A stretch of DNA of 64,000 bases from the NCBI GenBank assembly GCA_016928305.1, contig JAFGKY010000114.1, forward strand, positions 1 to 64,000, in the 5' to 3' direction. Both the position numbers and the translations under genes were made by a program. Below, one piece after another: positions 1-64,000 of the stretch; the stretch's first letter is position 1; every line of letters starts with the position of its first letter. The DNA comes from Bacteroidales bacterium. Its GTDB lineage: Bacteria; Bacteroidota; Bacteroidia; Bacteroidales; UBA10428. Under the pieces are notes generated by a model. That model was not told where the DNA came from. It saw only the letters and a program-made list of their open reading frames with translations, and ran no database searches.

Positions 1-1560
1 GATGGTGAAGTTGGCAGGGACAAGGGTAAGTGCCACATCTTCCGGCGTAGACAAGGTAACCTGACCGGTGATGACCGGCGGATCGTTCACCTCTGTTACC
101 GTAATGGGGATGGATTCCGAATCAGTTCCTCCGTTGCCGTCATCGGAGGCAATGGATACCGATGCACTTCCGGTAAAATTCAGTGTTCCTTTGAAATAAG
201 CATTGTTGAGAGCAGCATTGATATTGACAAGTGTGCCTATGTAAGAGAGTGAGGCAGTTCCGCTGCCTGATCCCGTCAGTCCGGTGGTGGTTGAAAGGGT
301 GAAGGTGCCGTTGGTTACAGTGATGGTGATGGATTGATTATCGTTATCAGCATCGCTGATAGAGATCAGGTTGCTGTTGGCAACATTGAATACAAGGTTG
401 ACATCTTCGGCAACAGTCTGGTCTTCGGGAACGGTGATAACTGGATTATCGTTTTCTGCTGTGAGGGTATATTCCGCATTATCTTCTGCATAAGCCCCAT
501 ATGGATCAGTTGCTCTGAAAGTAATGGTTTCACTTCCATTCCAGTTCACATCTGTTGCAGCAATGGTGGCTATATGTGTTGCAGGATCGATAGTAACGGT
601 CAGATTTGAGTTGCCGCTGTAAGTCCATGTAATCGATTCATCCGGATCCTGCGGATCAGAAACATATGCATCCAGTGTAACAGTAAAAGAACTTCCTTCC
701 GTATCTGAGTCATCGGGAATATCTGACAATAAAGGAATTGAAAAGTTATAGTTTTCCATGGCTGTATAACAGGAAGCCGCCATTTTAACATATCCCGATG
801 CAGCCGGGTGATATAAATCGATCATATCCCCTCCGTCGGCCTGATAACGATAATCAATGCCGGCCCCTGTTTCCATGTTAACCAGGACAATGCTGTCATT
901 TGTTCTGGAAGCTACCAAAGCATCAAGAAGTGTGTTATAGTAAGATGTTGGTGCATGATTACCGCTTGGATCTGTTCCCGCCCTGTTTATAATCCGGGCT
1001 AGGAAAACCGGAACGATTTTTCCGGAAGTTAACTCGTACACATCAACCAAATCAAGAATTTCCTCAACATCAGCAGCAAAACTAAGTGCCGAATCATTGT
1101 TCGACAGGTTGTTTGTACCAATATGAAGAATGACAACATCCGGATTGTAATATTCAAGATAGTTCTGATTGCAGGCGGGTAATACGCAAACGGGAGAACC
1201 GCTGCGATAATCTAATCCTGTTTGAAGCAGGAGCAGAAGTTGTTTGGTCGTTATGCCCGGGAATCCTGCATGGTCTGTATAATCGGTAGGAGTGGTTGGC
1301 AGACAACTGGCTCCTGAGTTTTCGCTTCCAACAAAATCAAAATCATAGCCGGCAGAAAGCAAATCCTGGTAAAGCTTACACCGATATGAAATCCGTTCGC
1401 TTGTGTCTCTTGTATCACCCGTATAATCGTCGAAGGTGATTGAATTACCCAGGGGCATTATCTTCAGGGGTGCTTGCGGGTATGCCTGAGCCATAATAAC
1501 GATAAGCAAAGGAAAGAAGACTTTCATGCGTCCGGGTAACAACAACAGGGTAGCTTTCAT
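1..1560 (-). CDS. Secreted SGNH/GDSL hydrolase with cadherin-like repeats (3' end beyond window)
   Basis: I translated this by hand; it is absent from the ORF track because it runs off the left edge. It is open for 520 codons. A hydrophobic signal segment lies within residues 1-30. The SGNH hydrolase domain (about 32-265) shows block I GNSIT with candidate nucleophile Ser40, block III HIGTNN around Asn150, and block V DLYH (Asp248, His251). Such domains are usually esterases or deacetylases acting on polysaccharide or acyl esters. From about residue 280 come Ig/cadherin-like modules ending in VNDPPVI-type linkers, as in large adhesins. I kept the ATG at 1560 because the first residues, MKATLL..P, resemble MKVTLL..P of the next gene; an ATG at 1527 would give a more compact signal peptide. 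The substrate is unknown. A C-terminal T9SS domain is expected but lies outside the window. Confidence 0.85.
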   Translation of the reverse strand, partial: MKATLLLLPGRMKVFFPLLIVIMAQAYPQAPLKIMPLGNSITFDDYTGDTRDTSERISYRCKLYQDLLSAGYDFDFVGSENSGASCLPTTPTDYTDHAGFPGITTKQLLLLLQTGLDYRSGSPVCVLPACNQNYLEYYNPDVVILHIGTNNLSNNDSALSFAADVEEILDLVDVYELTSGKIVPVFLARIINRAGTDPSGNHAPTSYYNTLLDALVASRTNDSIVLVNMETGAGIDYRYQADGGDMIDLYHPAASGYVKMAASCYTAMENYNFSIPLLSDIPDDSDTEGSSFTVTLDAYVSDPQDPDESITWTYSGNSNLTVTIDPATHIATIAATDVNWNGSETITFRATDPYGAYAEDNAEYTLTAENDNPVITVPEDQTVAEDVNLVFNVANSNLISISDADNDNQSITITVTNGTFTLSTTTGLTGSGSGTASLSYIGTLVNINAALNNAYFKGTLNFTGSASVSIASDDGNGGTDSESIPITVTEVNDPPVITGQVTLSTPEDVALTLVPANFTI

Positions 1561-1809
1561 GGCAGGGCGATTTTAGGTTGGAATAATCAGTATATCACAA
1601 TGAAGCCTCCATTTATTTATTGTAAAGATATAAAATATGAATAAATATTAAATTGGATCAGAACTCCTTTCAGAAGTCCCGGTATCAGTAATTAATGTTC
1701 ATACAACCATTAAAAATCCCCTGTTGAGATCCTCAGTGTATCAACAGGTTGATAAAGGCTATGTGAGATTTCGAACTGCCTGATTCTCATAATATACCAT
1801 GACAGTCTA

Positions 1810-4800
1810 CTATCGGGAAATCACCAGTTTTTGCAGTCCGATAAACTGATTATCGGATGTAATCCGTATGAAATAAAATCCATTCGGACAATCATCCATA
1901 GTTACTGCATATTGATTGGTACCGGGGAATAATTCTTTAGTCATAACCAGTTTTCCGTTGATATCGAAAAGGTCGATCCTGGCTTCTTTATTAAGCGTTT
2001 CATCAAATCTGAGGCAGGCTTCATTGTATACGGGATTTGGAAAGACTATGAAGCCGTTGCTGCTGTTACTGAGATGAATGGTATTATCTTTCTTGATACC
2101 CACGTGAAGATCGTATTTATCAATGGCTGCCTGGTAGACTTCCCGGGTTGATTCGTCCTGGATAAATGCTACGACCCTTATCTCATCGGTATTATATGTA
2201 TATTTCAGATTCCAGTTCTTGTTGATGACTACAGGATTCATTTCCGGATCCCAGTTGTTGGTGTATGAGGTACTGGAAAGTATCGTTTTCAATACACTTT
2301 CGAACAAGGTATCTCCGTTTGCCCCGGTTTCATCGGTCACCATCCGTTCAATAACGGCAATATGCAATGTTACCTGCTTATCCATAATCACCTCCAGGGG
2401 TCTGAACTCAACGATTACATTCAGGGAGTTATTTTGCAAAGTCGAGGTTATGTCCAGGCTGAATTTTGGTTTCAGCAGGGATTGTTTCTTCACAAATGTG
2501 GCTATGTCTTCATCAATATATTCAAATCTGAATTCGCCGGTTGTTCCCCCATTGAGGATGGACATCGGAACCGAGGTTAACTGATAAAATAATACGCGTG
2601 TACCCGGATCCACTTTGTTATGTTCATTAAAAGGATCAACACCCGGGAAGGAGGTGTGATACTGGATGTCAATAATATCCCAGGGGTTGAGGTTGGCAAG
2701 CGCATCCAGTGCTGAATCAGCCGACCGGGAGGTGAGGTCACTGGCATTGGTAAAATGTTCAATCAGAGAAATTTTGGAACGTTCAAGGATTTCCATATTG
2801 TCAAATGCGAAGCCATGGGTTCCTATGGCTGTTCCATCAGAGCCGTATGCTAAACGGAACTGGACGTTTTGCTTACCTTTCAGTTCATCAATACTGTGTC
2901 TTGCGGAAACGTATTTGCTATCCTGTTTTTGTGACCAACCAATAGGCTGCCCACCCGGATTTCCGGATATCTTATAATTGAGGTACCAGTTGATCCCGTC
3001 ATCCAGATCACCGATATTCTTCCATGATGTCATATCGTCGGACTTATATTGTAAAACGGCACCATCGCGTTCTTCTTCAAAATACCTCCATATATCGAAT
3101 TTAATCATAGGTTTTTTGATCCCATCGAAATCAAAGCATGGCGAAGTTATCCAGGATTGTTCCAGGGGAGCCCGGCCTGTTTCCTTATCCTTTGTAATGT
3201 CGGTCCACCATGCATATTCCCCCCTGGCAGCACCATTAAACCCTTTGCCGTATGCGTCGGGTTGTGGCAAACTAAGGTTCCATGAGTTAACAGCAGATAT
3301 ATCCTCATTATTGTCTTTAATCCATCCGGGTGCTCCACTTTCAAATCCTTCAAAATAAGATGCTCCTTCCACCAATGAATGCGTGGGTTTTAAAGGCAGG
3401 GTTTTTATGATTGTATCCGTGCAACCTTTGTTTGTGGTGACCATAAGTTCCACATCGTAATTATCCGGTTCAGTAAATGTATATTCAGCATTTTCTGTGT
3501 TGAAAGTGCTGTAGGTTATGCCGTTAAAAATTTTCCATTGGTACTGGGTAATGACACCTTCATTAAACCCTGACTCATTGGTAAATTCAATTTTCTTTCC
3601 TTCATGGAAACATTCACTATTCCATGAGAAATCAGCAGTAGGTTTGTCACCGAAGTAAAATGTAATCTCACGTTCACTGCTGCATCCTTGTATAGTGGTT
3701 GCCGTCAGTTTTACATCCCTTCTTTCGGCCTTTTTATAAAGATGTTTCGGATTTTTGAGGGTAGAATAATTGTCACCTCCGCTTGCCTGGTCATCATCGA
3801 AGTACCATAACCACGCCTGGATCGGATCCGTTGAAGTGGTCAGGTTGATAAATGCCGTGGAATCTGTGATGCCAGCGTAAATACATGTATCTCCAACGGT
3901 GAAATTGGTATTGGGAACATCGTATATGGTTAACGCTTTGAAAATCCTGTTATAGCATCCTTTCGGTGCTGTGAATGTATAGAAGACAGTATCCGGACTC
4001 GATTGTGCCAACTGTGGATTATAATAGAATCCTGAAATAATATTGCCGGTGACAGCCGGGCCTGTAAAAACACCTTCGAGGGGATTTGCTGTCAGCTTTA
4101 CCTGATCATTATCATGGCAGAATGAAACATAATCGAAATTAACAAATTCCAGATCAGGAACAAACTCAACTTCAAAACGTTCCTGGACACTAAACGGCAT
4201 TCCTTCATCGTAATATTCATAGGTTACGGTATAGTATCCTCCGTTCAATTGTGACGGGTCAATCGTAGCGGTGTTATCACCATTGTCAACCAGGCCTGTT
4301 TCTGCACTGATGGTAAATGTGCCAATAACGTTTGCAATATTGTTAGCGACAATAGTAAAGCATGAATCATTGGAACAAAATAGTTTCTTCGTATCGTTTT
4401 CAGGGAATGTGATTTCGGCATTGGCAGACATCACGGTAACGATGGCTGTGTCATATCCGTAACATCCTGTCGCAGGATCGCGGAATGAATATATAAAGGT
4501 ATGTACACCAATTCCATAGTAATAGGGAGAGAAGTAGTTCGTATCATTGATTTCCCATAAAGGAGGAGTAAAAGAGCCGTTTTCAGGATTGCCGAATACC
4601 GGAATTAAACTTTTATCGTCTTTATTATAGGCGGGTACAAGTCCTGAAATAGTTACTACCGGCGCAGGTGTGACGGTTACCTGGGCATTGCCCGAAACGG
4701 TTCCATTACAGTATTTGTCCGAAACGCTTACCAGGGTATAGGTGCCTTCCTGGATTACCGGTATAAACCGGGGTGAAGATGTGACATTTTCTATGGTGGA

Positions 4801-7800
4801 AGGAACTTCGGTGCCACGGTGGTAACTGAATGTCCATGGAGCAGCACCGGTAAGTGTTACCCGGAGATTCGCTTCAGTATGTTCGCAAATGGAGCCGGTT
4901 CCCGAAATCGTTGCTGTAGGAACCGCATAGTGCACTACGGTAGCTGTTCCTGATACACAACCGTTTCTGATCTGGTCAGTGACTTCAGACAGGGTATAGA
5001 TACCATTACCAACAACTTTTAATGCATAATCTGATTCTAAAATATCATCGATCGTTTCTACATATATACCGTTGCGCAAATAAGTTATACTGAATGGCGC
5101 TATTCCGGTAAGCTGCACCCGAAGGGTTGCCGTATCACCCGGACATGTGGTGTCCACACCGGAAAGCACAGCTTTGGGAGAGGTTATTTCAGTTATTACA
5201 GCTGTTCCGGAACCGGTGGTATCGCCCGTACAAAATTGATCGTAAAGACTGGCTACCGTATAGTTACCTGTTTTGCTGACATTGATGTCAAACGGATCTG
5301 CAGTGATATCCGTATAGGTTGTGTCATCCTCATTCCTCATCAAAACAAAGGTCCACGGAGCTGTACCTGTGAAATCCAGGGTAAGGCGAGTGGTAACATC
5401 CGGACATATAAAGGCAGAACCGGTTAATTTTACAGTCGTTGCAGGACGTACGGTAATGGTGGCTGAACCGTAAACAAGACCTTCGGTATAATTCAGATCG
5501 GCTACGTTAATAACGGTATAGGTACCGGCAATGCTGGTAAAAAAACTATACGGAGATTCGGAGATGCCTGAAATTACAGTGTCTCTCGGCAGGGGACCAC
5601 CGGTTCTTTGGATTGTGATTGTCCAAGCAGGTTCACCGGTGAGATCTACCTCAATGGTATCTTTCTGATAGGAACAAATAATGCCTCCTCCGCTTATAGT
5701 GGCAGTTGGAACATAACTGATTGTGCGGGTCTGGATATTGCTATAGGCTGTACCATCAGATACACGGAACTCCACTGTTCTCGGAGTGGTATTTGGATTG
5801 TCCGGATTAATATTCTCATACTGCACACTTCTCAGGGCGGTCCGGTAATTTGCCAATGATGCCGTACCGATAAGTGACAATACACCTGAACCTGTATTAT
5901 AGTTTCCATTAATACCATTTGCGTTGGTATACCTTAACCTGTCCTCTGCACTTTGGCGGTTGGTGATGGTAACAGTGGCTGAAGCAAGGGTGACATTATC
6001 GGTATCGGATACGGATATTGTGGAGGTAATATTTGCAGGGCCTGAACCGGCTATATAGGACAGCGGTGTTTCTTCAATACCCGATAATACAGGTGCATCG
6101 TTAACCGGTATTACGGTTATATCCCGGGTCAGGGTGTTGCTGGGATCATCCCCGTCGTTAACCGTGAAAGATACGGTACGGGTTAACGCGGAAGGGTTCT
6201 CGCTTGTATTCTGATAGCGAACGTTACGCAATGCAGTGCGGTAATTGGCCAACAGTGAATGGCCGGATAAGGAAAGCATGCCTGTGGTCTGATTCCATAT
6301 GCCTGTTATACCATTGGCACTTGTAAAAGAAAGCGTGTCCTCTCCGTTCTGGTAATTAGTGGTAATCTGAACGGTGGCTGATTCAAGGTGAGTATCGTCA
6401 TCATCACTGATATCCAGGGTTGCTGTTATAGTTGTTGGTGCGGCATTTTCGGTGTATGCCAGCGGGGCTGTTTCAAGGTTACTTAATTCAGGAGGATCGT
6501 TAAGGGAACCCACAACAATGTTTCTTGACTGTAGGTTGCTGTTTTCGATACCATCGTTTACCCGGAAGGTAATCGTTCGTGTGGTGGCCGTGGGATTTTC
6601 GCTGGTATTTTCGTATTTCACATTCCGAAGGGCAGCCTGATAGTTTGCAACCAGTGAATTACCTGTTAGAGCCAGTGTACCTGTTCCAGGATACCAGGTA
6701 CCTGTTATACCATTAGCATTGGTAAATAATAAAGTGTCTTCACCGGATTGATAACCCGGACCAATAACAACAGTTGCCGATTGAAGGTTGGTATTATCAA
6801 CATCAGCCACAGAAAGCGTTGCAGTGATATTCACTGCCCCGTCACCTTCACTATAAGCAAGATTTGAGGTTTCAATGCCCGATAATAAGGGGGCATCGTC
6901 CACCGGGGTAACCGTAATATTGCGGGTTTCTGTATTGCTGTTTGCATCTCCGTCATATACTGTAAACGATACCGTACGTACCTGGGTAGTAGGATTGTCA
7001 CTGGTGTCCTGGTAAGAAACGTTCCTCAATGCCGTGATATAGTTGTCCAGGGTGGTTGAACCCGTGAGATTAAGTCTGCCACTGGCCGGAATCCAGGTCC
7101 CTGTGATATATGGGGTATTGGTAAAAGCAAGGATGTCCTGCCCGTACTGGTAATTTGAACTGATCCGGACAACAGCCGATTCAATATTTGTATCGTCTGC
7201 ATCGGTAATAGTTATCAGATCCGATATGTCCACAGCAGGATTATCTTCAGTATAGGAAAGTACAGAGCCTTCAAGGTTATCCAGAATCGGGGCATCGTTT
7301 ACCGCCATAATGGTGATGGTAAAGGGTAAAGTATTGCTGTCATCGTCACCGTCGTTTACTAAAAAAGAGACGGTACGCTGCAACGTTGAAGGATTATCAC
7401 TGGTATTCTGGTAGGTAACGCTTCTCAGTACTGTTCGATAAATAGTCAGACTGGCAGATCCGGACAAGTAAAGAGTACCATCTTCGACTTCAAAATAACC
7501 GGAAACGCCTCCGGTACTTGTGAAGGCAAGGGAATCACAGTCTATCTGATAACCTGAAGTTATGGACACAGTGGCCGATTCCATATTTACATCATCGACA
7601 TCGGTAACTGTGATAGAATTCGTAATTTGAACAGGGTCATCACCTTCGGTGTAATTGATTGAAGTTGAACTGATAGCTGCCAGCACGGGTGGGTTATTTA
7701 CAGGTGTAACTGTAATATCACGGGATACAGTATTGCTGTAATATAAACCATCATAAACAGTAAAAGATACGATTCGTTTTACAGATGAAGGATTTTCACT

Positions 7801-8175
7801 TGTATTCCGGTAAGTAATGCTTCTAAGGGTTGCCTGATAGTTTTCAATACTGGCAATTCCGCTGAGACTAAGAATTCCGGTGCCGGCATTCCATGAACCG
7901 GATATGCCCCCATAGCCGGTAAATGTTAGAACATCTTCGGTACTCTGACAATTTGTTACTGTTATGGTAGCCGATACCAGGTTGCCGTCACCATCCTTAA
8001 CAGTGATGGAACCGGTTATCTGAACGGCACCGTCGCCTTCGGTGTAACTAAGTGCAGAAGATTCAATATCACCTAATTCCGGGGCCACCTGTGCATAGCT
8101 CCCAACAGAAAATGACAGGGTGAAAAGGAAAAGCAATGAATACAGCCTGGGTATCCGCAATAGTGTGACTTTCAT
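1810..8175 (-). CDS. Giant repeat adhesin with PKD-like, Omp28-like and T9SS sorting domains
   Basis: This is a 2121-residue exported surface protein. After a signal peptide (1-29, ending SYAQ) come six cadherin-like modules of about 131 residues (about 30-820), each opening with a PxL..IE....YTEG pattern. Four Ig-like modules of about 90 residues follow (about 822-1185), each with a C....L...L.G.APW-type core. PKD-like domains occupy the middle, then a jelly-roll-like segment (FEGFESGAPGW) and an Omp28/thioredoxin-like domain opening LIEHFTNASD. The last 80 or so residues (FPNPVYNEACLRF, ending KLVISR) are a type A T9SS sorting domain, predicting secretion and anchoring on the cell surface. 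The Omp28-like domain lacks the usual CxxC after EHFT, so a redox role is unlikely. Adhesion or matrix scaffolding is inferred. The gene appears monocistronic, with 244 bases separating it from the upstream operon. Confidence 0.9.
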   Translation of the reverse strand: MKVTLLRIPRLYSLLFLFTLSFSVGSYAQVAPELGDIESSALSYTEGDGAVQITGSITVKDGDGNLVSATITVTNCQSTEDVLTFTGYGGISGSWNAGTGILSLSGIASIENYQATLRSITYRNTSENPSSVKRIVSFTVYDGLYYSNTVSRDITVTPVNNPPVLAAISSTSINYTEGDDPVQITNSITVTDVDDVNMESATVSITSGYQIDCDSLAFTSTGGVSGYFEVEDGTLYLSGSASLTIYRTVLRSVTYQNTSDNPSTLQRTVSFLVNDGDDDSNTLPFTITIMAVNDAPILDNLEGSVLSYTEDNPAVDISDLITITDADDTNIESAVVRISSNYQYGQDILAFTNTPYITGTWIPASGRLNLTGSTTLDNYITALRNVSYQDTSDNPTTQVRTVSFTVYDGDANSNTETRNITVTPVDDAPLLSGIETSNLAYSEGDGAVNITATLSVADVDNTNLQSATVVIGPGYQSGEDTLLFTNANGITGTWYPGTGTLALTGNSLVANYQAALRNVKYENTSENPTATTRTITFRVNDGIENSNLQSRNIVVGSLNDPPELSNLETAPLAYTENAAPTTITATLDISDDDDTHLESATVQITTNYQNGEDTLSFTSANGITGIWNQTTGMLSLSGHSLLANYRTALRNVRYQNTSENPSALTRTVSFTVNDGDDPSNTLTRDITVIPVNDAPVLSGIEETPLSYIAGSGPANITSTISVSDTDNVTLASATVTITNRQSAEDRLRYTNANGINGNYNTGSGVLSLIGTASLANYRTALRSVQYENINPDNPNTTPRTVEFRVSDGTAYSNIQTRTISYVPTATISGGGIICSYQKDTIEVDLTGEPAWTITIQRTGGPLPRDTVISGISESPYSFFTSIAGTYTVINVADLNYTEGLVYGSATITVRPATTVKLTGSAFICPDVTTRLTLDFTGTAPWTFVLMRNEDDTTYTDITADPFDINVSKTGNYTVASLYDQFCTGDTTGSGTAVITEITSPKAVLSGVDTTCPGDTATLRVQLTGIAPFSITYLRNGIYVETIDDILESDYALKVVGNGIYTLSEVTDQIRNGCVSGTATVVHYAVPTATISGTGSICEHTEANLRVTLTGAAPWTFSYHRGTEVPSTIENVTSSPRFIPVIQEGTYTLVSVSDKYCNGTVSGNAQVTVTPAPVVTISGLVPAYNKDDKSLIPVFGNPENGSFTPPLWEINDTNYFSPYYYGIGVHTFIYSFRDPATGCYGYDTAIVTVMSANAEITFPENDTKKLFCSNDSCFTIVANNIANVIGTFTISAETGLVDNGDNTATIDPSQLNGGYYTVTYEYYDEGMPFSVQERFEVEFVPDLEFVNFDYVSFCHDNDQVKLTANPLEGVFTGPAVTGNIISGFYYNPQLAQSSPDTVFYTFTAPKGCYNRIFKALTIYDVPNTNFTVGDTCIYAGITDSTAFINLTTSTDPIQAWLWYFDDDQASGGDNYSTLKNPKHLYKKAERRDVKLTATTIQGCSSEREITFYFGDKPTADFSWNSECFHEGKKIEFTNESGFNEGVITQYQWKIFNGITYSTFNTENAEYTFTEPDNYDVELMVTTNKGCTDTIIKTLPLKPTHSLVEGASYFEGFESGAPGWIKDNNEDISAVNSWNLSLPQPDAYGKGFNGAARGEYAWWTDITKDKETGRAPLEQSWITSPCFDFDGIKKPMIKFDIWRYFEEERDGAVLQYKSDDMTSWKNIGDLDDGINWYLNYKISGNPGGQPIGWSQKQDSKYVSARHSIDELKGKQNVQFRLAYGSDGTAIGTHGFAFDNMEILERSKISLIEHFTNASDLTSRSADSALDALANLNPWDIIDIQYHTSFPGVDPFNEHNKVDPGTRVLFYQLTSVPMSILNGGTTGEFRFEYIDEDIATFVKKQSLLKPKFSLDITSTLQNNSLNVIVEFRPLEVIMDKQVTLHIAVIERMVTDETGANGDTLFESVLKTILSSTSYTNNWDPEMNPVVINKNWNLKYTYNTDEIRVVAFIQDESTREVYQAAIDKYDLHVGIKKDNTIHLSNSSNGFIVFPNPVYNEACLRFDETLNKEARIDLFDINGKLVMTKELFPGTNQYAVTMDDCPNGFYFIRITSDNQFIGLQKLVISR
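4650..5710 (-). repeat. Four tandem Ig-like modules in the adhesin
   Basis: Four units of about 90 codons each begin with a (T/V/A)xxSG...C motif and contain an L.G.AP(W/F).(I/F) core and a YT(V/L)..V.D segment. They resemble modules found in gliding-motility and T9SS-exported adhesins of Bacteroidota. Boundaries are approximate. Confidence 0.65.
5715..8088 (-). repeat. Six tandem cadherin-like modules encoded in the adhesin
   Basis: Six consecutive units of roughly 131 codons share the frame YTEG..., SATV.I...YQ.G.D.L.F, GI.G.W....G.L.L.G, Y...LR.V.Y.NTS.NP and R.ITV.PVND.P. The fourth and fifth units look closest to each other by eye. Boundaries are approximate because they are set by protein pattern. 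Confidence 0.8.
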
Positions 8176-8207
8176 ACCGGTATTATTTTACATTGTAAAA
8201 CGATTCA

Positions 8208-8239
8208 AAAAAATACGTCATCCGTTGTATCCAGACAAA
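8208..8239 (-). promoter_or_regulatory. Probable promoter of the giant adhesin gene
   Basis: Read on the minus strand, a TTTG is followed after 20 bases by TATTTTTT, one mismatch from the Bacteroidota -7 consensus TAnnTTTG. It lies about 33 bases upstream of the ATG. A short inverted repeat (TTTTAC-ATT-GTAAAA, 8186-8200) sits in the predicted leader and could be an operator or leader hairpin. Confidence 0.45.
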
Positions 8240-8419
8240 AAACAAATCCGGAAATAATTCAGAATTTGTTTCTGTCACCCCATCAGGGCAACACATGAAT
8301 TTATATTTGGTAAAAGTACAAAAATGATGTGTACAATGTAACCAGAATTTGATGAACGGCTCCGAATATAATTTGAATACCCGTTTTTACGGAAGGAAAA
8401 ACCTGCTTCAGGGAGAATA

Positions 8420-9640
8420 TCAGAATTTTCCTCCGGCTTTGGTTTTGATAAATGTCATGCTGCTGAAGTTGTTGCTCAGGTTAGTGCCGGAAATAATAAA
8501 ACCTCCGTCGGATGAAAAGCCAAATGACTGGCTTTCCATTTGACTTGACCCGCCAATCGTCATGTATTGCTGACTTTCATCCTCTAATGTAGAGGTAATA
8601 ATAGAAATAATACTGGTCTTGTCACCATTTGACCAGGTTGACAAAATATGAATTTTGTTGTCTTCAGACTGTATGCAGGTACCTTTGTCAACACCTGAAT
8701 TATTAAAGCTCCTGGTCCATTCCCTTTCATATCGTACCTTATTATCATCAGCGTATACTTTTTTAATTTTATAAAGGAGGACGTCTGTTTCTCCTGCAAT
8801 ATCAGAAGTGGTACCGCAAATTAAGTAAGTGTTATCAGTAAATACTGTTAATGAAATGGCTTCTTCGTTTGCATTGTTTTCTGACTCTTCCCATGCTTCT
8901 GCCCTATAATCGTTAGTTATGAGTCGTATAAAGGAATGTTTAACGGGAAAAGATGAGTTAAAAAAATTTGAGATGCCGGCCACCAGCCAGCCATCATCGA
9001 TACGTTGTACATAGCTTGCTTCGTCAACATCCGTAGGCCCCCCAATTTTTATAGGTTGGTATGAGTTTATCTGATTGCCTTTTTGATCCACCATATATAT
9101 CCATATTTGTTTGGACATACCGGATAAGTCGGTCACGGTTGAATATCCAGCCATCATAATATCCCCGTTTTCGTTCAGATCGAACCATTTTCCTTCATCA
9201 TCCTTATTTTCTCCACCATCATAAGATTTTGTCCAAATGGTATCTCCCAGGTGATCCGTACGGATCAGCCAGATATCCTTATCATTGGTTCCTGTTGTTT
9301 TCTGTGTGGAACCAAGTATTATAAATCCTCCGCCGGAAGCAGGTTTAATACAATACCCCCGGTCATCTTTTGATTTTCCGATGAGTTTGGCCGATTGAAC
9401 CGAATTTCCATAGGCATCGGTGATGATCAGACAGATCTCCCATCCCTGTAATTCAGTTTTGGTATTACCCAGGAATGCGTATCCTCCGTCACTAATTTCA
9501 CATACGCCTGCACCTTCATTAACCTGGTTGAATGCATAGTATTTTATGAATGATTCAGATTGTTCAGTGCTGATATTATAATTATCACATGAAAACAACA
9601 AGGGTGTCAGGATTATTGCAGTATGTATGTAGCCTTTCAT
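8420..9640 (-). CDS. Lipoprotein with propeller-like GG(Y/F) repeats, last gene of the TIR/nSTAND operon
   Basis: This 406-residue protein has a lipoprotein signal with lipobox LLFSC (Cys18), so it should be lipid-anchored in the envelope. The mature part has repeated blades of the form DGGYAFLGNT, GGGFIILGSTQ and DGGFIISGTN, spaced about 50-60 residues and each followed by a (W)xLIxTDxxGx-like strand. This matches the delta-60/beta-propeller repeat class common in exported Bacteroidota proteins. No catalytic motif is visible. It starts 4 bases after the stop of the barrel gene, so it is almost certainly co-transcribed with it and with the TIR and nSTAND genes upstream. A role as an exposed ligand-binding or scaffold subunit is inferred. 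It could also be an unrelated passenger gene. Confidence 0.8.
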   Translation of the reverse strand: MKGYIHTAIILTPLLFSCDNYNISTEQSESFIKYYAFNQVNEGAGVCEISDGGYAFLGNTKTELQGWEICLIITDAYGNSVQSAKLIGKSKDDRGYCIKPASGGGFIILGSTQKTTGTNDKDIWLIRTDHLGDTIWTKSYDGGENKDDEGKWFDLNENGDIMMAGYSTVTDLSGMSKQIWIYMVDQKGNQINSYQPIKIGGPTDVDEASYVQRIDDGWLVAGISNFFNSSFPVKHSFIRLITNDYRAEAWEESENNANEEAISLTVFTDNTYLICGTTSDIAGETDVLLYKIKKVYADDNKVRYEREWTRSFNNSGVDKGTCIQSEDNKIHILSTWSNGDKTSIISIITSTLEDESQQYMTIGGSSQMESQSFGFSSDGGFIISGTNLSNNFSSMTFIKTKAGGKF

Positions 9641-9644
9641 TGTG

Positions 9645-10715
9645 TTACTTTTGTTTTTTCGGACTGTAAAATGAAAAATAATAGCCTATCGATAAAGTGA
9701 AGGTATGAAGGCTGAAATCATCATCCTGGTATTTATACTGGCTTAATGCATAGGTATTTTCAAAACGCTTATCAGGCAGGACAATATTATTGATCCCGAA
9801 ATTATACTGAAGATCAACAGCCAGAAATCCCCTCGGGATTTTATAATGCAATCCCATTCCTGCTATTGCGCTATAATACAGGGAATTACGATAATCTTTC
9901 AGATCTGTGCTTTCACCTGTGGAAGGTTGTTTGTTAATGGTACTGGAGGGGGTACCGGAAATCGTAAGTATATAATTAACGGATGCTCCGGCACGGAGGA
10001 AATAAAGCAATTTTCCGTTGTTAATCTCATAGAGGACCGAAACAGGGAAAGTAATTTTTTGCAGTTTTTCCTTAAAGGTATAAGCTTCCTTGTATACTGT
10101 CCCGTCTTCTCTTGGAATCGTATTTTCATCCGTAAAAGAATATTGATGCTGGGCAAAATGCAGTTCCATGTTGAGCATCAGCCGTTTTCCAAGATACCTT
10201 CCTGCTCCTATGCCTGCCTGATATCCCGTACCGGAAGCATTGCTTAATTCGGTGGTATGTTTATCCAGCATTGAATAAGGTTTTATAATGCGGGGATTGG
10301 TAAGGTTGATCCCGGCTATCAGACCAAACGAAAATTCGGATGTAGTACGATACGATTCGAAGAGATGAATAAACTCCACCGGATCATTCGGCATGATCTC
10401 ATATTCGGGATATTTCTTCAGGAACTCAGTCATGGTCCTTTCTGCGTCAAACTGATTGTCATCGAACAGATAGGCCAATATAAGCAATTTGTAAGCTTCA
10501 ATTTTTTGTGTACGGGTAAAGCCTTCCTGCATGCAGGAAGCGAGCATTTTGGGAATTTCGTCGATCATACCGAGGTCATAAAGATTTCTGGCTTCCTGCA
10601 ATGTTTTAGAGCAATCTTTTTGTGCCTGCGAAGACAGGGAAATACCAATAAACAACAGTACCAACAGGTACCCGGAAAAGTTTTTTGTAAATGAGGATTT
10701 GGTTAACAGGGGCAT
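9645..10715 (-). CDS. PorT-like outer-membrane beta-barrel with N-terminal helical (TPR-like) domain
   Basis: This is a 356-residue protein with a signal peptide ending SSQAQ. Residues about 33-115 are helical and TPR-like (EARNLYDLGMIDEIPKML, then YKLLILAYLF and YPEYEIMPNDP), a segment seen in front of PorT-type barrels. Residues about 130-350 alternate amphipathic strands with aromatic ends (FGLIAGINL, LYFLRAGASVNY, FTLSIGYYFSFY), as expected for an 8-10-strand outer-membrane barrel. The gene lies 12 bases after the nSTAND gene and 4 bases before the lipoprotein gene. The helical part would face the periplasm and could contact the periplasmic part of the nSTAND protein; that contact is inference only. 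No enzymatic residues are visible. Confidence 0.82.
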   Translation of the reverse strand: MPLLTKSSFTKNFSGYLLVLLFIGISLSSQAQKDCSKTLQEARNLYDLGMIDEIPKMLASCMQEGFTRTQKIEAYKLLILAYLFDDNQFDAERTMTEFLKKYPEYEIMPNDPVEFIHLFESYRTTSEFSFGLIAGINLTNPRIIKPYSMLDKHTTELSNASGTGYQAGIGAGRYLGKRLMLNMELHFAQHQYSFTDENTIPREDGTVYKEAYTFKEKLQKITFPVSVLYEINNGKLLYFLRAGASVNYILTISGTPSSTINKQPSTGESTDLKDYRNSLYYSAIAGMGLHYKIPRGFLAVDLQYNFGINNIVLPDKRFENTYALSQYKYQDDDFSLHTFTLSIGYYFSFYSPKKQK

Positions 10716-10727
10716 TATCGTTGGGTA

Positions 10728-13700
10728 TTATTTATTTTTACATGTTTTACGGTATTCAATATCAGGACTGACATAGTTTTCCCATTCACGCTGTGTAAAA
10801 TTCCTTTCGAGTTTTGAGCACAGGATATCTGCCATTTGATCTGCATAGACCGGCCAAACATAAATATAATTCGTTTTGGACAGATCACTCTGGTTGGCTG
10901 AAGATACAAGAAACCTGCCGTCGGGGCTGAAAGAAACGGAAAGAACAAAGTTATCGCCGTGTTCTTTTAGCACTACCGGTTTGTTATTCAGGTTATTGGC
11001 ATCCCAGATTCGCAATGATTTGTCGGTACTTGCAGTTGCTATTTGCCGGTCATCCGGGCTGAATTCCAAATCCATAATGGGGGCAGCATGTGCGGCAACC
11101 GTTCGGATAATTGTATTTGTTCTTGCATCCATTATTCGCATGGTTCCGTTTTTATCTCCAAAAGCAATTTTTGATCCGCTGCTATTGAAAGTTATGGCAT
11201 GGATTTTATTCCCGTCAGACTGGAACAGGATGGTCTTTTCCGTGTTGTCGATATTCCAGCGTATAACTTTTCCATCATCTGTTCCAACAACGATAAACCT
11301 TCCGCCAGGTGATACAGAAAGACAGCGGATTTTACTATCCGCTTTAACAAATAAGGAGTTGGTTCCTGCAATCAGATCCCAGTAAATTATGGTGTTATCC
11401 GTACTTGATGAAAAAAGGCCTTTGTTATCACTGGTAAATTCAAGTGCTTCAATCCATCCTTTATGACCTTCAAGATAAGCAGGTGCAGTATTCGATTGAT
11501 TAAGGTTAAACAATTGTATGCCTGTGGTTGTAGTTCCACATGCCAGCCAGCGTCCGTTTTTACTGATGGAAAGACTGCGGTTGATGAAATTATTATCGAT
11601 CAGTGTACGGAATGATTTTGAATTACCGGTCAGATCCCATCGAAGGATTTTACCATCGCTTCCGGAACTATAAAAGACGTTGGTATTTCCGACGAAGGCA
11701 AGGGACCGGATAGCTCCTTCATGGCCGTGCAAACCATTGTAATTCTTACCATTAAAGGCAACCATGGCGGCATACAGGGCGTTGTAAACATCGGGTTGAT
11801 TTACCTGGCCTTCATAGTCTCTATTGAATATATAGGATTGCAGGGCAAGCAATCCGGTAAGATTTTTATCTTCAACCTGAAGGGCTTTAGATGCCATGGC
11901 TTGTGATATTGATAGCATCCGTTTTTGTGCAGCCAGCATTTTTTCGCGGTCGGATTGAGTTTTTTGTTGTATGGCAGTTTCAGCGGTTTGCTCAGCCTGT
12001 GTCTTCTCCTGCAGAAATCTTTCACTGCGCTTTGCAGCTGCATCGGCTTGCTGAACTGCCAGTAACTTTTCTTTCTCAAAAAGCTGTGACTGGAATAATG
12101 CCTGAGCCTTTTCACGGTCGGCAGAATCTGCAATAAGCTGTGCCAGCAAAGCCTCTACCTCAGCCCTGTCGGCTTTGGCATCGGACAGGATTCTCAGGCT
12201 ATCGGCTTCGCGTTTCCGGTATTCAGCTTCATCCCTTTGATATTGAGCTTCTATGCTCTGTTCGATGGCTTTTTGACGTTGTGTAAGGGCAAAAACAACA
12301 AGAAACGAAAGAACCACGGCTGCCAGAAGCGCATATACTGCTAATTTTCGGGTTCGGTTCAATTCAAGCCGTTGTATTTTCACTTTGTTTTGTTCTTCCT
12401 GCAGGTATTTCTTTTCACTTGAATCAAGAAATACCATTACTTTTTCAAATGCAGGATTGTATTTTTTTGCCCAGGCGAGGGTAGGATTTTGGGTTTTTTT
12501 CCAGTTCAGTGCCAGGTGCAGATCCGGAGGCCTCCAGAGACCTGTTTTACCAAGCTGGAATTGAGACGATGCTTCGGCCAGGCGCAGGTACATCTGAACC
12601 GATGAGAATTCTTCATCCACCCAGGTTTTCAGTTTATCCCAGATTCGCATCAGGCTCTCGTGCGAAATATCAATCACGGTTTCACTGTCGATGGGTGTTC
12701 CTTCAACCGGAGTAAGAAAGGAACGCCCTTTGGCACGGAATCTTTCCACTACCTCTATGACGCTGGCATCGGGGACCTTTGCAATTTCAGCCAGGTAGCG
12801 GACAGTAGCAGGGTGGCGGGTGCCTTTATTGTCTGTGCCTTTTTCCGTAAGGCATTTAAAAATACTCTTGCAAACGCGTTTCCCATCGTCGGAAAGCTCG
12901 TCAAAAGCTTCATTTGCATGCATCGAAAGGGCGTTTTCAACCTTTCCGGCTGCTTCGTAATCTCTCATTTTTATGGGAACAGCAGGATCGTTATTATGTG
13001 CCCAACATTCCCAGGTACGCATCATGGCATGCTGCAATACCGGCAACTGGTCAGATTTGTCCTCAATGGAGTTTAGAATGTGATGCAGTAACTGCGAATC
13101 GATTTCCGCTCCTCCAACGGCTAACGGACCAAGAACTGCTTCACGAAAATCATCGCGGGTCATCTGCGGGATAAGGAAATTGCTTTTGTTGATAAGCTTT
13201 GTGAGTTCCTGAAACTGCGAACATTCACCGATAAAATCGCTGCGCATGGTAAGCACTACATATATCGGATATCCTTTTTGCCGGATGGCATTCACAAGAA
13301 GTTTGATATAGGCCTCTGTTTCATTTATGGCCGTATTGTCTTTCCGGCTTTCCTTGAACCGGAATAACTCTTCAAACTGGTCGATGATCAATAAAATATT
13401 TTCGTTTTCCGGTATCTTCATTTGCCGGATTGCATCAACCAGACCAAATGAACTTCGCCTGAGAACCGATAACAATATTTGCTTGCGGATAAAAACATCG
13501 TCATGAACGAGCTCGTGTTGTTCGTTTTTGGCAAGTGCTTCGGCAAGATTTTCAATGGGGCTGTTTCCGGGTCTTACAGCTATAATTTTCCAGTACGATC
13601 CGGTATTGGTTATAAAGCCCCCATACAGGGTCGGAATCAGTCCGCAATAAATCAACGATGATTTTCCGCTTCCCGATGCACCGGTAACGGCAGCAAAATG

Positions 13701-13853
13701 ATTTCTGGCCAGGTGTTCAAGTACGATTTCACTTTGCCCTTCCCTGCCAAAGAACAAATGACTCTCTTCCACGGTAAAAGGCCTTAATCCGGGGAAAGGA
13801 TTGGTAATGGATAAAGTTCCTGTTTTAATATGCCGTGTTACGTTTTCAGTCAT
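10728..13853 (-). CDS. Membrane-anchored nSTAND NTPase with C-terminal seven-bladed WD40 propeller
   Basis: This 1041-residue signalling ATPase opens with NPFPGLRPF (18-26) and FFGRE (34-38), the entry signature of nSTAND1 proteins. It has Walker A GASGSGKSS (58-66), Walker B LLIIDQFEEL (154-163), a sensor-like LTMRSDF (about 201-207) and the ISHESLMRIWDKL motif (about 396-409). One strong transmembrane helix lies at about 504-524, followed by a charged coiled coil to about 650 and seven WD40 blades (about 707-1025). The basic flank before the helix suggests a cytosolic NTPase and a periplasmic coiled coil and propeller. STAND proteins act as ligand-triggered oligomerising switches in conflict and signalling systems. 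The ATG overlaps the stop of the TIR gene (ATGA), indicating coupled expression. The trigger and target are unknown. Confidence 0.9.
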   Translation of the reverse strand: MTENVTRHIKTGTLSITNPFPGLRPFTVEESHLFFGREGQSEIVLEHLARNHFAAVTGASGSGKSSLIYCGLIPTLYGGFITNTGSYWKIIAVRPGNSPIENLAEALAKNEQHELVHDDVFIRKQILLSVLRRSSFGLVDAIRQMKIPENENILLIIDQFEELFRFKESRKDNTAINETEAYIKLLVNAIRQKGYPIYVVLTMRSDFIGECSQFQELTKLINKSNFLIPQMTRDDFREAVLGPLAVGGAEIDSQLLHHILNSIEDKSDQLPVLQHAMMRTWECWAHNNDPAVPIKMRDYEAAGKVENALSMHANEAFDELSDDGKRVCKSIFKCLTEKGTDNKGTRHPATVRYLAEIAKVPDASVIEVVERFRAKGRSFLTPVEGTPIDSETVIDISHESLMRIWDKLKTWVDEEFSSVQMYLRLAEASSQFQLGKTGLWRPPDLHLALNWKKTQNPTLAWAKKYNPAFEKVMVFLDSSEKKYLQEEQNKVKIQRLELNRTRKLAVYALLAAVVLSFLVVFALTQRQKAIEQSIEAQYQRDEAEYRKREADSLRILSDAKADRAEVEALLAQLIADSADREKAQALFQSQLFEKEKLLAVQQADAAAKRSERFLQEKTQAEQTAETAIQQKTQSDREKMLAAQKRMLSISQAMASKALQVEDKNLTGLLALQSYIFNRDYEGQVNQPDVYNALYAAMVAFNGKNYNGLHGHEGAIRSLAFVGNTNVFYSSGSDGKILRWDLTGNSKSFRTLIDNNFINRSLSISKNGRWLACGTTTTGIQLFNLNQSNTAPAYLEGHKGWIEALEFTSDNKGLFSSSTDNTIIYWDLIAGTNSLFVKADSKIRCLSVSPGGRFIVVGTDDGKVIRWNIDNTEKTILFQSDGNKIHAITFNSSGSKIAFGDKNGTMRIMDARTNTIIRTVAAHAAPIMDLEFSPDDRQIATASTDKSLRIWDANNLNNKPVVLKEHGDNFVLSVSFSPDGRFLVSSANQSDLSKTNYIYVWPVYADQMADILCSKLERNFTQREWENYVSPDIEYRKTCKNK

Positions 13854-15310
13854 TTTTTAATAATCTGATCCAGAAAATGATGTATGGCCGTATTGTTAAT
13901 TTCTTCATTCCAGATCACCGTGACATTGCGTAAAAATAATAAAGATTTATCAGTTGTTTTTTGCGGTGAAAAAATTCCGATGGCTTTAAAAGGTTTTTCT
14001 TTACCAAATCCGGGTACTTTGACAAGATCCCGTATTTTGCTGTTCAACCATTCCATGGAGCTATTACCTTTATAAATAATAACGGCATCCACTTTTTTTA
14101 ATGTTTTAACATGATCGGTAATGGACAAATATTCTTTTCCGGCAGTATCCGCGGTAATGATCCTGAATCCACGATTCTGAATGAGAGCAACATATTCCTG
14201 TAATTTTTGTTTTTCCGGCTCTTCGTGAAGGAAGTACAACGAATAGCCCGGTTCTGCATGAGTCTCATGTAAATTGGATATTTCATTCAATTTATTGTTC
14301 ACAAGGGTTTTGAACACCTCGAGGGGGGCTTCTATGATTTCAGTCCTTTCCTGCGTTTCATCACGCTTCATCCGTTTCAGGTACAGTGACTGTCGTTGAT
14401 CGGTGGTTTTCAGATCACTGGGTATCCAAATGATCTGGTAAGGTTTGTTTCGGTTTTCTTTGGATTCTATAAATTCTTTAACCACACGGGCTTGAAAATC
14501 AATCAATGAATATTTGGCATTTTTTATAAAATCTCCGTAAAAAGCTCCCATCATATGAATAGCCACCACGGATTGCTTCAGATTATCCTCCATAATAGTC
14601 CGGGCATGTTCGCTATCATTGGGTATTGTCAAAACCGGGAGTACTTTATATCCCAGATGCCGTAACTCACGTTTCAGAATGTCGCGGTTTTCCTGCTGAT
14701 CAAAACTGGTCTCTGCCAGAAAGATAGCATTGTTATCAGCGATGTGGCTTTTTGTCTTATTCTGGTCTTTTAGCTCATGCAGGGAGTTATAGATATCATA
14801 GGCCAGGTCAATCAGTTTTGACCAGAACTTATCATCCGGCAATTGATTCTCCTGTAGCTGAAAGCTAACGGGTTTTTTACTATAGCGGTTAATCTCAAAA
14901 AAATTATACTGGAGCTCGGATTTCAGTGAATCAGGTTCTTCACCTTCACGAAGGGGAAGAGTTAGTATTTTAAAGATCCTGTTGTTGGTTTTATCGGCTC
15001 CGGAAGCATGATACACGGCTTCATAAATGTTATTCAGTTCCTTTAAATAAGAATCTGATTTAACATCTTCAGGAGTAACAATCGCAACAAACACACCGGT
15101 TTTCTTAAAAATATCAACCGGATCTTCATTCATTAATTGCTGCCGGGTTCGCAAATCGTCATGCAAAAGTATGGTTGGTTTCTCATCAAATAAACGCTGC
15201 AATACAACATGCAAATGATGACAAAACTGCTGCACCCAGGGATTCACTTGCTGATTGTCCCGATTTGAAACGGCTTCGTAACTGATAAATATGTCATACT
15301 CAAAATTCAT
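13850..15310 (-). CDS. Protein with three TIR-like domains
   Basis: This is a 486-residue cytosolic protein with no signal peptide. Domain 1 (about 1-185) begins YDIFISY, the classic TIR strand A, and has VAIVTPEDVKSDSYLKEL, where Glu91 aligns with the catalytic glutamate of NAD-cleaving TIRs. Domain 2 (about 195-345) shows IFLAETSFD, RELRHLGYKVLP and AIHMMGAFYGDF, the pattern of DUF4062/TIR-like domains found beside nSTAND proteins. Domain 3 (about 350-486) has YSLYFLHEEPE, G(F)RIITAD, DAVIIYKGNSSMEW and KPFKAIGIF, a third TIR-like fold with a WLNSKIRDL helix. Its stop overlaps the nSTAND start by four bases, and it begins nine bases after the transporter-like gene. NADase activity is plausible for domain 1 only; domains 2 and 3 look like partner-binding folds. 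Confidence 0.82.
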   Translation of the reverse strand: MNFEYDIFISYEAVSNRDNQQVNPWVQQFCHHLHVVLQRLFDEKPTILLHDDLRTRQQLMNEDPVDIFKKTGVFVAIVTPEDVKSDSYLKELNNIYEAVYHASGADKTNNRIFKILTLPLREGEEPDSLKSELQYNFFEINRYSKKPVSFQLQENQLPDDKFWSKLIDLAYDIYNSLHELKDQNKTKSHIADNNAIFLAETSFDQQENRDILKRELRHLGYKVLPVLTIPNDSEHARTIMEDNLKQSVVAIHMMGAFYGDFIKNAKYSLIDFQARVVKEFIESKENRNKPYQIIWIPSDLKTTDQRQSLYLKRMKRDETQERTEIIEAPLEVFKTLVNNKLNEISNLHETHAEPGYSLYFLHEEPEKQKLQEYVALIQNRGFRIITADTAGKEYLSITDHVKTLKKVDAVIIYKGNSSMEWLNSKIRDLVKVPGFGKEKPFKAIGIFSPQKTTDKSLLFLRNVTVIWNEEINNTAIHHFLDQIIKK

Positions 15311-15319
15311 AGAATCGTT

Positions 15320-18300
15320 TTACGCTGGTGATTCTTCTATTAACTCAAATAACAACTTCCGGAAATCAAGGTTGTCAAAAGCCAGATTATTTAACATTTC
15401 CAGATCAAGGCTGAAAAAAGTAAGATCGGTAACAGCCCTGAAAGAAAATGCTTCATATACAGAGAAAATATCGCTGTAAATTATATCATTTTTACTAAAT
15501 GTAAATACTTTATTGGCGGAATTCCTGATTTCTACCTTTCCGGCCTGAATAACAATCAATGGATAATGAACATCATTTTTCTTGATCAGTAGCTGGTCAT
15601 TGGACGATAAATTATTCAAATCCAAATGCTTGGAAATTTCCAGTAATATATCTTCATGAATGGTTTTGCATTTTTTAACGTCCTTCAAAAACCGGATCCT
15701 GTCAATGAGCAGGTACGGGACTTTCCGGTTTGTAGCCCGTTCAAGGGAATTCTGTATTTCCAAAACCGCAGTGGGATCAAGGCGTGGGAAAACTGAATTT
15801 AGATATCCGGGTTCAATTTGTTCAATAACATACGAGGCCGATTCGCGGAATACTCTGTCGGGGTGAAATAACATAGCTATTAATTCCTGGCTGATATGAG
15901 GATGTCTTATCTTGAGCAGGCTGAAAATGGCACATACTTTTGTATAATAGGAAAGTGCATTGAAATCACGTATAATTATCTCATTAATAAGGTCTTCAGG
16001 ATCTTTTTTTTCGGTCTGGAAAAAATATTCAAGCTGCTTAACCCTGCTGCTGATTGAAAGATTCTCCACCACCGGGAAAAATACCTGTTTGATTTCCTCA
16101 TTTAAAATCTGATCAAGCATCTCGATGGCAAAACTGATATCGGTATCATTGCCTTCTGAAAGCAAATTACGGATATTATTGATTGAGGCAGTATTATAAG
16201 CCAACGCCAGTAATTGGAATAATGTGTCATAATTGTCTTTAATTTCCGATTCAAAGGCTTCATGCAGCAACGGAAATTTTCTTGATTTATTCAGTACCTG
16301 ATAAACAGAATAATTCCATGCCATAACAGTAATCAGGCGTATTATGCTGTTTAATATACGGTTTAGATTGGTTGGCGTAGCCTGGAATTTTGCTTCACGC
16401 AAGGAAAATATAGCCTGGCGTGTGAGATATCGGTTCTGGTTTTCTATTTTGGTCAACAGCAGATCAATGGCTTTAGGACTTCCGATTTTGCCATAGATTC
16501 TGATAATCCTTGAGAGCAAGGTGTTATCAGCATCCGGCTGAAGAAAGACCTGTTCAAGGCTCTCAAGAGCCGGGTCTCCGATTTTAATAAGGGCTTCAAA
16601 AGCAAACTGATAATAACCGGGTGTGGACAGATAGCCAATCAGGACATGACTGTGTTCGGCGCAATTCAGACGGGCCATCGCTCTGATTGCTGAAATTTTA
16701 ACTTCAGGTTCAATATCCCTTGAAAGGCTCATCACAATATCATTCCAATCCATTTTCCCCGATGTACCCGCAATTTCTGCTGCTAATATCCGGTCATTGA
16801 TATTATGGGAGTTTGATAAAAGGGTCAGTGTTTCCTTGTCTTGACCGAAGCTTAGCTTTGTTTCAAAGCGATTCATTATACGTCGAGCCAGTGTATGGGC
16901 TTCCTTATTCTGGGTCTCTTTGAGTGAGGGTGCTTCTTTTAATACCGGTAAAGCATTAAGTACAGAGTATTCATCGATCTTTTCAAGAAGGTACTTTTTT
17001 ATTTCAAAGGAGCTCGAAGCTAATAAACCGATCAGATGTTTCTCATGCTGTATAGGTTCAATACGTTCAAATAACGACAGGGCAGTTATCACCTTTTTTG
17101 GATCAACATGATTGATCAGGCTATGTGCCTTTTCATCTGTACTTGTTAATTCATGTTCTATCAGTCTTATATTTGATTTCAGCCGTCTGATCCCTTCAAT
17201 AAGAGCTTTTTGATAGGCTTTTATCAGTTTTATCGCAACCACAAGCCATGCAATTGAAAGCAGCAGTATTAAAAAGTTCTGAAACAACTCGTTTTTCAGT
17301 CCGATATAAAGAAATCCAAGCAAAAGAAGTCCTGCAATTCCTATTCCGGTCATTCGCAAGGTACCGTCAATACGGGGAATAATAACGTTATGGAAACGAA
17401 TATCGAGAGTACGGAACAAAACCTTTAATGAGGGCCCTTCAATGGCATCGCGTGTAATCTGATAACCTATTTTTACCATGGTGATCATAAGGAAAACATA
17501 GGTGAAACGGGTAAGGGTTGCCGATGATCCTCCCAGAAAGTTTACAAGAAGTAAAGCAATTGTTGCCAGTCCGATACCAGCCGGGATTAATACAAGGCTG
17601 TAAGGAGAATCATAAGAATATAGTATTTTGCGGATCAGGGATTTTTCAACAAAATAAACCACGATTATCATTACACCCATGAAAAAAGCCAGGAATTTCG
17701 AAAAACCAACCAGTTTGGGATATGTTAAACTGGCCAAAGAAATGAACTGAAAATGAACTAAATATGCAATAATAGTAGACAGAATGACAAAGGCTACTAA
17801 CAGCAGTGTATATCGTGTATAGAACATTTCAATAAATTTCGAGCGAATCGGATTCAATTTTTTCAGCGGATGATACAAAACCGGAGAAAAACGATGAACT
17901 ACATTCATGATTAGCTGCAATCCTGCTATAATTACCATAAAACCAATACATGCCAGCAACATCAGATCCCGATCCCATGTAAAATAGAACAAGGCAACCA
18001 GCAGAAAAGATGCCACTATCATACCACTTATCTGAAATGCTCTGATATAAGGATATAACCTGCGGCTTTGTGCCGGTGTGTATATGTTTCGCATCGATCG
18101 CCAGAACACCAGCAAGGTAATAACGGTAACCGGAAACATCAATGAAAGTGGTACCATAAGGGATATTCCATAGATCGAAACGCTGCTGATGGGTTCGTAA
18201 AAATACACTGCGCTAATTGCCAACAATATAACAAGATAATTTGCCAGGATAAAAAACCTGAAATCGAGCCGGTTTGAAAAGAATACATAAAATAACATAT

Positions 18301-18499
18301 AGACTAAGCCCAGGAATCCTGAAATAACAAGAGTAATAGGAATCATACTGCTGTTGTGTGATTGAAAGAAAATAACATGTGCACCGATATCAAATGTTAC
18401 CAGGAACGCTCCTGTAAAGAGGGCCTGTATGCAAGAAAGAAAAAAGATAAAAAATTCGCTGGCTTTCAAATCTGCTTTATTTGGGAACGGGATTTTCAT
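15320..18499 (-). CDS. MFS/nucleotide-translocase-like membrane protein fused to HEAT repeats and a degenerate cNMP-binding domain
   Basis: This 1059-residue first gene of the operon has about 10-12 transmembrane helices (residues 15-430), with an arrangement similar to MFS and ATP/ADP-translocase-like proteins. A charged helical linker (430-480) follows. Residues about 480-940 are HEAT-like alpha-helical repeats (for example EPEVKISAIRAMARL and DPALESLEQVF). The C-terminus (about 955-1059) resembles a cyclic-nucleotide-binding beta-roll (PLIVIQAGKVEIR, FRAVTDLTFFSL). The FGE phosphate-cassette residues are missing, so nucleotide binding is doubtful. Related MFS-HEAT-cNBD fusions occur in other Bacteroidota. 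Solute transport is not demonstrated; a membrane receptor or anchor for the TIR protein is an equal possibility. Spacing to the next gene is nine bases. Confidence 0.78.
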   Translation of the reverse strand: MKIPFPNKADLKASEFFIFFLSCIQALFTGAFLVTFDIGAHVIFFQSHNSSMIPITLVISGFLGLVYMLFYVFFSNRLDFRFFILANYLVILLAISAVYFYEPISSVSIYGISLMVPLSLMFPVTVITLLVFWRSMRNIYTPAQSRRLYPYIRAFQISGMIVASFLLVALFYFTWDRDLMLLACIGFMVIIAGLQLIMNVVHRFSPVLYHPLKKLNPIRSKFIEMFYTRYTLLLVAFVILSTIIAYLVHFQFISLASLTYPKLVGFSKFLAFFMGVMIIVVYFVEKSLIRKILYSYDSPYSLVLIPAGIGLATIALLLVNFLGGSSATLTRFTYVFLMITMVKIGYQITRDAIEGPSLKVLFRTLDIRFHNVIIPRIDGTLRMTGIGIAGLLLLGFLYIGLKNELFQNFLILLLSIAWLVVAIKLIKAYQKALIEGIRRLKSNIRLIEHELTSTDEKAHSLINHVDPKKVITALSLFERIEPIQHEKHLIGLLASSSFEIKKYLLEKIDEYSVLNALPVLKEAPSLKETQNKEAHTLARRIMNRFETKLSFGQDKETLTLLSNSHNINDRILAAEIAGTSGKMDWNDIVMSLSRDIEPEVKISAIRAMARLNCAEHSHVLIGYLSTPGYYQFAFEALIKIGDPALESLEQVFLQPDADNTLLSRIIRIYGKIGSPKAIDLLLTKIENQNRYLTRQAIFSLREAKFQATPTNLNRILNSIIRLITVMAWNYSVYQVLNKSRKFPLLHEAFESEIKDNYDTLFQLLALAYNTASINNIRNLLSEGNDTDISFAIEMLDQILNEEIKQVFFPVVENLSISSRVKQLEYFFQTEKKDPEDLINEIIIRDFNALSYYTKVCAIFSLLKIRHPHISQELIAMLFHPDRVFRESASYVIEQIEPGYLNSVFPRLDPTAVLEIQNSLERATNRKVPYLLIDRIRFLKDVKKCKTIHEDILLEISKHLDLNNLSSNDQLLIKKNDVHYPLIVIQAGKVEIRNSANKVFTFSKNDIIYSDIFSVYEAFSFRAVTDLTFFSLDLEMLNNLAFDNLDFRKLLFELIEESPA

Positions 18500-18554
18500 T
18501 TATGCAAGAAAAAGTCTGATGAAAATACATTGAAAACTAAAATCCTAAAACCCG

Positions 18555-18584
18555 TAAAATTAAGAAATTATTAGAGTAAATCAA
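18555..18584 (-). promoter_or_regulatory. Candidate promoter of the TIR/nSTAND operon
   Basis: On the minus strand a TTG is followed, after exactly 19 bases, by TAATTTTA, one mismatch from TAnnTTTG. It lies 56 bases before the ATG of the MFS-HEAT gene, leaving an AT-rich leader. No other matching site was seen in the 187-base gap, so this probably drives all five genes. Confidence 0.4.
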
Positions 18585-18686
18585 GATTTTATATGGAAGG
18601 CTATTGTACATTCATCCCATATAAACGCTTTCTGATAAAGATTTTTACAACAAGATTCCATTTTTCTTCCTGATTATTAAAAAAAG

Positions 18687-19199
18687 TTAAATCTTCTTTT
18701 CATTTCTTAATTGCCTGCATATATCTTCGACTTCGGTCTTGTTTCCTTCGATGACAAATCGTGCCCTGCAGTAATGATGTTCGCAACGACGACGCAAATC
18801 AGCCACATAAGCCCGAAGCTCTTCTTCCGTTCTTCCTTTCACAACAGGCCGATGACCTATGGTAGCTTGTAATCGTGATACCAGTGTTTCGTCATCCACC
18901 TTTAAATATATTATATCGCCATATTTTTCCATCAGGCTCATGTTGTCGCTGTGACAGGGTAAACCACCGCCTGTAGAAACAAGAATATTATCGCTTTGTA
19001 TGACTTGCATAAGCGCTTCCCGTTCTTTGCGTCTGAATTCCTCTTCTCCGGCATTCAGAAAAATTTCCGGGATAGTTTTGCCCGCTTGTTGTTCAAGGAA
19101 TTCATCAAGATCTACAAATGCAAGATTCAGACGTTCAGCCAGTTTTCTCCCCAGGGTAGTTTTACCACTGCTTTTGTATCCGATGATAAACAGTCTCAA
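18687..19199 (-). CDS. aroK: Shikimate kinase
   Basis: The enzyme phosphorylates shikimate to shikimate 3-phosphate with ATP, a step toward chorismate. It has a Walker A loop GYKSSGKTT (7-15), VDLDEF with Asp32, the EEEFRRKE substrate-binding arginine segment, STGGGLP (75-81) and a lid GHRPVVKGR. The ORF track starts at ATG 19277, adding 26 residues (MLQRSQKL...) that have no counterpart in the family. I use TTG 19199: it puts the ATP-binding strand at the N-terminus, gives 170 residues (the usual size), and leaves a perfect promoter at 19221-19253 just upstream. That promoter lies downstream of the ATG, so the longer form would not be made from it. The gene is divergent from lysS. Confidence 0.88.
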   Translation of the reverse strand: MRLFIIGYKSSGKTTLGRKLAERLNLAFVDLDEFLEQQAGKTIPEIFLNAGEEEFRRKEREALMQVIQSDNILVSTGGGLPCHSDNMSLMEKYGDIIYLKVDDETLVSRLQATIGHRPVVKGRTEEELRAYVADLRRRCEHHYCRARFVIEGNKTEVEDICRQLRNEKKI

Positions 19200-19220
19200 A
19201 TAAAAAAGATTTATAGCGTA

Positions 19221-19253
19221 CAAAGATAATCGCAATGTGTGGATTATGGCAAT
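19221..19253 (-). promoter_or_regulatory. aroK promoter
   Basis: On the minus strand, ATTG is followed after 21 bases by TATCTTTG, a perfect TAnnTTTG -7 element. A start site about 5 bases further on would leave a leader of roughly 17-20 bases before the TTG start. Its position decides the aroK start codon. Confidence 0.7.
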
Positions 19254-19340
19254 CAGTTTCTGGCTCCGTTGTAACACACCCGTTGTTTTATTTCATTTTG
19301 CTCAAAAAGAATATCTTTACAAAAATTTTTCTTATTACCA

Positions 19341-21068
19341 ATGAATCCCTTTGAATTAAGCGAACAGGAAGAAATACGCAGGCAAACGCTGGAAGAACTT
19401 AAGAAACTTGGCATTGATCCTTATCCTGCGTCAGCTTTTCCGGTTAATACAAACACCCGTGAGATAATTGAAAACTATTCGGCTGATAAAAGCAATTTCA
19501 GCGATGTGTGGATTGCAGGGCGGTTAATGAGTAAACGCATTATGGGCAGTGCCTCTTTCGCGGAAATCCAGGATGAAAAGGGAAGGATTCAAATTTATCT
19601 CAAAAGAGATGATTTGTGCCAGGGAGAGGACAAAACCCTGTATAATATTGTTTTTAAGAGATTGCTTGATATTGGTGATTTTATTGGTGTCAGGGGATAT
19701 GTTTTCATTACCCGGATGGGTGAAATATCAATTCATGTTAACCATTTGAAACTATTAAGCAAATCACTCAAACCACTTCCCATTGTTAAAGAGAAGGACG
19801 GAGTTGTTTATGATGCTGTTACCGATCCGGAATTCAGGTATCGGCAACGTTATGTCGACCTGATTGTGAATCCTTCCATAAAAGAGGTTTTCAGGATGCG
19901 TACAAAGCTAATCAACTCCATGCGTCAACTGTTTGATTCCAGGGGGTATCTTGAAGTTGAAACACCTGTTCTCCAGGCTATCCCCGGCGGTGCTGCTGCT
20001 CGTCCCTTTATCACACATCACAATACGCTGGATATTCCACTTTACCTCAGGATAGCCAACGAACTGTATTTGAAAAGACTTATTGTAGGTGGTTTCGAAG
20101 GCGTTTATGAATTTTCCAAGGATTTTCGGAACGAAGGCATGGACAGGACTCACAATCCTGAATTCACCGTTTTGGAAATTTATGTAGCCTATAAGGATTA
20201 TCTGTGGATGATGGATTTCGTGGAGGAGATGATTGAAAAAGTCGCTCTTGACTTGCATGGAACAACTAAAATTCCTTATGGCAAACAGATCATTGATTTT
20301 TCCAGACCCTTTAAGCGGATGTCCATGGTTGATGCTATTAAACAGTATACGGGTGTAAATGTCAGGGATATGCGTGAAGAACAATTGCGAACTGTCAGCC
20401 GGAACTTTGATATAGAAACCGATGCAACCATGGGTACCGGAAAACTGATCGACAAACTTTTCGGTGAAAAGGTGGAGCCTCATCTGATACAACCTGTATT
20501 CATTATGGATTATCCGCTTGAAATGTCACCACTTTGCAAGAAGCATCGGACGGATCCTGGCCTCACTGAACGGTTTGAGCTCATCGTTAACGGAAAGGAA
20601 TTATGCAATGCCTATTCGGAGTTAAATGATCCCCTTGATCAGCGGGAACGATTCCAGGAACAGTTGCGCCTTGCGGAAAAAGGCGATGACGAGGCTATGT
20701 ATATCGATCAGGATTTCCTGCGAGCCCTGGAATATGGTATGCCACCTACATCCGGACTGGGAGTTGGAATCGACCGGCTTACTATGATCATGACAAATCA
20801 GCCCAGCATACAGGATGTTTTGTTTTTTCCGCAGATGCGCCCAGAAAGAACAGAACAACCCGACAATAAAGAGAAATTTATGACATCGGGAATTCCGGAA
20901 CAATGGTATCCAGTGTTACAGCAATTAGGTTATAACACCATTGAGAAAATACGAAAAATTGAAAAACCCGGAAAACTTCATCAGGAAATATGTGGTTTTA
21001 ATAAGAAAAACAAGCTAAACCTGCAAAATCCCTCACCGGAAGAAGTCATCCGTTGGATTTCCGGATAA
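19341..21068 (+). CDS. lysS: Lysyl-tRNA synthetase, class II
   Basis: This cytosolic enzyme charges tRNA-Lys with lysine using ATP. An N-terminal OB-fold anticodon-binding domain (about 55-160, [23 protein letters not shown]) is followed by the class II catalytic core. Motif 1 lies around [12 protein letters not shown], motif 2 is [15 protein letters not shown] and motif 3 is [13 protein letters not shown]. At 575 residues it is about 70 longer than the Escherichia coli enzyme. The extra C-terminal tail (from about 500, [14 protein letters not shown]...EEVIRWISG) looks like a small helical domain and is seen in other Bacteroidota LysS. The start ATG is preceded by an AT-rich stretch with a weak TATCTTTA -7 box at 19312-19319. 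It is monocistronic and divergent from aroK. Confidence 0.96.
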
Positions 21069-21199
21069 AAAGCCGCTGAAGGGATAATAGAAAATATTTG
21101 AAAAACCTGCTCCGATCGGGTTCTATAAAAATAACTCAGGATACCGTCATTAAAAAATATAGCCTGGAAATATACTTGATAATAAGGCGGTTTACCATA

Positions 21200-21230
21200 T
21201 TGCTTTGTTACAGTTAATGCCGTATATTTG
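21200..21230 (+). promoter_or_regulatory. Promoter of the DoxX-family gene
   Basis: ATTG is followed after 20 bases by TATATTTG, a perfect match to the Bacteroidota TTG-N19/21-TAnnTTTG promoter. The -7 element ends 23 bases before the ATG at 21254. Confidence 0.7.
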
Positions 21231-21253
21231 GTATAAACCAAAAACCAGGTGAT

Positions 21254-21625
21254 ATGAAATCATTGACCTTTGTCGGCCGAATAATCTTTGCAGTACCGTT
21301 TGTTATATTCGGCGTATTTCATTTCCTGAATGCAAAGAGTATGGCTGATACCATGCTGCAGGGCTGGCCGGTAAATACGGTGCTGGTATATATCTCAGGG
21401 CTGGCACTTATTTTAACCGGAGTAAGCATTATGTTCAATCTTTATGCACGTCTGGCCAGCATATTACTGGCAGCGTTGCTGCTTATCTTTATTCTGACGC
21501 TTCATATCAAAGGCATTGGATCACCGGATGTAATCGTTAAACAACTTTCCATGACAGCACTTCTCAAAGACATGGGCTTGATGGGTGCAGCTCTGACTTA
21601 TGCAGGAATACTGGGGAAAGGATAA
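21254..21625 (+). CDS. DoxX-family membrane protein
   Basis: This 123-residue integral inner-membrane protein has four predicted helices (about 5-25, 45-65, 68-88, 100-118). The N-terminal FVGRIIFAVPFVIFGVFHFLNA and the GLALILTGVSIMF segment match the DoxX/DoxD-like family. Members are linked to redox stress or quinone-associated functions, but the biochemical role of this one is not evident. A consensus promoter lies just upstream and the next gene follows 99 bases later on the same strand, so co-transcription is possible. Confidence 0.8.
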   Translation: MKSLTFVGRIIFAVPFVIFGVFHFLNAKSMADTMLQGWPVNTVLVYISGLALILTGVSIMFNLYARLASILLAALLLIFILTLHIKGIGSPDVIVKQLSMTALLKDMGLMGAALTYAGILGKG

Positions 21626-21724
21626 GAGAAATAGGAGAAAAAAACTTAGAGTTCCTAGCCAACTTGTTGTCGCCGGTTGTTTATTAACCATGAGTAAAAA
21701 GTTATAAGCCAGAAGCAACATTAA

Positions 21725-22243
21725 ATGAATAATCTGATAAGATATATTCTTGGGTACATCCTGGGGATATCTGTCTTTGCTGTACTGATACCTTTAGGAA
21801 TGGTGGAACTGTCAAAGCTGGATCCTTTAATACAATCGGGATTATCAGCGTGTTTGTTTGTTCGTATCCTGGTCTCGCTGCCCTTTTTTATTACCGGACT
21901 GGGTTTTATGATCTGGTCGAACATATACTTATTCCGGGTGGGAAAGGGAGGTCCGGCAGATGGCTTTAATATTGCTATAAGTCCCCGCACAAAGAAACTG
22001 GTCGTAACCGGGCCCTATCGCTATAGTCGAAATCCGATGGTATTCGGAGCTTTTACAGTCTACTTTTCAATCGGATTATTCCTGTTATCTGTCCTCTGCG
22101 TGGTTATTCTTGTCGTCTTTATCGGCTTTGCAGTTAAATATTTAAGGATGACTGAGGAGAAAAGACTGCTGAAGGATTTTGGTGAACAATACAGGGAATA
22201 TAAAAGCAACGTGCCCATGATCTTTCCAAAAATAAAAAAGTAA
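21725..22243 (+). CDS. Isoprenylcysteine carboxyl methyltransferase-like membrane protein
   Basis: This 172-residue protein has about four to five transmembrane helices. The signature GPYRYSRNPMVFG (about 98-110) and the C-terminal EEKRLLKDFGEQYREYK match the PEMT/ICMT superfamily of S-adenosylmethionine-dependent membrane methyltransferases. The arginines and glutamates of these motifs form the cofactor pocket in the family. Bacterial members methylate lipids or small amphiphiles; this substrate is unknown. The final KIKK is a basic cytosolic tail. The start ATG directly follows a short AT-rich region with no strong promoter, consistent with transcription from the DoxX promoter. Confidence 0.85.
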   Translation: MNNLIRYILGYILGISVFAVLIPLGMVELSKLDPLIQSGLSACLFVRILVSLPFFITGLGFMIWSNIYLFRVGKGGPADGFNIAISPRTKKLVVTGPYRYSRNPMVFGAFTVYFSIGLFLLSVLCVVILVVFIGFAVKYLRMTEEKRLLKDFGEQYREYKSNVPMIFPKIKK

Positions 22244-22321
22244 GAATTCCTGGTACTGTTGACACAGGGTTGACACACCATTATACTATATTTTCGAGTT
22301 AGGCGCAAGTTAAAAAAATAC

Positions 22322-22353
22322 GTTGCATAATACGGACAAAATATCTATATTTG
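22322..22353 (+). promoter_or_regulatory. Promoter of the antitoxin/PIN toxin operon
   Basis: GTTG, then 20 bases, then TATATTTG, a perfect -7 element. The predicted start site falls about 16 bases before ATG 22374. This excludes the ORF-track TTG start at 22323, which lies inside the promoter. Confidence 0.7.
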
Positions 22354-22373
22354 TACGTATTAAAAACTTTTTT

Positions 22374-22631
22374 ATGGATTCAAAATTAACATTGAAACTG
22401 GATAAATTTGTGATAGACAAGGCAAAAGACTATGCTTCGACACACAAAAGGAGTCTTTCTCGAATAATTGAATCTTATCTGAGATCTTTAATCAATAAGA
22501 ACAAGAAAGAGAATAATGATGATATTGAGATATCTCCTTTTGTAAAAAGTATAGCTACAGGTGTCAAAATTCCCGATGATTTCGATATCAAAAAGGAATA
22601 TGGCGATCACTTAACACAAAAGTATCAATGA
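22374..22631 (+). CDS. DUF6364-type antitoxin (ribbon-helix-helix-like)
   Basis: This 85-residue protein opens MDSKLTLKLDKFVIDKAKDYA, then SLSRIIESYLRSL. That is a short beta strand plus two helices typical of ribbon-helix-helix DNA-binding antitoxins of the DUF6364 group. The C-terminal half (ISPFVKSIATGVKIPDDFD) would be the flexible toxin-neutralising tail. Its stop overlaps the start of the PIN-domain gene by four bases (ATGA), the usual antitoxin-toxin layout. It probably represses its own promoter at 22322-22353. I chose ATG 22374 because of that promoter and because the strand begins there. Confidence 0.8.
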   Translation: MDSKLTLKLDKFVIDKAKDYASTHKRSLSRIIESYLRSLINKNKKENNDDIEISPFVKSIATGVKIPDDFDIKKEYGDHLTQKYQ

Positions 22632-23050
22632 TTGCCAAATTATTCATTGATACAAACATAATGATGGACCTTTTAGGAGAAAGGATTCCACATTATGACG
22701 CGGCGGCAAAAATTGCCACATTAGCAGATAAGGGAAAAGTTAAAATCATAGTAGCAGCCTTTTCATATCCGACAATATATTATTTGTTAAGTAAGTTCGA
22801 AAATCCTGAAAAGGTTAAAGAAAAGCTACGGAAATTTAAGATTATTTCAGAAATTTCAGATTTAGATGAAATTGTAATAGAAAAAGGGTTGGCATCAAGT
22901 TTCATTGATTTTGAGGATGCTTTGCAATACCATTGTGCACTAAAAGCAGATTGCGATATCCTGATAACTCGAAATGCAAAAGATTTTAAAGGAGCTTCGA
23001 TTCCAGTAATGTCCTGTGAAGAATTTCTTTATAGTTTAAAAAATAAATAA
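22628..23050 (+). CDS. PIN-domain toxin (VapC-like)
   Basis: This 140-residue protein has a PIN-fold ribonuclease active site: Asp8 in FIDTNI, an acidic centre at DFEDALQ (Asp94, Glu96, Asp97), and CDILITRNAKDF with Asp110, Asn116 and Asp119. These acidic residues bind magnesium or manganese. PIN toxins cleave tRNA or rRNA and arrest growth unless neutralised by their antitoxin. The gene is translationally coupled to the upstream DUF6364 gene. The specific RNA target cannot be told from sequence. All catalytic residues are present, so the module looks intact. Confidence 0.88.
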   Translation: MIAKLFIDTNIMMDLLGERIPHYDAAAKIATLADKGKVKIIVAAFSYPTIYYLLSKFENPEKVKEKLRKFKIISEISDLDEIVIEKGLASSFIDFEDALQYHCALKADCDILITRNAKDFKGASIPVMSCEEFLYSLKNK

Positions 23051-23100
23051 CCTACGCAAACGATATTGTATTATTAATCTATTAATAAACTGAACCGTAT

Positions 23101-23586
23101 ATGACAACAAAAACAAATTCAAATGCCGAGTGCTGCCCCGAATTCAATCCTGAACCATGGGATGACAAAGTGTGGGACTGGGATAAGAAGAAATTTGTCA
23201 GGGATCACGTTTTCACATTTTTCAATATACCGCTGAACTTTGGCAAAGTAATGAGAAAGCTTGATGAAAAGGTCAGAAAAGCCGATGCCACAATACCGGA
23301 CTGGCTTTGTTTATCCGATCACACATCGGGGTGGAATATGGATGTCTATCTTGCTGTGGACAAGGAAATACCGGAAGCTGAGAATACAACATTGAGTGGA
23401 AAATTTTACAGCAAAGTGTATGAAGGGCCTTACAGCGAGACTGGTAAATGGTGCAAGGACTTTGAGGCTTTCGCTAAATCAAAAGGATTGGAAATAAAAA
23501 AATGGTTTATGTGGTATACAACCTGTCCGAAATGTGCTAAAAAATACGGGAAGAATTATGTGGCTATAATTTCTCGGGTGGAATGA
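23101..23586 (+). CDS. Uncharacterised GyrI-like small protein with CPKC motif
   Basis: This 161-residue soluble protein has no signal peptide. It begins with a Cys-Cys-rich motif (ECCPEFNPEPWDDK) and contains FNIPLNFGKVM, SDHTSGWNMDVYLAV, YEGPYSETGKW and a late CPKC. The strand pattern and YEGPY segment resemble GyrI-like ligand-binding domains, and relatives are often labelled 'hydrolase' without proof. The CxxC could bind metal or form a disulfide. It stands alone between the toxin pair and the DUF3788 gene, separated by about 50 and 100 bases. No enzymatic function can be assigned. Confidence 0.7.
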   Translation: MTTKTNSNAECCPEFNPEPWDDKVWDWDKKKFVRDHVFTFFNIPLNFGKVMRKLDEKVRKADATIPDWLCLSDHTSGWNMDVYLAVDKEIPEAENTTLSGKFYSKVYEGPYSETGKWCKDFEAFAKSKGLEIKKWFMWYTTCPKCAKKYGKNYVAIISRVE

Positions 23587-23685
23587 ATGGTTGGATACAA
23601 GGCGGGGAATGAGACCAGGAGAAACTACAAAAAATACAGCATATATCGAATACTATTTTAATTTTTAACAAAATAATACAGCATA

Positions 23686-24117
23686 ATGTCGGAAAAAGAA
23701 AAATTCATTTTGTCAGATCCGTCAATTGTACCCAACAATAAATATATTTCTTCAATAATTGGTGATAAAAGCCGTTTATGGGAAAACATTATGAATCATG
23801 TGCATGAAAACTATGAGGACATTTCTGAAGTATGGAAATTTTATAATGACGGGAAGCAATGGTTTTTCAGGGTTATTCAAAAGAAAAAGACACTATTTTG
23901 GATTGGGGTGTTGAAGGACACCTTCAGGGTAACATTTTATTTCGGGGATAAAGCGGAACCACTGATTGAAGGAAGCAGTTTGCCGGAATCCATTAAAAAC
24001 AACTTTAAGTCGGCAAAGCATTTTGGAAAGATCAGAGGAATATCGATTAAAATGACAAAGGACAGGGATGTTGAATATGTGCTTAAATTAACAGCTTTAA
24101 AATCTACTTTAAAATAG
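23686..24117 (+). CDS. DUF3788 family protein
   Basis: This 143-residue soluble protein matches DUF3788 by its core VWKFYNDGKQWFFRVIQKKKTLFWIGVL and FRVTFYFGDKAEPL, a mixed alpha/beta fold with a WKFY..GK..... KK.TLFW signature. The family has no established activity. The gene is followed by a repeat-containing region with a decayed gene, so it may mark the edge of a variable segment. The start at 23686 is the only in-frame ATG near the expected N-terminus. Confidence 0.83.
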   Translation: MSEKEKFILSDPSIVPNNKYISSIIGDKSRLWENIMNHVHENYEDISEVWKFYNDGKQWFFRVIQKKKTLFWIGVLKDTFRVTFYFGDKAEPLIEGSSLPESIKNNFKSAKHFGKIRGISIKMTKDRDVEYVLKLTALKSTLK

Positions 24118-24156
24118 TTTTTAATGAGGAACTATATTCAGGAGCCTGCTGGCGAA

Positions 24157-24175
24157 CCTGCCTGCTGCAGGCAGG
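24157..24175. repeat. Perfect 9-bp inverted repeat in a gene-poor stretch
   Basis: CCTGCCTGC-T-GCAGGCAGG forms a perfect hairpin. It sits in the gene-poor interval 24118-24363, which is GC-richer than its surroundings and holds further short repeated words (ATCGGGAT occurs twice). I see no gene or RNA fold there. Confidence 0.7.
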
Positions 24176-24363
24176 CTGAATAATGGTTGCCGAACTTAGC
24201 GACGGTGACAATCGGAGCGACCTCACGAATACAGTGAGTAATTATCCCAATAGCCCCGCCTGAACGATGTCAGTCGGGCAGGAAAGCGCATCGGGATAGG
24301 GTTAATTGGCTTCGCGGAGCTCTCCGGATTTTTATCGGGATCGTTTCCCCGCCGCTTGCAGCG

Positions 24364-24654
24364 GATTTATTTTCAGTATTTGGTTTTTTGGGAAACTGTG
24401 ATAAGGATGATAAGAAACCAGACCGTTACGAGGGACTAAACGCTACAATGTACGATGCAGCATAGGCGTTTATTTACAATCCCACACAAGCAAACTGTGA
24501 GGCTTATAAAGATGCAATTCGGGATTATCTTAACGGTTGCTCACGGATAGTGACTGCCGAGAGGGCACGCCTGGAGGCAGAAGATGATGGTTACCTTAAG
24601 AAGTATGCCAGTGTTATTCCCAGGAAGTTGGCTGTGGCATAACCTATAATGCCT
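24364..24654 (+). pseudogene. Decayed small lipoprotein gene
   Basis: In one frame a hydrophobic stretch ends LGNC at Cys codon 24397, then continues DKDDKKPDRYEGL, as in small Bacteroidota lipoproteins. An in-frame TAG at 24463-24465 interrupts it. The frame then resumes with protein-like sequence (NPTQANCEAYKDAI, CSRIVTAERARLEAED) to a stop at 24654. No ATG lies at the expected signal-peptide start. Its 3' end overlaps the 3' end of the convergent DUF819 gene. The pattern indicates a gene inactivated by a nonsense change and 5' loss. No function is assignable. Confidence 0.6.
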
Positions 24655-25745
24655 ATCGTTATTCCCGAGAGTATAATTTCTTTGTTCCGGAGTGCGTTTG
24701 CAACAGTTGGTACAAAAGGTGGTGAAAAAATAAAGGCGGTTGAAGCAATAATGGTAGTATCGGTATCAATTTTAAAAATCCTGGAAAACAGTACGAGGAA
24801 GAAAAGGGACCCGAAAACTACTATAGCAACAAAGGCTGCCATGTACAGTGATTTTGTGGTAAACATGCTGAAATTGGCAAAAGAGCCTACTACAATGCAA
24901 AAGATCACGATAAGATACATACCACTCTGAAAGGTCTTCTTTATTTTATTGACAGCCGGTATAAGAGACAGGAAAATGGATATAGCTGTAATGCCTACGA
25001 TCATACCGGCAGTCTGATAATCAGCCGGGAAGAATTGCTTTAGGAACAGAGAAATCCCTACAACTGCCCCCGAAAGCAATAATGCCAATAGCAGCGGCAG
25101 GATAATTCTTTTATTATGGATACCTCTAAAGGAATCCCAACCGTCAAAGTCATCCATTTCATTTTCCAGTGAAATCTTTGAATCCATTGGCTTAAAGGGA
25201 ATCAATGCCTTTCCGAGAACTTTCTGCGCTATGGTAATCAGGAAAAAGAAATAAGGGATACAGATCAGTATATCATATGCATTTACAAGGATAAATGTTT
25301 CTTCATCAACATTCAGTGCAACTTTAATAGCTGCCATATTCGCCGTTGCACCGATATAAACTCCTGCCATGAGTCCGGAGACTTTCCAGGATTCCGTTAT
25401 GATATCTTTTAGAAAATAGTTACCAATTACGATGATCAGCAATACGGAAATTATGCCGAGCAGGACCGCCAATCCCGTTTTTAAAGCCAGGCGCGACCAT
25501 TGCCTGATGTTAATTGAAAACAACAGTAGTGGTAGCGCCAGTGCAATGGTTACGGATGTGAAGTTTTCCTGCATGGATTTCATCTCCGGCTTTATCAATC
25601 CGATATTACTCAGAATGATCCCCAGCACATAGGCCAGTCCCACTGTTCCAAATTTGTTAAGCCATACTGATTTTTTACATCCGTACAACAGCATTAGTGG
25701 GCCCAGGATGTAGATCACACCAACTACCAAGGTGTCCATTCTCAT
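24591..25745 (-). CDS. DUF819-family permease
   Basis: This 384-residue inner-membrane protein has about 10-11 helices. The N-terminal GPLMLLYG, FGTVGLAYVLGI, LALPLLLFSINI and SGLMAGVYIGATANMAAI segments match the DUF819 (YjcL-like) family, whose two-fold repeats suggest a secondary transporter. A soluble acidic loop (KPMDSKISLENEMDDFDGWD) separates the halves. The substrate is unknown. The first ATG (25745) and a second two codons later are both possible. A TAATTTTG -7 box lies just upstream at 25768-25775. Confidence 0.85.
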   Translation of the reverse strand: MRMDTLVVGVIYILGPLMLLYGCKKSVWLNKFGTVGLAYVLGIILSNIGLIKPEMKSMQENFTSVTIALALPLLLFSINIRQWSRLALKTGLAVLLGIISVLLIIVIGNYFLKDIITESWKVSGLMAGVYIGATANMAAIKVALNVDEETFILVNAYDILICIPYFFFLITIAQKVLGKALIPFKPMDSKISLENEMDDFDGWDSFRGIHNKRIILPLLLALLLSGAVVGISLFLKQFFPADYQTAGMIVGITAISIFLSLIPAVNKIKKTFQSGMYLIVIFCIVVGSFANFSMFTTKSLYMAAFVAIVVFGSLFFLVLFSRIFKIDTDTTIIASTAFIFSPPFVPTVANALRNKEIILSGITIGIIGYATANFLGITLAYFLR

Positions 25746-25767
25746 AGTGTAAAGCCGCGAAAATAGG

Positions 25768-25803
25768 CAAAATTAAAGGACATTCACAATAATTCATTCA
25801 AAA
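25768..25803 (-). promoter_or_regulatory. Candidate promoter of the DUF819 gene
   Basis: On the minus strand TAATTTTG is a perfect TAnnTTTG match 23 bases before the ATG. The nearest TTTG lies 23 bases upstream of it, slightly longer than usual spacing. Confidence 0.45.
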
Positions 25804-25849
25804 TGCGTATTTTTATCATTGAGCTGATTCGAAAACAAATTGACTAAGC

Positions 25850-26227
25850 GTGATAAAATGGTATTTTGACCGGGAAAGAGCATTTGTCGAAGTGACTTAT
25901 ACAGGTGATATTACCTGTGACCAGGTTCAGGAATATCTGGATGCGTTGGGCAGAGCAGAAGGACTTCCAGTCCGGCTTTGTATTCTGAGCGATATGACCG
26001 AAGCCAATAACAGGCCTTTGTTCAAATCCAGGAAGACATCAAAGATGATGAATGATATTAAATAAAGAGTGGCTAAATATGAATTGGTCAGGGAAGCAAT
26101 TATGCATAGCAATCCCATTAACATGGCTTTTGCATACCTTTATATTAGGTTTTTTTCAACCACGAAAAATTATAAGATTAAAGTATTTAGCACAAGGGCT
26201 GCAGCAATGGAATGGTTAGGTATATGA
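25850..26227 (+). pseudogene. STAS/SpoIIAA-like gene interrupted by an in-frame TAA
   Basis: The first 71 codons (IKWYFDRERAFVEVTYTGDI, LCILSDMTEAN) look like a small STAS/SpoIIAA-like domain. A TAA at 26063-26065 stops it. The same frame then reads on for 53 codons of plausible continuation: AKYELVREAIMHSNPINMA, then AYLYIRFF and AAMEWLGI, ending at TGA 26225-26227. Small proteins of this class usually end in such a helix. The simplest reading is a nonsense mutation in a gene of about 125 codons. A sequencing error or readthrough would look the same. The annotated 71-residue ORF is therefore probably a fragment. Confidence 0.7.
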
Positions 26228-26259
26228 ATTCAGTGACTTTCAAAAATAAAACCATTTTT

Positions 26260-27582
26260 ATGATCAGAGAAATGTTTGGTAAAAATTTCCTTCTATCATT
26301 CCGGATTATTCTACTTAGCCAGGTTCTTTTCGCAGGCCTGAATGCTCAGCAGCATACCGATACATTAAAAGGCAGGAACTTGTATCGTCCGGACAGGTTA
26401 AAATCCAAAGACACCCTATTCATACCGGCTACACCTGTTCAGCCGGCACAAATTACCGGTGATTCTCTTGATATACGGGCAGCATTTATGCGTGACTCAC
26501 TATTGGCACGGGAGCAATTTATCCGTGATTCTTTGCTGGCACGAGAACAGTTTGTGAAGGATTCCATTCAGCGCAGGCAGCGGATCCTGGATTCACTCAG
26601 CTTTTTGAAAAAAGAACTCCCTGTTTTGCTGGATGCCTATCTTAAGACAGTTAAAGAAGATATTATTATAAAGAATAATGAAATCAGGATTATTGGAGAT
26701 TCTGTTCTGGGTGATTATAATTATGTGATCCTTACATTCAACCTGACAGAACCCTTTACACCATGGAAGGTTAACCACAGTCTGACCGGTAAATCGGTTA
26801 AATTCCATATTGATAGCACAATTCAAAAAATAACCTCCGTTCAGACTCCGTTTATAAAGTGCTCGTTTACTTACAGCAATAAAAACAATATATTGGTAAT
26901 AAATGAGCTGAATGCAATTCAGAACGACCGGTGGGGTCAGTTTTATAAGACACCCATTGACTCGGTATTTTTTGACCATCTTCAGCGGGTAGTTAAAATT
27001 AAAAGATACATTCAGTTTTACAGGGTGGTCAATAATACCCAAAGGGGAGCACCTCTTTTTTTAAATCTGTCTCAGGTAAAGCAATATGAATACGGACCTG
27101 ACAATCAAATTAAGCAATACCAGGTTGTTAATTTCTGCGATCGTTGGAAGGCATATGAAACCAACAAAGTATGTTTTATCATGACCTACACTTTTACAAA
27201 ACAAAACAATACATACCTGCTTGTCCGTCATAATGACCCACCTAACAGTTATGCCGACGGTACCTATACTTTCGAATTCGATGACAGGGAGAACCTGAAA
27301 AGTGTTTCGTTTCATAACCTGAGCAACACTGAAAACTGGCAACGGATTATTGAACTGAATAAAGATGGTTATGTTAACTGTTATGTCGATAAAAAGAAGG
27401 ATATGGTAACGCAGTCCTTATGCATGATCTATCACTTGAACGAACCGAATGCAAAATACCCGGTGGAAAAAATCACTACAGTCTATGAAGAAGACGGCGT
27501 CAGTTACTTTCAACGCAACAATACTACCGGGTTAAGCCGTATGAGAGATAAAATGACAATGGAATGGGGCCCGTGGAATTAG
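26260..27582 (+). CDS. Exported protein of unknown function with 11-residue repeats
   Basis: Starting at ATG 26260 the protein has 440 residues and a signal peptide ending LNAQ. The ORF-track start at 26212 would overlap the upstream pseudogene and put the signal 16 residues inside, so I reject it. Residues about 70-115 carry consecutive 11-residue repeats of the form RDSLLAREQF(I/V), forming a charged helix. The rest is strand-rich, with aromatic-rich segments (YKTPIDSVFFD, FEFDDRENLKSV) and no recognised catalytic motif. It probably sits in the periplasm or at the outer membrane. I do not recognise a family. Confidence 0.7.
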   Translation: MIREMFGKNFLLSFRIILLSQVLFAGLNAQQHTDTLKGRNLYRPDRLKSKDTLFIPATPVQPAQITGDSLDIRAAFMRDSLLAREQFIRDSLLAREQFVKDSIQRRQRILDSLSFLKKELPVLLDAYLKTVKEDIIIKNNEIRIIGDSVLGDYNYVILTFNLTEPFTPWKVNHSLTGKSVKFHIDSTIQKITSVQTPFIKCSFTYSNKNNILVINELNAIQNDRWGQFYKTPIDSVFFDHLQRVVKIKRYIQFYRVVNNTQRGAPLFLNLSQVKQYEYGPDNQIKQYQVVNFCDRWKAYETNKVCFIMTYTFTKQNNTYLLVRHNDPPNSYADGTYTFEFDDRENLKSVSFHNLSNTENWQRIIELNKDGYVNCYVDKKKDMVTQSLCMIYHLNEPNAKYPVEKITTVYEEDGVSYFQRNNTTGLSRMRDKMTMEWGPWN

Positions 27583-27625
27583 GGGAGGGAGTTATTAATT
27601 GTTAATGGTTAATTGAAAAAAATTC

Positions 27626-27651
27626 AGTAGTTAGTAGACAGTAGTTAGTAG
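27626..27651. repeat. Dispersed repeat copy A (AGTAGTTAGTAGACAGTAG type)
   Basis: This 26-base sequence matches, in inverted orientation, 57284-57309 at 25 of 26 positions. It is made of a TTAGTAG-like heptad and lies between convergent genes. Similar low-complexity runs are common between genes in Bacteroidota, and nothing in it suggests coding. Confidence 0.7.
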
Positions 27652-27690
27652 TTAGTAATGCGAATGAAGAGTTAATCATTATTTTATTTT

Positions 27691-27752
27691 GCCCGGAGGG
27701 CATAGAGTTTTGTAGAAAGAATAAGCATTGCAGAAAATTTACCCCGGAGGGG
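27691..27752. repeat. Two short GC palindromes in an intergenic region
   Basis: GCCCGGAGGGC (27691-27701) and CCCCGGAGGGG (27742-27752) are near-palindromes around a shared CCGGAGG core, 40 bases apart, in an otherwise AT-rich gap between convergent genes. They resemble a family of short 'CCCCG.AGGGG' elements scattered in Bacteroidota genomes. They could form hairpins that end transcription from either side. Confidence 0.5.
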
Positions 27753-27834
27753 TTAAAGTATTGTTATTTATTTGATTTTGTATTTGCATCCTATTAATTC
27801 AATATAATTCTTAATGGTTAATTATAAGCTGCTC

Positions 27835-28728
27835 TTACTTGATCATAAGTTTTACCATTGAATCGTCCGATTTCAGCAGGTAAAGGCCTTTTGCAAGTCC
27901 GGATACATTGAAATCCATGTTTCTGCTTGTCACATTGTACTGTATTACTTCCTGTCCCGCAAGGTTTACGATCTGTATATTTTTTGACTCGATATTGGCA
28001 ACAGTTATTTTACCGGATGCTGGATTCGGGTAGACTAACAGTCTCCCGGGGAATGTATGATCGTAAAGAGGAGTACCCGGACCTTTTAAACTCACGTCAT
28101 CAACGAAGACCTCAAAAGTATAGCCGTTAGCTCCTTCATCATATATGCCCATCCTGAATCCGACATAAACGACCAAATCGCCGGATCCTTCAAATATAAA
28201 GGGATTGGTGCCATTAGCAATGCAGGCATCTTGCAGGAAAGTGCCATCAAATTCATCCGTTAAGCATTCGCTGGGCACCCAGTTATTGGATTTCCATCCC
28301 CCGAGAAAAATAGCTCCCTGCGCCGTTCCATAGTCAGATCCTACGGCAGGTTCATTGGGTCCTGCATACGCTTCGAACCAGTAATTATTAGTCCTTACAT
28401 CCTTGTAAGCCAGATCGAATGCATAAGACACTCCGCCCTGCAAGGTAACTTGCTGGTAAAACATAAAATTAGTAAGTTTTCCATCGCCTGTTCCGGTGTT
28501 TGTTCCAGTAACGTGCAGGCAACCCCCTGCACCGGCCATGGGTTTTTCGGCAGTGTAATTAAACTCATAAGTAACCGTATTATCTGCCCCCTGGTTCAGT
28601 GCACAGGTTTTCCATGCATCAGCATTTTCCATATTCACACCGACAAGCATTTCCTGAGCATAGGATAGAGTTGAAAAAATAAACATTGTGCTCAGCACTA
28701 CTAGGATAAAATCACAATTTTTTTTCAT
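27835..28728 (-). CDS. T9SS-exported protein with carbohydrate-binding-like domain
   Basis: This 297-residue protein has a signal peptide ending LSYAQ and a jelly-roll-like body (about 28-210). The body has motifs seen in carbohydrate-binding modules (AWKTCALNQGADNTVTYEF, YAFDLAYKDVRTNNYWFEAYAG, VFVDDVSLKG). The C-terminal 75 residues (LLVYPNPASGKITV, GLYLLKSDDS, KLMIK) are a typical type A T9SS sorting domain. It is predicted to be a secreted or cell-surface binding protein. Asn- and Gly-rich segments and the absence of an active-site motif argue against an enzyme. The gene stands alone; the 28729-28958 gap upstream holds no clear promoter. Confidence 0.85.
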   Translation of the reverse strand: MKKNCDFILVVLSTMFIFSTLSYAQEMLVGVNMENADAWKTCALNQGADNTVTYEFNYTAEKPMAGAGGCLHVTGTNTGTGDGKLTNFMFYQQVTLQGGVSYAFDLAYKDVRTNNYWFEAYAGPNEPAVGSDYGTAQGAIFLGGWKSNNWVPSECLTDEFDGTFLQDACIANGTNPFIFEGSGDLVVYVGFRMGIYDEGANGYTFEVFVDDVSLKGPGTPLYDHTFPGRLLVYPNPASGKITVANIESKNIQIVNLAGQEVIQYNVTSRNMDFNVSGLAKGLYLLKSDDSMVKLMIK

Positions 28729-28958
28729 ATTGCAATGGTTTTAACAGTAAGCAGTAATATTTTCTTACAAGTATTATAACCATGAAAAAATTGAAAGGTT
28801 CTAAAAGTTAGAAATAAATTGTTTATCAGCATAACAAAATCTGATAATTAATTTTCATTTAAATCCCGTATTTTATATTTTATCCAAGCCGGTTGATATA
28901 GATAGATGAATCAGATGGGAATTGACAATACCATACAGTATTACTGACTGGTCAGGGT

Positions 28959-28989
28959 AAAAAAAGACGCTCCTGCATCGGGAGCGTCT
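28959..28989 (-). terminator. Rho-independent terminator of the DUF4954-SIS operon
   Basis: On the minus strand the stem AGACGCTCC/GGAGCGTCT (9 bp, perfect, 7-base loop) is followed by a run of seven to eight T. It sits about 60 bases downstream of the SIS-domain gene stop. The rest of 28729-29049 shows no gene. Confidence 0.88.
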
Positions 28990-29049
28990 GAAATATAAGT
29001 TGCACAGAGCTGAATCGAAACTGAGATCAGTTCTTGTATGATATAAAAA

Positions 29050-30066
29050 TCAACCTATCAACTCGTTCCCGACCTTACGTGCACGCTCAGGCTTGTCAAG
29101 ATTAATGCCGATGGCCAGGCCGATCTCGACCAACAGGTTCCATCCGGCACTTAAGAATACATAAGGTTTCATTTCTCCGGCTGATGGGACACGAATCGTT
29201 GTGAAGGGTGTATCACGGTCAGCAATGGCAACCACCTTAAGACCAACACCTTGAACAAGCACTTCCTGAAATTTTTCGATTTCGTCATCGATAGGATCGA
29301 CAACAAATACGATATCCTCTTTATCCATCACTTCTTCAATACCATGAACGGCATAGGTGCCTTCCAGAAAATCCGATTTTTTACGGGTGATCTCGTTGGT
29401 CTTGAGTGTCAATTCCTCAGCTACTCCATCATTGTATCCTGCAAAATAGATGGTGGGAGCTTTGGCAGCACATGTCACAACATCACCGGGAATAGGCATG
29501 GTAAGTGCCTGTTCAATTAATGACGGCAAGGCCGAACATTCGGTGGTTTTATCAATACCCCGCATATGCCAGAGTATGGATTCATAAAAAAGGGTTTGTT
29601 CAATAACACTTTTTGTGGCGGCTACCGCCTGTTCCCATCCGCAGTTTAAGACAAATGTCTGCCTGCATTCTTTTTCAAGCAGGGTATCTTTATTGGCAGT
29701 CAGGGCAAAACGATTTTCATTGCCGATGGCAGCAAGCTTCTTGGCAAGCAAAACGACTTCCTTGGTACGTCCTGAATTGGATGCACAAAAAACCGCAAAC
29801 TTCGAGAGATCATATTGCGATGACTGACGGGAGCCGTCGGTGGATATTGAAAGATTGAGTCCCCATGTCAGGGCTTTACGAATGGCATTCTTGGCAGGAA
29901 AGATACGACTTGATCCTTCACCTGTAAGCAACAGCTTTCCTACAGATTTTATTGTGCCGGCAACACCTTTGGTCTGATCGGATTTGAAGTTTTTAACAAC
30001 GTCAACTGTTTGCATCATTTCCTGGACAAGAGCATACTTCGAATAATTCGGATCTTTTAGATTCAT
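29050..30066 (-). CDS. SIS-domain sugar isomerase/aldolase-like protein
   Basis: This 338-residue cytosolic protein has two SIS domains. The first (about 30-180) shows LLTGEGSSRIF and FCASNSGRTKEVV, the phosphate-binding Ser/Thr-rich loop of sugar-phosphate isomerases. The second (about 195-330) shows IYFAGYNDGVAEEL, KSDFLEGTYAVHGIEEV and VVAIADRDTPFTTI. The closest relatives are AgaS- and GlmS-type isomerase domains, which act on amino-sugar phosphates. It has no glutamine amidotransferase domain, so it is not GlmS. It lies 97 bases downstream of the DUF4954 gene in the same operon and ends at a strong terminator, so the pair probably acts on one sugar phosphate. Confidence 0.85.
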   Translation of the reverse strand: MNLKDPNYSKYALVQEMMQTVDVVKNFKSDQTKGVAGTIKSVGKLLLTGEGSSRIFPAKNAIRKALTWGLNLSISTDGSRQSSQYDLSKFAVFCASNSGRTKEVVLLAKKLAAIGNENRFALTANKDTLLEKECRQTFVLNCGWEQAVAATKSVIEQTLFYESILWHMRGIDKTTECSALPSLIEQALTMPIPGDVVTCAAKAPTIYFAGYNDGVAEELTLKTNEITRKKSDFLEGTYAVHGIEEVMDKEDIVFVVDPIDDEIEKFQEVLVQGVGLKVVAIADRDTPFTTIRVPSAGEMKPYVFLSAGWNLLVEIGLAIGINLDKPERARKVGNELIG

Positions 30067-30118
30067 GGTGCTATTCCTTTCTTGAAGTTTTATTATTAAT
30101 TATTTATACTGGTTTATC

Positions 30119-30151
30119 GCTCCGATGGGATTCTGAATATCCGATCGGAGC
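30119..30151 (-). repeat. Stem-loop between the DUF4954 and SIS genes
   Basis: GCTCCGAT pairs with ATCGGAGC across a 17-base loop that itself can pair partly (GGAT/ATCC). No T-run follows, so this is an intra-operon hairpin, perhaps affecting mRNA stability or partial termination. Confidence 0.55.
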
Positions 30152-30163
30152 TGTTACGATATA

Positions 30164-32368
30164 CTATTTTTTGTTCCTCAAAGTTTTCACGAGTTTTTTC
30201 AGGTCTTCAGTTTCCTTTTTTACCTGGATAATAAAACTGTTTTCATCAATCGTTCCGATGGCAGCTTTCATTTCATCAGGATTACGGAAAGTAGCCTGCC
30301 GGTATGGATTATCATAATCCTTTTTACGCGAAATATAAACCTGATCACAGATGTATTGCTGGATCTCTACTGCCTTATCCAAAGCTGACTTCCAGTGTTT
30401 TTCCGTAAGCTTGTCTGTACCCGTTATTTCACAGAGAATGGCATAGGCATGTTTTTGCTTGTCGCGGGGATATTTATTCCATAGCTTATCATAACGCGTA
30501 TGTATATCTTTCCAGGATTTGAATTTACCTGTGCCGATTTCAGTGCGAAGCTTGTCAATATCCTTTTTTTGCATGATCTGTCCTCCCAAATTAATCCATT
30601 CCTGCTGACGCCTTCCTTTAAGATCATCATGCATCGATGCAAGTGTTGCTTTCGGATTTGCTGTAATGTATGCCAGTATATTCTTAACCGCATAGTGATG
30701 TAACATATCTCCGTAAGCATGATAAGCCTGGTATGTTTTTAAAATCATTACTTTTCTCTTGGAGTTTTCCATATTCTCTCCCACTATTTCCAGGTTGTTA
30801 ACATCGCTCTCTCTACCCGATAAAAGCTTATGTCCCAATGCCAACAGTTCGTTCTGGTTTTTTGCTTTTCCGGATTGTTCTTTTTGCATCAGGCTGGCTT
30901 TAGCTGTCCATATTTCGAGCAACCGGCGAGCGTAGATCACTTCTTCGATGGTGTCGGGAGCAAAGGTCTCAAATTCAATGTTTTGAACCTTTCTGAAACG
31001 TTTATCCCGGTTCTGGAATTTCCAGGAATTGCGGGCCAGCGCATACATGTTATAGAGCCACCAGAATGCCGGTATGACTTCGAGTTGATTCTTGTATACG
31101 TTGTTATTTAACAGCGAAAAAGGTAATGGAATATCAAGTTCTGCTGGGTAATCAGATTTTGAAAGTAATATAAAAGAAGCAAAGCGGCATGAGTGTTTAA
31201 CGCTGGTGCATAAGCCGGGCCAGAATCCCCGTCCGGCCTGAATTTCGTTGTCATTAGCACGGCTGTTATGGTTTGAACCTATTGTTGCTCCGGCGGCCAT
31301 ATTGCTTTGTCCCATAACGACTGATGCAATAAGAAAGGAATTATTGTGATGCTGCTCGTGTGCCGGAAAGATTAGATTGTTCAATACTTCACAACAGGAG
31401 ATGGTGGAATTATCGCCCAGAAATGAGTTTATCAGCCGGGCTCCGTATTTCAGGTTTGAATTATTACCCAGAATAAATTTAACCGCCTTGCACCCATAAA
31501 AAATGTGGCAGCCATAACCGATGATCCCGTTTACCAGTTCTACTCCTTCTCCGATCTGGGTAGGTTCTTCACCGGAGGAATTTATGGTGAGGTTTTTTAT
31601 CTTATTGGCTCCTTTAATATAACAATAGGATCCTATCTTTACATCTTTCAGAATGAGTGAATTCTTGATCACGCAATGGCTGCCTGTAGTTCCGTAAAAC
31701 CCGCGCCGGCTATCAATGCTGTTCTGTGTTATCTTTTTGAGATTTGCCTGTAAGGCTTTATCATCAACATACTTAGCCCATAGAAAGGCATCAGCCGTGA
31801 TCATGCCATCGAAAGGGAGAACTCTCCTGCAACCCGTTTCGTTCATAACATCGAGCCAGGTGCGAATATTTTCAGGTTCACCTTCCTTCAGAATTCCATT
31901 GCCAAACTTGGCATGGTCGGTTGTATGCATCTCATCAATATTAAACAGGATGCTGTGGTCACCAATAATGTAATGAGCCAGGTAGTGAACGTCATGGATG
32001 GCCACATCATCACCAATATCACAGGAAATAATAGTACTGTTCGTAATTCCTGCAGGCATTCTCAGATCATGATGCTGTAAAATAACATTACGCACACATC
32101 CGATCCTGACAAGTCCATAAAACCGCGTATTCTTAATCTGATACGGATCAAACGGATCGGTAACCAATATTTCATCCCAATTATCAGCTGTATTGTCGTT
32201 TTTTACCAGTGCTTCAACCTCATCGGATTGCAAATGCCTCCAACCGGCTTTTGGATGACGGATTTGTAAGTTTCGCTGGTAATACTCATCTTTTCCTTTG
32301 GGAAGATATTCCGCGGGAATAAAATTTTTACCCATGTTTTCCGGGGGTAAAATCAATACTTTATCCAT
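30164..32368 (-). CDS. DUF4954 family protein with left-handed beta-helix repeats
   Basis: This 734-residue cytosolic protein belongs to DUF4954. The central part (about 90-420) has hexapeptide-like turns (IISCDIGDDVAIHD, LKDVKIGSYCYIKG, NNSNLKYGARLINS, MGQSNMAAGATIGSNHN) typical of left-handed beta-helix acyl- and nucleotidyl-transferases. The C-terminal half (about 430-734) is helical. The family is typical of Bacteroidota and Spirochaetota and its reaction is unknown. Its operon partner is a SIS-domain sugar isomerase, suggesting amino-sugar nucleotide metabolism. Transcription starts from a consensus promoter at 32407-32436 just upstream. Confidence 0.87.
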   Translation of the reverse strand: MDKVLILPPENMGKNFIPAEYLPKGKDEYYQRNLQIRHPKAGWRHLQSDEVEALVKNDNTADNWDEILVTDPFDPYQIKNTRFYGLVRIGCVRNVILQHHDLRMPAGITNSTIISCDIGDDVAIHDVHYLAHYIIGDHSILFNIDEMHTTDHAKFGNGILKEGEPENIRTWLDVMNETGCRRVLPFDGMITADAFLWAKYVDDKALQANLKKITQNSIDSRRGFYGTTGSHCVIKNSLILKDVKIGSYCYIKGANKIKNLTINSSGEEPTQIGEGVELVNGIIGYGCHIFYGCKAVKFILGNNSNLKYGARLINSFLGDNSTISCCEVLNNLIFPAHEQHHNNSFLIASVVMGQSNMAAGATIGSNHNSRANDNEIQAGRGFWPGLCTSVKHSCRFASFILLSKSDYPAELDIPLPFSLLNNNVYKNQLEVIPAFWWLYNMYALARNSWKFQNRDKRFRKVQNIEFETFAPDTIEEVIYARRLLEIWTAKASLMQKEQSGKAKNQNELLALGHKLLSGRESDVNNLEIVGENMENSKRKVMILKTYQAYHAYGDMLHHYAVKNILAYITANPKATLASMHDDLKGRRQQEWINLGGQIMQKKDIDKLRTEIGTGKFKSWKDIHTRYDKLWNKYPRDKQKHAYAILCEITGTDKLTEKHWKSALDKAVEIQQYICDQVYISRKKDYDNPYRQATFRNPDEMKAAIGTIDENSFIIQVKKETEDLKKLVKTLRNKK

Positions 32369-32406
32369 TTTATTGTATTTTACTGAATTTTTATCTTAAG
32401 GGTTTT

Positions 32407-32436
32407 CAAAGGTAAAATATTTCGAATTATCCCAAA
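32407..32436 (-). promoter_or_regulatory. Promoter of the DUF4954-SIS operon
   Basis: On the minus strand TTTG is followed after 18 bases by TACCTTTG, a perfect TAnnTTTG -7 box. It lies 39 bases before the ATG. Confidence 0.7.
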
Positions 32437-32493
32437 ATCGTAAATAAGACTATTTTTAAAAGCATTGCAGGTTTAAGTGAAATACGTATGGAC

Positions 32494-34149
32494 TTACAAC
32501 GTAATCAGGATAAGTGCCTGTGCAAGAATGATGCGCAGGAACATGGTAAACGGATATACGGTAGCGTAAGTTGTTGCCTGGGCATGAACAGGAGCAAGAC
32601 TGTTTGCGAATTCCAGTGCCGGAGGATCCGTCATGGCCCCGGCAAGAATACCGCATATTTTCAGGTAATTGTAATTAAGCAGTCGTGCAACAATAGAGAA
32701 AAGCAAGACCGGTACGACTGTAATTACAGCCCCATAAAGCAACCAACGATAACCACCATTAGCAATGGTTTCTGTAAATTGACCACCCGATGAAAGACCT
32801 ACACAAGCCAGGAAAAGAATGATCCCCAGCTCACGGATCATCATATTAGCTCCGGGAGTCATATAAAAGTCAAAGCTTTTAAAGCGTCTCTGATGTCCCA
32901 ATAAGATTGCTATCAGCAATGGGCCTCCTGCCAGTCCCAGTTTCGCCGGAGCAGGTAATCCGGGGATGAAAATGGGAATGCTGCCAACGATAATACCCAA
33001 AAATATGCCTATAAAAATCGGAATTGTATTCGGATGTGCAAGTTCCTGAACCGAATTTCCAAGTTCATTCCGGATTTCCGGCAAAAGTTCACGTTTCCCA
33101 ACAATTCTCACGGTATCGCCAAATTCAACAGTTGTACCATGGGTGGGTAATATTTCAATACCAGCCCTGAATATGCGGGTGATATTTGCTTCGTAACGAC
33201 GATAGATACCGATCTGTTCAATGGTTTTTCCGGCGTATTTGCGATTGGTCACCAGCACATGGAACATAGCCAAATCTCCGGATATCTGCCGCTTATCTGC
33301 AACTTTAACGGTTCCCATTTTCATGTTCAGGTTTTCAATATGGTTGATGGCAGAAATACCGATAATCACATCTCCCTTTTGCAATACTTCTTCTTCACGT
33401 GCAACGATATATTTCCCATTCCGTTCAATGCGTGAAATAACCAATTCTGTGTCAATTACTCTTTTGATATAACGAATTTTCTGTCCGAATAAATTAGGAT
33501 TGGTTATGGCAATTTCTATCGTTTCCAGTTTTTGCTGGGTAAGGGATAACTGGTTTTGATATTCTTTTACTTCATGACTAATGCTGATCCGGAACATTAT
33601 CCGAATGAGAATCATGGTTAAAATAATACCGATTACACCAAAAGGGTAGGCCACCGCATATCCCATGCCTGAAACAGCAACATCGTCGGGTTTTCCAAGG
33701 TCGGCAAGAACCTGCTGGGCTGCACCGAGGCCGGGCGTATTGGTCACAGCACCGCTCATGATGCCGGTGATAACGGCAGGTGGAATGCCACCTAACAGAT
33801 AAAACAGATAGGCTGTTATGAATCCAGCCAGTACAATGCCTGAGGCAAACAGGTTCAGCGTAAGCCCCTCCTTCCGGAAGGCATTGAAGAAACGCGGGCC
33901 GACGTCAATACCAATTGCATAAACAAACAGGATAAGCCCGAATTCACGCACAAATTGCAGGATTTCAGGATTTGCTCTGGCTCCCAGGTGGGCCACCAGC
34001 AGTCCTGCAAAGAGCACTCCCGCAATTCCCAGTTTCATGCTTTTGAACCGTATCTTCCCTGCCAGCACTCCAATGAAAGCAGTCAGGCTGATATAAAACA
34101 ATGCGGTTGCTATTCCGGTGCCTGTTAACAGGTTTCTGAATATTTCCAT
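32494..34149 (-). CDS. AspT/YidE-type exchanger with two TrkA-C domains
   Basis: This 551-residue inner-membrane transporter has the AAE (aspartate:alanine exchanger) layout. About five helices (1-180, with GVLFAGLLVAHLGA, LFVYAIGIDVGPRF and GIMSGAVTNTPGLGAAQQ) are followed by two soluble TrkA-C/RCK-type domains (about 195-360: LVISRIERNGKYIV, VIGISAINH, DTVRIVGKREL). A second set of helices (370-551) ends with GAMTDPPALEFAN, which mirrors the first repeat. Family members exchange amino or dicarboxylic acids; this substrate is not known. It is monocistronic. Confidence 0.88.
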   Translation of the reverse strand: MEIFRNLLTGTGIATALFYISLTAFIGVLAGKIRFKSMKLGIAGVLFAGLLVAHLGARANPEILQFVREFGLILFVYAIGIDVGPRFFNAFRKEGLTLNLFASGIVLAGFITAYLFYLLGGIPPAVITGIMSGAVTNTPGLGAAQQVLADLGKPDDVAVSGMGYAVAYPFGVIGIILTMILIRIMFRISISHEVKEYQNQLSLTQQKLETIEIAITNPNLFGQKIRYIKRVIDTELVISRIERNGKYIVAREEEVLQKGDVIIGISAINHIENLNMKMGTVKVADKRQISGDLAMFHVLVTNRKYAGKTIEQIGIYRRYEANITRIFRAGIEILPTHGTTVEFGDTVRIVGKRELLPEIRNELGNSVQELAHPNTIPIFIGIFLGIIVGSIPIFIPGLPAPAKLGLAGGPLLIAILLGHQRRFKSFDFYMTPGANMMIRELGIILFLACVGLSSGGQFTETIANGGYRWLLYGAVITVVPVLLFSIVARLLNYNYLKICGILAGAMTDPPALEFANSLAPVHAQATTYATVYPFTMFLRIILAQALILITL

Positions 34150-34382
34150 ATCGTAACTTACGTATATGTCTCCCCTAATATAATACCAATCCGGAACATA
34201 AAAAATGAGAATTCTGTTATGATTTCTCTGTTGTTAATTCTATAATTCGTTTTAGTGCGATATAGGCATTTTTTGTATTGAGAAAAACTTTATCCCCCGA
34301 GTCAAGCCTGAGCACCTGAACCTTTTAAGCATGATACACAATGTATTCGTTCCAGCCCGACCTTATGCAATCCTGTTCATTG

Positions 34383-34414
34383 ATTGGTTAATTCACAAAA
34401 ACAGCTTATATTTG
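34383..34414 (+). promoter_or_regulatory. Orphan consensus promoter with no gene immediately downstream
   Basis: ATTG, 20 bases, then TATATTTG is an exact promoter match. The next recognisable gene (MFS, 34697) begins 280 bases later. The only ORF in between near the start site is seven codons (MKITARV, 34440-34463). A long structured leader, a small RNA or a leader peptide are possible. Confidence 0.55.
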
Positions 34415-34696
34415 AACACGTAATATACACGCCATCATCATGAAAATTACTGCGCGCGTTTAAGCCATAGGATCCCTATCGGGGCAGGAAACACTCAACA
34501 CTGAAATTCAGCATTCGGTTACTGTTTCATTCTTGCATCGGCATAATCAACCGTTTATGCCTCTAGTCAATCGGTCTTATATTAGATTTTTAATGATACT
34601 ACGGTTCTTTTCCGTAAGTAAATTGGTCAATAGTTTTAAATGATATACAAATGGCAGACAACAGGTTTGCGTCATCAGAAGATAAATGGAAATAAT
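34415..34696 (+). other. 280-base leader or RNA region before the MFS gene
   Basis: This stretch follows the orphan promoter. It holds a seven-codon ATG ORF, a CCC-CTATC-GGGG-like short stem around 34471-34483 and a second AT-rich part. I see no known riboswitch consensus. Transcription through it would give the MFS gene a leader of about 275 bases. Confidence 0.35.
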
Positions 34697-35935
34697 ATGA
34701 ACAACTGGAAGAAAGTTTTTGCCATCCTATGGACCGGCCAGCTGTTTTCAACCTTAAGCAGCATGGCTGTCGGTTATGCCGTGATTTTCTGGCTGAGTAT
34801 AAAAACAGGTTCAGCCGAAGTGTTGGCCTTTGCCACCATTGCAGCCATGCTTCCGCAGCTTTTACTCGGGCTTTTCACCGGTGTGCTGATTGACCGGTGG
34901 GATAGGAGGCTGACCATGATTATTGCCGATACATTCATTGCCATGTGTACGGCAGTCATTGCCCTGCTTTTTTATCTGGATAAGGTGGAACTGGGGCATA
35001 TTTACCTGCTGCTTGCACTTCGGTCGGTTGGCAGTGCATTTCATATGCCCGCTATACAGGCTTCCATACCGCTGCTTGTGCCTCGTTCTGAGCTAATGCG
35101 TGTTGCCGGGTTCAACCAGGTTATTCATTCTGTCGGATCCATTGCCGGTCCGGCTTTTGCCGCACTGCTGATAACCGCTTTCGACATGACCTATGTGTTG
35201 CTGTTCGACGTTTTGGGAGCTGCCTTTGCGGTGACTTCACTGCTGCTGGTAAGTATTCCAAACCCTGAGAGGAAAGAAGGAGAGCATGTTCCCGATATTT
35301 TCAGGGAAATGAAGGAAGGGTTAAAGGAAATATATGGAAAGCCGGGTTTGTTATGGCTTTTCATATTTGTGGTGCTGGCTGGCTTTTTTATCATGCCGGT
35401 GGCGGTTTTGTTTCCGTTGATGACGTTAAACCATTTTGGAGGAGGTACATATCAGATGAGCCTGATTGAGGTTGCATGGGGCCTGGGAATGTTACTGGGG
35501 GGTGCAATAATGGGAGTTCTGAAGCTGAGAACCGATAAGATCATTCTGATTAATACCATGTATATAATACTGGGATTCACATTTGCTTTGTCGGGATTTC
35601 TACCCTCAACAGGATTCCTGTTCTTCATTGCCCTTACCTTCATCGGTGGGATCTCGGGAGCCATTTATTCCGGGGCATTCACGGTTGTCATGCAAACCAT
35701 CGTTGAACCCTCTGCCCTGGGCAGGGTATTTTCAATCCATGGCAGTGTTACCATGATACCCGCAATGATAGGCTTGCTGCAAATTGGTTTTATTGCTGAT
35801 TATATCGGGATTACTACTACTTTTATCATTGCCGGTGTTGCCCTTGGCCTCATCGGAATCGTATCCTTTTTGGTGTCGCCTATACGTACGTTGAGTACAC
35901 CCTTTCGGGATGGGGGTACCCTGTCAGGGTGGTAA
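34697..35935 (+). CDS. MFS drug/siderophore-type exporter
   Basis: From ATG 34697 this protein has 412 residues and 12 predicted helices. The signature FTGVLIDRWDRR between helices 2 and 3 is the MFS loop motif, and the overall layout (QLFSTLSSMAVGYAVIFWL, GSIAGPAFAALL) fits the MFS_3/EntS-like exporter group. Proton-driven export of a small molecule is likely; the compound is unknown. The ORF-track start at 34640 adds a polar 19-residue tail, so I use the ATG next to the first helix. The last codons (GGTLSGW) run into a palindromic repeat, so the native C-terminus may have been shorter or different. Confidence 0.87.
   Translation: MNNWKKVFAILWTGQLFSTLSSMAVGYAVIFWLSIKTGSAEVLAFATIAAMLPQLLLGLFTGVLIDRWDRRLTMIIADTFIAMCTAVIALLFYLDKVELGHIYLLLALRSVGSAFHMPAIQASIPLLVPRSELMRVAGFNQVIHSVGSIAGPAFAALLITAFDMTYVLLFDVLGAAFAVTSLLLVSIPNPERKEGEHVPDIFREMKEGLKEIYGKPGLLWLFIFVVLAGFFIMPVAVLFPLMTLNHFGGGTYQMSLIEVAWGLGMLLGGAIMGVLKLRTDKIILINTMYIILGFTFALSGFLPSTGFLFFIALTFIGGISGAIYSGAFTVVMQTIVEPSALGRVFSIHGSVTMIPAMIGLLQIGFIADYIGITTTFIIAGVALGLIGIVSFLVSPIRTLSTPFRDGGTLSGW
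35918..35930. repeat. Palindrome ACCCTG-T-CAGGGT at the end of the MFS gene
   Basis: A perfect 6-bp inverted repeat with a one-base centre supplies the last codons of the MFS gene. It may be part of a short dispersed element or an overlapping terminator stem; no T-run follows. Confidence 0.5.
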
Positions 35936-36056
35936 GGGAGGTAACAGGGTCTAAGAATGAGAAATGGTGGTGATCAGGATTTTCTATTTTAGAGAAATAA
36001 CCTTACATTTTCCAAGGATTGAAACAAGGAGTTTTTACTAAAAATTGCTTAATGCC

Positions 36057-37085
36057 ATGCGAAAGCAAAACCAGGAGATTACCGATAAGAATATCATTGA
36101 AGAAATACTGTCATTTTCAGCAATCTGCAGGATTGCCATGATGGATGACGATGTGCCCTATCTTTTACCCTTCAATTACGGTTATCACGATAACTGCATC
36201 TATATTCACTCTGCGCCTGAAGGCAAAAAGATCGACCTGATCCGGAAAAACAACAGGGTTTGTTTTGAGATCGAACAAACAGCCCGGATTATTAAGAGCG
36301 AGAAAGCATGCAAATGGGCAACTCTCTACCGTTCGGTTGTAGGTTATGGCAATGTGGAGATTATATCGGAATTCAATGAAAAGCAGAAAGGGCTCGAAAT
36401 TATCATGGCCCATAATGGGGCTATTGAAAATATGGAATTTGAACGAAAACAAATTGAAGCTGTCGTTTTACTGAAATTGAAGATCGATAAAATTACGGGT
36501 AAGCAATCCGGTAATTGGAACAAATACGAAAATGCAACCGATTATTCCGTTGAAACTGAAAGACTTTTTCTGAAGGAAATCACATGGGGTGATTTGGAAA
36601 ATATTTACAGGCTTCATACACTGCCCGAAACCGATGAATATAATACGCTGGGAATATTAAAAAATACCGAAGAGGCAAGAAATGTAATGCAACCCGCCAT
36701 TGAAGATAAATTCAACGATGTACGAAAAAAAATACTATGGACGGTTACAAGAAAAGACACGGGTGCTTTTATCGGGGAAGCCGGTATGAGCTTATCAGCC
36801 GACCGGTTTAAGCTGGGGGAGATATTTTACAATATCCTGCCGGAACAATGGAATAAAGGGTATGGCACTGAAACCGCCAGGGCGCTGATCAGATTTGGTT
36901 TTGAAAAACTGCATTTGCATAAGATTGAAGCCGGTGTGGCCACAGAAAATGTCCGGTCGATCAGGGTGCTTGAAAAAGCCGGCATGCAAAGAGAAGGACT
37001 GAGAAGGAAAATATTGCCGATCAGGGGGGTATGGAAAGACAATTATCATTATGCGATTGTTGAGGATGATCCGGTGCGTTACTAA
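36057..37085 (+). CDS. Fusion of pyridoxamine-oxidase-like flavin domain and GNAT acetyltransferase
   Basis: This 342-residue cytosolic protein has two domains. Residues about 1-145 resemble the NimA/PNPOx-like FMN-binding family (ICRIAMMDDDVPYLLPFNYGYHDNCIYIHSA, GKKIDLIRKNNRVCFEIE, SVVGYGNVEII). Residues about 170-340 form a RimJ/RimL-type GNAT domain (TERLFLKEITWGDLENIYRLH, NILPEQWNKGYGTETARALIRFGFEKLHLHKIEA, ENVRSIRVLEKAGMQREG). Each half is normally a separate protein; the fusion suggests linked flavin and acetyl-CoA chemistry, perhaps in detoxification. I use ATG 36057 rather than the TTG 12 bases upstream. Confidence 0.86.
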   Translation: MRKQNQEITDKNIIEEILSFSAICRIAMMDDDVPYLLPFNYGYHDNCIYIHSAPEGKKIDLIRKNNRVCFEIEQTARIIKSEKACKWATLYRSVVGYGNVEIISEFNEKQKGLEIIMAHNGAIENMEFERKQIEAVVLLKLKIDKITGKQSGNWNKYENATDYSVETERLFLKEITWGDLENIYRLHTLPETDEYNTLGILKNTEEARNVMQPAIEDKFNDVRKKILWTVTRKDTGAFIGEAGMSLSADRFKLGEIFYNILPEQWNKGYGTETARALIRFGFEKLHLHKIEAGVATENVRSIRVLEKAGMQREGLRRKILPIRGVWKDNYHYAIVEDDPVRY

Positions 37086-37307
37086 CGTTGTGTCAACTCC
37101 TATCAGCTGCTCGGCTCCGCCGAGTGACAGGATGAAACGAATTTTCTTTATTGTACAAATCAAGTTATTTATAATAGGTAAAAAAGGCAGTAACCTAAGC
37201 GAGGGCAGTTTCTTAGCAAAGCAGGAAAATGGCCGGGAATATTGTAAATTCCTATAGGGATCATAAATACTGGATTTATAGCCACCTTTGTCTAAGTATC
37301 ATCAATT

Positions 37308-39401
37308 CTATTTGGAAGGATCAAACATCCACAAATCAATGCAGTCAGCTTTCAAGTCTTCCGAACCATAATCCGATATCCCTCCGCAGATAAAACCTTT
37401 ACCACCACTTTCGCATCCACCTGCTGCAAATCTTTTCTGACCCGGGAAACCGATTGCGGTCCATATATCTTTATCAGGATCATATTTGTAAAACTCCTGT
37501 GTTCCCTCATTAAACCAACCCAAACCGGTGTATAAATATCCGTTAAGCGAAAATCCGATTATGTTTTCAGTCGATCCGGGCATAGGTGCTTTTATTCTCC
37601 AGGTGTTAGTCTCAGGGTTATATTGCCGCAATTCCGGAGAGTACTGAGGTTTTATAATATATCCAAATTGGTTCACGCTGAAACCGTATAAAATACTGAT
37701 TTCTGAGTATTGATTATACGGAAGTTTGCCAATGGAATCCCAACTGTCCGATTTATAGTCGTAGCGCCATAGATCCAGGAACTTCTCGAAGGCATAATCC
37801 TCAATGCCCAGGCCGCCACCAATGTATGCTCTGTCACCTATAACAAAACCGAAAGCACCATACCTTTTCTTTTTTGAAAAACTTGATTTCTGTGTCCACT
37901 GGTTTTCTTCCGGGCTATATTCCCAGACTTCCTCTGAATAATTGTTATTCCCGGCTTGACCAAAGCAGACATAAATTCTGCTGTTGATAACAAATGAAGT
38001 GGTTAATACCCTTCCATGATCCGGAAAACTCGCCTTTTCTGTCCATTGATTCAATTCAGGATCAAATTCCCACAAATCAGCAAGAAGAGTTGTATTATCC
38101 GGTACACCAAGTAATTCTGTATTTCCAAGACCAAAATACAGTTTTCCTTGTAATCCATGGGCAATGGGATATACCCTTGGAGAGCCCGGAAAATCTGCCA
38201 TTCTTGTCCAACGGCTTCGGTATTCAAAAGTAAAGCAGGATTGCGATAAAGCTGTTTGTCCGGCAACCTCAACGATGATCCTGAAAGAATCAATAACCGA
38301 TACTTCCGGAAGGCCTATCAAATCACCAGGTATAAGTATCGTAAGCTCATTTCTGCTTGCATTGAGGACTTCAGCTCTTTTATCTTTAAAAAAGACTGCA
38401 TTACAGGATGGTATATGGCTGAAATTAACGCCGGTAATAGTAACCGTTATGCCTGTATTCTCTGCCTTGGCAGGAGAAAAAGATGAAATGACCGGAGGAA
38501 GTAAACTGAACTTTTCCTGAAACGACAGTTTAAAGGTTCCTAAGTTTAATGAGACAACCGGATCCGGTGATTGAATATCGGAAGGTACGACGCATTTAAT
38601 TAAATCATCTTTTGCCTCGATAATTTCCGCAATGCTGTTATTAAAGTTGACTTTGAAATAATCATGGTTACAGGGAAGATTTTTACCAGTGATTATGATT
38701 GTGTCTCCAAATGTTCCTGTTTTTGGGTAATAGTCTGTTAAAGATGTTTTCTGCAATGCAAATAATTGTTTTGCCCGAGCTGTATTACCGAATATTGAAA
38801 CAGAAATGATGCTGCTATCTTTTTGCAGCCTTTCAGGTACAAGAACTGTAAGTGTTGTACCAGTGGATCTCAATACACGTGCAACAAGGGTATCAAATTT
38901 AACTGAGTTGGATTGTCCCAGGCTGAACCCGTTGCCATAGATAGTCACTGAATCCAGTATTTTGCCGGTCAATGGTGAGAAATCCTTAATAAATGGAGCA
39001 CTACTGCCCATACTGTGAAAAGATACCTGTTTCCCATACACCATATAACGATCGGAATGTATAAATGCTTTAACGAAATAATCTTTCCCCTTTTTCAGGG
39101 TAGTTTTAATAACAAGGCTGAATTTACCGGTAGATGCATTCTCCTGAATTACAGCTTTCTCGGCATATTCGAATGAAGGTTCTTCGATTGTATCCCAGAC
39201 AAATCCGTATTCTTCAATAATTGCATTTCCCTTAAAGGTTATTTCGGCATTGAAGGTGGCACCATCATCCGAAATCTTTGTTACTTCCAGGGTGTTCACC
39301 CTTGGGAAATCCCTTGAGGTAATCTCTTCTTTCTGACAATCGATAATGAACAGAAAGCTTAAGAAAAGGATCGCTGGAAAATTATAATAGGCTTTTTTCA
39401 T
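37308..39401 (-). CDS. TIG/kelch surface lipoprotein, cassette copy 2
   Basis: This 697-residue protein (ATG 39401; the ORF-track TTG 39419 would overlap the upstream gene) has a lipoprotein-like signal ending LFIIDC. Asp before the Cys is unusual, so lipidation is less certain. A fibronectin-like N-terminal part is followed by about three IPT/TIG domains (for example IKDFSPLTGKILDSVTIYG, YYPKTGTFGDTIIITG and ISSFSPAKAENTGITVTITG, about 135-390). Six kelch motifs (about 400-690: WTRMADFPG, WTEKASFPD, WTQKSSFSK, ...FICGGI) form a six-bladed propeller. It is likely surface-exposed and binds a ligand. It follows an outer-membrane barrel gene by eight bases and is paralogous to the gene at 40691. 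Confidence 0.85.
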   Translation of the reverse strand: MKKAYYNFPAILFLSFLFIIDCQKEEITSRDFPRVNTLEVTKISDDGATFNAEITFKGNAIIEEYGFVWDTIEEPSFEYAEKAVIQENASTGKFSLVIKTTLKKGKDYFVKAFIHSDRYMVYGKQVSFHSMGSSAPFIKDFSPLTGKILDSVTIYGNGFSLGQSNSVKFDTLVARVLRSTGTTLTVLVPERLQKDSSIISVSIFGNTARAKQLFALQKTSLTDYYPKTGTFGDTIIITGKNLPCNHDYFKVNFNNSIAEIIEAKDDLIKCVVPSDIQSPDPVVSLNLGTFKLSFQEKFSLLPPVISSFSPAKAENTGITVTITGVNFSHIPSCNAVFFKDKRAEVLNASRNELTILIPGDLIGLPEVSVIDSFRIIVEVAGQTALSQSCFTFEYRSRWTRMADFPGSPRVYPIAHGLQGKLYFGLGNTELLGVPDNTTLLADLWEFDPELNQWTEKASFPDHGRVLTTSFVINSRIYVCFGQAGNNNYSEEVWEYSPEENQWTQKSSFSKKKRYGAFGFVIGDRAYIGGGLGIEDYAFEKFLDLWRYDYKSDSWDSIGKLPYNQYSEISILYGFSVNQFGYIIKPQYSPELRQYNPETNTWRIKAPMPGSTENIIGFSLNGYLYTGLGWFNEGTQEFYKYDPDKDIWTAIGFPGQKRFAAGGCESGGKGFICGGISDYGSEDLKADCIDLWMFDPSK

Positions 39402-39409
39402 TGTATGGT

Positions 39410-40630
39410 TTAAAAACAAACACCGCCTTTTATTCCTATATTCTGTATTCTTGAAAAGGTTTCTGTCCTTTTTTCTGAAATGTAATTATAGTGAAGGGCG
39501 AAAAAAATATATCGTTTATTATTCCAGTAATAGTTTACCCCAAGGGTACCACTTCCACAAATTGAAATCTTATCCAGCGGAATGTCATGAAACTCATTCG
39601 TGTATACCATGTCTTTTAGTTCAAGTTCAGAAACACGTCTTGAGCTGTTCTTTATAATTGAATGTATGCCTCCTCCAATGGATGCTGTGGGCCTGAATTT
39701 TCCTTTCGGGTATGTATATTTCAAAGAAATCAGATTTTTAAGAAACAAGGCATGAATATGATAATCGATATGCTCAATAAAAGCTGTTTCCGTGATCTTG
39801 TGATAGCCATAGAAATAATATTTCCCGGCCTCGGCCTCGAATTGCAAGGTAATTTTTTCATTAACACTGGGAATCATTGTATTAAGTATGAGTCCAAGAG
39901 AAGGATTAAAGCTGTATTCAAAATCGAGTGGGGAATATGTTTCATCCATAAAATATCTAATCCAAGAAATATTGTAACCTACAAATGGAGTAATTCTTAT
40001 CGTGATTAACGATAACTTCTTTTCATAAACAATGCATTCTTCATCCTTGCAAATGTATGAATGGTAATCCTTTACTATGTTTATCAAGGATTTGTGTGTT
40101 AATTTCGCATTATTGACTTTCCTTTGGATTTCATTGCAGTCACGAAAAGTGGCTTTCAGAATTCCAATATGACGGTTGGATCTCATAACAAACTTTCGCT
40201 CGTCTTCAAGAAAAATTTCCTTTTCTTCGTTGGTCAGTTCAAGAATTCTTCCATCATCTTTCTCAATCAGGTAATGATCACTCCAGGAATCTTTATAATA
40301 ATATAAATTTGCTATTCCATCCACCAGAAATTCAATGAATCTGGTAATACTTAGGTTATTTATCTGAATTGTCCTGGATATGTAGTATTTACCTTCAATA
40401 AACCAATAAGCCCTGATATCGCCGGGTTTATAAGTTACAATTTTCGATTTTTCATCTGCTTTGTACACGCATGAATTTGAGTTTTTTATATCTCCCCTGT
40501 AATCGATCAGCCCACTCAGGGTATCACCCGAATTTGAAATAATATAACCGGGTTTAAAATTGGATTGTGAGAAGGATTTCTGTAAGGTGAGAAATGCAAT
40601 CAGGATAAAAACTATTCTTATTGTCCTCAT
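39410..40630 (-). CDS. Outer-membrane beta-barrel protein, cassette copy 2
   Basis: This 406-residue protein has a signal peptide ending SFSQ. An N-terminal periplasmic domain (about 25-180: GYIISNSGDTLSGLID, IVTYKPGDIRAYWF, ANLYYYKDSWSDHYLIEK) precedes barrel strands (about 205-400, ITPFVGYNISWIRYF, YFFALHYNYI) that end in an aromatic, KGGVCF, typical of barrel insertion signals. It is paralogous to the protein at 42396-43553, sharing the N-terminal domain and gene order. The pair with the TIG/kelch lipoprotein suggests a two-part surface complex. No transport substrate can be named. Confidence 0.82.
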   Translation of the reverse strand: MRTIRIVFILIAFLTLQKSFSQSNFKPGYIISNSGDTLSGLIDYRGDIKNSNSCVYKADEKSKIVTYKPGDIRAYWFIEGKYYISRTIQINNLSITRFIEFLVDGIANLYYYKDSWSDHYLIEKDDGRILELTNEEKEIFLEDERKFVMRSNRHIGILKATFRDCNEIQRKVNNAKLTHKSLINIVKDYHSYICKDEECIVYEKKLSLITIRITPFVGYNISWIRYFMDETYSPLDFEYSFNPSLGLILNTMIPSVNEKITLQFEAEAGKYYFYGYHKITETAFIEHIDYHIHALFLKNLISLKYTYPKGKFRPTASIGGGIHSIIKNSSRRVSELELKDMVYTNEFHDIPLDKISICGSGTLGVNYYWNNKRYIFFALHYNYISEKRTETFSRIQNIGIKGGVCF

Positions 40631-40690
40631 CTTTTGTTATACATTATGTAATTAGTAGGATTATTAATTCTCAAACGATGTTTGTAAATA

Positions 40691-42391
40691 TTACGGAATA
40701 AAATAGTAGAAAAAACCTTCATCATTATTATAAACTCCTTGACTTCCTATGTATCCTTTGTTGTCTATAACAAATAAGATATCAGGGAAAAAATATCCGG
40801 GAATAACATACAGTTTTAGCCAAAAATCGGTTTCGGGATCATATTCATATATATTGCTTACTTCATTCTCGTATAGCCAGGCGTAACCTTTTAAATCATT
40901 TGAAAATAAGAGATGCCAACTATTTTCAGGACAATTATCTTTTTGCATCCAGGTATCATTCAGACTGTCATATTCCCATAAATCTCCATAATAGTTAGAT
41001 ATATAGGCTTTTGTATTAATAACGAACGAATTAAAAAGCACTGTAGTAATTGCGGGACAAACATTAAGTTCTGTCCAGGAATCATCATCAGGATTATACC
41101 TCCAGACATAGTTATAAATTCCAACCACAACAAATCCCTTGCCATCAATGGAAAATCCTGTGCAGGTATAAAAAATTGCCGGCAGATTTTTCAGTTGTTT
41201 CCATGTGTCTGTTAACGGATCGTATTCCCACATGTCCTGTTTGTAATAGGGATCATTCCCTCCACCTGCTCCAATGTATGCTTTTTCATTTATGATGAAA
41301 ACAAAAGGATTACTGCGATAGTTGCCTGGGAAATTGCTTTTTTGATTCCATGAATCATTAATGGAATTATATTGATACAGGGAATTATCGAGTAAAACAT
41401 AGCCGTATTGATTAATACTGAATGAACAGGATACATAAAAATAATCATTAAGGGGCAGGTCAGCCAAAGAAACTTTCCACCAGCTTTGTTTCATGGTGAA
41501 GCCTTGCGTATAGCCATAATGCTTTTCACCGAAGGAAACAGAAATATTGACCATTTCATCCGATTGATCTATTTTACCGGTGGGAGGGACAAAAACAATC
41601 ATTTTATTTTCCTCTATGGAATAAACGGTTGCCAGACTATTACCAAAGCTTATTTCACAAGGTTGTCCATTGACAATCAGGTACTCTCCTTCAATAGTCA
41701 CAAGATCTCCCGGTTTACCTTCCATGGGATACACCGATACTATTTTAGGTCCCAGAATGGTATAATGGCTTTCAGATGTATCGGATTTTCCGAGTACGCT
41801 TACAATGATCGGATAATCTCCGTAATTACTCACTTGCGGTGATGTAATTATAATCTCATTTGTGTCCGACCTCACCACGGTGCAGGGTATATCTCCCAGT
41901 CTCACCAGGTTTCTTTCATTCAGGCGACTGAAATTCCTTCCGGTTATGGTAATTTCTGTGCCATCAAGTCCGGAAGCCGGAGAAAAGGAAAGAATCTCAG
42001 GAGGTGAACTGCCTTTACTCAGGAATGATTCTTCATTTGCATAAACAAGGTATGCAGAGGACCGGATATATGCTCTTACATAATACGTAACATCCTTTTC
42101 CAGATCGGAGGTAATTTTGCATGTATAGGGCCCGGTTGCAGGCATATAGTCCAATTCCGCTTTAAAATCATCTACCGTCGGTGAATGATCAATACTCCAT
42201 ACAAAACCGCATTCCAGGATACTGTAATCGCCAACATTTGTTATGGTGGCATTCAGGACTGCCCCTGAATTGTCGGTAACAATATTCTGTGTATAAAGAA
42301 TGGGGAAATCTTTTGACCTGTTGTCCGATCCATTTTCACAGCCTATTACCAGGCAGGCGGTTAAGGAAACCAGGAACAATTGATTTTTCAT
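40691..42391 (-). CDS. TIG/kelch surface lipoprotein, cassette copy 1
   Basis: This 566-residue lipoprotein has a clean lipobox LVIGC (Cys18). It has a fibronectin-like segment, two IPT/TIG domains (ILSFSPASGLDGTEITITG and IVSVYPMEGKPGDLVTIEG, about 130-300) and kelch-like blades (about 320-560: WNQKSNFPG, WKQLKNLPA, WTELNVCPA, WMQKDNCPE, FWLKLYVIPG). It lies five bases after the barrel gene, in the same order as the copy downstream. It has one TIG domain fewer than its paralog. It probably binds a ligand or scaffold at the cell surface. Confidence 0.86.
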   Translation of the reverse strand: MKNQLFLVSLTACLVIGCENGSDNRSKDFPILYTQNIVTDNSGAVLNATITNVGDYSILECGFVWSIDHSPTVDDFKAELDYMPATGPYTCKITSDLEKDVTYYVRAYIRSSAYLVYANEESFLSKGSSPPEILSFSPASGLDGTEITITGRNFSRLNERNLVRLGDIPCTVVRSDTNEIIITSPQVSNYGDYPIIVSVLGKSDTSESHYTILGPKIVSVYPMEGKPGDLVTIEGEYLIVNGQPCEISFGNSLATVYSIEENKMIVFVPPTGKIDQSDEMVNISVSFGEKHYGYTQGFTMKQSWWKVSLADLPLNDYFYVSCSFSINQYGYVLLDNSLYQYNSINDSWNQKSNFPGNYRSNPFVFIINEKAYIGAGGGNDPYYKQDMWEYDPLTDTWKQLKNLPAIFYTCTGFSIDGKGFVVVGIYNYVWRYNPDDDSWTELNVCPAITTVLFNSFVINTKAYISNYYGDLWEYDSLNDTWMQKDNCPENSWHLLFSNDLKGYAWLYENEVSNIYEYDPETDFWLKLYVIPGYFFPDILFVIDNKGYIGSQGVYNNDEGFFYYFIP

Positions 42392-42395
42392 AGGA

Positions 42396-43553
42396 TCAGA
42401 AGTTAACGCCGGATAAGATGAAGAATGAATTTAGGAGAACTAGCTCCCGGCTGAAAATACTGTATGTTTTTGAATACCGGATCTCAACAGAAATGGAATT
42501 CTTCGGGCTTAAATTGAATTGCATTCCGAAACCTGCTGTCAATCCGGCCTGATGCCTTATGGTTAACAGATCATAAGCAGGCTTGTTTAATTCAATAATA
42601 TTCTGGTTGAAAATGGCTGTATATCCGTGCGAATCACTTTTCAGATGAAATGAATAGATACCACCGGCACTGACAAAAGGACGGTAATTGATAAAAGGAC
42701 AGGTATACCGGAAAAAAACAGGCAGGTTCAAATAATTTGTTTCGACGGTCAGGTCAACATCACTGTATTCGCTTCGCCTGTTGTATGAAAATGCATTCCG
42801 TGCATAATAAAGCTCAGCATGCAATGAAAAATAACTTACCGAAACCGGCTTATCGATAAACAAGCCGATAATAAAACCTCCGTCGTATTTAAAATCCAGT
42901 TGCTGTGAATAATCTTCGATTGTAATATCATAAATTGAACGGTAAATATATTCCGGAGAAGCGGATATCCGGGTTATTCCGTATCCTGCAATTGCACCGT
43001 ACCGGAATCGGGGGAAAGGTTTATGTCGGCAGTTGTTGTACCAGGTAGCATATTTTTGCATTGAAAGCTTGGTATAGGTTACATATTTCAGTTGATCGGA
43101 CATGAATTTGCATTCACCTGAATAAGTCATAAGTGATTCATGAAAACCTGTGGTTTTGTTCAGACTGTCATTCTTACTTATTTCAATCATTTGTCCGCTT
43201 TCTTTTTCAAGAAAGAATTTGCTCCCGTTTTTATCCTTATAGTAATACAGAGTTAAGTTTCCTTTACTTAATCTTTCAAGGAAAACCTTTTTTTCAACCT
43301 GGTCTAACGTAATAATCCTTGCAATATATACCTTATCATCTTTAAAACCGTATTCGTCAACTTCATAAGGGGTATAGGTTATTATTCTGTCCTTCACTTT
43401 TATCTGGCAAGACCTGGCATTTTGCACGAGTCCTCCATCAAGCATTTGAACGCCAACTGTCATGGTGCTATCCTTGACATAATAGCCTTTTTGTCCGACG
43501 ATGACAGTTGAAGGTATGAAAAGCAGTAACAGAGATATTAATCTATTGCTCAT
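42396..43553 (-). CDS. Outer-membrane beta-barrel protein, cassette copy 1
   Basis: This 385-residue protein begins MSNRLISLLLLFIPSTVIVGQ with a signal peptide. The N-terminal domain (about 22-165: GYYVKDSTMTVGVQM, RIITYTPYEVDEYGF, LTLYYYKDKNGSKFFLEKESGQMIEI) matches the copy at 39410. The C-terminal barrel (about 180-385) ends in GVNF, an aromatic terminus suited to outer-membrane insertion. It is the first gene of the duplicated cassette. A TATATTTG element lies 77 bases upstream. Confidence 0.82.
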   Translation of the reverse strand: MSNRLISLLLLFIPSTVIVGQKGYYVKDSTMTVGVQMLDGGLVQNARSCQIKVKDRIITYTPYEVDEYGFKDDKVYIARIITLDQVEKKVFLERLSKGNLTLYYYKDKNGSKFFLEKESGQMIEISKNDSLNKTTGFHESLMTYSGECKFMSDQLKYVTYTKLSMQKYATWYNNCRHKPFPRFRYGAIAGYGITRISASPEYIYRSIYDITIEDYSQQLDFKYDGGFIIGLFIDKPVSVSYFSLHAELYYARNAFSYNRRSEYSDVDLTVETNYLNLPVFFRYTCPFINYRPFVSAGGIYSFHLKSDSHGYTAIFNQNIIELNKPAYDLLTIRHQAGLTAGFGMQFNLSPKNSISVEIRYSKTYSIFSRELVLLNSFFILSGVNF

Positions 43554-43629
43554 AACAGGATTTTTATCACTATCTGAAAACAGAATAGAAATTATTATAT
43601 CAGGATATCACCTATTAAATAAACTGAAC

Positions 43630-43637
43630 CAAATATA
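43630..43637 (-). promoter_or_regulatory. Candidate -7 element of the barrel/kelch cassettes
   Basis: TATATTTG on the minus strand matches the consensus exactly. No TTG at the expected upstream spacing was found, so only the -7 box is supported. It would serve the four-gene run ending at 37308. Confidence 0.4.
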
Positions 43638-43674
43638 CAATTATTTTATTTTGTTAATATTTGTTTCTGTTATT

Positions 43675-45183
43675 TTAATGAGGTTCAGTTTTGCTCATTC
43701 GTGTTGCTCCCGACAAAGCATCAATATCCACACTTTCATCAAAGGAGACCGGTCTGGCCGGAGTCCGGGTAATCAAATTCTTGATTTGCCGGGGTGTCAG
43801 TTCGATTTTATCACTTATAAATTCAGGCCGGTTAAAATTCAAAACATAATCGTTATAAAATTCCGGATCTTTCTGTGGTAAAACAAAAGGCTTGTCAATC
43901 CCTCCGGTCTTATTTATGTGACAGAACCACGGTCGTGAAAAGGTATTATCATCGCGTTTACTTACGAACATGATCCATCGCCCGTTTTCCGACCATACAG
44001 GATAACTCTCCACATAATCTGAATTAACAGGCAGGTTGTGATATTCTTTCGATTCCAGGTCCATGATATAAATGTCGGATTCTTTATTATAAATGGTAAA
44101 GTATCCGTAATCGGCCATGCAGAAGAGTAAGTACCGCCCATCGGGTGATACACGGGGGAAGGATATACTTTTGCCGGTTTCCCTGGCCGTAAGCAATGTA
44201 TCGGATTTTCCCCATTTCATAGTTTGGTAGTCAAACGGGATTCGCAACAGATCGTATTGAATGTTCCTGTAATCGGTTGAATCAAAACCGTTTCCTGAAA
44301 TGTAAAATAAATACCGGCCATCGGGTGACCAGGATGGTACGTTTTCCAGCCTTTTTGTTGATAAAGCAGGACATGTTGTGATCATGTTTCTTTCCACATC
44401 AAGCAATATAATATCTGATGCCCTGTCCTGGACAACCTCATATTTATCGGTCTGTGCAAAAAACTGTTGATGGATCAGATTCACGGAATAAGCAATGTAT
44501 TTCCCCGAAGGGTGCCATGAGGGATAAACTCCTCCCGACATGGTATAGGTTGTTTTTGTATTGACAAACGACAATTCCCCGTTCCCACTGATCACCGTGC
44601 CGGGGAATGTTTTGCGCATGTGCAGTGACATTTGTCCGGGATTGAAATTGGCAAACGAATGACAATTCATGCAATTATTTCTGGCAATTGTGTTGATCAT
44701 AACCGGTGATTCATCGAAATTTTCGAGGCATCGCTGGTAAATACCCATTTCACTCCATAATATGTTCGCGGGAGCAATTTTCCTGTAAACAATATAAGGT
44801 GAAATGGAATCGGATGAAACACGAAGGATTATCGGATCATATCGCTTCCATTGTCCTTTATTCCCGGCATATAGATGAAATAAAATGCTTGTATCTTTAT
44901 TCATTGCTAACATATGCTTCCATTGGTTAAGCGGAATGTTGAAACCTCCCTTCCTTGAACGGAGAAAAAGATCTTTGCCTTGTGTGGTTTCTATTTTCAG
45001 GATGAATACCCTGCCTTTTTCTTTTAGGGTGAAATTCAACGGTGCGATATTGCATGGAATAGTAATGCCGGCATAATCAGGACTGATTTTTGGCATCACG
45101 TCAATTCTTTCTGCTTCGGGCAGATGGTTGCAGGAAAATAATAAGGGTAGTATCCATAAAAAGAATAAGCTTCTTTTTGTCAT
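43675..45183 (-). CDS. PD40 propeller lipoprotein with a c-type haem motif
   Basis: This 502-residue envelope lipoprotein has lipobox LLFSC (Cys18). A CMNCH motif at 171-175 is a canonical CxxCH haem-attachment site, suggesting a mono-haem cytochrome. The rest holds TolB-like PD40 blades (YPSWHPSGKYIAYS, NVPSWSPDGRYLFYIS, SFPRVSPDGRYLLFCM, SYPVWSENGRWIMFVS). A Met or His sixth ligand cannot be assigned by eye. The propeller plus haem layout recurs in Bacteroidota but has no known substrate. It starts 3 bases after a large DUF6057 membrane protein, so the two are co-expressed and may form an envelope electron-transfer or sensing unit. Confidence 0.85.
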   Translation of the reverse strand: MTKRSLFFLWILPLLFSCNHLPEAERIDVMPKISPDYAGITIPCNIAPLNFTLKEKGRVFILKIETTQGKDLFLRSRKGGFNIPLNQWKHMLAMNKDTSILFHLYAGNKGQWKRYDPIILRVSSDSISPYIVYRKIAPANILWSEMGIYQRCLENFDESPVMINTIARNNCMNCHSFANFNPGQMSLHMRKTFPGTVISGNGELSFVNTKTTYTMSGGVYPSWHPSGKYIAYSVNLIHQQFFAQTDKYEVVQDRASDIILLDVERNMITTCPALSTKRLENVPSWSPDGRYLFYISGNGFDSTDYRNIQYDLLRIPFDYQTMKWGKSDTLLTARETGKSISFPRVSPDGRYLLFCMADYGYFTIYNKESDIYIMDLESKEYHNLPVNSDYVESYPVWSENGRWIMFVSKRDDNTFSRPWFCHINKTGGIDKPFVLPQKDPEFYNDYVLNFNRPEFISDKIELTPRQIKNLITRTPARPVSFDESVDIDALSGATRMSKTEPH

Positions 45184-45186
45184 TGG

Positions 45187-47022
45187 CTAATATTTTTCAC
45201 TGTATGATCCAGGATTTTTAACGGATGATTTCAACGGTCTGCTGTATAAGTAATAATACCAGTACGTCTGTCTGAACTTATTCAGTGATCTTTTGGCAGC
45301 CGACGGATTACCTTTATACCGGCCAAAAAGAATACCTGAAAATGCATTAAAATTTTGTTGTATGGCTTCGTCTATGGTGTACCCCAACGCATCATTGAAA
45401 ACAGTAATTCCTTTTGTAGCCTGATACATCAAAATTGCTTCCTGACAAGACCGGGGGAGTTTGGCATAGCCCATGCTTTTAAACCGGGGAAGAGATGCAA
45501 GCACCTCACCGGGCCTGTTGGCTAATAAATTGTAAGCGATTAAATATTCAAATGCCATTTTATTCGAAAGACTGTCAGTGGCAAGAAATTTCAGATTATC
45601 GTATGGATCTTCGATAGCTGTGAAAAAATCAGTTGCAGGATTCATTTGCCTGAGCCTCCCAAGCTCGGGATCTTTCTTCACGCAATCGTCGCAATACAAA
45701 TACCTGCGATACTTTTTAGCCCATGCCCTTGTAACGGATGAGGATTCGAGGATATTCAGATACTTTTCTGACGTTTTATATTGTCCGGTTATTATATAAG
45801 ATTTTACAAGACGTTCAAGTATGCGGGGCTGTATGCCGAAAACCGTCAATGCTTCGTTGGCCCAATGCCTCGCTTCATTTATCAATCCCATATCATAGTA
45901 AATATCGCTCAGGGGTATGGTAATTGAAGCGTCCGTCGGGCTTTGAACGATCAATGCTTCCTGGCGCCAGACCTGAGGATAAAAAAACATGTAATCCAGT
46001 ATTATTCCTTTCTGGTACAGGGCTCTGTTTACCAACGAAAGAACGGGCTTTTTCTGGACAATCTCAATATCAGCTGTGTGCAGCAATTCATCCCATTTAT
46101 TTTCGTATGCCAACCGGTCTATACGGATTAATATTTTATAATCCGGCTTATAAGTTATTTTAAAAGTAACAAAAAACAGTAAAGGCAGGAATACTATAAA
46201 ATTAATATAGATCAGCCGTTGTGTGTCGCCACGAGCATTCAGCAGCATTCCGGAGTAATAACTGAGCAACAAAACAATAAAAATAAGTCCGGATGTTGCA
46301 TTGATGATGACCGGTATTATTTCTCTGCCTCCTGTTATAAAATGACCACTGTATGCTTCCCACAGGGATGAATATCGCTGGTCAGAAAGGTACCAAAGAA
46401 CGGGGATAGAAAGAACAATGGCAAGGAACAGAATAGCCTTTACATATTTTTTTTTGTATACGGGTAATGCCAGTGTACCCGCCAGAAACACAGTAAGACC
46501 AGCGCTATCGGTTAAATAATAAACAAGAAAGGCCAGCCATAAATAGGCTATATATTGATAGGCTTTTTTCAGGTTAAGTTTTTGGTATATCACTGCAAAG
46601 CCAAGAGCAACCGTAAAAGCAACAGAGATATCCGGAGTAAACTGGTAACTTCCATGTCCTGCAATCAAAGGAATTACTGCTAACGTAAGGGGAACAGGAA
46701 TGAAAGCATCCGGAATACGTTCCTTAATTAATTGGTATACGAAGAAACACCAGATGCCAGTTTGCAGTAAAACCAGCAATATTGCAACGATTGTATTTCC
46801 ATAAAACTGAAAAATAAAAAGTCCGGTATAATCCGAAATTCCTCCGGCATACGAAAGGTAATATTTGAAAAAACTGAAATTGTTACCAAAGAATGGCTGG
46901 TGCATATGACAGGCAAGGCTCGGATCGACTTTTACAAAGAAATATACCAGCAATGTGACAGCGATAAAAAAGAAAAATGTATTTCCAGCGTTGACAGGTA
47001 TCTTTTTTAGCATAGCCGGCAT
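45187..47022 (-). CDS. DUF6057 family membrane protein
   Basis: From ATG 47022 this protein has 611 residues. The N-terminal part has about ten to twelve helices (to about residue 290). The C-terminal 310 residues are soluble and helical, TPR-like (YDMGLINEARHWANEAL, LVKSYIITGQYKTSEKYLNILE), and would face the periplasm. This layout matches DUF6057, which has no known activity. The ORF-track start is a TTG at 47034 that lies too close to the -7 box at 47043. The downstream haem/PD40 lipoprotein is only three bases away. A role in assembling or reading envelope complexes is inferred. Confidence 0.8.
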   Translation of the reverse strand: MPAMLKKIPVNAGNTFFFFIAVTLLVYFFVKVDPSLACHMHQPFFGNNFSFFKYYLSYAGGISDYTGLFIFQFYGNTIVAILLVLLQTGIWCFFVYQLIKERIPDAFIPVPLTLAVIPLIAGHGSYQFTPDISVAFTVALGFAVIYQKLNLKKAYQYIAYLWLAFLVYYLTDSAGLTVFLAGTLALPVYKKKYVKAILFLAIVLSIPVLWYLSDQRYSSLWEAYSGHFITGGREIIPVIINATSGLIFIVLLLSYYSGMLLNARGDTQRLIYINFIVFLPLLFFVTFKITYKPDYKILIRIDRLAYENKWDELLHTADIEIVQKKPVLSLVNRALYQKGIILDYMFFYPQVWRQEALIVQSPTDASITIPLSDIYYDMGLINEARHWANEALTVFGIQPRILERLVKSYIITGQYKTSEKYLNILESSSVTRAWAKKYRRYLYCDDCVKKDPELGRLRQMNPATDFFTAIEDPYDNLKFLATDSLSNKMAFEYLIAYNLLANRPGEVLASLPRFKSMGYAKLPRSCQEAILMYQATKGITVFNDALGYTIDEAIQQNFNAFSGILFGRYKGNPSAAKRSLNKFRQTYWYYYLYSRPLKSSVKNPGSYSEKY

Positions 47023-47042
47023 AGATAACAACAATTAAGTAA

Positions 47043-47050
47043 CAAATATA
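47043..47050 (-). promoter_or_regulatory. -7 element of the DUF6057 operon
   Basis: TATATTTG on the minus strand, an exact TAnnTTTG match about 20 bases before ATG 47022. No clear TTG was found at the expected upstream spacing. Confidence 0.5.
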
Positions 47051-47130
47051 GGGATTTTAAGGTTGACTTAGCTGACATCCGGTGGGACCCGTACTAATCA
47101 TGAAGTTTTAGTTACAGAGCTGAAAAACCG

Positions 47131-48189
47131 ATGATTCGTATCTATAAAATCAAGTTGAAGCATAATGGTCAATTTTCTACCTTTGCTGTTCTGACATACC
47201 AGCCGTCAGATTTCATAATGGATAAACAGGAAGCCGTTAAATACATGAATTCATTGGGCAGGGGACGGATACCTTTCCTTTTTGTTATTGATTTTGAGAT
47301 GAAAGCCATCCGGTTTTTTCTTCTGGATCAAAAGCTTCCCCCGACGGTATTGTTTGACTTCCCTTCCATTGGAAACATCGGTTCCAGGCAAAAAAAGAAA
47401 GCCTGTTTTACTTTCCGTAAATATCCTGTTAGCTTCGCGAAATATAACAATGCATTTAAGGCCATACAAAAACACATACAACACGGCAATACGTTTTTAG
47501 TCAACCTCACTTTTCCAACACGTATTGAAACCAGCCTGACACTTCGGGAGATCTTTTTTCAAGCCACGGCAAAGTACAGGATTCTTGTTGATGATGCGTT
47601 TGTATGTTTTTCTCCGGAGACATTTGTAACTATAACCGGCGACACCATTTTCACCTATCCGATGAAGGGGACAGTGGATGCTTCTGTTCATGAACCGGAG
47701 AAGAAAATCCTGTCGGATGAGAAAGAGACGGCTGAACACAGCACCATCGTGGATCTTCTGAGGAATGACCTGAGTATGATAGCCACATCCGTGAAAGTGA
47801 ACCGGTTCCGGTACATCGACCGGATACACACACACGAGGGGGAATTGTTGCAGGTTTCATCGGAAATCAGCGGCAAATTGCCAAGGGGGTTTCGATTGAA
47901 GCTGGGCGAAATCTTCTTTGCTCTGTTGCCGGCAGGTTCGATTACCGGTGCCCCCAAAGAAAAAACAGTTGCCATCATCCGTGAGGCTGAGAAAACAGAC
48001 CGGGGTTATTATACCGGTGTTTGCGGCATTTTTGACGGAAACAACCTGGACAGTGCAGTGATGATCCGTTTTATCGAAATGAAAAATGAAACGATGTTCT
48101 TCCGCAGCGGAGGGGGAATTACCTTTTTAAGTAATGCCAGGGCAGAATATAAAGAACTTAAGGATAAAGTATATGTGCCAATTGCTTGA
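47131..48189 (+). CDS. pabB: Aminodeoxychorismate synthase component I
   Basis: This enzyme converts chorismate and ammonia to 4-amino-4-deoxychorismate for folate synthesis. At 352 residues it is the short form lacking the N-terminal half of TrpE-type enzymes. It keeps the chorismate-binding motifs: YPMKGTVDA (about 172-180), EHSTIVDLLRNDL, RIHTHEGELLQV, GSITGAPKEKTV and YYTGVCGIF. It overlaps the aminotransferase-fold pabC by 17 bases, so expression is coupled. No glutaminase gene (pabA) is in the window. The start may instead be the later ATG MDKQEAV, about 30 residues in. Confidence 0.92.
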   Translation: MIRIYKIKLKHNGQFSTFAVLTYQPSDFIMDKQEAVKYMNSLGRGRIPFLFVIDFEMKAIRFFLLDQKLPPTVLFDFPSIGNIGSRQKKKACFTFRKYPVSFAKYNNAFKAIQKHIQHGNTFLVNLTFPTRIETSLTLREIFFQATAKYRILVDDAFVCFSPETFVTITGDTIFTYPMKGTVDASVHEPEKKILSDEKETAEHSTIVDLLRNDLSMIATSVKVNRFRYIDRIHTHEGELLQVSSEISGKLPRGFRLKLGEIFFALLPAGSITGAPKEKTVAIIREAEKTDRGYYTGVCGIFDGNNLDSAVMIRFIEMKNETMFFRSGGGITFLSNARAEYKELKDKVYVPIA

Positions 48190-48778
48190 AACAATAAAAG
48201 TGAAGCATAAGAGGCTTATGCAGGTTGCTTACCATAACAACCGTGTTAATGATTCACGCAAGGCTTTGTTCGGGTTAAGCCGGGAATGGGATCTGTCAGA
48301 GATCATTCATATGCCGGATCTTGATCCTGATCTTATATATCGTTGCCGGCTTCTTTATGCAAGAGAAGTTAACAGCATTGAGTTCGTACCTTATGTCAGG
48401 CGAAATATTCAAAATTTGTATGTCGTCGATTGCGGTGATTTCGATTATTCATTCAAATATGCAGAGAGGAGTGTATTCGAAAAGCTGAAGGCAATTGTTC
48501 CTGATCCGGAGGTGGCTGATATTTTGCTGATCAAAAACGGTTTGATTACCGATACTTCTTTTTCAAACATCATTCTGTATGATGGGTTGCGCTGGTATAC
48601 ACCGGCTATCCCACTACTGAAAGGAACTAAACGCGAATACTATATAGATAAGGAAATGATCTTTCCACGGGATATCCGGTTGGATGATCTTCACCTGTAT
48701 AAAAAGCTAAGACTGATCAATGCCATGCTTGATTGGGATGAAGGAGAAGATATCCCTATTGAACATATTATACAATGA
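48173..48778 (+). CDS. pabC: Aminodeoxychorismate lyase (class IV aminotransferase fold)
   Basis: This 201-residue enzyme would release p-aminobenzoate and pyruvate from aminodeoxychorismate. Motifs of the class IV PLP family are visible: KYAERSVFEKL with the candidate PLP lysine, LIKNGLITDTSFSNIILYDG and WYTPAIPLLKGTKREY. ATG 48173 overlaps the end of pabB by 17 bases; the ORF-track start at 48134 adds residues without family similarity. It is short, about 70 residues less than the Escherichia coli enzyme. Confidence 0.88.
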   Translation: MCQLLETIKVKHKRLMQVAYHNNRVNDSRKALFGLSREWDLSEIIHMPDLDPDLIYRCRLLYAREVNSIEFVPYVRRNIQNLYVVDCGDFDYSFKYAERSVFEKLKAIVPDPEVADILLIKNGLITDTSFSNIILYDGLRWYTPAIPLLKGTKREYYIDKEMIFPRDIRLDDLHLYKKLRLINAMLDWDEGEDIPIEHIIQ

Positions 48779-48825
48779 AATGAAAAAAGAAAAGTCATAA
48801 ACCAACCGGCAAGGGCCAGAATGGT

Positions 48826-49227
48826 TCATTCTGCCCTGCTCATTACCATCTTGCCGTGCGAAACTCCTTTAATAGCCAGTATTTTATCAGATAATTCGGT
48901 TAACCGGTTTGCAATACCCTTTATGGCAATAATTTCGAGACAGATGTTATGACTCAGGTGAAAATGCTGAACGGATAAAATTACATCGTGGTAATCATGT
49001 TGTATATCATTTGATTTAGCCGTTATATCCCGCTTATGGTGATCATAGACGATAATAATGGCCCCGGCAACAACATTATTACACTGCCATTTCTTTTCAA
49101 CCAGGCTTTTTTCGATCAAGGCCCGGATAGCCTGGGAACGATTGGGGTATTTGTTCTCTTTTACAAAAGCATCCAGGGCTTTTAATAAATTCTCTTCCAG
49201 GCTGACTCCAAAACGACTTACGGACAT
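48826..49227 (-). CDS. nikR: Nickel-responsive regulator NikR
   Basis: This 133-residue regulator has a ribbon-helix-helix DNA-binding N-terminus (SRFGVSLEENLLKALDAF, NRSQAIRALIE) and a C-terminal ACT-like metal domain. The four nickel ligands of the Escherichia coli protein align at His77, His88, His90 and Cys96 (QHDYHD, QHFHLSHNIC). It therefore probably senses nickel and represses uptake genes. I chose ATG 49227; the ORF-track start at 49389 reads through the end of the GH74 gene and gives no family match. It lies 59 bases after that gene on the same strand. No nickel transporter is in the window. Confidence 0.93.
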   Translation of the reverse strand: MSVSRFGVSLEENLLKALDAFVKENKYPNRSQAIRALIEKSLVEKKWQCNNVVAGAIIIVYDHHKRDITAKSNDIQHDYHDVILSVQHFHLSHNICLEIIAIKGIANRLTELSDKILAIKGVSHGKMVMSRAE

Positions 49228-49286
49228 GGCGATATTTTTTATTTGAATTGTGTAATAAAAGTAATCATACAATACGAAACGGCATC

Positions 49287-51620
49287 TTATTTCACCGGGT
49301 CGCCGTATAGTATTCCTCGGCCGTGTGTTCCAACATAAACTCTTCCATGGATTTTCGGATCTCCTGTAATGTGGAAAAGCATTCCCCATTGATGCTGATC
49401 ATCGTTGATGTGTATCCAATGCTTTGCCATATCGTCAGAACGAAAAATACCTCTTATTCCGTTAACGATACCAATCAGGTACAAGGATGAATAATCGTTT
49501 TCCGTGAGCCCCTTCCCAAATCCGAAAGCATGAATTTCCTGAACGCTTTCTGATTTTATAAAAGTCTCACCTGTATCCGTTGAGTGAAACAGTCCGTCAA
49601 AGGCGGCGATCCACAGATCTCCTTCTTTACCCGGTGCCGCATAAATGCGGTCCTGTCCGCCGCGCCAGTCACCCCGATTAAGCTTTGATTGTGGCAATCC
49701 TCCGGGCAGGTTCATTTCCTTTTCAGAAAAAGAGGCTCCCCCGTTTGTGCTGATGAATAGTTTTCCGCTGAAGAGATCTATACCATAAAATCTTTCGGGA
49801 TTTACCCGGTCGGCTATTACCCGTGTGTTGTCGGGGATGCCCTGGCATTCAGCCCAGGTTATTCCGCTACCATGTGTATAATAAACCGGCATCGGTTTCG
49901 ATGTGCTGCCCGGAAAAAAACCCCTGCGGACCGGATCAGGCGACCAGATCCAGGTTTTGCCGTCAGCAGAAACAGCAATATGTCCAAGCCTGCTTTCGGG
50001 ATGAGGTAAGGAGGCAGCCGGTTGCCATGTTATGCCCCCGTTGGTGGAATAACCGATATTTTTCCCTCTGTTATAATTGGTTGCCATTCCTACCCTTACA
50101 ATGATATCGGGATTATTTTCAGCGCAGGCCACACTATTGGTATTGCCAAACCGGGGATTGTCAAAATTTCCTTCAGCAGACGGTTTATCCAGATTCCAAT
50201 GCACAAAACCACCATAATCTCCGATGGCGGATATCAAATGTGCACCTTTGGGAGGGCTGAGCAGTTCGAGCGCAACGGTTTCTTCAATGCCTGTACTCAT
50301 AACGCTCCAGGTTGTCGGTTTGCCGGCATCGGCATCGGTCAGATTAAATGTTTCATAACCGCCAAAACCCGTGGTGAACATGGCATGATCGGGATCACCA
50401 GGATCGATTTCAATATCAAACAGCCAGTGGATCGATGTGCGTTCGGTATACGGAGCCAGGGAATAATCAAACGTACCACCGCCACCGAAAATCGTTGTCC
50501 ATGTTCTTCCTCCATCGGTGCTTCGGAAGATATCCTCGCCACCTGCGCTGTCCCAACGTCCGTATGAACTTACGATAAGGGCCCGGGGATTCTGTGAGTC
50601 GACAGAAACCGCTGCATAGCCAAAGGCTTCACCGGCGGCCGTATCAGGTGTATCCGGTGTGATCTCAGTCCATTCCTTATTGTTTGTATTATATTTCCAA
50701 ACTGCGCCATCACGCATACGGGAAGGACCGGGAGAGCTTCCATACGTTTGATACAGGGTGCCGTCAGATGCCAGTACTGCATGTGTGGGTCGATATTGAG
50801 TGGGCTGACCGTAAACAGGATTCCATGTCTGCCCTGCATCGGTGCTGCAAAATAAATTATTACGGTCAAGCAGGGATACGCCTGCATATATAACCGAACA
50901 TGCCTTATCAGCCGACCCACTATGGGAATCAAAAATAACAAAAACAATGCCGCAGCCCTGGTTAAACCATTGCCAGAAACGGAGACTGTCTTCATTATGA
51001 ATATGGGAGGGCGGATTTTCAGCAATGTCCGGGAAGGTTTCAACACAACTCCAGGATATCCCGCCGTCGGTGCTTTTCCACAAACCTGCCTTCCGTGTGC
51101 CCAGGTAAATGATGTTGCCGTCATACGGATCAACCGCCATCCGTTCACCGTTGCCACGCCCGTTTTCGTTAGCTCCCATCTTGAACGGCACATCGGTTCG
51201 CCGGAAGGTTCTGCCTCTATCATGCGATCGGAGAACAGCCCCATTGGGGGTACGGTCGTTGGTGTATGTACCGCATGCAAGATAAACGCGGTCTGGATCG
51301 GATGGATCAAGCGCAATACTTTCCACTCCCATCAGGTTGGCATCGTCGTATGACAACCAGTCTAGCAAGGGTTCCCACCTCATCGTTTCCGGGTTTCGGC
51401 GATAGGCCCCACCCATATCTGTGCGGCAGTAACAGACCCCCCTCGCGGTTGGATGAAAAATAATACCGTCGACAAATCCGCCTCCGACGATTTGAACATT
51501 CTTCCATTCATAGGGCATAGATGAGATCTCCTGAGGCCTGTCATGTTGGGCTTCTGAGGTACTTTGAATAATTGCAGTAAGCAAAACGACCAGACAGACT
51601 GTCATTAAAATTCGGTTCAT
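49287..51620 (-). CDS. GH74-type xyloglucanase-like exported enzyme
   Basis: This 777-residue protein has a signal peptide ending TSEAQ and the two-propeller GH74 layout. Family motifs are clear: YEWKNVQIVGGGFVDGIIFHP, YCRTDMGGAYR with candidate catalytic Asp68, NGAVLRSHDRGRTF, and GERMAVDP. Later comes ADRVNPERFYGID, with the second catalytic Asp near residue 603. BNR/Asp-box signatures (STDGGISW, STNGGASF) recur. GH74 enzymes cleave xyloglucan or related beta-1,4-glucans outside the cell. No C-terminal T9SS tail was recognised, so it may be periplasmic. The gene is not part of a SusC/SusD polysaccharide locus here. Confidence 0.9.
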   Translation of the reverse strand: MNRILMTVCLVVLLTAIIQSTSEAQHDRPQEISSMPYEWKNVQIVGGGFVDGIIFHPTARGVCYCRTDMGGAYRRNPETMRWEPLLDWLSYDDANLMGVESIALDPSDPDRVYLACGTYTNDRTPNGAVLRSHDRGRTFRRTDVPFKMGANENGRGNGERMAVDPYDGNIIYLGTRKAGLWKSTDGGISWSCVETFPDIAENPPSHIHNEDSLRFWQWFNQGCGIVFVIFDSHSGSADKACSVIYAGVSLLDRNNLFCSTDAGQTWNPVYGQPTQYRPTHAVLASDGTLYQTYGSSPGPSRMRDGAVWKYNTNNKEWTEITPDTPDTAAGEAFGYAAVSVDSQNPRALIVSSYGRWDSAGGEDIFRSTDGGRTWTTIFGGGGTFDYSLAPYTERTSIHWLFDIEIDPGDPDHAMFTTGFGGYETFNLTDADAGKPTTWSVMSTGIEETVALELLSPPKGAHLISAIGDYGGFVHWNLDKPSAEGNFDNPRFGNTNSVACAENNPDIIVRVGMATNYNRGKNIGYSTNGGITWQPAASLPHPESRLGHIAVSADGKTWIWSPDPVRRGFFPGSTSKPMPVYYTHGSGITWAECQGIPDNTRVIADRVNPERFYGIDLFSGKLFISTNGGASFSEKEMNLPGGLPQSKLNRGDWRGGQDRIYAAPGKEGDLWIAAFDGLFHSTDTGETFIKSESVQEIHAFGFGKGLTENDYSSLYLIGIVNGIRGIFRSDDMAKHWIHINDDQHQWGMLFHITGDPKIHGRVYVGTHGRGILYGDPVK

Positions 51621-51690
51621 TGCAAATTTCTTTTGAATTGAATGCTAAAATAATGCTAATATATCTATTATAATTTACCGCAAGGTTTGA

Positions 51691-51698
51691 CAAAAGTA
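51691..51698 (-). promoter_or_regulatory. Candidate -7 element of the GH74 gene
   Basis: TACTTTTG on the minus strand fits TAnnTTTG and lies about 70 bases before the ATG. No convincing -33 TTG was seen. Confidence 0.35.
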
Positions 51699-51781
51699 AA
51701 ATTCAGAATGTAATTTGCATTAATCACACGAATACTGACTACTGATTCCATTTTTGGCCTGCAATTTGCGGATTGAAAAAT

Positions 51782-52117
51782 ATGAAAAGATATTTAGCGA
51801 TACTTGTTTTGCTTTCTGCATTCATTTCAGTATCAGGACAGAAAGTTTTTTCCGTAAGGTATGAGAACCAGGCAGATGTGAAAGTTTTTGTGGTTAACTA
51901 TGAAAATCAGGCTGATTTAAAAGTATATAAGGTCAAATACGAAAATCAGGCCGGGGACAATGACGGGAAATGGTTTTTTACAAAATATGAAAACCAGGCC
52001 CAAAAAAAGATCTATTTTGTACGGTATGAAAACCAGGCCGATTTGAAATTTTTTTTTGTTGATTATGAAAATCAGGCGGGATGGAATAAAATGGAGAAGA
52101 TATACCTGATGTATTAG
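51782..52117 (+). CDS. DUF6150 repeat protein with six YENQA units
   Basis: This 111-residue exported protein has a signal peptide ending SVSGQ. The mature 90 residues are almost wholly six repeats of (V/K)xYENQA(D/G)xK, spaced 12-17 residues, alternating with hydrophobic strands (KVFVVN, KVYKVK, KIYFVR, KFFFVD). This matches the DUF6150 family of small periplasmic or secreted repeat proteins, whose function is unknown. The conserved Asn and Gln suggest a beta-solenoid with a ladder of polar side chains. The track start at 51773 is a TTG; I use ATG 51782. It stands alone between divergent genes. Confidence 0.82.
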   Translation: MKRYLAILVLLSAFISVSGQKVFSVRYENQADVKVFVVNYENQADLKVYKVKYENQAGDNDGKWFFTKYENQAQKKIYFVRYENQADLKFFFVDYENQAGWNKMEKIYLMY

Positions 52118-52274
52118 GTGTTCAGCCTCTCACCGATTGTTTTGAGCTGATGCAATGCAGCGGCACATCCATTTTCAATTTCAGGAATGCATAAACATTA
52201 TGCAGGTTATTCTGCAGGGTGCAGAATAATTACTTGTTCAGCGACTATTTATATAGTATTCCTCTACTTGTGTT

Positions 52275-53249
52275 TTATACATAGTTATTCTCCCGGAACC
52301 ATGCCAGGGTATCGGATAGAGTTTCCGTGAAAGGCCTGGGATTATGATCCAGGGCCAGCCTGGCCTTTTCGTGAGAAATATTTTTATTTCCATTTTTGAG
52401 GGCATGCAGTGAAACAGAAGTATATAAAGGTTCTTTTTTGCGGATAACAGCGTGTAAATTTAAGAATGGGGTTCCAAGCTGCGCTACCCAGGTAGGTAAT
52501 TCCAACCATGGTGTTTTATGTCCGCCCAGTTTTTCAATCTCACAGGCCAAAGTCTTCACACTTTGCCAGCTGCCTCCTACCAGATAACATTCTCCGGGAA
52601 TACCAAGGTCAACAGAACGGATTGCGGCTTTACATACATCTCGAACGTCAACCCAATCGTAACCACCGGGTATCAACGCCGGAATTTGTCCCTTGTATAA
52701 TCTTATGATAGCATTGCCTGTCAGTGATGGTTTGTAATCAAAAGGACCTAAAACTGCAGTCGGATTAATTACAATTATTTCAAGATCTTTTGATGAAGCT
52801 TTCATCATAAGATCCTGACTCAGGGCCTTTGAACGATCATAAGAAAAACTGCTGTCAACAGCTAATTTACGGGTTTCGTTAAGTTCAACATCAAGGGGTT
52901 CATGCCGGAAGGCATGTATTGAACTGAAATGAATGATCTTCCTGACTCCGGTGGATTTTGCTGCTTTGATGAGGGTTGCGCAACCGTCGAAATTTATTTT
53001 TTTGCACAGTGGATCATTTTTCCGTATGCTGATGTAAGCTGCCAGGTGAAATACAATTTCACATCCCGAGCATAGATTACTAAGGTCGGTTTCACTGGTG
53101 ACGTCACCTTTGATGAATTCCACCTTCATACCATCCAGGGCTTTTTTGTCGTTGTGCACCAGCGCTTTCACTTCGTGACCCTGATCAGTCAGCATTCGGC
53201 ACAACGTATTACCAATATGTCCGGAAGTTCCGGTAACTGCAATTTTCAT
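52275..53249 (-). CDS. NAD-dependent epimerase/dehydratase, dihydroflavonol-reductase-like
   Basis: This 324-residue short-chain dehydrogenase of the extended type has TGTSGHIG (6-13), an Rossmann dinucleotide motif, FSSIHAF and the catalytic YDRSK with Tyr and Lys. VNPTAVLGPFD and GGYDWVDVRDV are typical of dihydroflavonol-4-reductase-like proteins. It would oxidise or reduce a sugar, terpenoid or ketone. The ORF-track start at 53300 adds 17 hydrophobic residues; I use ATG 53249, directly before the Rossmann strand. No operon partner is present. Confidence 0.88.
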   Translation of the reverse strand: MKIAVTGTSGHIGNTLCRMLTDQGHEVKALVHNDKKALDGMKVEFIKGDVTSETDLSNLCSGCEIVFHLAAYISIRKNDPLCKKINFDGCATLIKAAKSTGVRKIIHFSSIHAFRHEPLDVELNETRKLAVDSSFSYDRSKALSQDLMMKASSKDLEIIVINPTAVLGPFDYKPSLTGNAIIRLYKGQIPALIPGGYDWVDVRDVCKAAIRSVDLGIPGECYLVGGSWQSVKTLACEIEKLGGHKTPWLELPTWVAQLGTPFLNLHAVIRKKEPLYTSVSLHALKNGNKNISHEKARLALDHNPRPFTETLSDTLAWFRENNYV

Positions 53250-53814
53250 AATTTGATAGGTTAACCGGTCTAAAAGTAATAAAATCCCGATAAGTTGCAA
53301 TACATAAGTCCAGGTTCCGTCATGCGAATATAAATAGCTGGATCAAACGGATTATTTGATATAATGCTTTTCTATGGACAGCTTATTCTTTATACATCCT
53401 GTTTCCCGATATTGCTGACTCAATAAAAGAATCAGAGGAATAATTGAAAAAAAAAGAGCTGAATAAACCATACACATAGAGCCCAGGGTGCCATACAGGG
53501 TCACCAATTCAACATGGGAAGATGAGTGGCGAGCCAATCAGCGATTAAAAGATGATGCTGAAGTAAGAATATTATGGAGGCAGGGCAGCAACATGGATAA
53601 TGCCGGTAGCTATATTGATTTCTCTCACGGTAAAAGGAGAAAGAAATGATTTCTGAAATAATTATGAGGAAATACCTTGTGTGATCTTACTTTAATGTAT
53701 TTCTAAAAGCTGCCATACACATTCCTCCTTGTTTTTACGGGTGAGGCCATAAAATTCAAGCCCTGGTTCACCCGGTGGTTGTAAACTTAAATATAGTGAA
53801 CATAACTTCTTCTA
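53250..53814. other. Gene-poor gap with a 53-codon GTG ORF of unclear status
   Basis: In this gap a plus-strand frame opens after TAA 53464 and runs from GTG 53488 to TGA 53649 with protein-like composition (STWEDEWRANQRLKDDAEVR, NMDNAGSYIDFSHG). It has no ATG or clear promoter, and the minus strand holds a competing 61-codon ORF (53352-53537). It may be a remnant of a gene; no family is recognised. The rest of the gap shows nothing. Confidence 0.35.
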
Positions 53815-53846
53815 CTTGGGGTATTGAAAACAATTTCTTATATTTC
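53815..53846 (+). promoter_or_regulatory. Promoter of the acyl-CoA ligase gene
   Basis: CTTG, 20 bases, then TATATTTC, one mismatch from the -7 consensus. The element ends 26 bases before the GTG start. Confidence 0.5.
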
Positions 53847-53872
53847 TCTTATTAAAATTTTATAACATAAAC

Positions 53873-55639
53873 GTGGAGAGAACGTTTGATTTACTCAGCC
53901 GGTACAAAGAACTCTTTGCAAAAGAAGATGCTCTCTGCTGCAAGCAGAAGGGTGTTTGGGTGAAATACAGTTCACAGGATTATGTTGAAACATCCCATAA
54001 TTTCAGTTACGGTCTTCTTGAACTGGGATTGAAAAAGGGTAATAAAATACTGACCGTATCGAATAACCGTCCCGAATGGAATTTTGCGGATATGGGAATG
54101 GCCATGATCGGGGTCATTCATGTACCGGCGTTTACTTCCCTCAGTGCTGCTGAATATCAATATATTATTAACCACAGCGAGGCAAACCTTATCCTTGTAT
54201 CCGATATAAAATTGTATAAGGTCGTGAGTTCTGCCGTTGCAGCATGCGACCGGCCTGTACCGGTTTTTTCTTTCGATGAGATCGATGGAGTAAAAAACTG
54301 GAAACATATTATTGAAACCGGAAAGCTTAACTCACGGAAACACAGCCAGACTGTCGAAACAATAAAAAGCACCATTCTTCCTGATGACTTTGCCTCCCTT
54401 ATCTATACATCGGGGACAACCGGAAGAGCCAAAGGTGTTATGCTCACCCACCGGAACATGGTAAGCAACTTCCTGGCAGCAGCTTTCGTCTTTAACTTGA
54501 AACCGGAAGACAGGTATCTCAGCATATTACCGCTTTGCCATGTAGGCGGCAGGCTTGGGAATTACCAGACTCAGTACAGCGGAGCCAGCATTTATTATGC
54601 AGAGAACATGGGAACAATAGCTGCAAACCTTGATGAAATTAAGGCCGATGGTTTTGACGCCGTTCCCAGGGTGATTGAAAAATTTTATGACGGCATCATT
54701 GCAAAAGGCAATAAACTTAATGGTATAAAGAAAAAGTTGTTTTTCTGGGCTGTAGCTCTCGGATTGAAATTTAAGCCTTTTGGCGAAAACGGATGGTTGT
54801 ATGACAGAAAGCTGAGAATTGCCGATAAGCTGATCTTCAGCAAATGGAGACAGGCATTGGGAGGCAATGTGAGAATAGTCGGGTGTGGCGGCGCCAGCCT
54901 GCAGGCAAGGCTTGAACGGTTGTTCTGGGCTGCCGGCATTAAAATAATCAACATGTACGGCCTTACCGAGACCTCCCCGATTATCACCATCAACAGAACG
55001 GAAAAAGGAAATGTAAAGCTTGGTTCAGTGGGAGCCGTAATAGAGGGGGTTGAAATTAAAATTGCTGATGACGGAGAAATATTATGCAAGGGCCCCAATG
55101 TGACTCCTGGTTATTATAAAGATCCGGAACTCACAAATCAGGCCTTTGACCAGGATGGCTGGTTCCATACAGGAGATATAGGACATATCGAAGATGGGAA
55201 GTTCCTTATGGTGACGGACAGGAAAAAAGAGATTTTCAAACTTTCAAATGGTAAATTCATCGCTCCTCAGGTGATTGAAAATGTTTTTAAAGAATCACCC
55301 ATTATTGACCAGATTATGGTAATCGGTGAGCATGAAAAATTCGCAAGTGCTTTGATATCTCCCAATTTTAGATATTTCGACAGTTGGAAAACCTCCAACG
55401 GACTCACATGTTCAAATAACCAGGAACTTATTGTGCAACCTGCTGTTCAATCACTCTTTTCCGCTGAAATTGATAACCTGAACAAAAGACTGAGCCCTCC
55501 TGAAAGACTGAACCGTTTCAGGCTGGTGCATGACGAATGGACACCGGCAACAGGGGAATTATCACCCACCCTGAAACTCAAGCGGCAGTTTATCAATAAT
55601 AAATACAAGGACCTTATTGAACAGATTTATATGAAATAA
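53873..55639 (+). CDS. AMP-forming long-chain acyl-CoA ligase-like enzyme
   Basis: This 588-residue adenylate-forming enzyme activates a carboxylic acid with ATP and transfers it to CoA. Key motifs are LIYTSGTTGRAKGVMLTHRN (P-loop, about 176-195), NMYGLTETSP, WFHTGDIG and the C-terminal MVTDRKKEIFKLSNGKFI containing the catalytic lysine. The layout is typical of FadD/AcsM-like proteins. The start codon is GTG; a promoter precedes it. Directly after it, one base away, comes the GNAT gene, forming an operon that likely makes or moves an acyl or aryl chain. The acid is unknown. Confidence 0.88.
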   Translation: MERTFDLLSRYKELFAKEDALCCKQKGVWVKYSSQDYVETSHNFSYGLLELGLKKGNKILTVSNNRPEWNFADMGMAMIGVIHVPAFTSLSAAEYQYIINHSEANLILVSDIKLYKVVSSAVAACDRPVPVFSFDEIDGVKNWKHIIETGKLNSRKHSQTVETIKSTILPDDFASLIYTSGTTGRAKGVMLTHRNMVSNFLAAAFVFNLKPEDRYLSILPLCHVGGRLGNYQTQYSGASIYYAENMGTIAANLDEIKADGFDAVPRVIEKFYDGIIAKGNKLNGIKKKLFFWAVALGLKFKPFGENGWLYDRKLRIADKLIFSKWRQALGGNVRIVGCGGASLQARLERLFWAAGIKIINMYGLTETSPIITINRTEKGNVKLGSVGAVIEGVEIKIADDGEILCKGPNVTPGYYKDPELTNQAFDQDGWFHTGDIGHIEDGKFLMVTDRKKEIFKLSNGKFIAPQVIENVFKESPIIDQIMVIGEHEKFASALISPNFRYFDSWKTSNGLTCSNNQELIVQPAVQSLFSAEIDNLNKRLSPPERLNRFRLVHDEWTPATGELSPTLKLKRQFINNKYKDLIEQIYMK

Positions 55640-55640
55640 A

Positions 55641-56816
55641 ATGCATCTCCATAAAGTAGCCGACCGCAAAACAGAGAAGATGTTTCTTGATACCGCCCGT
55701 GTCATCTATAAAAATGATAAAACCTGGGTATGCCCTCTTGATAACGATATTAAGGGAGTATTCGATCCCAAAAGAAATACCTATTTTAAACACGGCATCA
55801 TTGAAAGATGGGTGCTGACTGATGATAATAATAAACTGATCGGCCGGATTGCTGCTTTTATCGATTTCAACCTGGCAAATTCTTTCGAACAGCCTACGGG
55901 AGGTATCGGTTTTTTTGAATGCATTGATGATAAAAATGCTGCATTTCTGCTTTTCGATACAGCAAGAGAGTGGCTGAAAGAAAAAGGTATGGAAGCTATG
56001 GATGGTCCTATTAATTTTGGAGAGACAGATAAATACTGGGGCCTGCTGGTTAACGGATACACTCATCCTTCATTCGATGTCCCGTATAATCCTCCCTATT
56101 ACCAGATTCTATTTGAGTCTTATGGTTTTCAGGTGTATTACAAAATGGAAGGTTTTCATCTTGACATAACAAGGTCTTTGCCGGAAAGATTATCGAAAAT
56201 TGCCGAACGTATACTCAGTCAACCGGGATATGAATTCCGGCATTTTACATGGAAAGAAGAGGAAAAATTAACGATCGATTTTGCCGAAGTATTCAATGAA
56301 GCATGGGCCTCATTCAAAAAGAATTTTGAACCGCTGGAACCAGCGTATATAAGGGCAACTTTAAAAAAGGCCAAACCTATTGTTGATGAGGAATTCATTT
56401 GGTTAGCTTATTATGATGGAAAACCGATCGGGATCTATCTCATGTTCCCTGACCTGAATATGATATTGAAACATTTACATGGAAAACTGGGTCTGTTTGA
56501 TATGCTTAAGTTTCTTTGGTTAAAAAGAAGAAACACAATGACAAGGGCAAAGGCTCTTCTGATGGGCGTCATACCGAAGTACCAGAACCGCGGCATCGAG
56601 TCGGCGTTCATCCATAAACTGCAGGAGGTTTTTGGGCATAAACCGCACTACACCGAAATTGAATTCTCATGGGTTGCGGATTTCAATCCCAGGATGAGAA
56701 AGATATTCATCGCTGTGGGTTGTGTGCCGGTAAAGGATTACGTTACCTACAGGTACTTGTTTGACAGGTCCAAAGAATTCAAGCGGTATCCTATTCCGGA
56801 TATTGGGAGGGAATAG
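55641..56816 (+). CDS. GNAT-type N-acyl/acetyltransferase
   Basis: This 391-residue protein belongs to a Bacteroidota GNAT group: VIYKNDKTWVCPL, RNTYFKHG, IGRIAAFIDFN, MDGPINFGETDKYWGLLV, PYNPPYYQILFESYGF. The second half (about 200-370) carries GVIPKYQNRGIESAFIH, the GNAT acyl-CoA-binding segment. It starts one base after the acyl-CoA ligase stop and may use the acyl-CoA product. An acyl transfer to an amine or amino acid is plausible; the substrate is unknown. About 500 bases of repeats follow. Confidence 0.8.
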   Translation: MHLHKVADRKTEKMFLDTARVIYKNDKTWVCPLDNDIKGVFDPKRNTYFKHGIIERWVLTDDNNKLIGRIAAFIDFNLANSFEQPTGGIGFFECIDDKNAAFLLFDTAREWLKEKGMEAMDGPINFGETDKYWGLLVNGYTHPSFDVPYNPPYYQILFESYGFQVYYKMEGFHLDITRSLPERLSKIAERILSQPGYEFRHFTWKEEEKLTIDFAEVFNEAWASFKKNFEPLEPAYIRATLKKAKPIVDEEFIWLAYYDGKPIGIYLMFPDLNMILKHLHGKLGLFDMLKFLWLKRRNTMTRAKALLMGVIPKYQNRGIESAFIHKLQEVFGHKPHYTEIEFSWVADFNPRMRKIFIAVGCVPVKDYVTYRYLFDRSKEFKRYPIPDIGRE

Positions 56817-57314
56817 AATTGAGAACCGAGAACCAAGAATCAAGACAAAAGAATAAAGAACAAAGATTTAAGATCGAAGATTGAAGATCAAAGATTAAAG
56901 ATTAAAGATTAAAGATCAAAGTGTCCAGTTATCAATAAATAGTATTGAATAAAGATAAAATGAGGTAATTTTAAAGCCTAAGTAATGCATGCATACACTT
57001 GATTATATGATATTTGCGATTTTGTTATAAAATAGACGGAAGAAGGTAATCGGTATTTATTAACCTGTGAAGTATTATTGAAAAGTGACAGGGTGTAGCA
57101 AACCATACCCGGCGATCTCCTCACCCCCGGCTCTTCGAGCTACCCCCTCTCCAAATTGGAGAGGGGGCAGGGGGTGAGGTTTCGGATACCGAAGTTGAAA
57201 GATCAAAGTGTCCAGTTATCAATAAATAAAGATCTAAAAACAAGAAACCAGAAACCAGAAACCAAGACTAGACCGAATACTCTCTACTAGCTACTGTCTA
57301 CTAACTACTTCTTC
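56817..57314. repeat. Repeat-rich intergenic region between the GNAT and oxidoreductase genes
   Basis: A 31-base sequence (AAAGATCAAAGTGTCCAGTT...) occurs exactly twice in direct orientation at 56911-56941 and 57198-57228. It is preceded by a run of AAGATTAAAG heptads (56866-56920). A near-perfect 25-base inverted repeat (CCCCCTCTCCAA-A-TTGGAGAGGGGG, 57143-57167) sits between the copies, framed by an outer CTCACCCCC/GGGGGTGAG pair (57120-57178). At 57284-57309 lies the inverted partner of the repeat at 27626. No gene or RNA gene is evident. Confidence 0.8.
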
Positions 57315-58757
57315 ATGAAATACGACATCATCATAATAGGCGCCGGCCTTGGCGGTTTGACCGCAGGTGCCAAACTTGCCAGGGAGGGAAAGAAGGTGCT
57401 TGTCATTGAACAGCACGACCGGCCCGGCGGATGTGCGACAACTTTTAAACGTCGCAACTTCACCCTGGAAGTGGGCCTTCACGAGTTACACGGTCCTTCT
57501 CCGACCGAATTAAAATCGAAGATCTTTAATGAACTTGATGTATTTGATCACGTGAAGTTTGTCCGGGTCCCTGAATTCTACCGGTTTATCAATGACCGTT
57601 ATGATGTTACTGTACCCCATGAACCTGAAACAGCTATTGAGAGATTGACCGGTTTATTCCCGCAGGAAACGGATGGCATTAAAGCTTATTTCGATCAGCT
57701 GCTGAATCCCAGGAAAAAGGGTGCTGAAATGGAAGGACTGGATAAGAGCGTCGGAGATTTTCTCGATTCCATCATCAGGGACGAAGATCTGAAACTTATC
57801 CTGCTTGGCAACCTCGGTTATTTTCATGATGATCCATATTCTCTTTCAATGGCCTATTACACCATAGCCCAGGGAAGTTATTTCAAAGGCGGAGCAAGCT
57901 ATATTAAGGGCGGGTCACAAAATCTTTCGGACTATCTTGCGGATTATATCAGGAATCACAACGGAGAAGTTTTGCTAAACCATATGGTGACCGGAATTAA
58001 AGCGGACAACAATAAGATAACAGGTGTACAGTATAAAAGAAAAAATGACTTTGCTTCGGACTATATGGAGGTTCATGCTGATGATATTATTGCCAATGCT
58101 GCAATACCGAATATCACAGATCTTTTGCCCGTGGAGATGGGAATGAAACTGAAGAATTCACTTAATAATAAAAAAATCGGGACATCCCTGCTGACAATAT
58201 ATTTTGGATTCAGTAAACCACTTAAGGAATTAGGCAACTCTCATTATTCAACATTCGTATTTGATAGTTCCATCCGGTCACAAGCCGACATCCTCAGTAA
58301 TAACATGAGTGATTTTTCAAAGCGGATATTCACCTTTATCGATTACAGTCGGATTGATTCTGGTCTGGCTCCTGAGGGTAAAGGTACAGGTGTTATATGT
58401 TGTATCGATTATATTAAAGACTGGGAAGATCTGGATAAAAAGGAGTATTACGCTAAAAAAGAGCAGGTGGCTTCGGTTTTTATCGAACGGCTCGAAAAGC
58501 TGATCCCGGGAATAAAAGATGTCACTGAATACGTTGAGATGGCAACATCCGTTACTGTCAAACGATATACCCTTAATCCATCAGGAGCTGTTTATGGTTT
58601 TGCACAAACACCTTCAGGAACTCCGGTTGATGTTTCCGGTTTGCCGGATAATCTCCACTTTGCTTCTGCCTGGGGAAAAACAGGAGGCGGCTTCTCAGGT
58701 GCTATCTATGGAGGTTATTTGTGCGCTGTTAATCTGTTACGAAAAAACCGGGGATAG
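57315..58757 (+). CDS. Retinol saturase/phytoene-desaturase-like FAD oxidoreductase
   Basis: This 480-residue flavoprotein opens YDIIIIGAGLGGLTAG (3-18, FAD-binding GxGxxG) and EQHDRPGGCATTF (about 36-48). Its other motifs are GGSQNLSDYLAD and, near the end, FASAWGKTGGGFSGAIYGG, the second FAD-contacting segment. The overall pattern fits the retinol saturase (all-trans-retinol 13,14-reductase) and CrtI-like group, which reduces or desaturates long conjugated or isoprenoid chains. No carotenoid genes flank it; the context with acyl-CoA ligase and acyltransferases suggests lipid chemistry. The start follows directly after the repeat region without a visible promoter. Confidence 0.87.
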   Translation: MKYDIIIIGAGLGGLTAGAKLAREGKKVLVIEQHDRPGGCATTFKRRNFTLEVGLHELHGPSPTELKSKIFNELDVFDHVKFVRVPEFYRFINDRYDVTVPHEPETAIERLTGLFPQETDGIKAYFDQLLNPRKKGAEMEGLDKSVGDFLDSIIRDEDLKLILLGNLGYFHDDPYSLSMAYYTIAQGSYFKGGASYIKGGSQNLSDYLADYIRNHNGEVLLNHMVTGIKADNNKITGVQYKRKNDFASDYMEVHADDIIANAAIPNITDLLPVEMGMKLKNSLNNKKIGTSLLTIYFGFSKPLKELGNSHYSTFVFDSSIRSQADILSNNMSDFSKRIFTFIDYSRIDSGLAPEGKGTGVICCIDYIKDWEDLDKKEYYAKKEQVASVFIERLEKLIPGIKDVTEYVEMATSVTVKRYTLNPSGAVYGFAQTPSGTPVDVSGLPDNLHFASAWGKTGGGFSGAIYGGYLCAVNLLRKNRG

Positions 58758-58777
58758 TATACCTTTTGTTTTTTATG

Positions 58778-59485
58778 TCATTCTTTTTCTTTCTCTTTTA
58801 TATCCAGTTCATCAGCAGTTTGTAATAATCTGCGGGTGTCATTAATATTAATAAAGAACAAAATGACACAGATGATGCCTACTGAATATATGATTGAACC
58901 CGGGATAATTACCTCGGTGGCCAGTATAGCAGAAATAAGGATTCTTGCTTCTGTAGGTCCCATGATTCCGGCATCGATAGAATATTTACCGGTGATTTTG
59001 TACCTCAAAATGGCGATGATCATTTCCCAGCTGTACATGACAACAAAACCATAACCAAGCAGCTCCCAGATTCCTTTGGAATAAACCAGATATCCGCATC
59101 CGATAAGAATGATACCCATCCAGTCGAAGGTAATGTCAAGCACAAATCCATACCATTTCCGTGCTTTATTCCTGAAGTATGCAATCCTTCCATCCAGTGA
59201 GTCTCCAAACCAGCTTATCATAAATCCTATTATACCCAGTAAAAGAAAACTTCTGTGCAGGTATGTTGCCAGGATAAAACTGACAAAGACGATAATACTG
59301 CCGAAGAAGCCGATAGCAGTGAGCATATTGGAACTAACCCAGGAAGGGATGCGTTGAACGAGGAAAACAATTGCTCTTTGTTCGGGTTTTCTGAGCAGAT
59401 TGGTTCTTGTCCTGTCTCCGGTAATGGATTCCAGTGCTGCCCTGTTTGTCGCGGATAAATCGGATTGCTCATGGGTATGTGTCAT
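58778..59485 (-). CDS. CDP-alcohol phosphatidyltransferase family protein with altered motif
   Basis: This 235-residue membrane protein has about six helices. The signature region reads DSLDGRIAYFRNKARKWYGFVLDITFD. Compared with the family D-x2-DG-x2-AR-x8-G-x3-D-x3-D, the Arg after Ala is Tyr and one extra residue precedes the Gly. All four Asp residues are kept, so catalysis is possible. The family makes phospholipids from CDP-alcohols; the alcohol is unknown. It is the second gene after the PlsC-like acyltransferase, transcribed from 60447 leftward, gap 77 bases. Confidence 0.8.
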   Translation of the reverse strand: MTHTHEQSDLSATNRAALESITGDRTRTNLLRKPEQRAIVFLVQRIPSWVSSNMLTAIGFFGSIIVFVSFILATYLHRSFLLLGIIGFMISWFGDSLDGRIAYFRNKARKWYGFVLDITFDWMGIILIGCGYLVYSKGIWELLGYGFVVMYSWEMIIAILRYKITGKYSIDAGIMGPTEARILISAILATEVIIPGSIIYSVGIICVILFFININDTRRLLQTADELDIKEKEKE

Positions 59486-59562
59486 GGGTTTCTCCTTTTA
59501 ATCAAATCCGTTGAAATCGATATTTTTCTGTGCATTCATGGGTGGAACCTTCCGTTTTCCTC

Positions 59563-60447
59563 TCAGGCCAATTTGATCTTTGGTTGCTGCTCCTGGAAGT
59601 TTATCATATTACGCGGTATAAAGGTATCCGGTTTTGGCATATCATAGATGATCTTGCGCAAAAACGCACCCAGCGATGCGCTGTCGGGATAGCGTTTCTG
59701 TTCTTCAACCGATATGATGTTGCCGATTCCTATCCGGGGTTCCTGTTTCCTTTTATTGAATACCTCACGGGGCATTCTCAGTAAACGGATCCTTGAATGA
59801 ATCAGACCAAGAAAGTAAAAAAAGGCTGAATTCTTATCAAAAAAGCGGATCGGGAGGATCGGGACCTTTACCGAATGGATCAGATGGAGAATGCTTTTCT
59901 GCCAGCTGCGGTCTCTCACACGAAAGTTCTTTAAGCGGAAATCGGAAACAGCCCCCGATGGGAAAAAGCCTACAGGATGTCCATACGAAAGATGCGTCAG
60001 CGTTTCACGGATGCCATGGATGCTTGTAACGGAAATACTTTCTTTTTTATTGCCGACAGGTGTGACAGCAATAAAATTCTCCTTCATGGTCTTGACAAGG
60101 GCAAGAATGCGGTTCACCATTAATTTGTAATCGGGACGGAACCTGGCCATCAGATCGATGAGCATGATCCCGTCCAGACCGCCGTAAGGGTGGTTGGATA
60201 CCGTGATAAAAGCTCCTTTAGGCAGGTGATTCAGTCGTTCGGCATTGCCGATGACATAATTAACGCCGAAATCATTTAATAATCCTTCAGTAAACCGTGC
60301 ACCGGTATAACTTCCGGAACGATCATACACCTGGTTCACCTTATCCAGCGCCATCATCCGGATGATAAACTCAGCAAGCCGGTGTCCCCATTCTCCTCTG
60401 AAAATGGGGGACAGGGCCTCGAAGTCTTTTGCGTCAATTACTTTCAT
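59563..60447 (-). CDS. PlsC-type lysophospholipid/acyl-glycerophosphate acyltransferase
   Basis: This 294-residue enzyme has the acyltransferase block VSNHPYGGLDGIM, where His and Asp are separated by five residues (the HX5D variant usual for hemolysin-like acyltransferases). FFPSGAVSDFR and KVPILPIRFF are the later substrate-binding blocks. It would transfer a fatty acyl group to a hydroxyl or amine of a lipid precursor, at the inner face of the membrane. The pair with a CDP-alcohol phosphotransferase on the same strand suggests synthesis of a membrane lipid. No other operon member is visible upstream. Confidence 0.87.
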   Translation of the reverse strand: MKVIDAKDFEALSPIFRGEWGHRLAEFIIRMMALDKVNQVYDRSGSYTGARFTEGLLNDFGVNYVIGNAERLNHLPKGAFITVSNHPYGGLDGIMLIDLMARFRPDYKLMVNRILALVKTMKENFIAVTPVGNKKESISVTSIHGIRETLTHLSYGHPVGFFPSGAVSDFRLKNFRVRDRSWQKSILHLIHSVKVPILPIRFFDKNSAFFYFLGLIHSRIRLLRMPREVFNKRKQEPRIGIGNIISVEEQKRYPDSASLGAFLRKIIYDMPKPDTFIPRNMINFQEQQPKIKLA

Positions 60448-60670
60448 TGTTTAATTCAAAATTAACAATATTTTATTTGGTCTTCATGCAGGTCTTTTGT
60501 AAAATGAGAATTTCCTTTTCCGGAATACACAATAATTGAACCCGCGTTTTATCAAGTCGACCGATTATAAGTTATGAATCCCGGTACATTTGGTTCGCAG
60601 ACGGCAGTACCACAAACCATGATATTGCTATGGATATTTGAAAAAAACGTTAGAGAATTATGTATACCTT

Positions 60671-60678
60671 TATATTTG
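60671..60678 (+). promoter_or_regulatory. -7 element of the sensor kinase gene
   Basis: TATATTTG, an exact -7 match just upstream of the kinase start region, with a weak TTA (GTTAG) 19 bases before. A start site near 60683 favours ATG 60692 or 60701 over 60686; the TTG of the ORF track (60638) lies upstream of the promoter. Confidence 0.5.
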
Positions 60679-60685
60679 GTATAAT

Positions 60686-63600
60686 ATGAAAATGAATAGC
60701 ATGAATAAAAAAAAGCCTTCTGCAATTCTTATATTTTTCTTTTTCATTTGCGGAGTAATTGAGCTTTCTGCCCAGCAGGTTAAATTTACACATTACTCAA
60801 TAAGGGAAGGGATTTCGCAGAGCGTAATCCTTTGTATTTTCCAGGATTCTGAAGGATTTATATGGTTTGGAACTCAAAATGGATTGAATAAATTCGACGG
60901 TTATACTTTTGAGAAGTATTATAATGATCCTTTTGACAGTACGACCATTTCAAGTAATTGGATATTTGATATCACCGAAGACGCTGATGGTTATCTGTGG
61001 ATAGGAACAAAAAGGGGTTTAAATAAATACGATAAAAAAACGGGTTGCTTTACATTGATAAATCACCTCCTTCCCGGTACAATGATTAATGATGTATTTG
61101 TATATGGATTAACTTCGGGTGACTCATGCATTTATATCAACACACCCCCCGCTTTATCGGTATTTAACTATAAAACAGGAAACCTTGAGACATATAATAA
61201 TCAGTTTGATTACGAAGGAGCTCTATTTGATATCGGATATCCCATATTGCGAAGTAGTGATGGATTGCTTTGGATTGGTTCCAGACAGGGTCTGAGCTGC
61301 TTTGATCCCGTAAGAAAGACATTTCAAAATTTCGTTCATCATGAAAAAGATCCTAATGCGATTAGCCATAACCATATTACAGCTTTGTATGAAAATAAAT
61401 CAGGGAGTATTCTTGTTGGGACTGAAGATGGTTATAATATCTATAACAAGAAAACAAAACAGTTTAACCGTTGGTATAAAGACAATAAGAACAATAACAG
61501 TATAAGCAATAATCGTATCAGGTCGGTAATGCAGGATTACAAGGGAGCTATTTGGATAGGTACGGAAGAGGGGGGACTGAATAAGGTGACTTTATACAAT
61601 CAGAAGGGATCGGCCGATTTTGTCCATTTTGCAACTGTCCCGGACAATCCTGGTTATATAAGTAATGATATTGTTTATTGTCTCTATGAAGACAAGTCAC
61701 ATAATTTATGGATCGGGACAATTGCAGGAATGGATAAACTGGATCTGAAAGAAAAAAAATTCAATCATTATAAGAAAACGGATAATCCGGCTTCAGTTGA
61801 TCTTCTTGATAACGTCGTTGGATCGATCTATAAAGATGCTGAGGGAAAACTATGGATTGGCAACTGGAACAAAGGATTGAATATATATGACCGGAAAACC
61901 AATGAGGTTCTGCATTATTCTTCTTCGTTCAAAGGGAGAATGAACCTTCCCGGTAATAATGTGCACGTGATTTTTAAGGACAGCAGATCCCTGATCTGGG
62001 TGGGCACCCGAAACGGGGTTAGCATATTTAACCGTGAAACAAGATCCTTTATCCCTTTTCAGGATTATTTCGGAGTTGAAGATTCGGGATACTTCGACAG
62101 CAACCGGGTATATTGTATCCTTGAGGATTCTGAAGGCAAACTATGGATTGGAACGGGGAACGGTATATTCATTATGGATCCCCGGACGAAAAATACAATG
62201 GTAATTCAGGCTGAGCATACAACACGTCTTGCCATAAGCAGTAATCTCGTTTATTCGTTGCTTGAGGATCGCGACAGGTATATATGGATTGCTACTTCCA
62301 GTGGCCTTGACCGATATGTTCCGGAAGAAAATACAATGTACCATTATTATCGCAATTCCCGGTCGAGTAATACTTTGTGTGATAACTATACGATATCACT
62401 TTGCGAGGATTTTACCGGAAATATCTGGATTGGTACAAGCACAGGAGTCAGCAAGTTCAATAAGACTGATTCAACGTATACCTGCTATACAATGAAAGAA
62501 GGCCTTCCCAGTAATATCATCTATGGTATTATTGAGGATAATCATCACGATCTTTGGTTTGCTACCGGGAATGGTCTTGCCCGGTATAATGCTGATCTGG
62601 GAACAATACGACCCTATACCCTGGAGGAAGGAGTTCAGGGAATGGAATTCAATATTAACGCTATGTTTAAGGGGGATGACGGAGAATTGTTTTTCGGCTG
62701 TATAGACGGATTTATTTCTTTTTTCCCGGATTCACTGAAAGACAACCCTTATCTTCCTCCTTTAAAAATCACTTCATTTGAAAAAGAAAACAACGGGATA
62801 AAATCAAGAATGAGTGTGTATAACGATATGATAAAGTTGTCTTACCGGGATTATTCTTTTACCATCGAATTTTCAGCCCTCGATTATTCAGCCCCGCTTA
62901 AGAACCAATATGCATACCAGCTGGAACCTTTATCGGACAAATGGATAGATATTGGTAACAGACGGTTTGTGCATTTTACGAATCTGCCTCCCGGTAACTA
63001 TATATTCAGGGTAAAAGGCACAAATAACGATGGCATCTGGAGCAATTCGGTTGCCAGCATTACTATTAACATCGCGCCTCCGTGGTGGAAAAGCAAATAT
63101 GCCCTGGTATCCTATATCCTATTTGCAACCATGGCTGTTATATTCACTATCAGATGGAGGTTGACAAAGCTGGTTAAAGAGAAAAAATTGCTGGAACAGA
63201 AGGTACAGGAACGGACCGAAGAAATTGTCCGGCAAAAAGACAAGCTGAATGAACTGAATTCCACCAAAGACAAATTCTTTTCCATATTGGCCCATGACCT
63301 TAAAGGTCCGTTTTCAAGCTTGTATTCAGTGAGTGAGGTGCTCACCGGGAATTATGATAACATGGAGGAACCGGAAAAACGGACCGGATTGAATAAAATT
63401 CACAAGCTGGCAGAGTTGATTTATAAGCTGCTGGAAAATCTTTTGACCTGGTCAAGATCTCAACGGGGAGGTATGGAATTCTCCCCGGTAAAATTCAGCC
63501 TTTCAAGGCTTGTAGAAGTCAATGTCAATCTGCACAAGGTTGCTGCCAAAGAAAAACAGATCGAGCTCAGGAATCATGTAAAAGATGATGTTTTTGTTTT

Positions 63601-63949
63601 TGGTGATTCAGAGATGATCAATTCGGTGATTCGAAACCTGATCAGTAATGCTGTAAAATATACTCCCGGAAATAAAACAGTTGAGGTAGATTTTAAAGAG
63701 CAGCCGGGATTATGTGAGGTATTGGTAAAGGATCAGGGGGTGGGCATTTCGCATGAGAATATGCAGAAATTATTTCGTATTGATGTAAAATACAAGACCA
63801 CCGGCACGGCAGGTGAAGCAGGGACCGGTTTGGGATTGGTGCTTTGCAGGGAATTTGTGGAAAAGAACGGAGGAAAGATCTGGTGTGAAAGCCAGGAGAA
63901 TGTCGGAACGATCTTCCATTTTACCATTCCCCGGGAAGGGATTTCATGA
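60686..63949 (+). CDS. Two-component sensor kinase with double seven-bladed propeller and Y_Y_Y domain
   Basis: From ATG 60686 (60692 and 60701 are alternatives; the track TTG 60638 is rejected) this is 1087 residues with a signal peptide ending LSAQ. About 13-14 propeller blades (residues 30-690, patterns such as DSEGFIWFGTQNGLNKFDG and EDADGYLWIGTKRGLNKY) form two extracytoplasmic propellers. A Y_Y_Y domain follows (YQLEPLSDKW, about 700-800), then a transmembrane helix (YALVSYILFATMAVIFTI), a HisKA domain with AHDLKGPF (His about 870) and an HATPase with NLISNAVKYTP, KDQGVGIS and GTGLGLVLCREF. It belongs to the hybrid two-component family used for glycan sensing, but it lacks the receiver and AraC domains and no response regulator is seen in the window. 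The ligand is unknown. Confidence 0.9.
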   Translation: MKMNSMNKKKPSAILIFFFFICGVIELSAQQVKFTHYSIREGISQSVILCIFQDSEGFIWFGTQNGLNKFDGYTFEKYYNDPFDSTTISSNWIFDITEDADGYLWIGTKRGLNKYDKKTGCFTLINHLLPGTMINDVFVYGLTSGDSCIYINTPPALSVFNYKTGNLETYNNQFDYEGALFDIGYPILRSSDGLLWIGSRQGLSCFDPVRKTFQNFVHHEKDPNAISHNHITALYENKSGSILVGTEDGYNIYNKKTKQFNRWYKDNKNNNSISNNRIRSVMQDYKGAIWIGTEEGGLNKVTLYNQKGSADFVHFATVPDNPGYISNDIVYCLYEDKSHNLWIGTIAGMDKLDLKEKKFNHYKKTDNPASVDLLDNVVGSIYKDAEGKLWIGNWNKGLNIYDRKTNEVLHYSSSFKGRMNLPGNNVHVIFKDSRSLIWVGTRNGVSIFNRETRSFIPFQDYFGVEDSGYFDSNRVYCILEDSEGKLWIGTGNGIFIMDPRTKNTMVIQAEHTTRLAISSNLVYSLLEDRDRYIWIATSSGLDRYVPEENTMYHYYRNSRSSNTLCDNYTISLCEDFTGNIWIGTSTGVSKFNKTDSTYTCYTMKEGLPSNIIYGIIEDNHHDLWFATGNGLARYNADLGTIRPYTLEEGVQGMEFNINAMFKGDDGELFFGCIDGFISFFPDSLKDNPYLPPLKITSFEKENNGIKSRMSVYNDMIKLSYRDYSFTIEFSALDYSAPLKNQYAYQLEPLSDKWIDIGNRRFVHFTNLPPGNYIFRVKGTNNDGIWSNSVASITINIAPPWWKSKYALVSYILFATMAVIFTIRWRLTKLVKEKKLLEQKVQERTEEIVRQKDKLNELNSTKDKFFSILAHDLKGPFSSLYSVSEVLTGNYDNMEEPEKRTGLNKIHKLAELIYKLLENLLTWSRSQRGGMEFSPVKFSLSRLVEVNVNLHKVAAKEKQIELRNHVKDDVFVFGDSEMINSVIRNLISNAVKYTPGNKTVEVDFKEQPGLCEVLVKDQGVGISHENMQKLFRIDVKYKTTGTAGEAGTGLGLVLCREFVEKNGGKIWCESQENVGTIFHFTIPREGIS

Positions 63950-64000
63950 AACCTGATCCGTGGAATCATTTAAAATCATCCGCTGTCAGGCAATTCTTCA

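Follow-up and report, generated by a model that had tools for sequence, protein, structure and literature searches.

The window analysed here is a stretch of 64,000 nucleotides from a Bacteroidales contig, and it carries a row of four genes arranged head to tail on the minus strand. In 5ʹ to 3ʹ order, they encode barrel A (42396..43553), lipoprotein A (40691..42391), barrel B (39410..40630), and lipoprotein B (37308..39401). All four are intact open reading frames, with 4, 60, and 8 nt between successive genes. Lipoprotein B starts with the ATG at 39401, rather than a TTG further upstream. A sequence-only reading of this DNA had described two consecutive copies of an outer-membrane barrel followed by a TIG/kelch lipoprotein, with common order and spacing, and this description was confirmed by the ORFs and by Pfam matches.

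The consensus of the Bacteroidota -7 box is TAnnTTTG. One match to this consensus, TATATTTG, was located at 43630..43637 on the minus strand, 84 nt upstream of barrel A, while no -7 box was found within 200 nt upstream of barrel B. Because a box precedes barrel A and none precedes barrel B, this consensus match suggests that the four genes might be transcribed as one unit. Upstream of barrel A on the same strand are a gene for a PD40/TolB-like propeller lipoprotein whose sequence contains a heme-type motif, CMNCH (43675-45183), and then a gene for a DUF6057 protein (45187-47034). These two genes were not obvious at the other cassettes whose neighbours were listed, thus they were kept out of the unit. 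Elsewhere in the window, a minus-strand cluster (1810-18499) encodes a 2121-aa PKD protein with a C-terminal signal for type IX secretion, together with an OMP_b-brl_2 barrel, an NTPase of the nSTAND1-WD40 type, and a HEAT-repeat protein, and a plus-strand ORF (36045-37085) fuses pyridoxamine-phosphate-oxidase-like and GNAT acetyltransferase domains.

Barrel A consists of a signal peptide, an unnamed N-terminal domain (approximately residues 22-176), and a predicted eight-stranded membrane barrel (approximately residues 184-385). The barrel was matched by OMP_b-brl_2 of Pfam with an E-value of 1.3e-15. The AlphaFold2 model had a mean pLDDT of 88 and showed eight long strands from residue 184 onward, and Foldseek matched it to Ail, OmpX, OmpA, and OmpW (best E 2e-7, probability 1.0). 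Barrel B had no Pfam barrel match of its own, and was identified as a diverged relative of barrel A by hhalign and BLASTP. The N-terminal part is a separate domain of about 100 residues that is common to all barrels of the family, and no Pfam family worth naming was found for it in 34 members. The usual topology of small barrels places such an N-terminal domain in the periplasm, where we would also expect it here. At another locus (L122:4872-12211), four barrels of this N-domain family were found in a row on the same strand without a lipoprotein partner; therefore, the barrel family also multiplies in tandem alone.

Lipoprotein A has the lipobox LVIGC, and is composed of an FN3-like domain, two TIG domains, and a kelch propeller, as assigned with Pfam, AlphaFold2, and Foldseek. 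Lipoprotein B, in which the cysteine is followed by QKEEI, has an FN3-like domain, three TIG domains, and a kelch propeller according to Pfam, BLASTP to lipoprotein A, and the domain map. The barrel, TIG, and kelch parts had been recognized in the sequence-only reading, which missed the FN3-like domain and the N-terminal domain of the barrel. It had also pointed to an extra TIG domain in one lipoprotein. The difference of three versus two is real, but it is nothing special to this locus, as the number in the family ranges from 0 to 6 (none in L120, four in L172, and six in L129). In the family, a short motif after the cysteine, mostly ending in Tyr-Pro or Phe-Pro, precedes the FN3-like domain, which carries a YGFVW-like motif and is followed by the TIG domains and then the kelch propeller. 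The AlphaFold2 model of lipoprotein A had a mean pLDDT of 85.9, and its Foldseek matches were kelch propellers and the Bacteroides structures 3HRP and 3TC9. Judging by its W motifs and strands, we read the propeller as probably six-bladed.

The FN-like domain was always kept, even when TIG or kelch domains were lost. One lipoprotein consists of the FN-like domain and one TIG domain (L056), another of the FN-like domain only (L076), and a third of the FN-like domain followed by a propeller remnant (L074), although these losses might partly be sequencing errors in fragmented assemblies. Since it is the constant part of the lipoprotein, the FN-like domain would be the part most likely to touch the barrel. 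Lipoprotein B exceeded the Pfam cut-off for NANM (60.8 versus 45 bits). An enzymatic reading of the propeller was rejected, as the protein fell far short of what NCBIfam requires for NanM and the mutarotases related to it, and the NANM match was read as probable general kelch similarity.

The optimum of the lipoprotein export signal in Capnocytophaga is C-X-K-(D/E)2-X (PMC5080379). Lipoprotein B fits it exactly (CQKEEI), while the fit of lipoprotein A (CENGSD) is weak and inexact. The shorter pattern C-x-K-(D/E) occurred in 7 of the 13 lipoproteins of the family, compared with 4 of 55 others from the same loci (p = 4e-4, a value that overstates independence, as the family members are related to each other). 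At least two acidic residues at positions +2 to +6 were found in 85% of the family lipoproteins versus 27% of the others. The family lipoproteins are thus predicted from their sequences to be exported to the cell surface.

When the two copies were compared, the barrels were homologous end to end with 22-23% identity. BLASTP gave an E-value of 1e-15 over the span of the N-terminal domain, and hhalign with small alignments of each type gave a probability of 100% and an E-value of 3.1e-40 over 366 columns. The N-terminal domain, with 32% identity, was the better conserved half, versus 20% in the membrane barrel. The lipoproteins shared 24-29% identity (BLASTP E 1e-39), with 34% in the FN-like domain, 29% in TIG1, 27% in TIG2, and 28% in the kelch propeller. 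The suggestion that the copies had diverged thus holds, and BLASTP and hhalign show that they do not come from unrelated families.

The nearest relatives of each copy were, however, found in other genomes. Barrel A was closest to the barrels of L069 and L067, in other genomes of the order (38% each), and barrel B to that of L074 (33%), compared with 22% between A and B. The nearest FN-like domains were from L069 for lipoprotein A (45%) and from L074 for lipoprotein B (46%), compared with 37% between A and B. Trees agreed loosely with these identities, with few branches well supported. A recent tandem duplication was rejected, because each copy is nearer to pairs of other genomes than to its neighbour. 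The cassettes are therefore best read, from these identities, as old and diverged paralogues; the earlier word "duplicated" is misleading in that it suggests a local duplication. A tandem arrangement of two pairs was found only in the window; in L068, two pairs converge on each other inside a stretch of 8 kb. Mantel tests for co-divergence of barrel and lipoprotein were not significant (p 0.06-0.34).

To see how widely the cassette is distributed, whole genomes of the order, the family, and the phylum were searched, and we counted the loci from these searches and from gene maps. A family barrel beside an FN-headed lipoprotein was found at 21 loci in at least 17 genomes, mostly of Bacteroidales, with unrelated flanks. 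The partners are usually separated by a few nt, and at 18 of these loci the barrel immediately precedes the lipoprotein in the same orientation (window A, window B, L056, L067, two in L068, L069, L070, L071, L074, L076, L080, L085, L118, L120, L121, L166, and L171). One gene lies between the partners in L073, and the partners are divergent in L129 and L172. Two loci are from outside the order, L121 from the same class and L120 from elsewhere in the phylum. In the reciprocal scan of the order, 16 of 20 lipoproteins matched from the N-terminus adjoined a family barrel, the others being those of G268, G247, G195, and G119. Many type-B barrels and a few FN-headed lipoproteins occur without a partner. 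No regulator, anti-sigma factor, or signalling gene recurred among the listed neighbours of the cassette. At both divergent loci (L129:5973-11448 and L172:1430-7399), the lipoprotein is of a long-TIG form; the next gene in L129 encodes a DUF3857/transglutaminase-like protein, and the gene that follows the lipoprotein in L172 begins in a similar way.

An extended form was found in G002, G075, G195, G262, G268, and G271, where the FN-headed lipoprotein is followed by a predicted outer-membrane protein of about 230 residues and then by a WD40 propeller of about 320-336 residues with a signal-peptide-like start (L166:4148-9057, L068:829-5833, L073:6976-12925, L167:3123-6261, L169:5560-9316, and L179:4907-7785). 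The gene of about 230 residues has no Pfam family. It was present in only 6 of 295 genomes, always behind an FN-headed lipoprotein, with a weak match in G195 (E 9e-11), and it was not found in the genome of the window. A family barrel is also present upstream of the extended form in G002, G075, and G271.

We favour, with some confidence, the explanation that each pair makes one surface complex for binding, adhesion, or display, with the barrel as its anchor. The two-part surface unit proposed in the sequence-only reading is supported by the recurrent co-location in many genomes and by the export signature of the lipoproteins. The barrel would be a closed eight-stranded anchor in the outer membrane, and its N-terminal domain would lie on the periplasmic side. 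The partner lipoprotein would be exported to the surface and dock on the barrel, most likely via its lipid-proximal FN-like domain, so that the TIG stalk, which varies in length, and the kelch propeller could be held outward. The propeller may bind a macromolecule or another surface protein, for adhesion, capture, or surface-layer-like display; no ligand was suggested by any match. The genome would thus maintain two diverged versions next to each other, and these probably differ in their partners or ligands.

A unit for nutrient capture and import, in which the propeller lipoprotein caps and feeds a channel as in SusC/SusD or BtuB/BtuG, appears distinctly unlikely. Surface lipoproteins with transporter-capping propellers are known in the phylum, such as BtuG (PMC10404256), and TIG-plus-propeller proteins of Bacteroides have been named auxiliary nutrient-binding proteins (3TC9). 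The barrel, however, matches OmpX, OmpA, and OmpW instead of TonB-dependent transporters, and no plug, SusC, or SusD domain was found in the four genes and the two upstream genes. A closed eight-stranded barrel without a plug is a poor importer. With eight predicted strands and neither a plug nor a TonB-dependent-transporter domain, import is unlikely, and the earlier suggestion of it is not borne out for the same reason. A surface-layer or fibre unit, with the lipoprotein polymerising or tiling the surface like BT1927 of Bacteroides thetaiotaomicron and the barrel as its anchor, is unlikely but would agree with the two-part layout of BT1926/BT1927 (PMC12578637) and with TIG arrays that vary in length. 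Against it, there was no BT1926-family match among those listed, there was neither an inverted repeat of the BT1927 kind nor invertible-promoter arms upstream, and the lipoproteins are smaller than the 100-kDa BT1927.

It is quite improbable that the cassette is an envelope sensor, in which the propeller binds outside and the periplasmic domain of the barrel passes the state inward. The conservation of the N-terminal domain above that of the membrane barrel, and its presence in all family barrels, would fit such a role, but no signalling gene recurs beside the cassette and eight-stranded barrels have no obvious signal route. We regard as very improbable that the genes are chance neighbours or selfishly co-transferred without forming a complex. 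The lack of significant co-variation between barrel and lipoprotein distances and the occurrence of both partners alone in places speak for it, but the 21 shared loci have differing flanks and are spread over different families, reaching a further class of the phylum, and adjacency is kept even in the divergent arrangements. Beyond the surface complex that we favour for each pair, we raise tentatively a broader and rather doubtful idea. The FN-headed lipoproteins could define an unnamed Bacteroidota family of surface complexes with swappable parts, namely the eight-stranded barrel with its N-domain, a variable TIG stalk, a kelch head, and sometimes another small barrel together with a WD40 propeller that is secreted. 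In this reading, the periplasmic domain of the N-domain barrel would connect the head outside with the inside of the cell.

Complexes of barrels and lipoproteins are a hallmark of the surface of this phylum, and most of those that are well described are importers. The cassette is a recurrent type with clear module boundaries that is not importer-like, and no description of it was found in our literature search, in which no paper on TIG with kelch in Bacteroidetes appeared. With its defined set of genes, one can ask how surface lipoproteins get anchored and what a small closed barrel contributes to them.

The nearest functional parallel would be BT1926/BT1927, a predicted eight-stranded barrel and an S-layer surface lipoprotein in one operon, in which the barrel is thought to be an anchor or secretion partner of the lipoprotein (PMC12578637). 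The likeness is one of layout, a small barrel with a large surface lipoprotein, seen here in predicted fold, adjacency, and export signature, and does not imply kinship. For the BT1926 family, no NCBIfam match was obtained up to E 10, nor for 34 members up to E 0.01, with the presence of its model in the library unconfirmed. Phase variation of the BT1927 sort was rejected, because the published inverted repeat had no match in the window even when as many as 3 mismatches were allowed, and no suitable inverted-repeat arms were found upstream of barrel A. With BtuB/BtuG and like pairs (PMC10404256), the cassette shares a propeller lipoprotein encoded with an outer-membrane barrel, but the barrel here is eight-stranded without a plug, hence not of the TonB-dependent-transporter kind. 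The absence of TonB-dependent-transporter, plug, and SusD/RagB domains from the Pfam and NCBIfam matches of the four genes and the two upstream ones, together with the eight strands, also agrees with the earlier view that the cassette is distinct from SusC/SusD. BamG of the Bacteroidota BAM accessory set (BamG-K) is a 14-stranded FadL-like barrel, unlike the eight-stranded barrel here, and the P. gingivalis BAM chain 9hjm_F was matched weakly (sequence E 0.029; Foldseek probability 0.33). The membrane part resembles OmpX, Ail, OmpA, and OmpW, but the family barrels additionally have an unnamed domain at the N-terminus, and their gene is linked to one for a lipoprotein. When lipoprotein A was searched with Foldseek, the Bacteroides lipoproteins with TIG and NHL propellers (3HRP; 3TC9/BT_3476) ranked among the top matches, with low overall TM-scores (0.28-0.44). 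They share the order of TIG and then beta-propeller, whereas the cassette lipoproteins have a kelch instead of an NHL propeller, an FN-like N-terminal domain, and a small barrel as partner.
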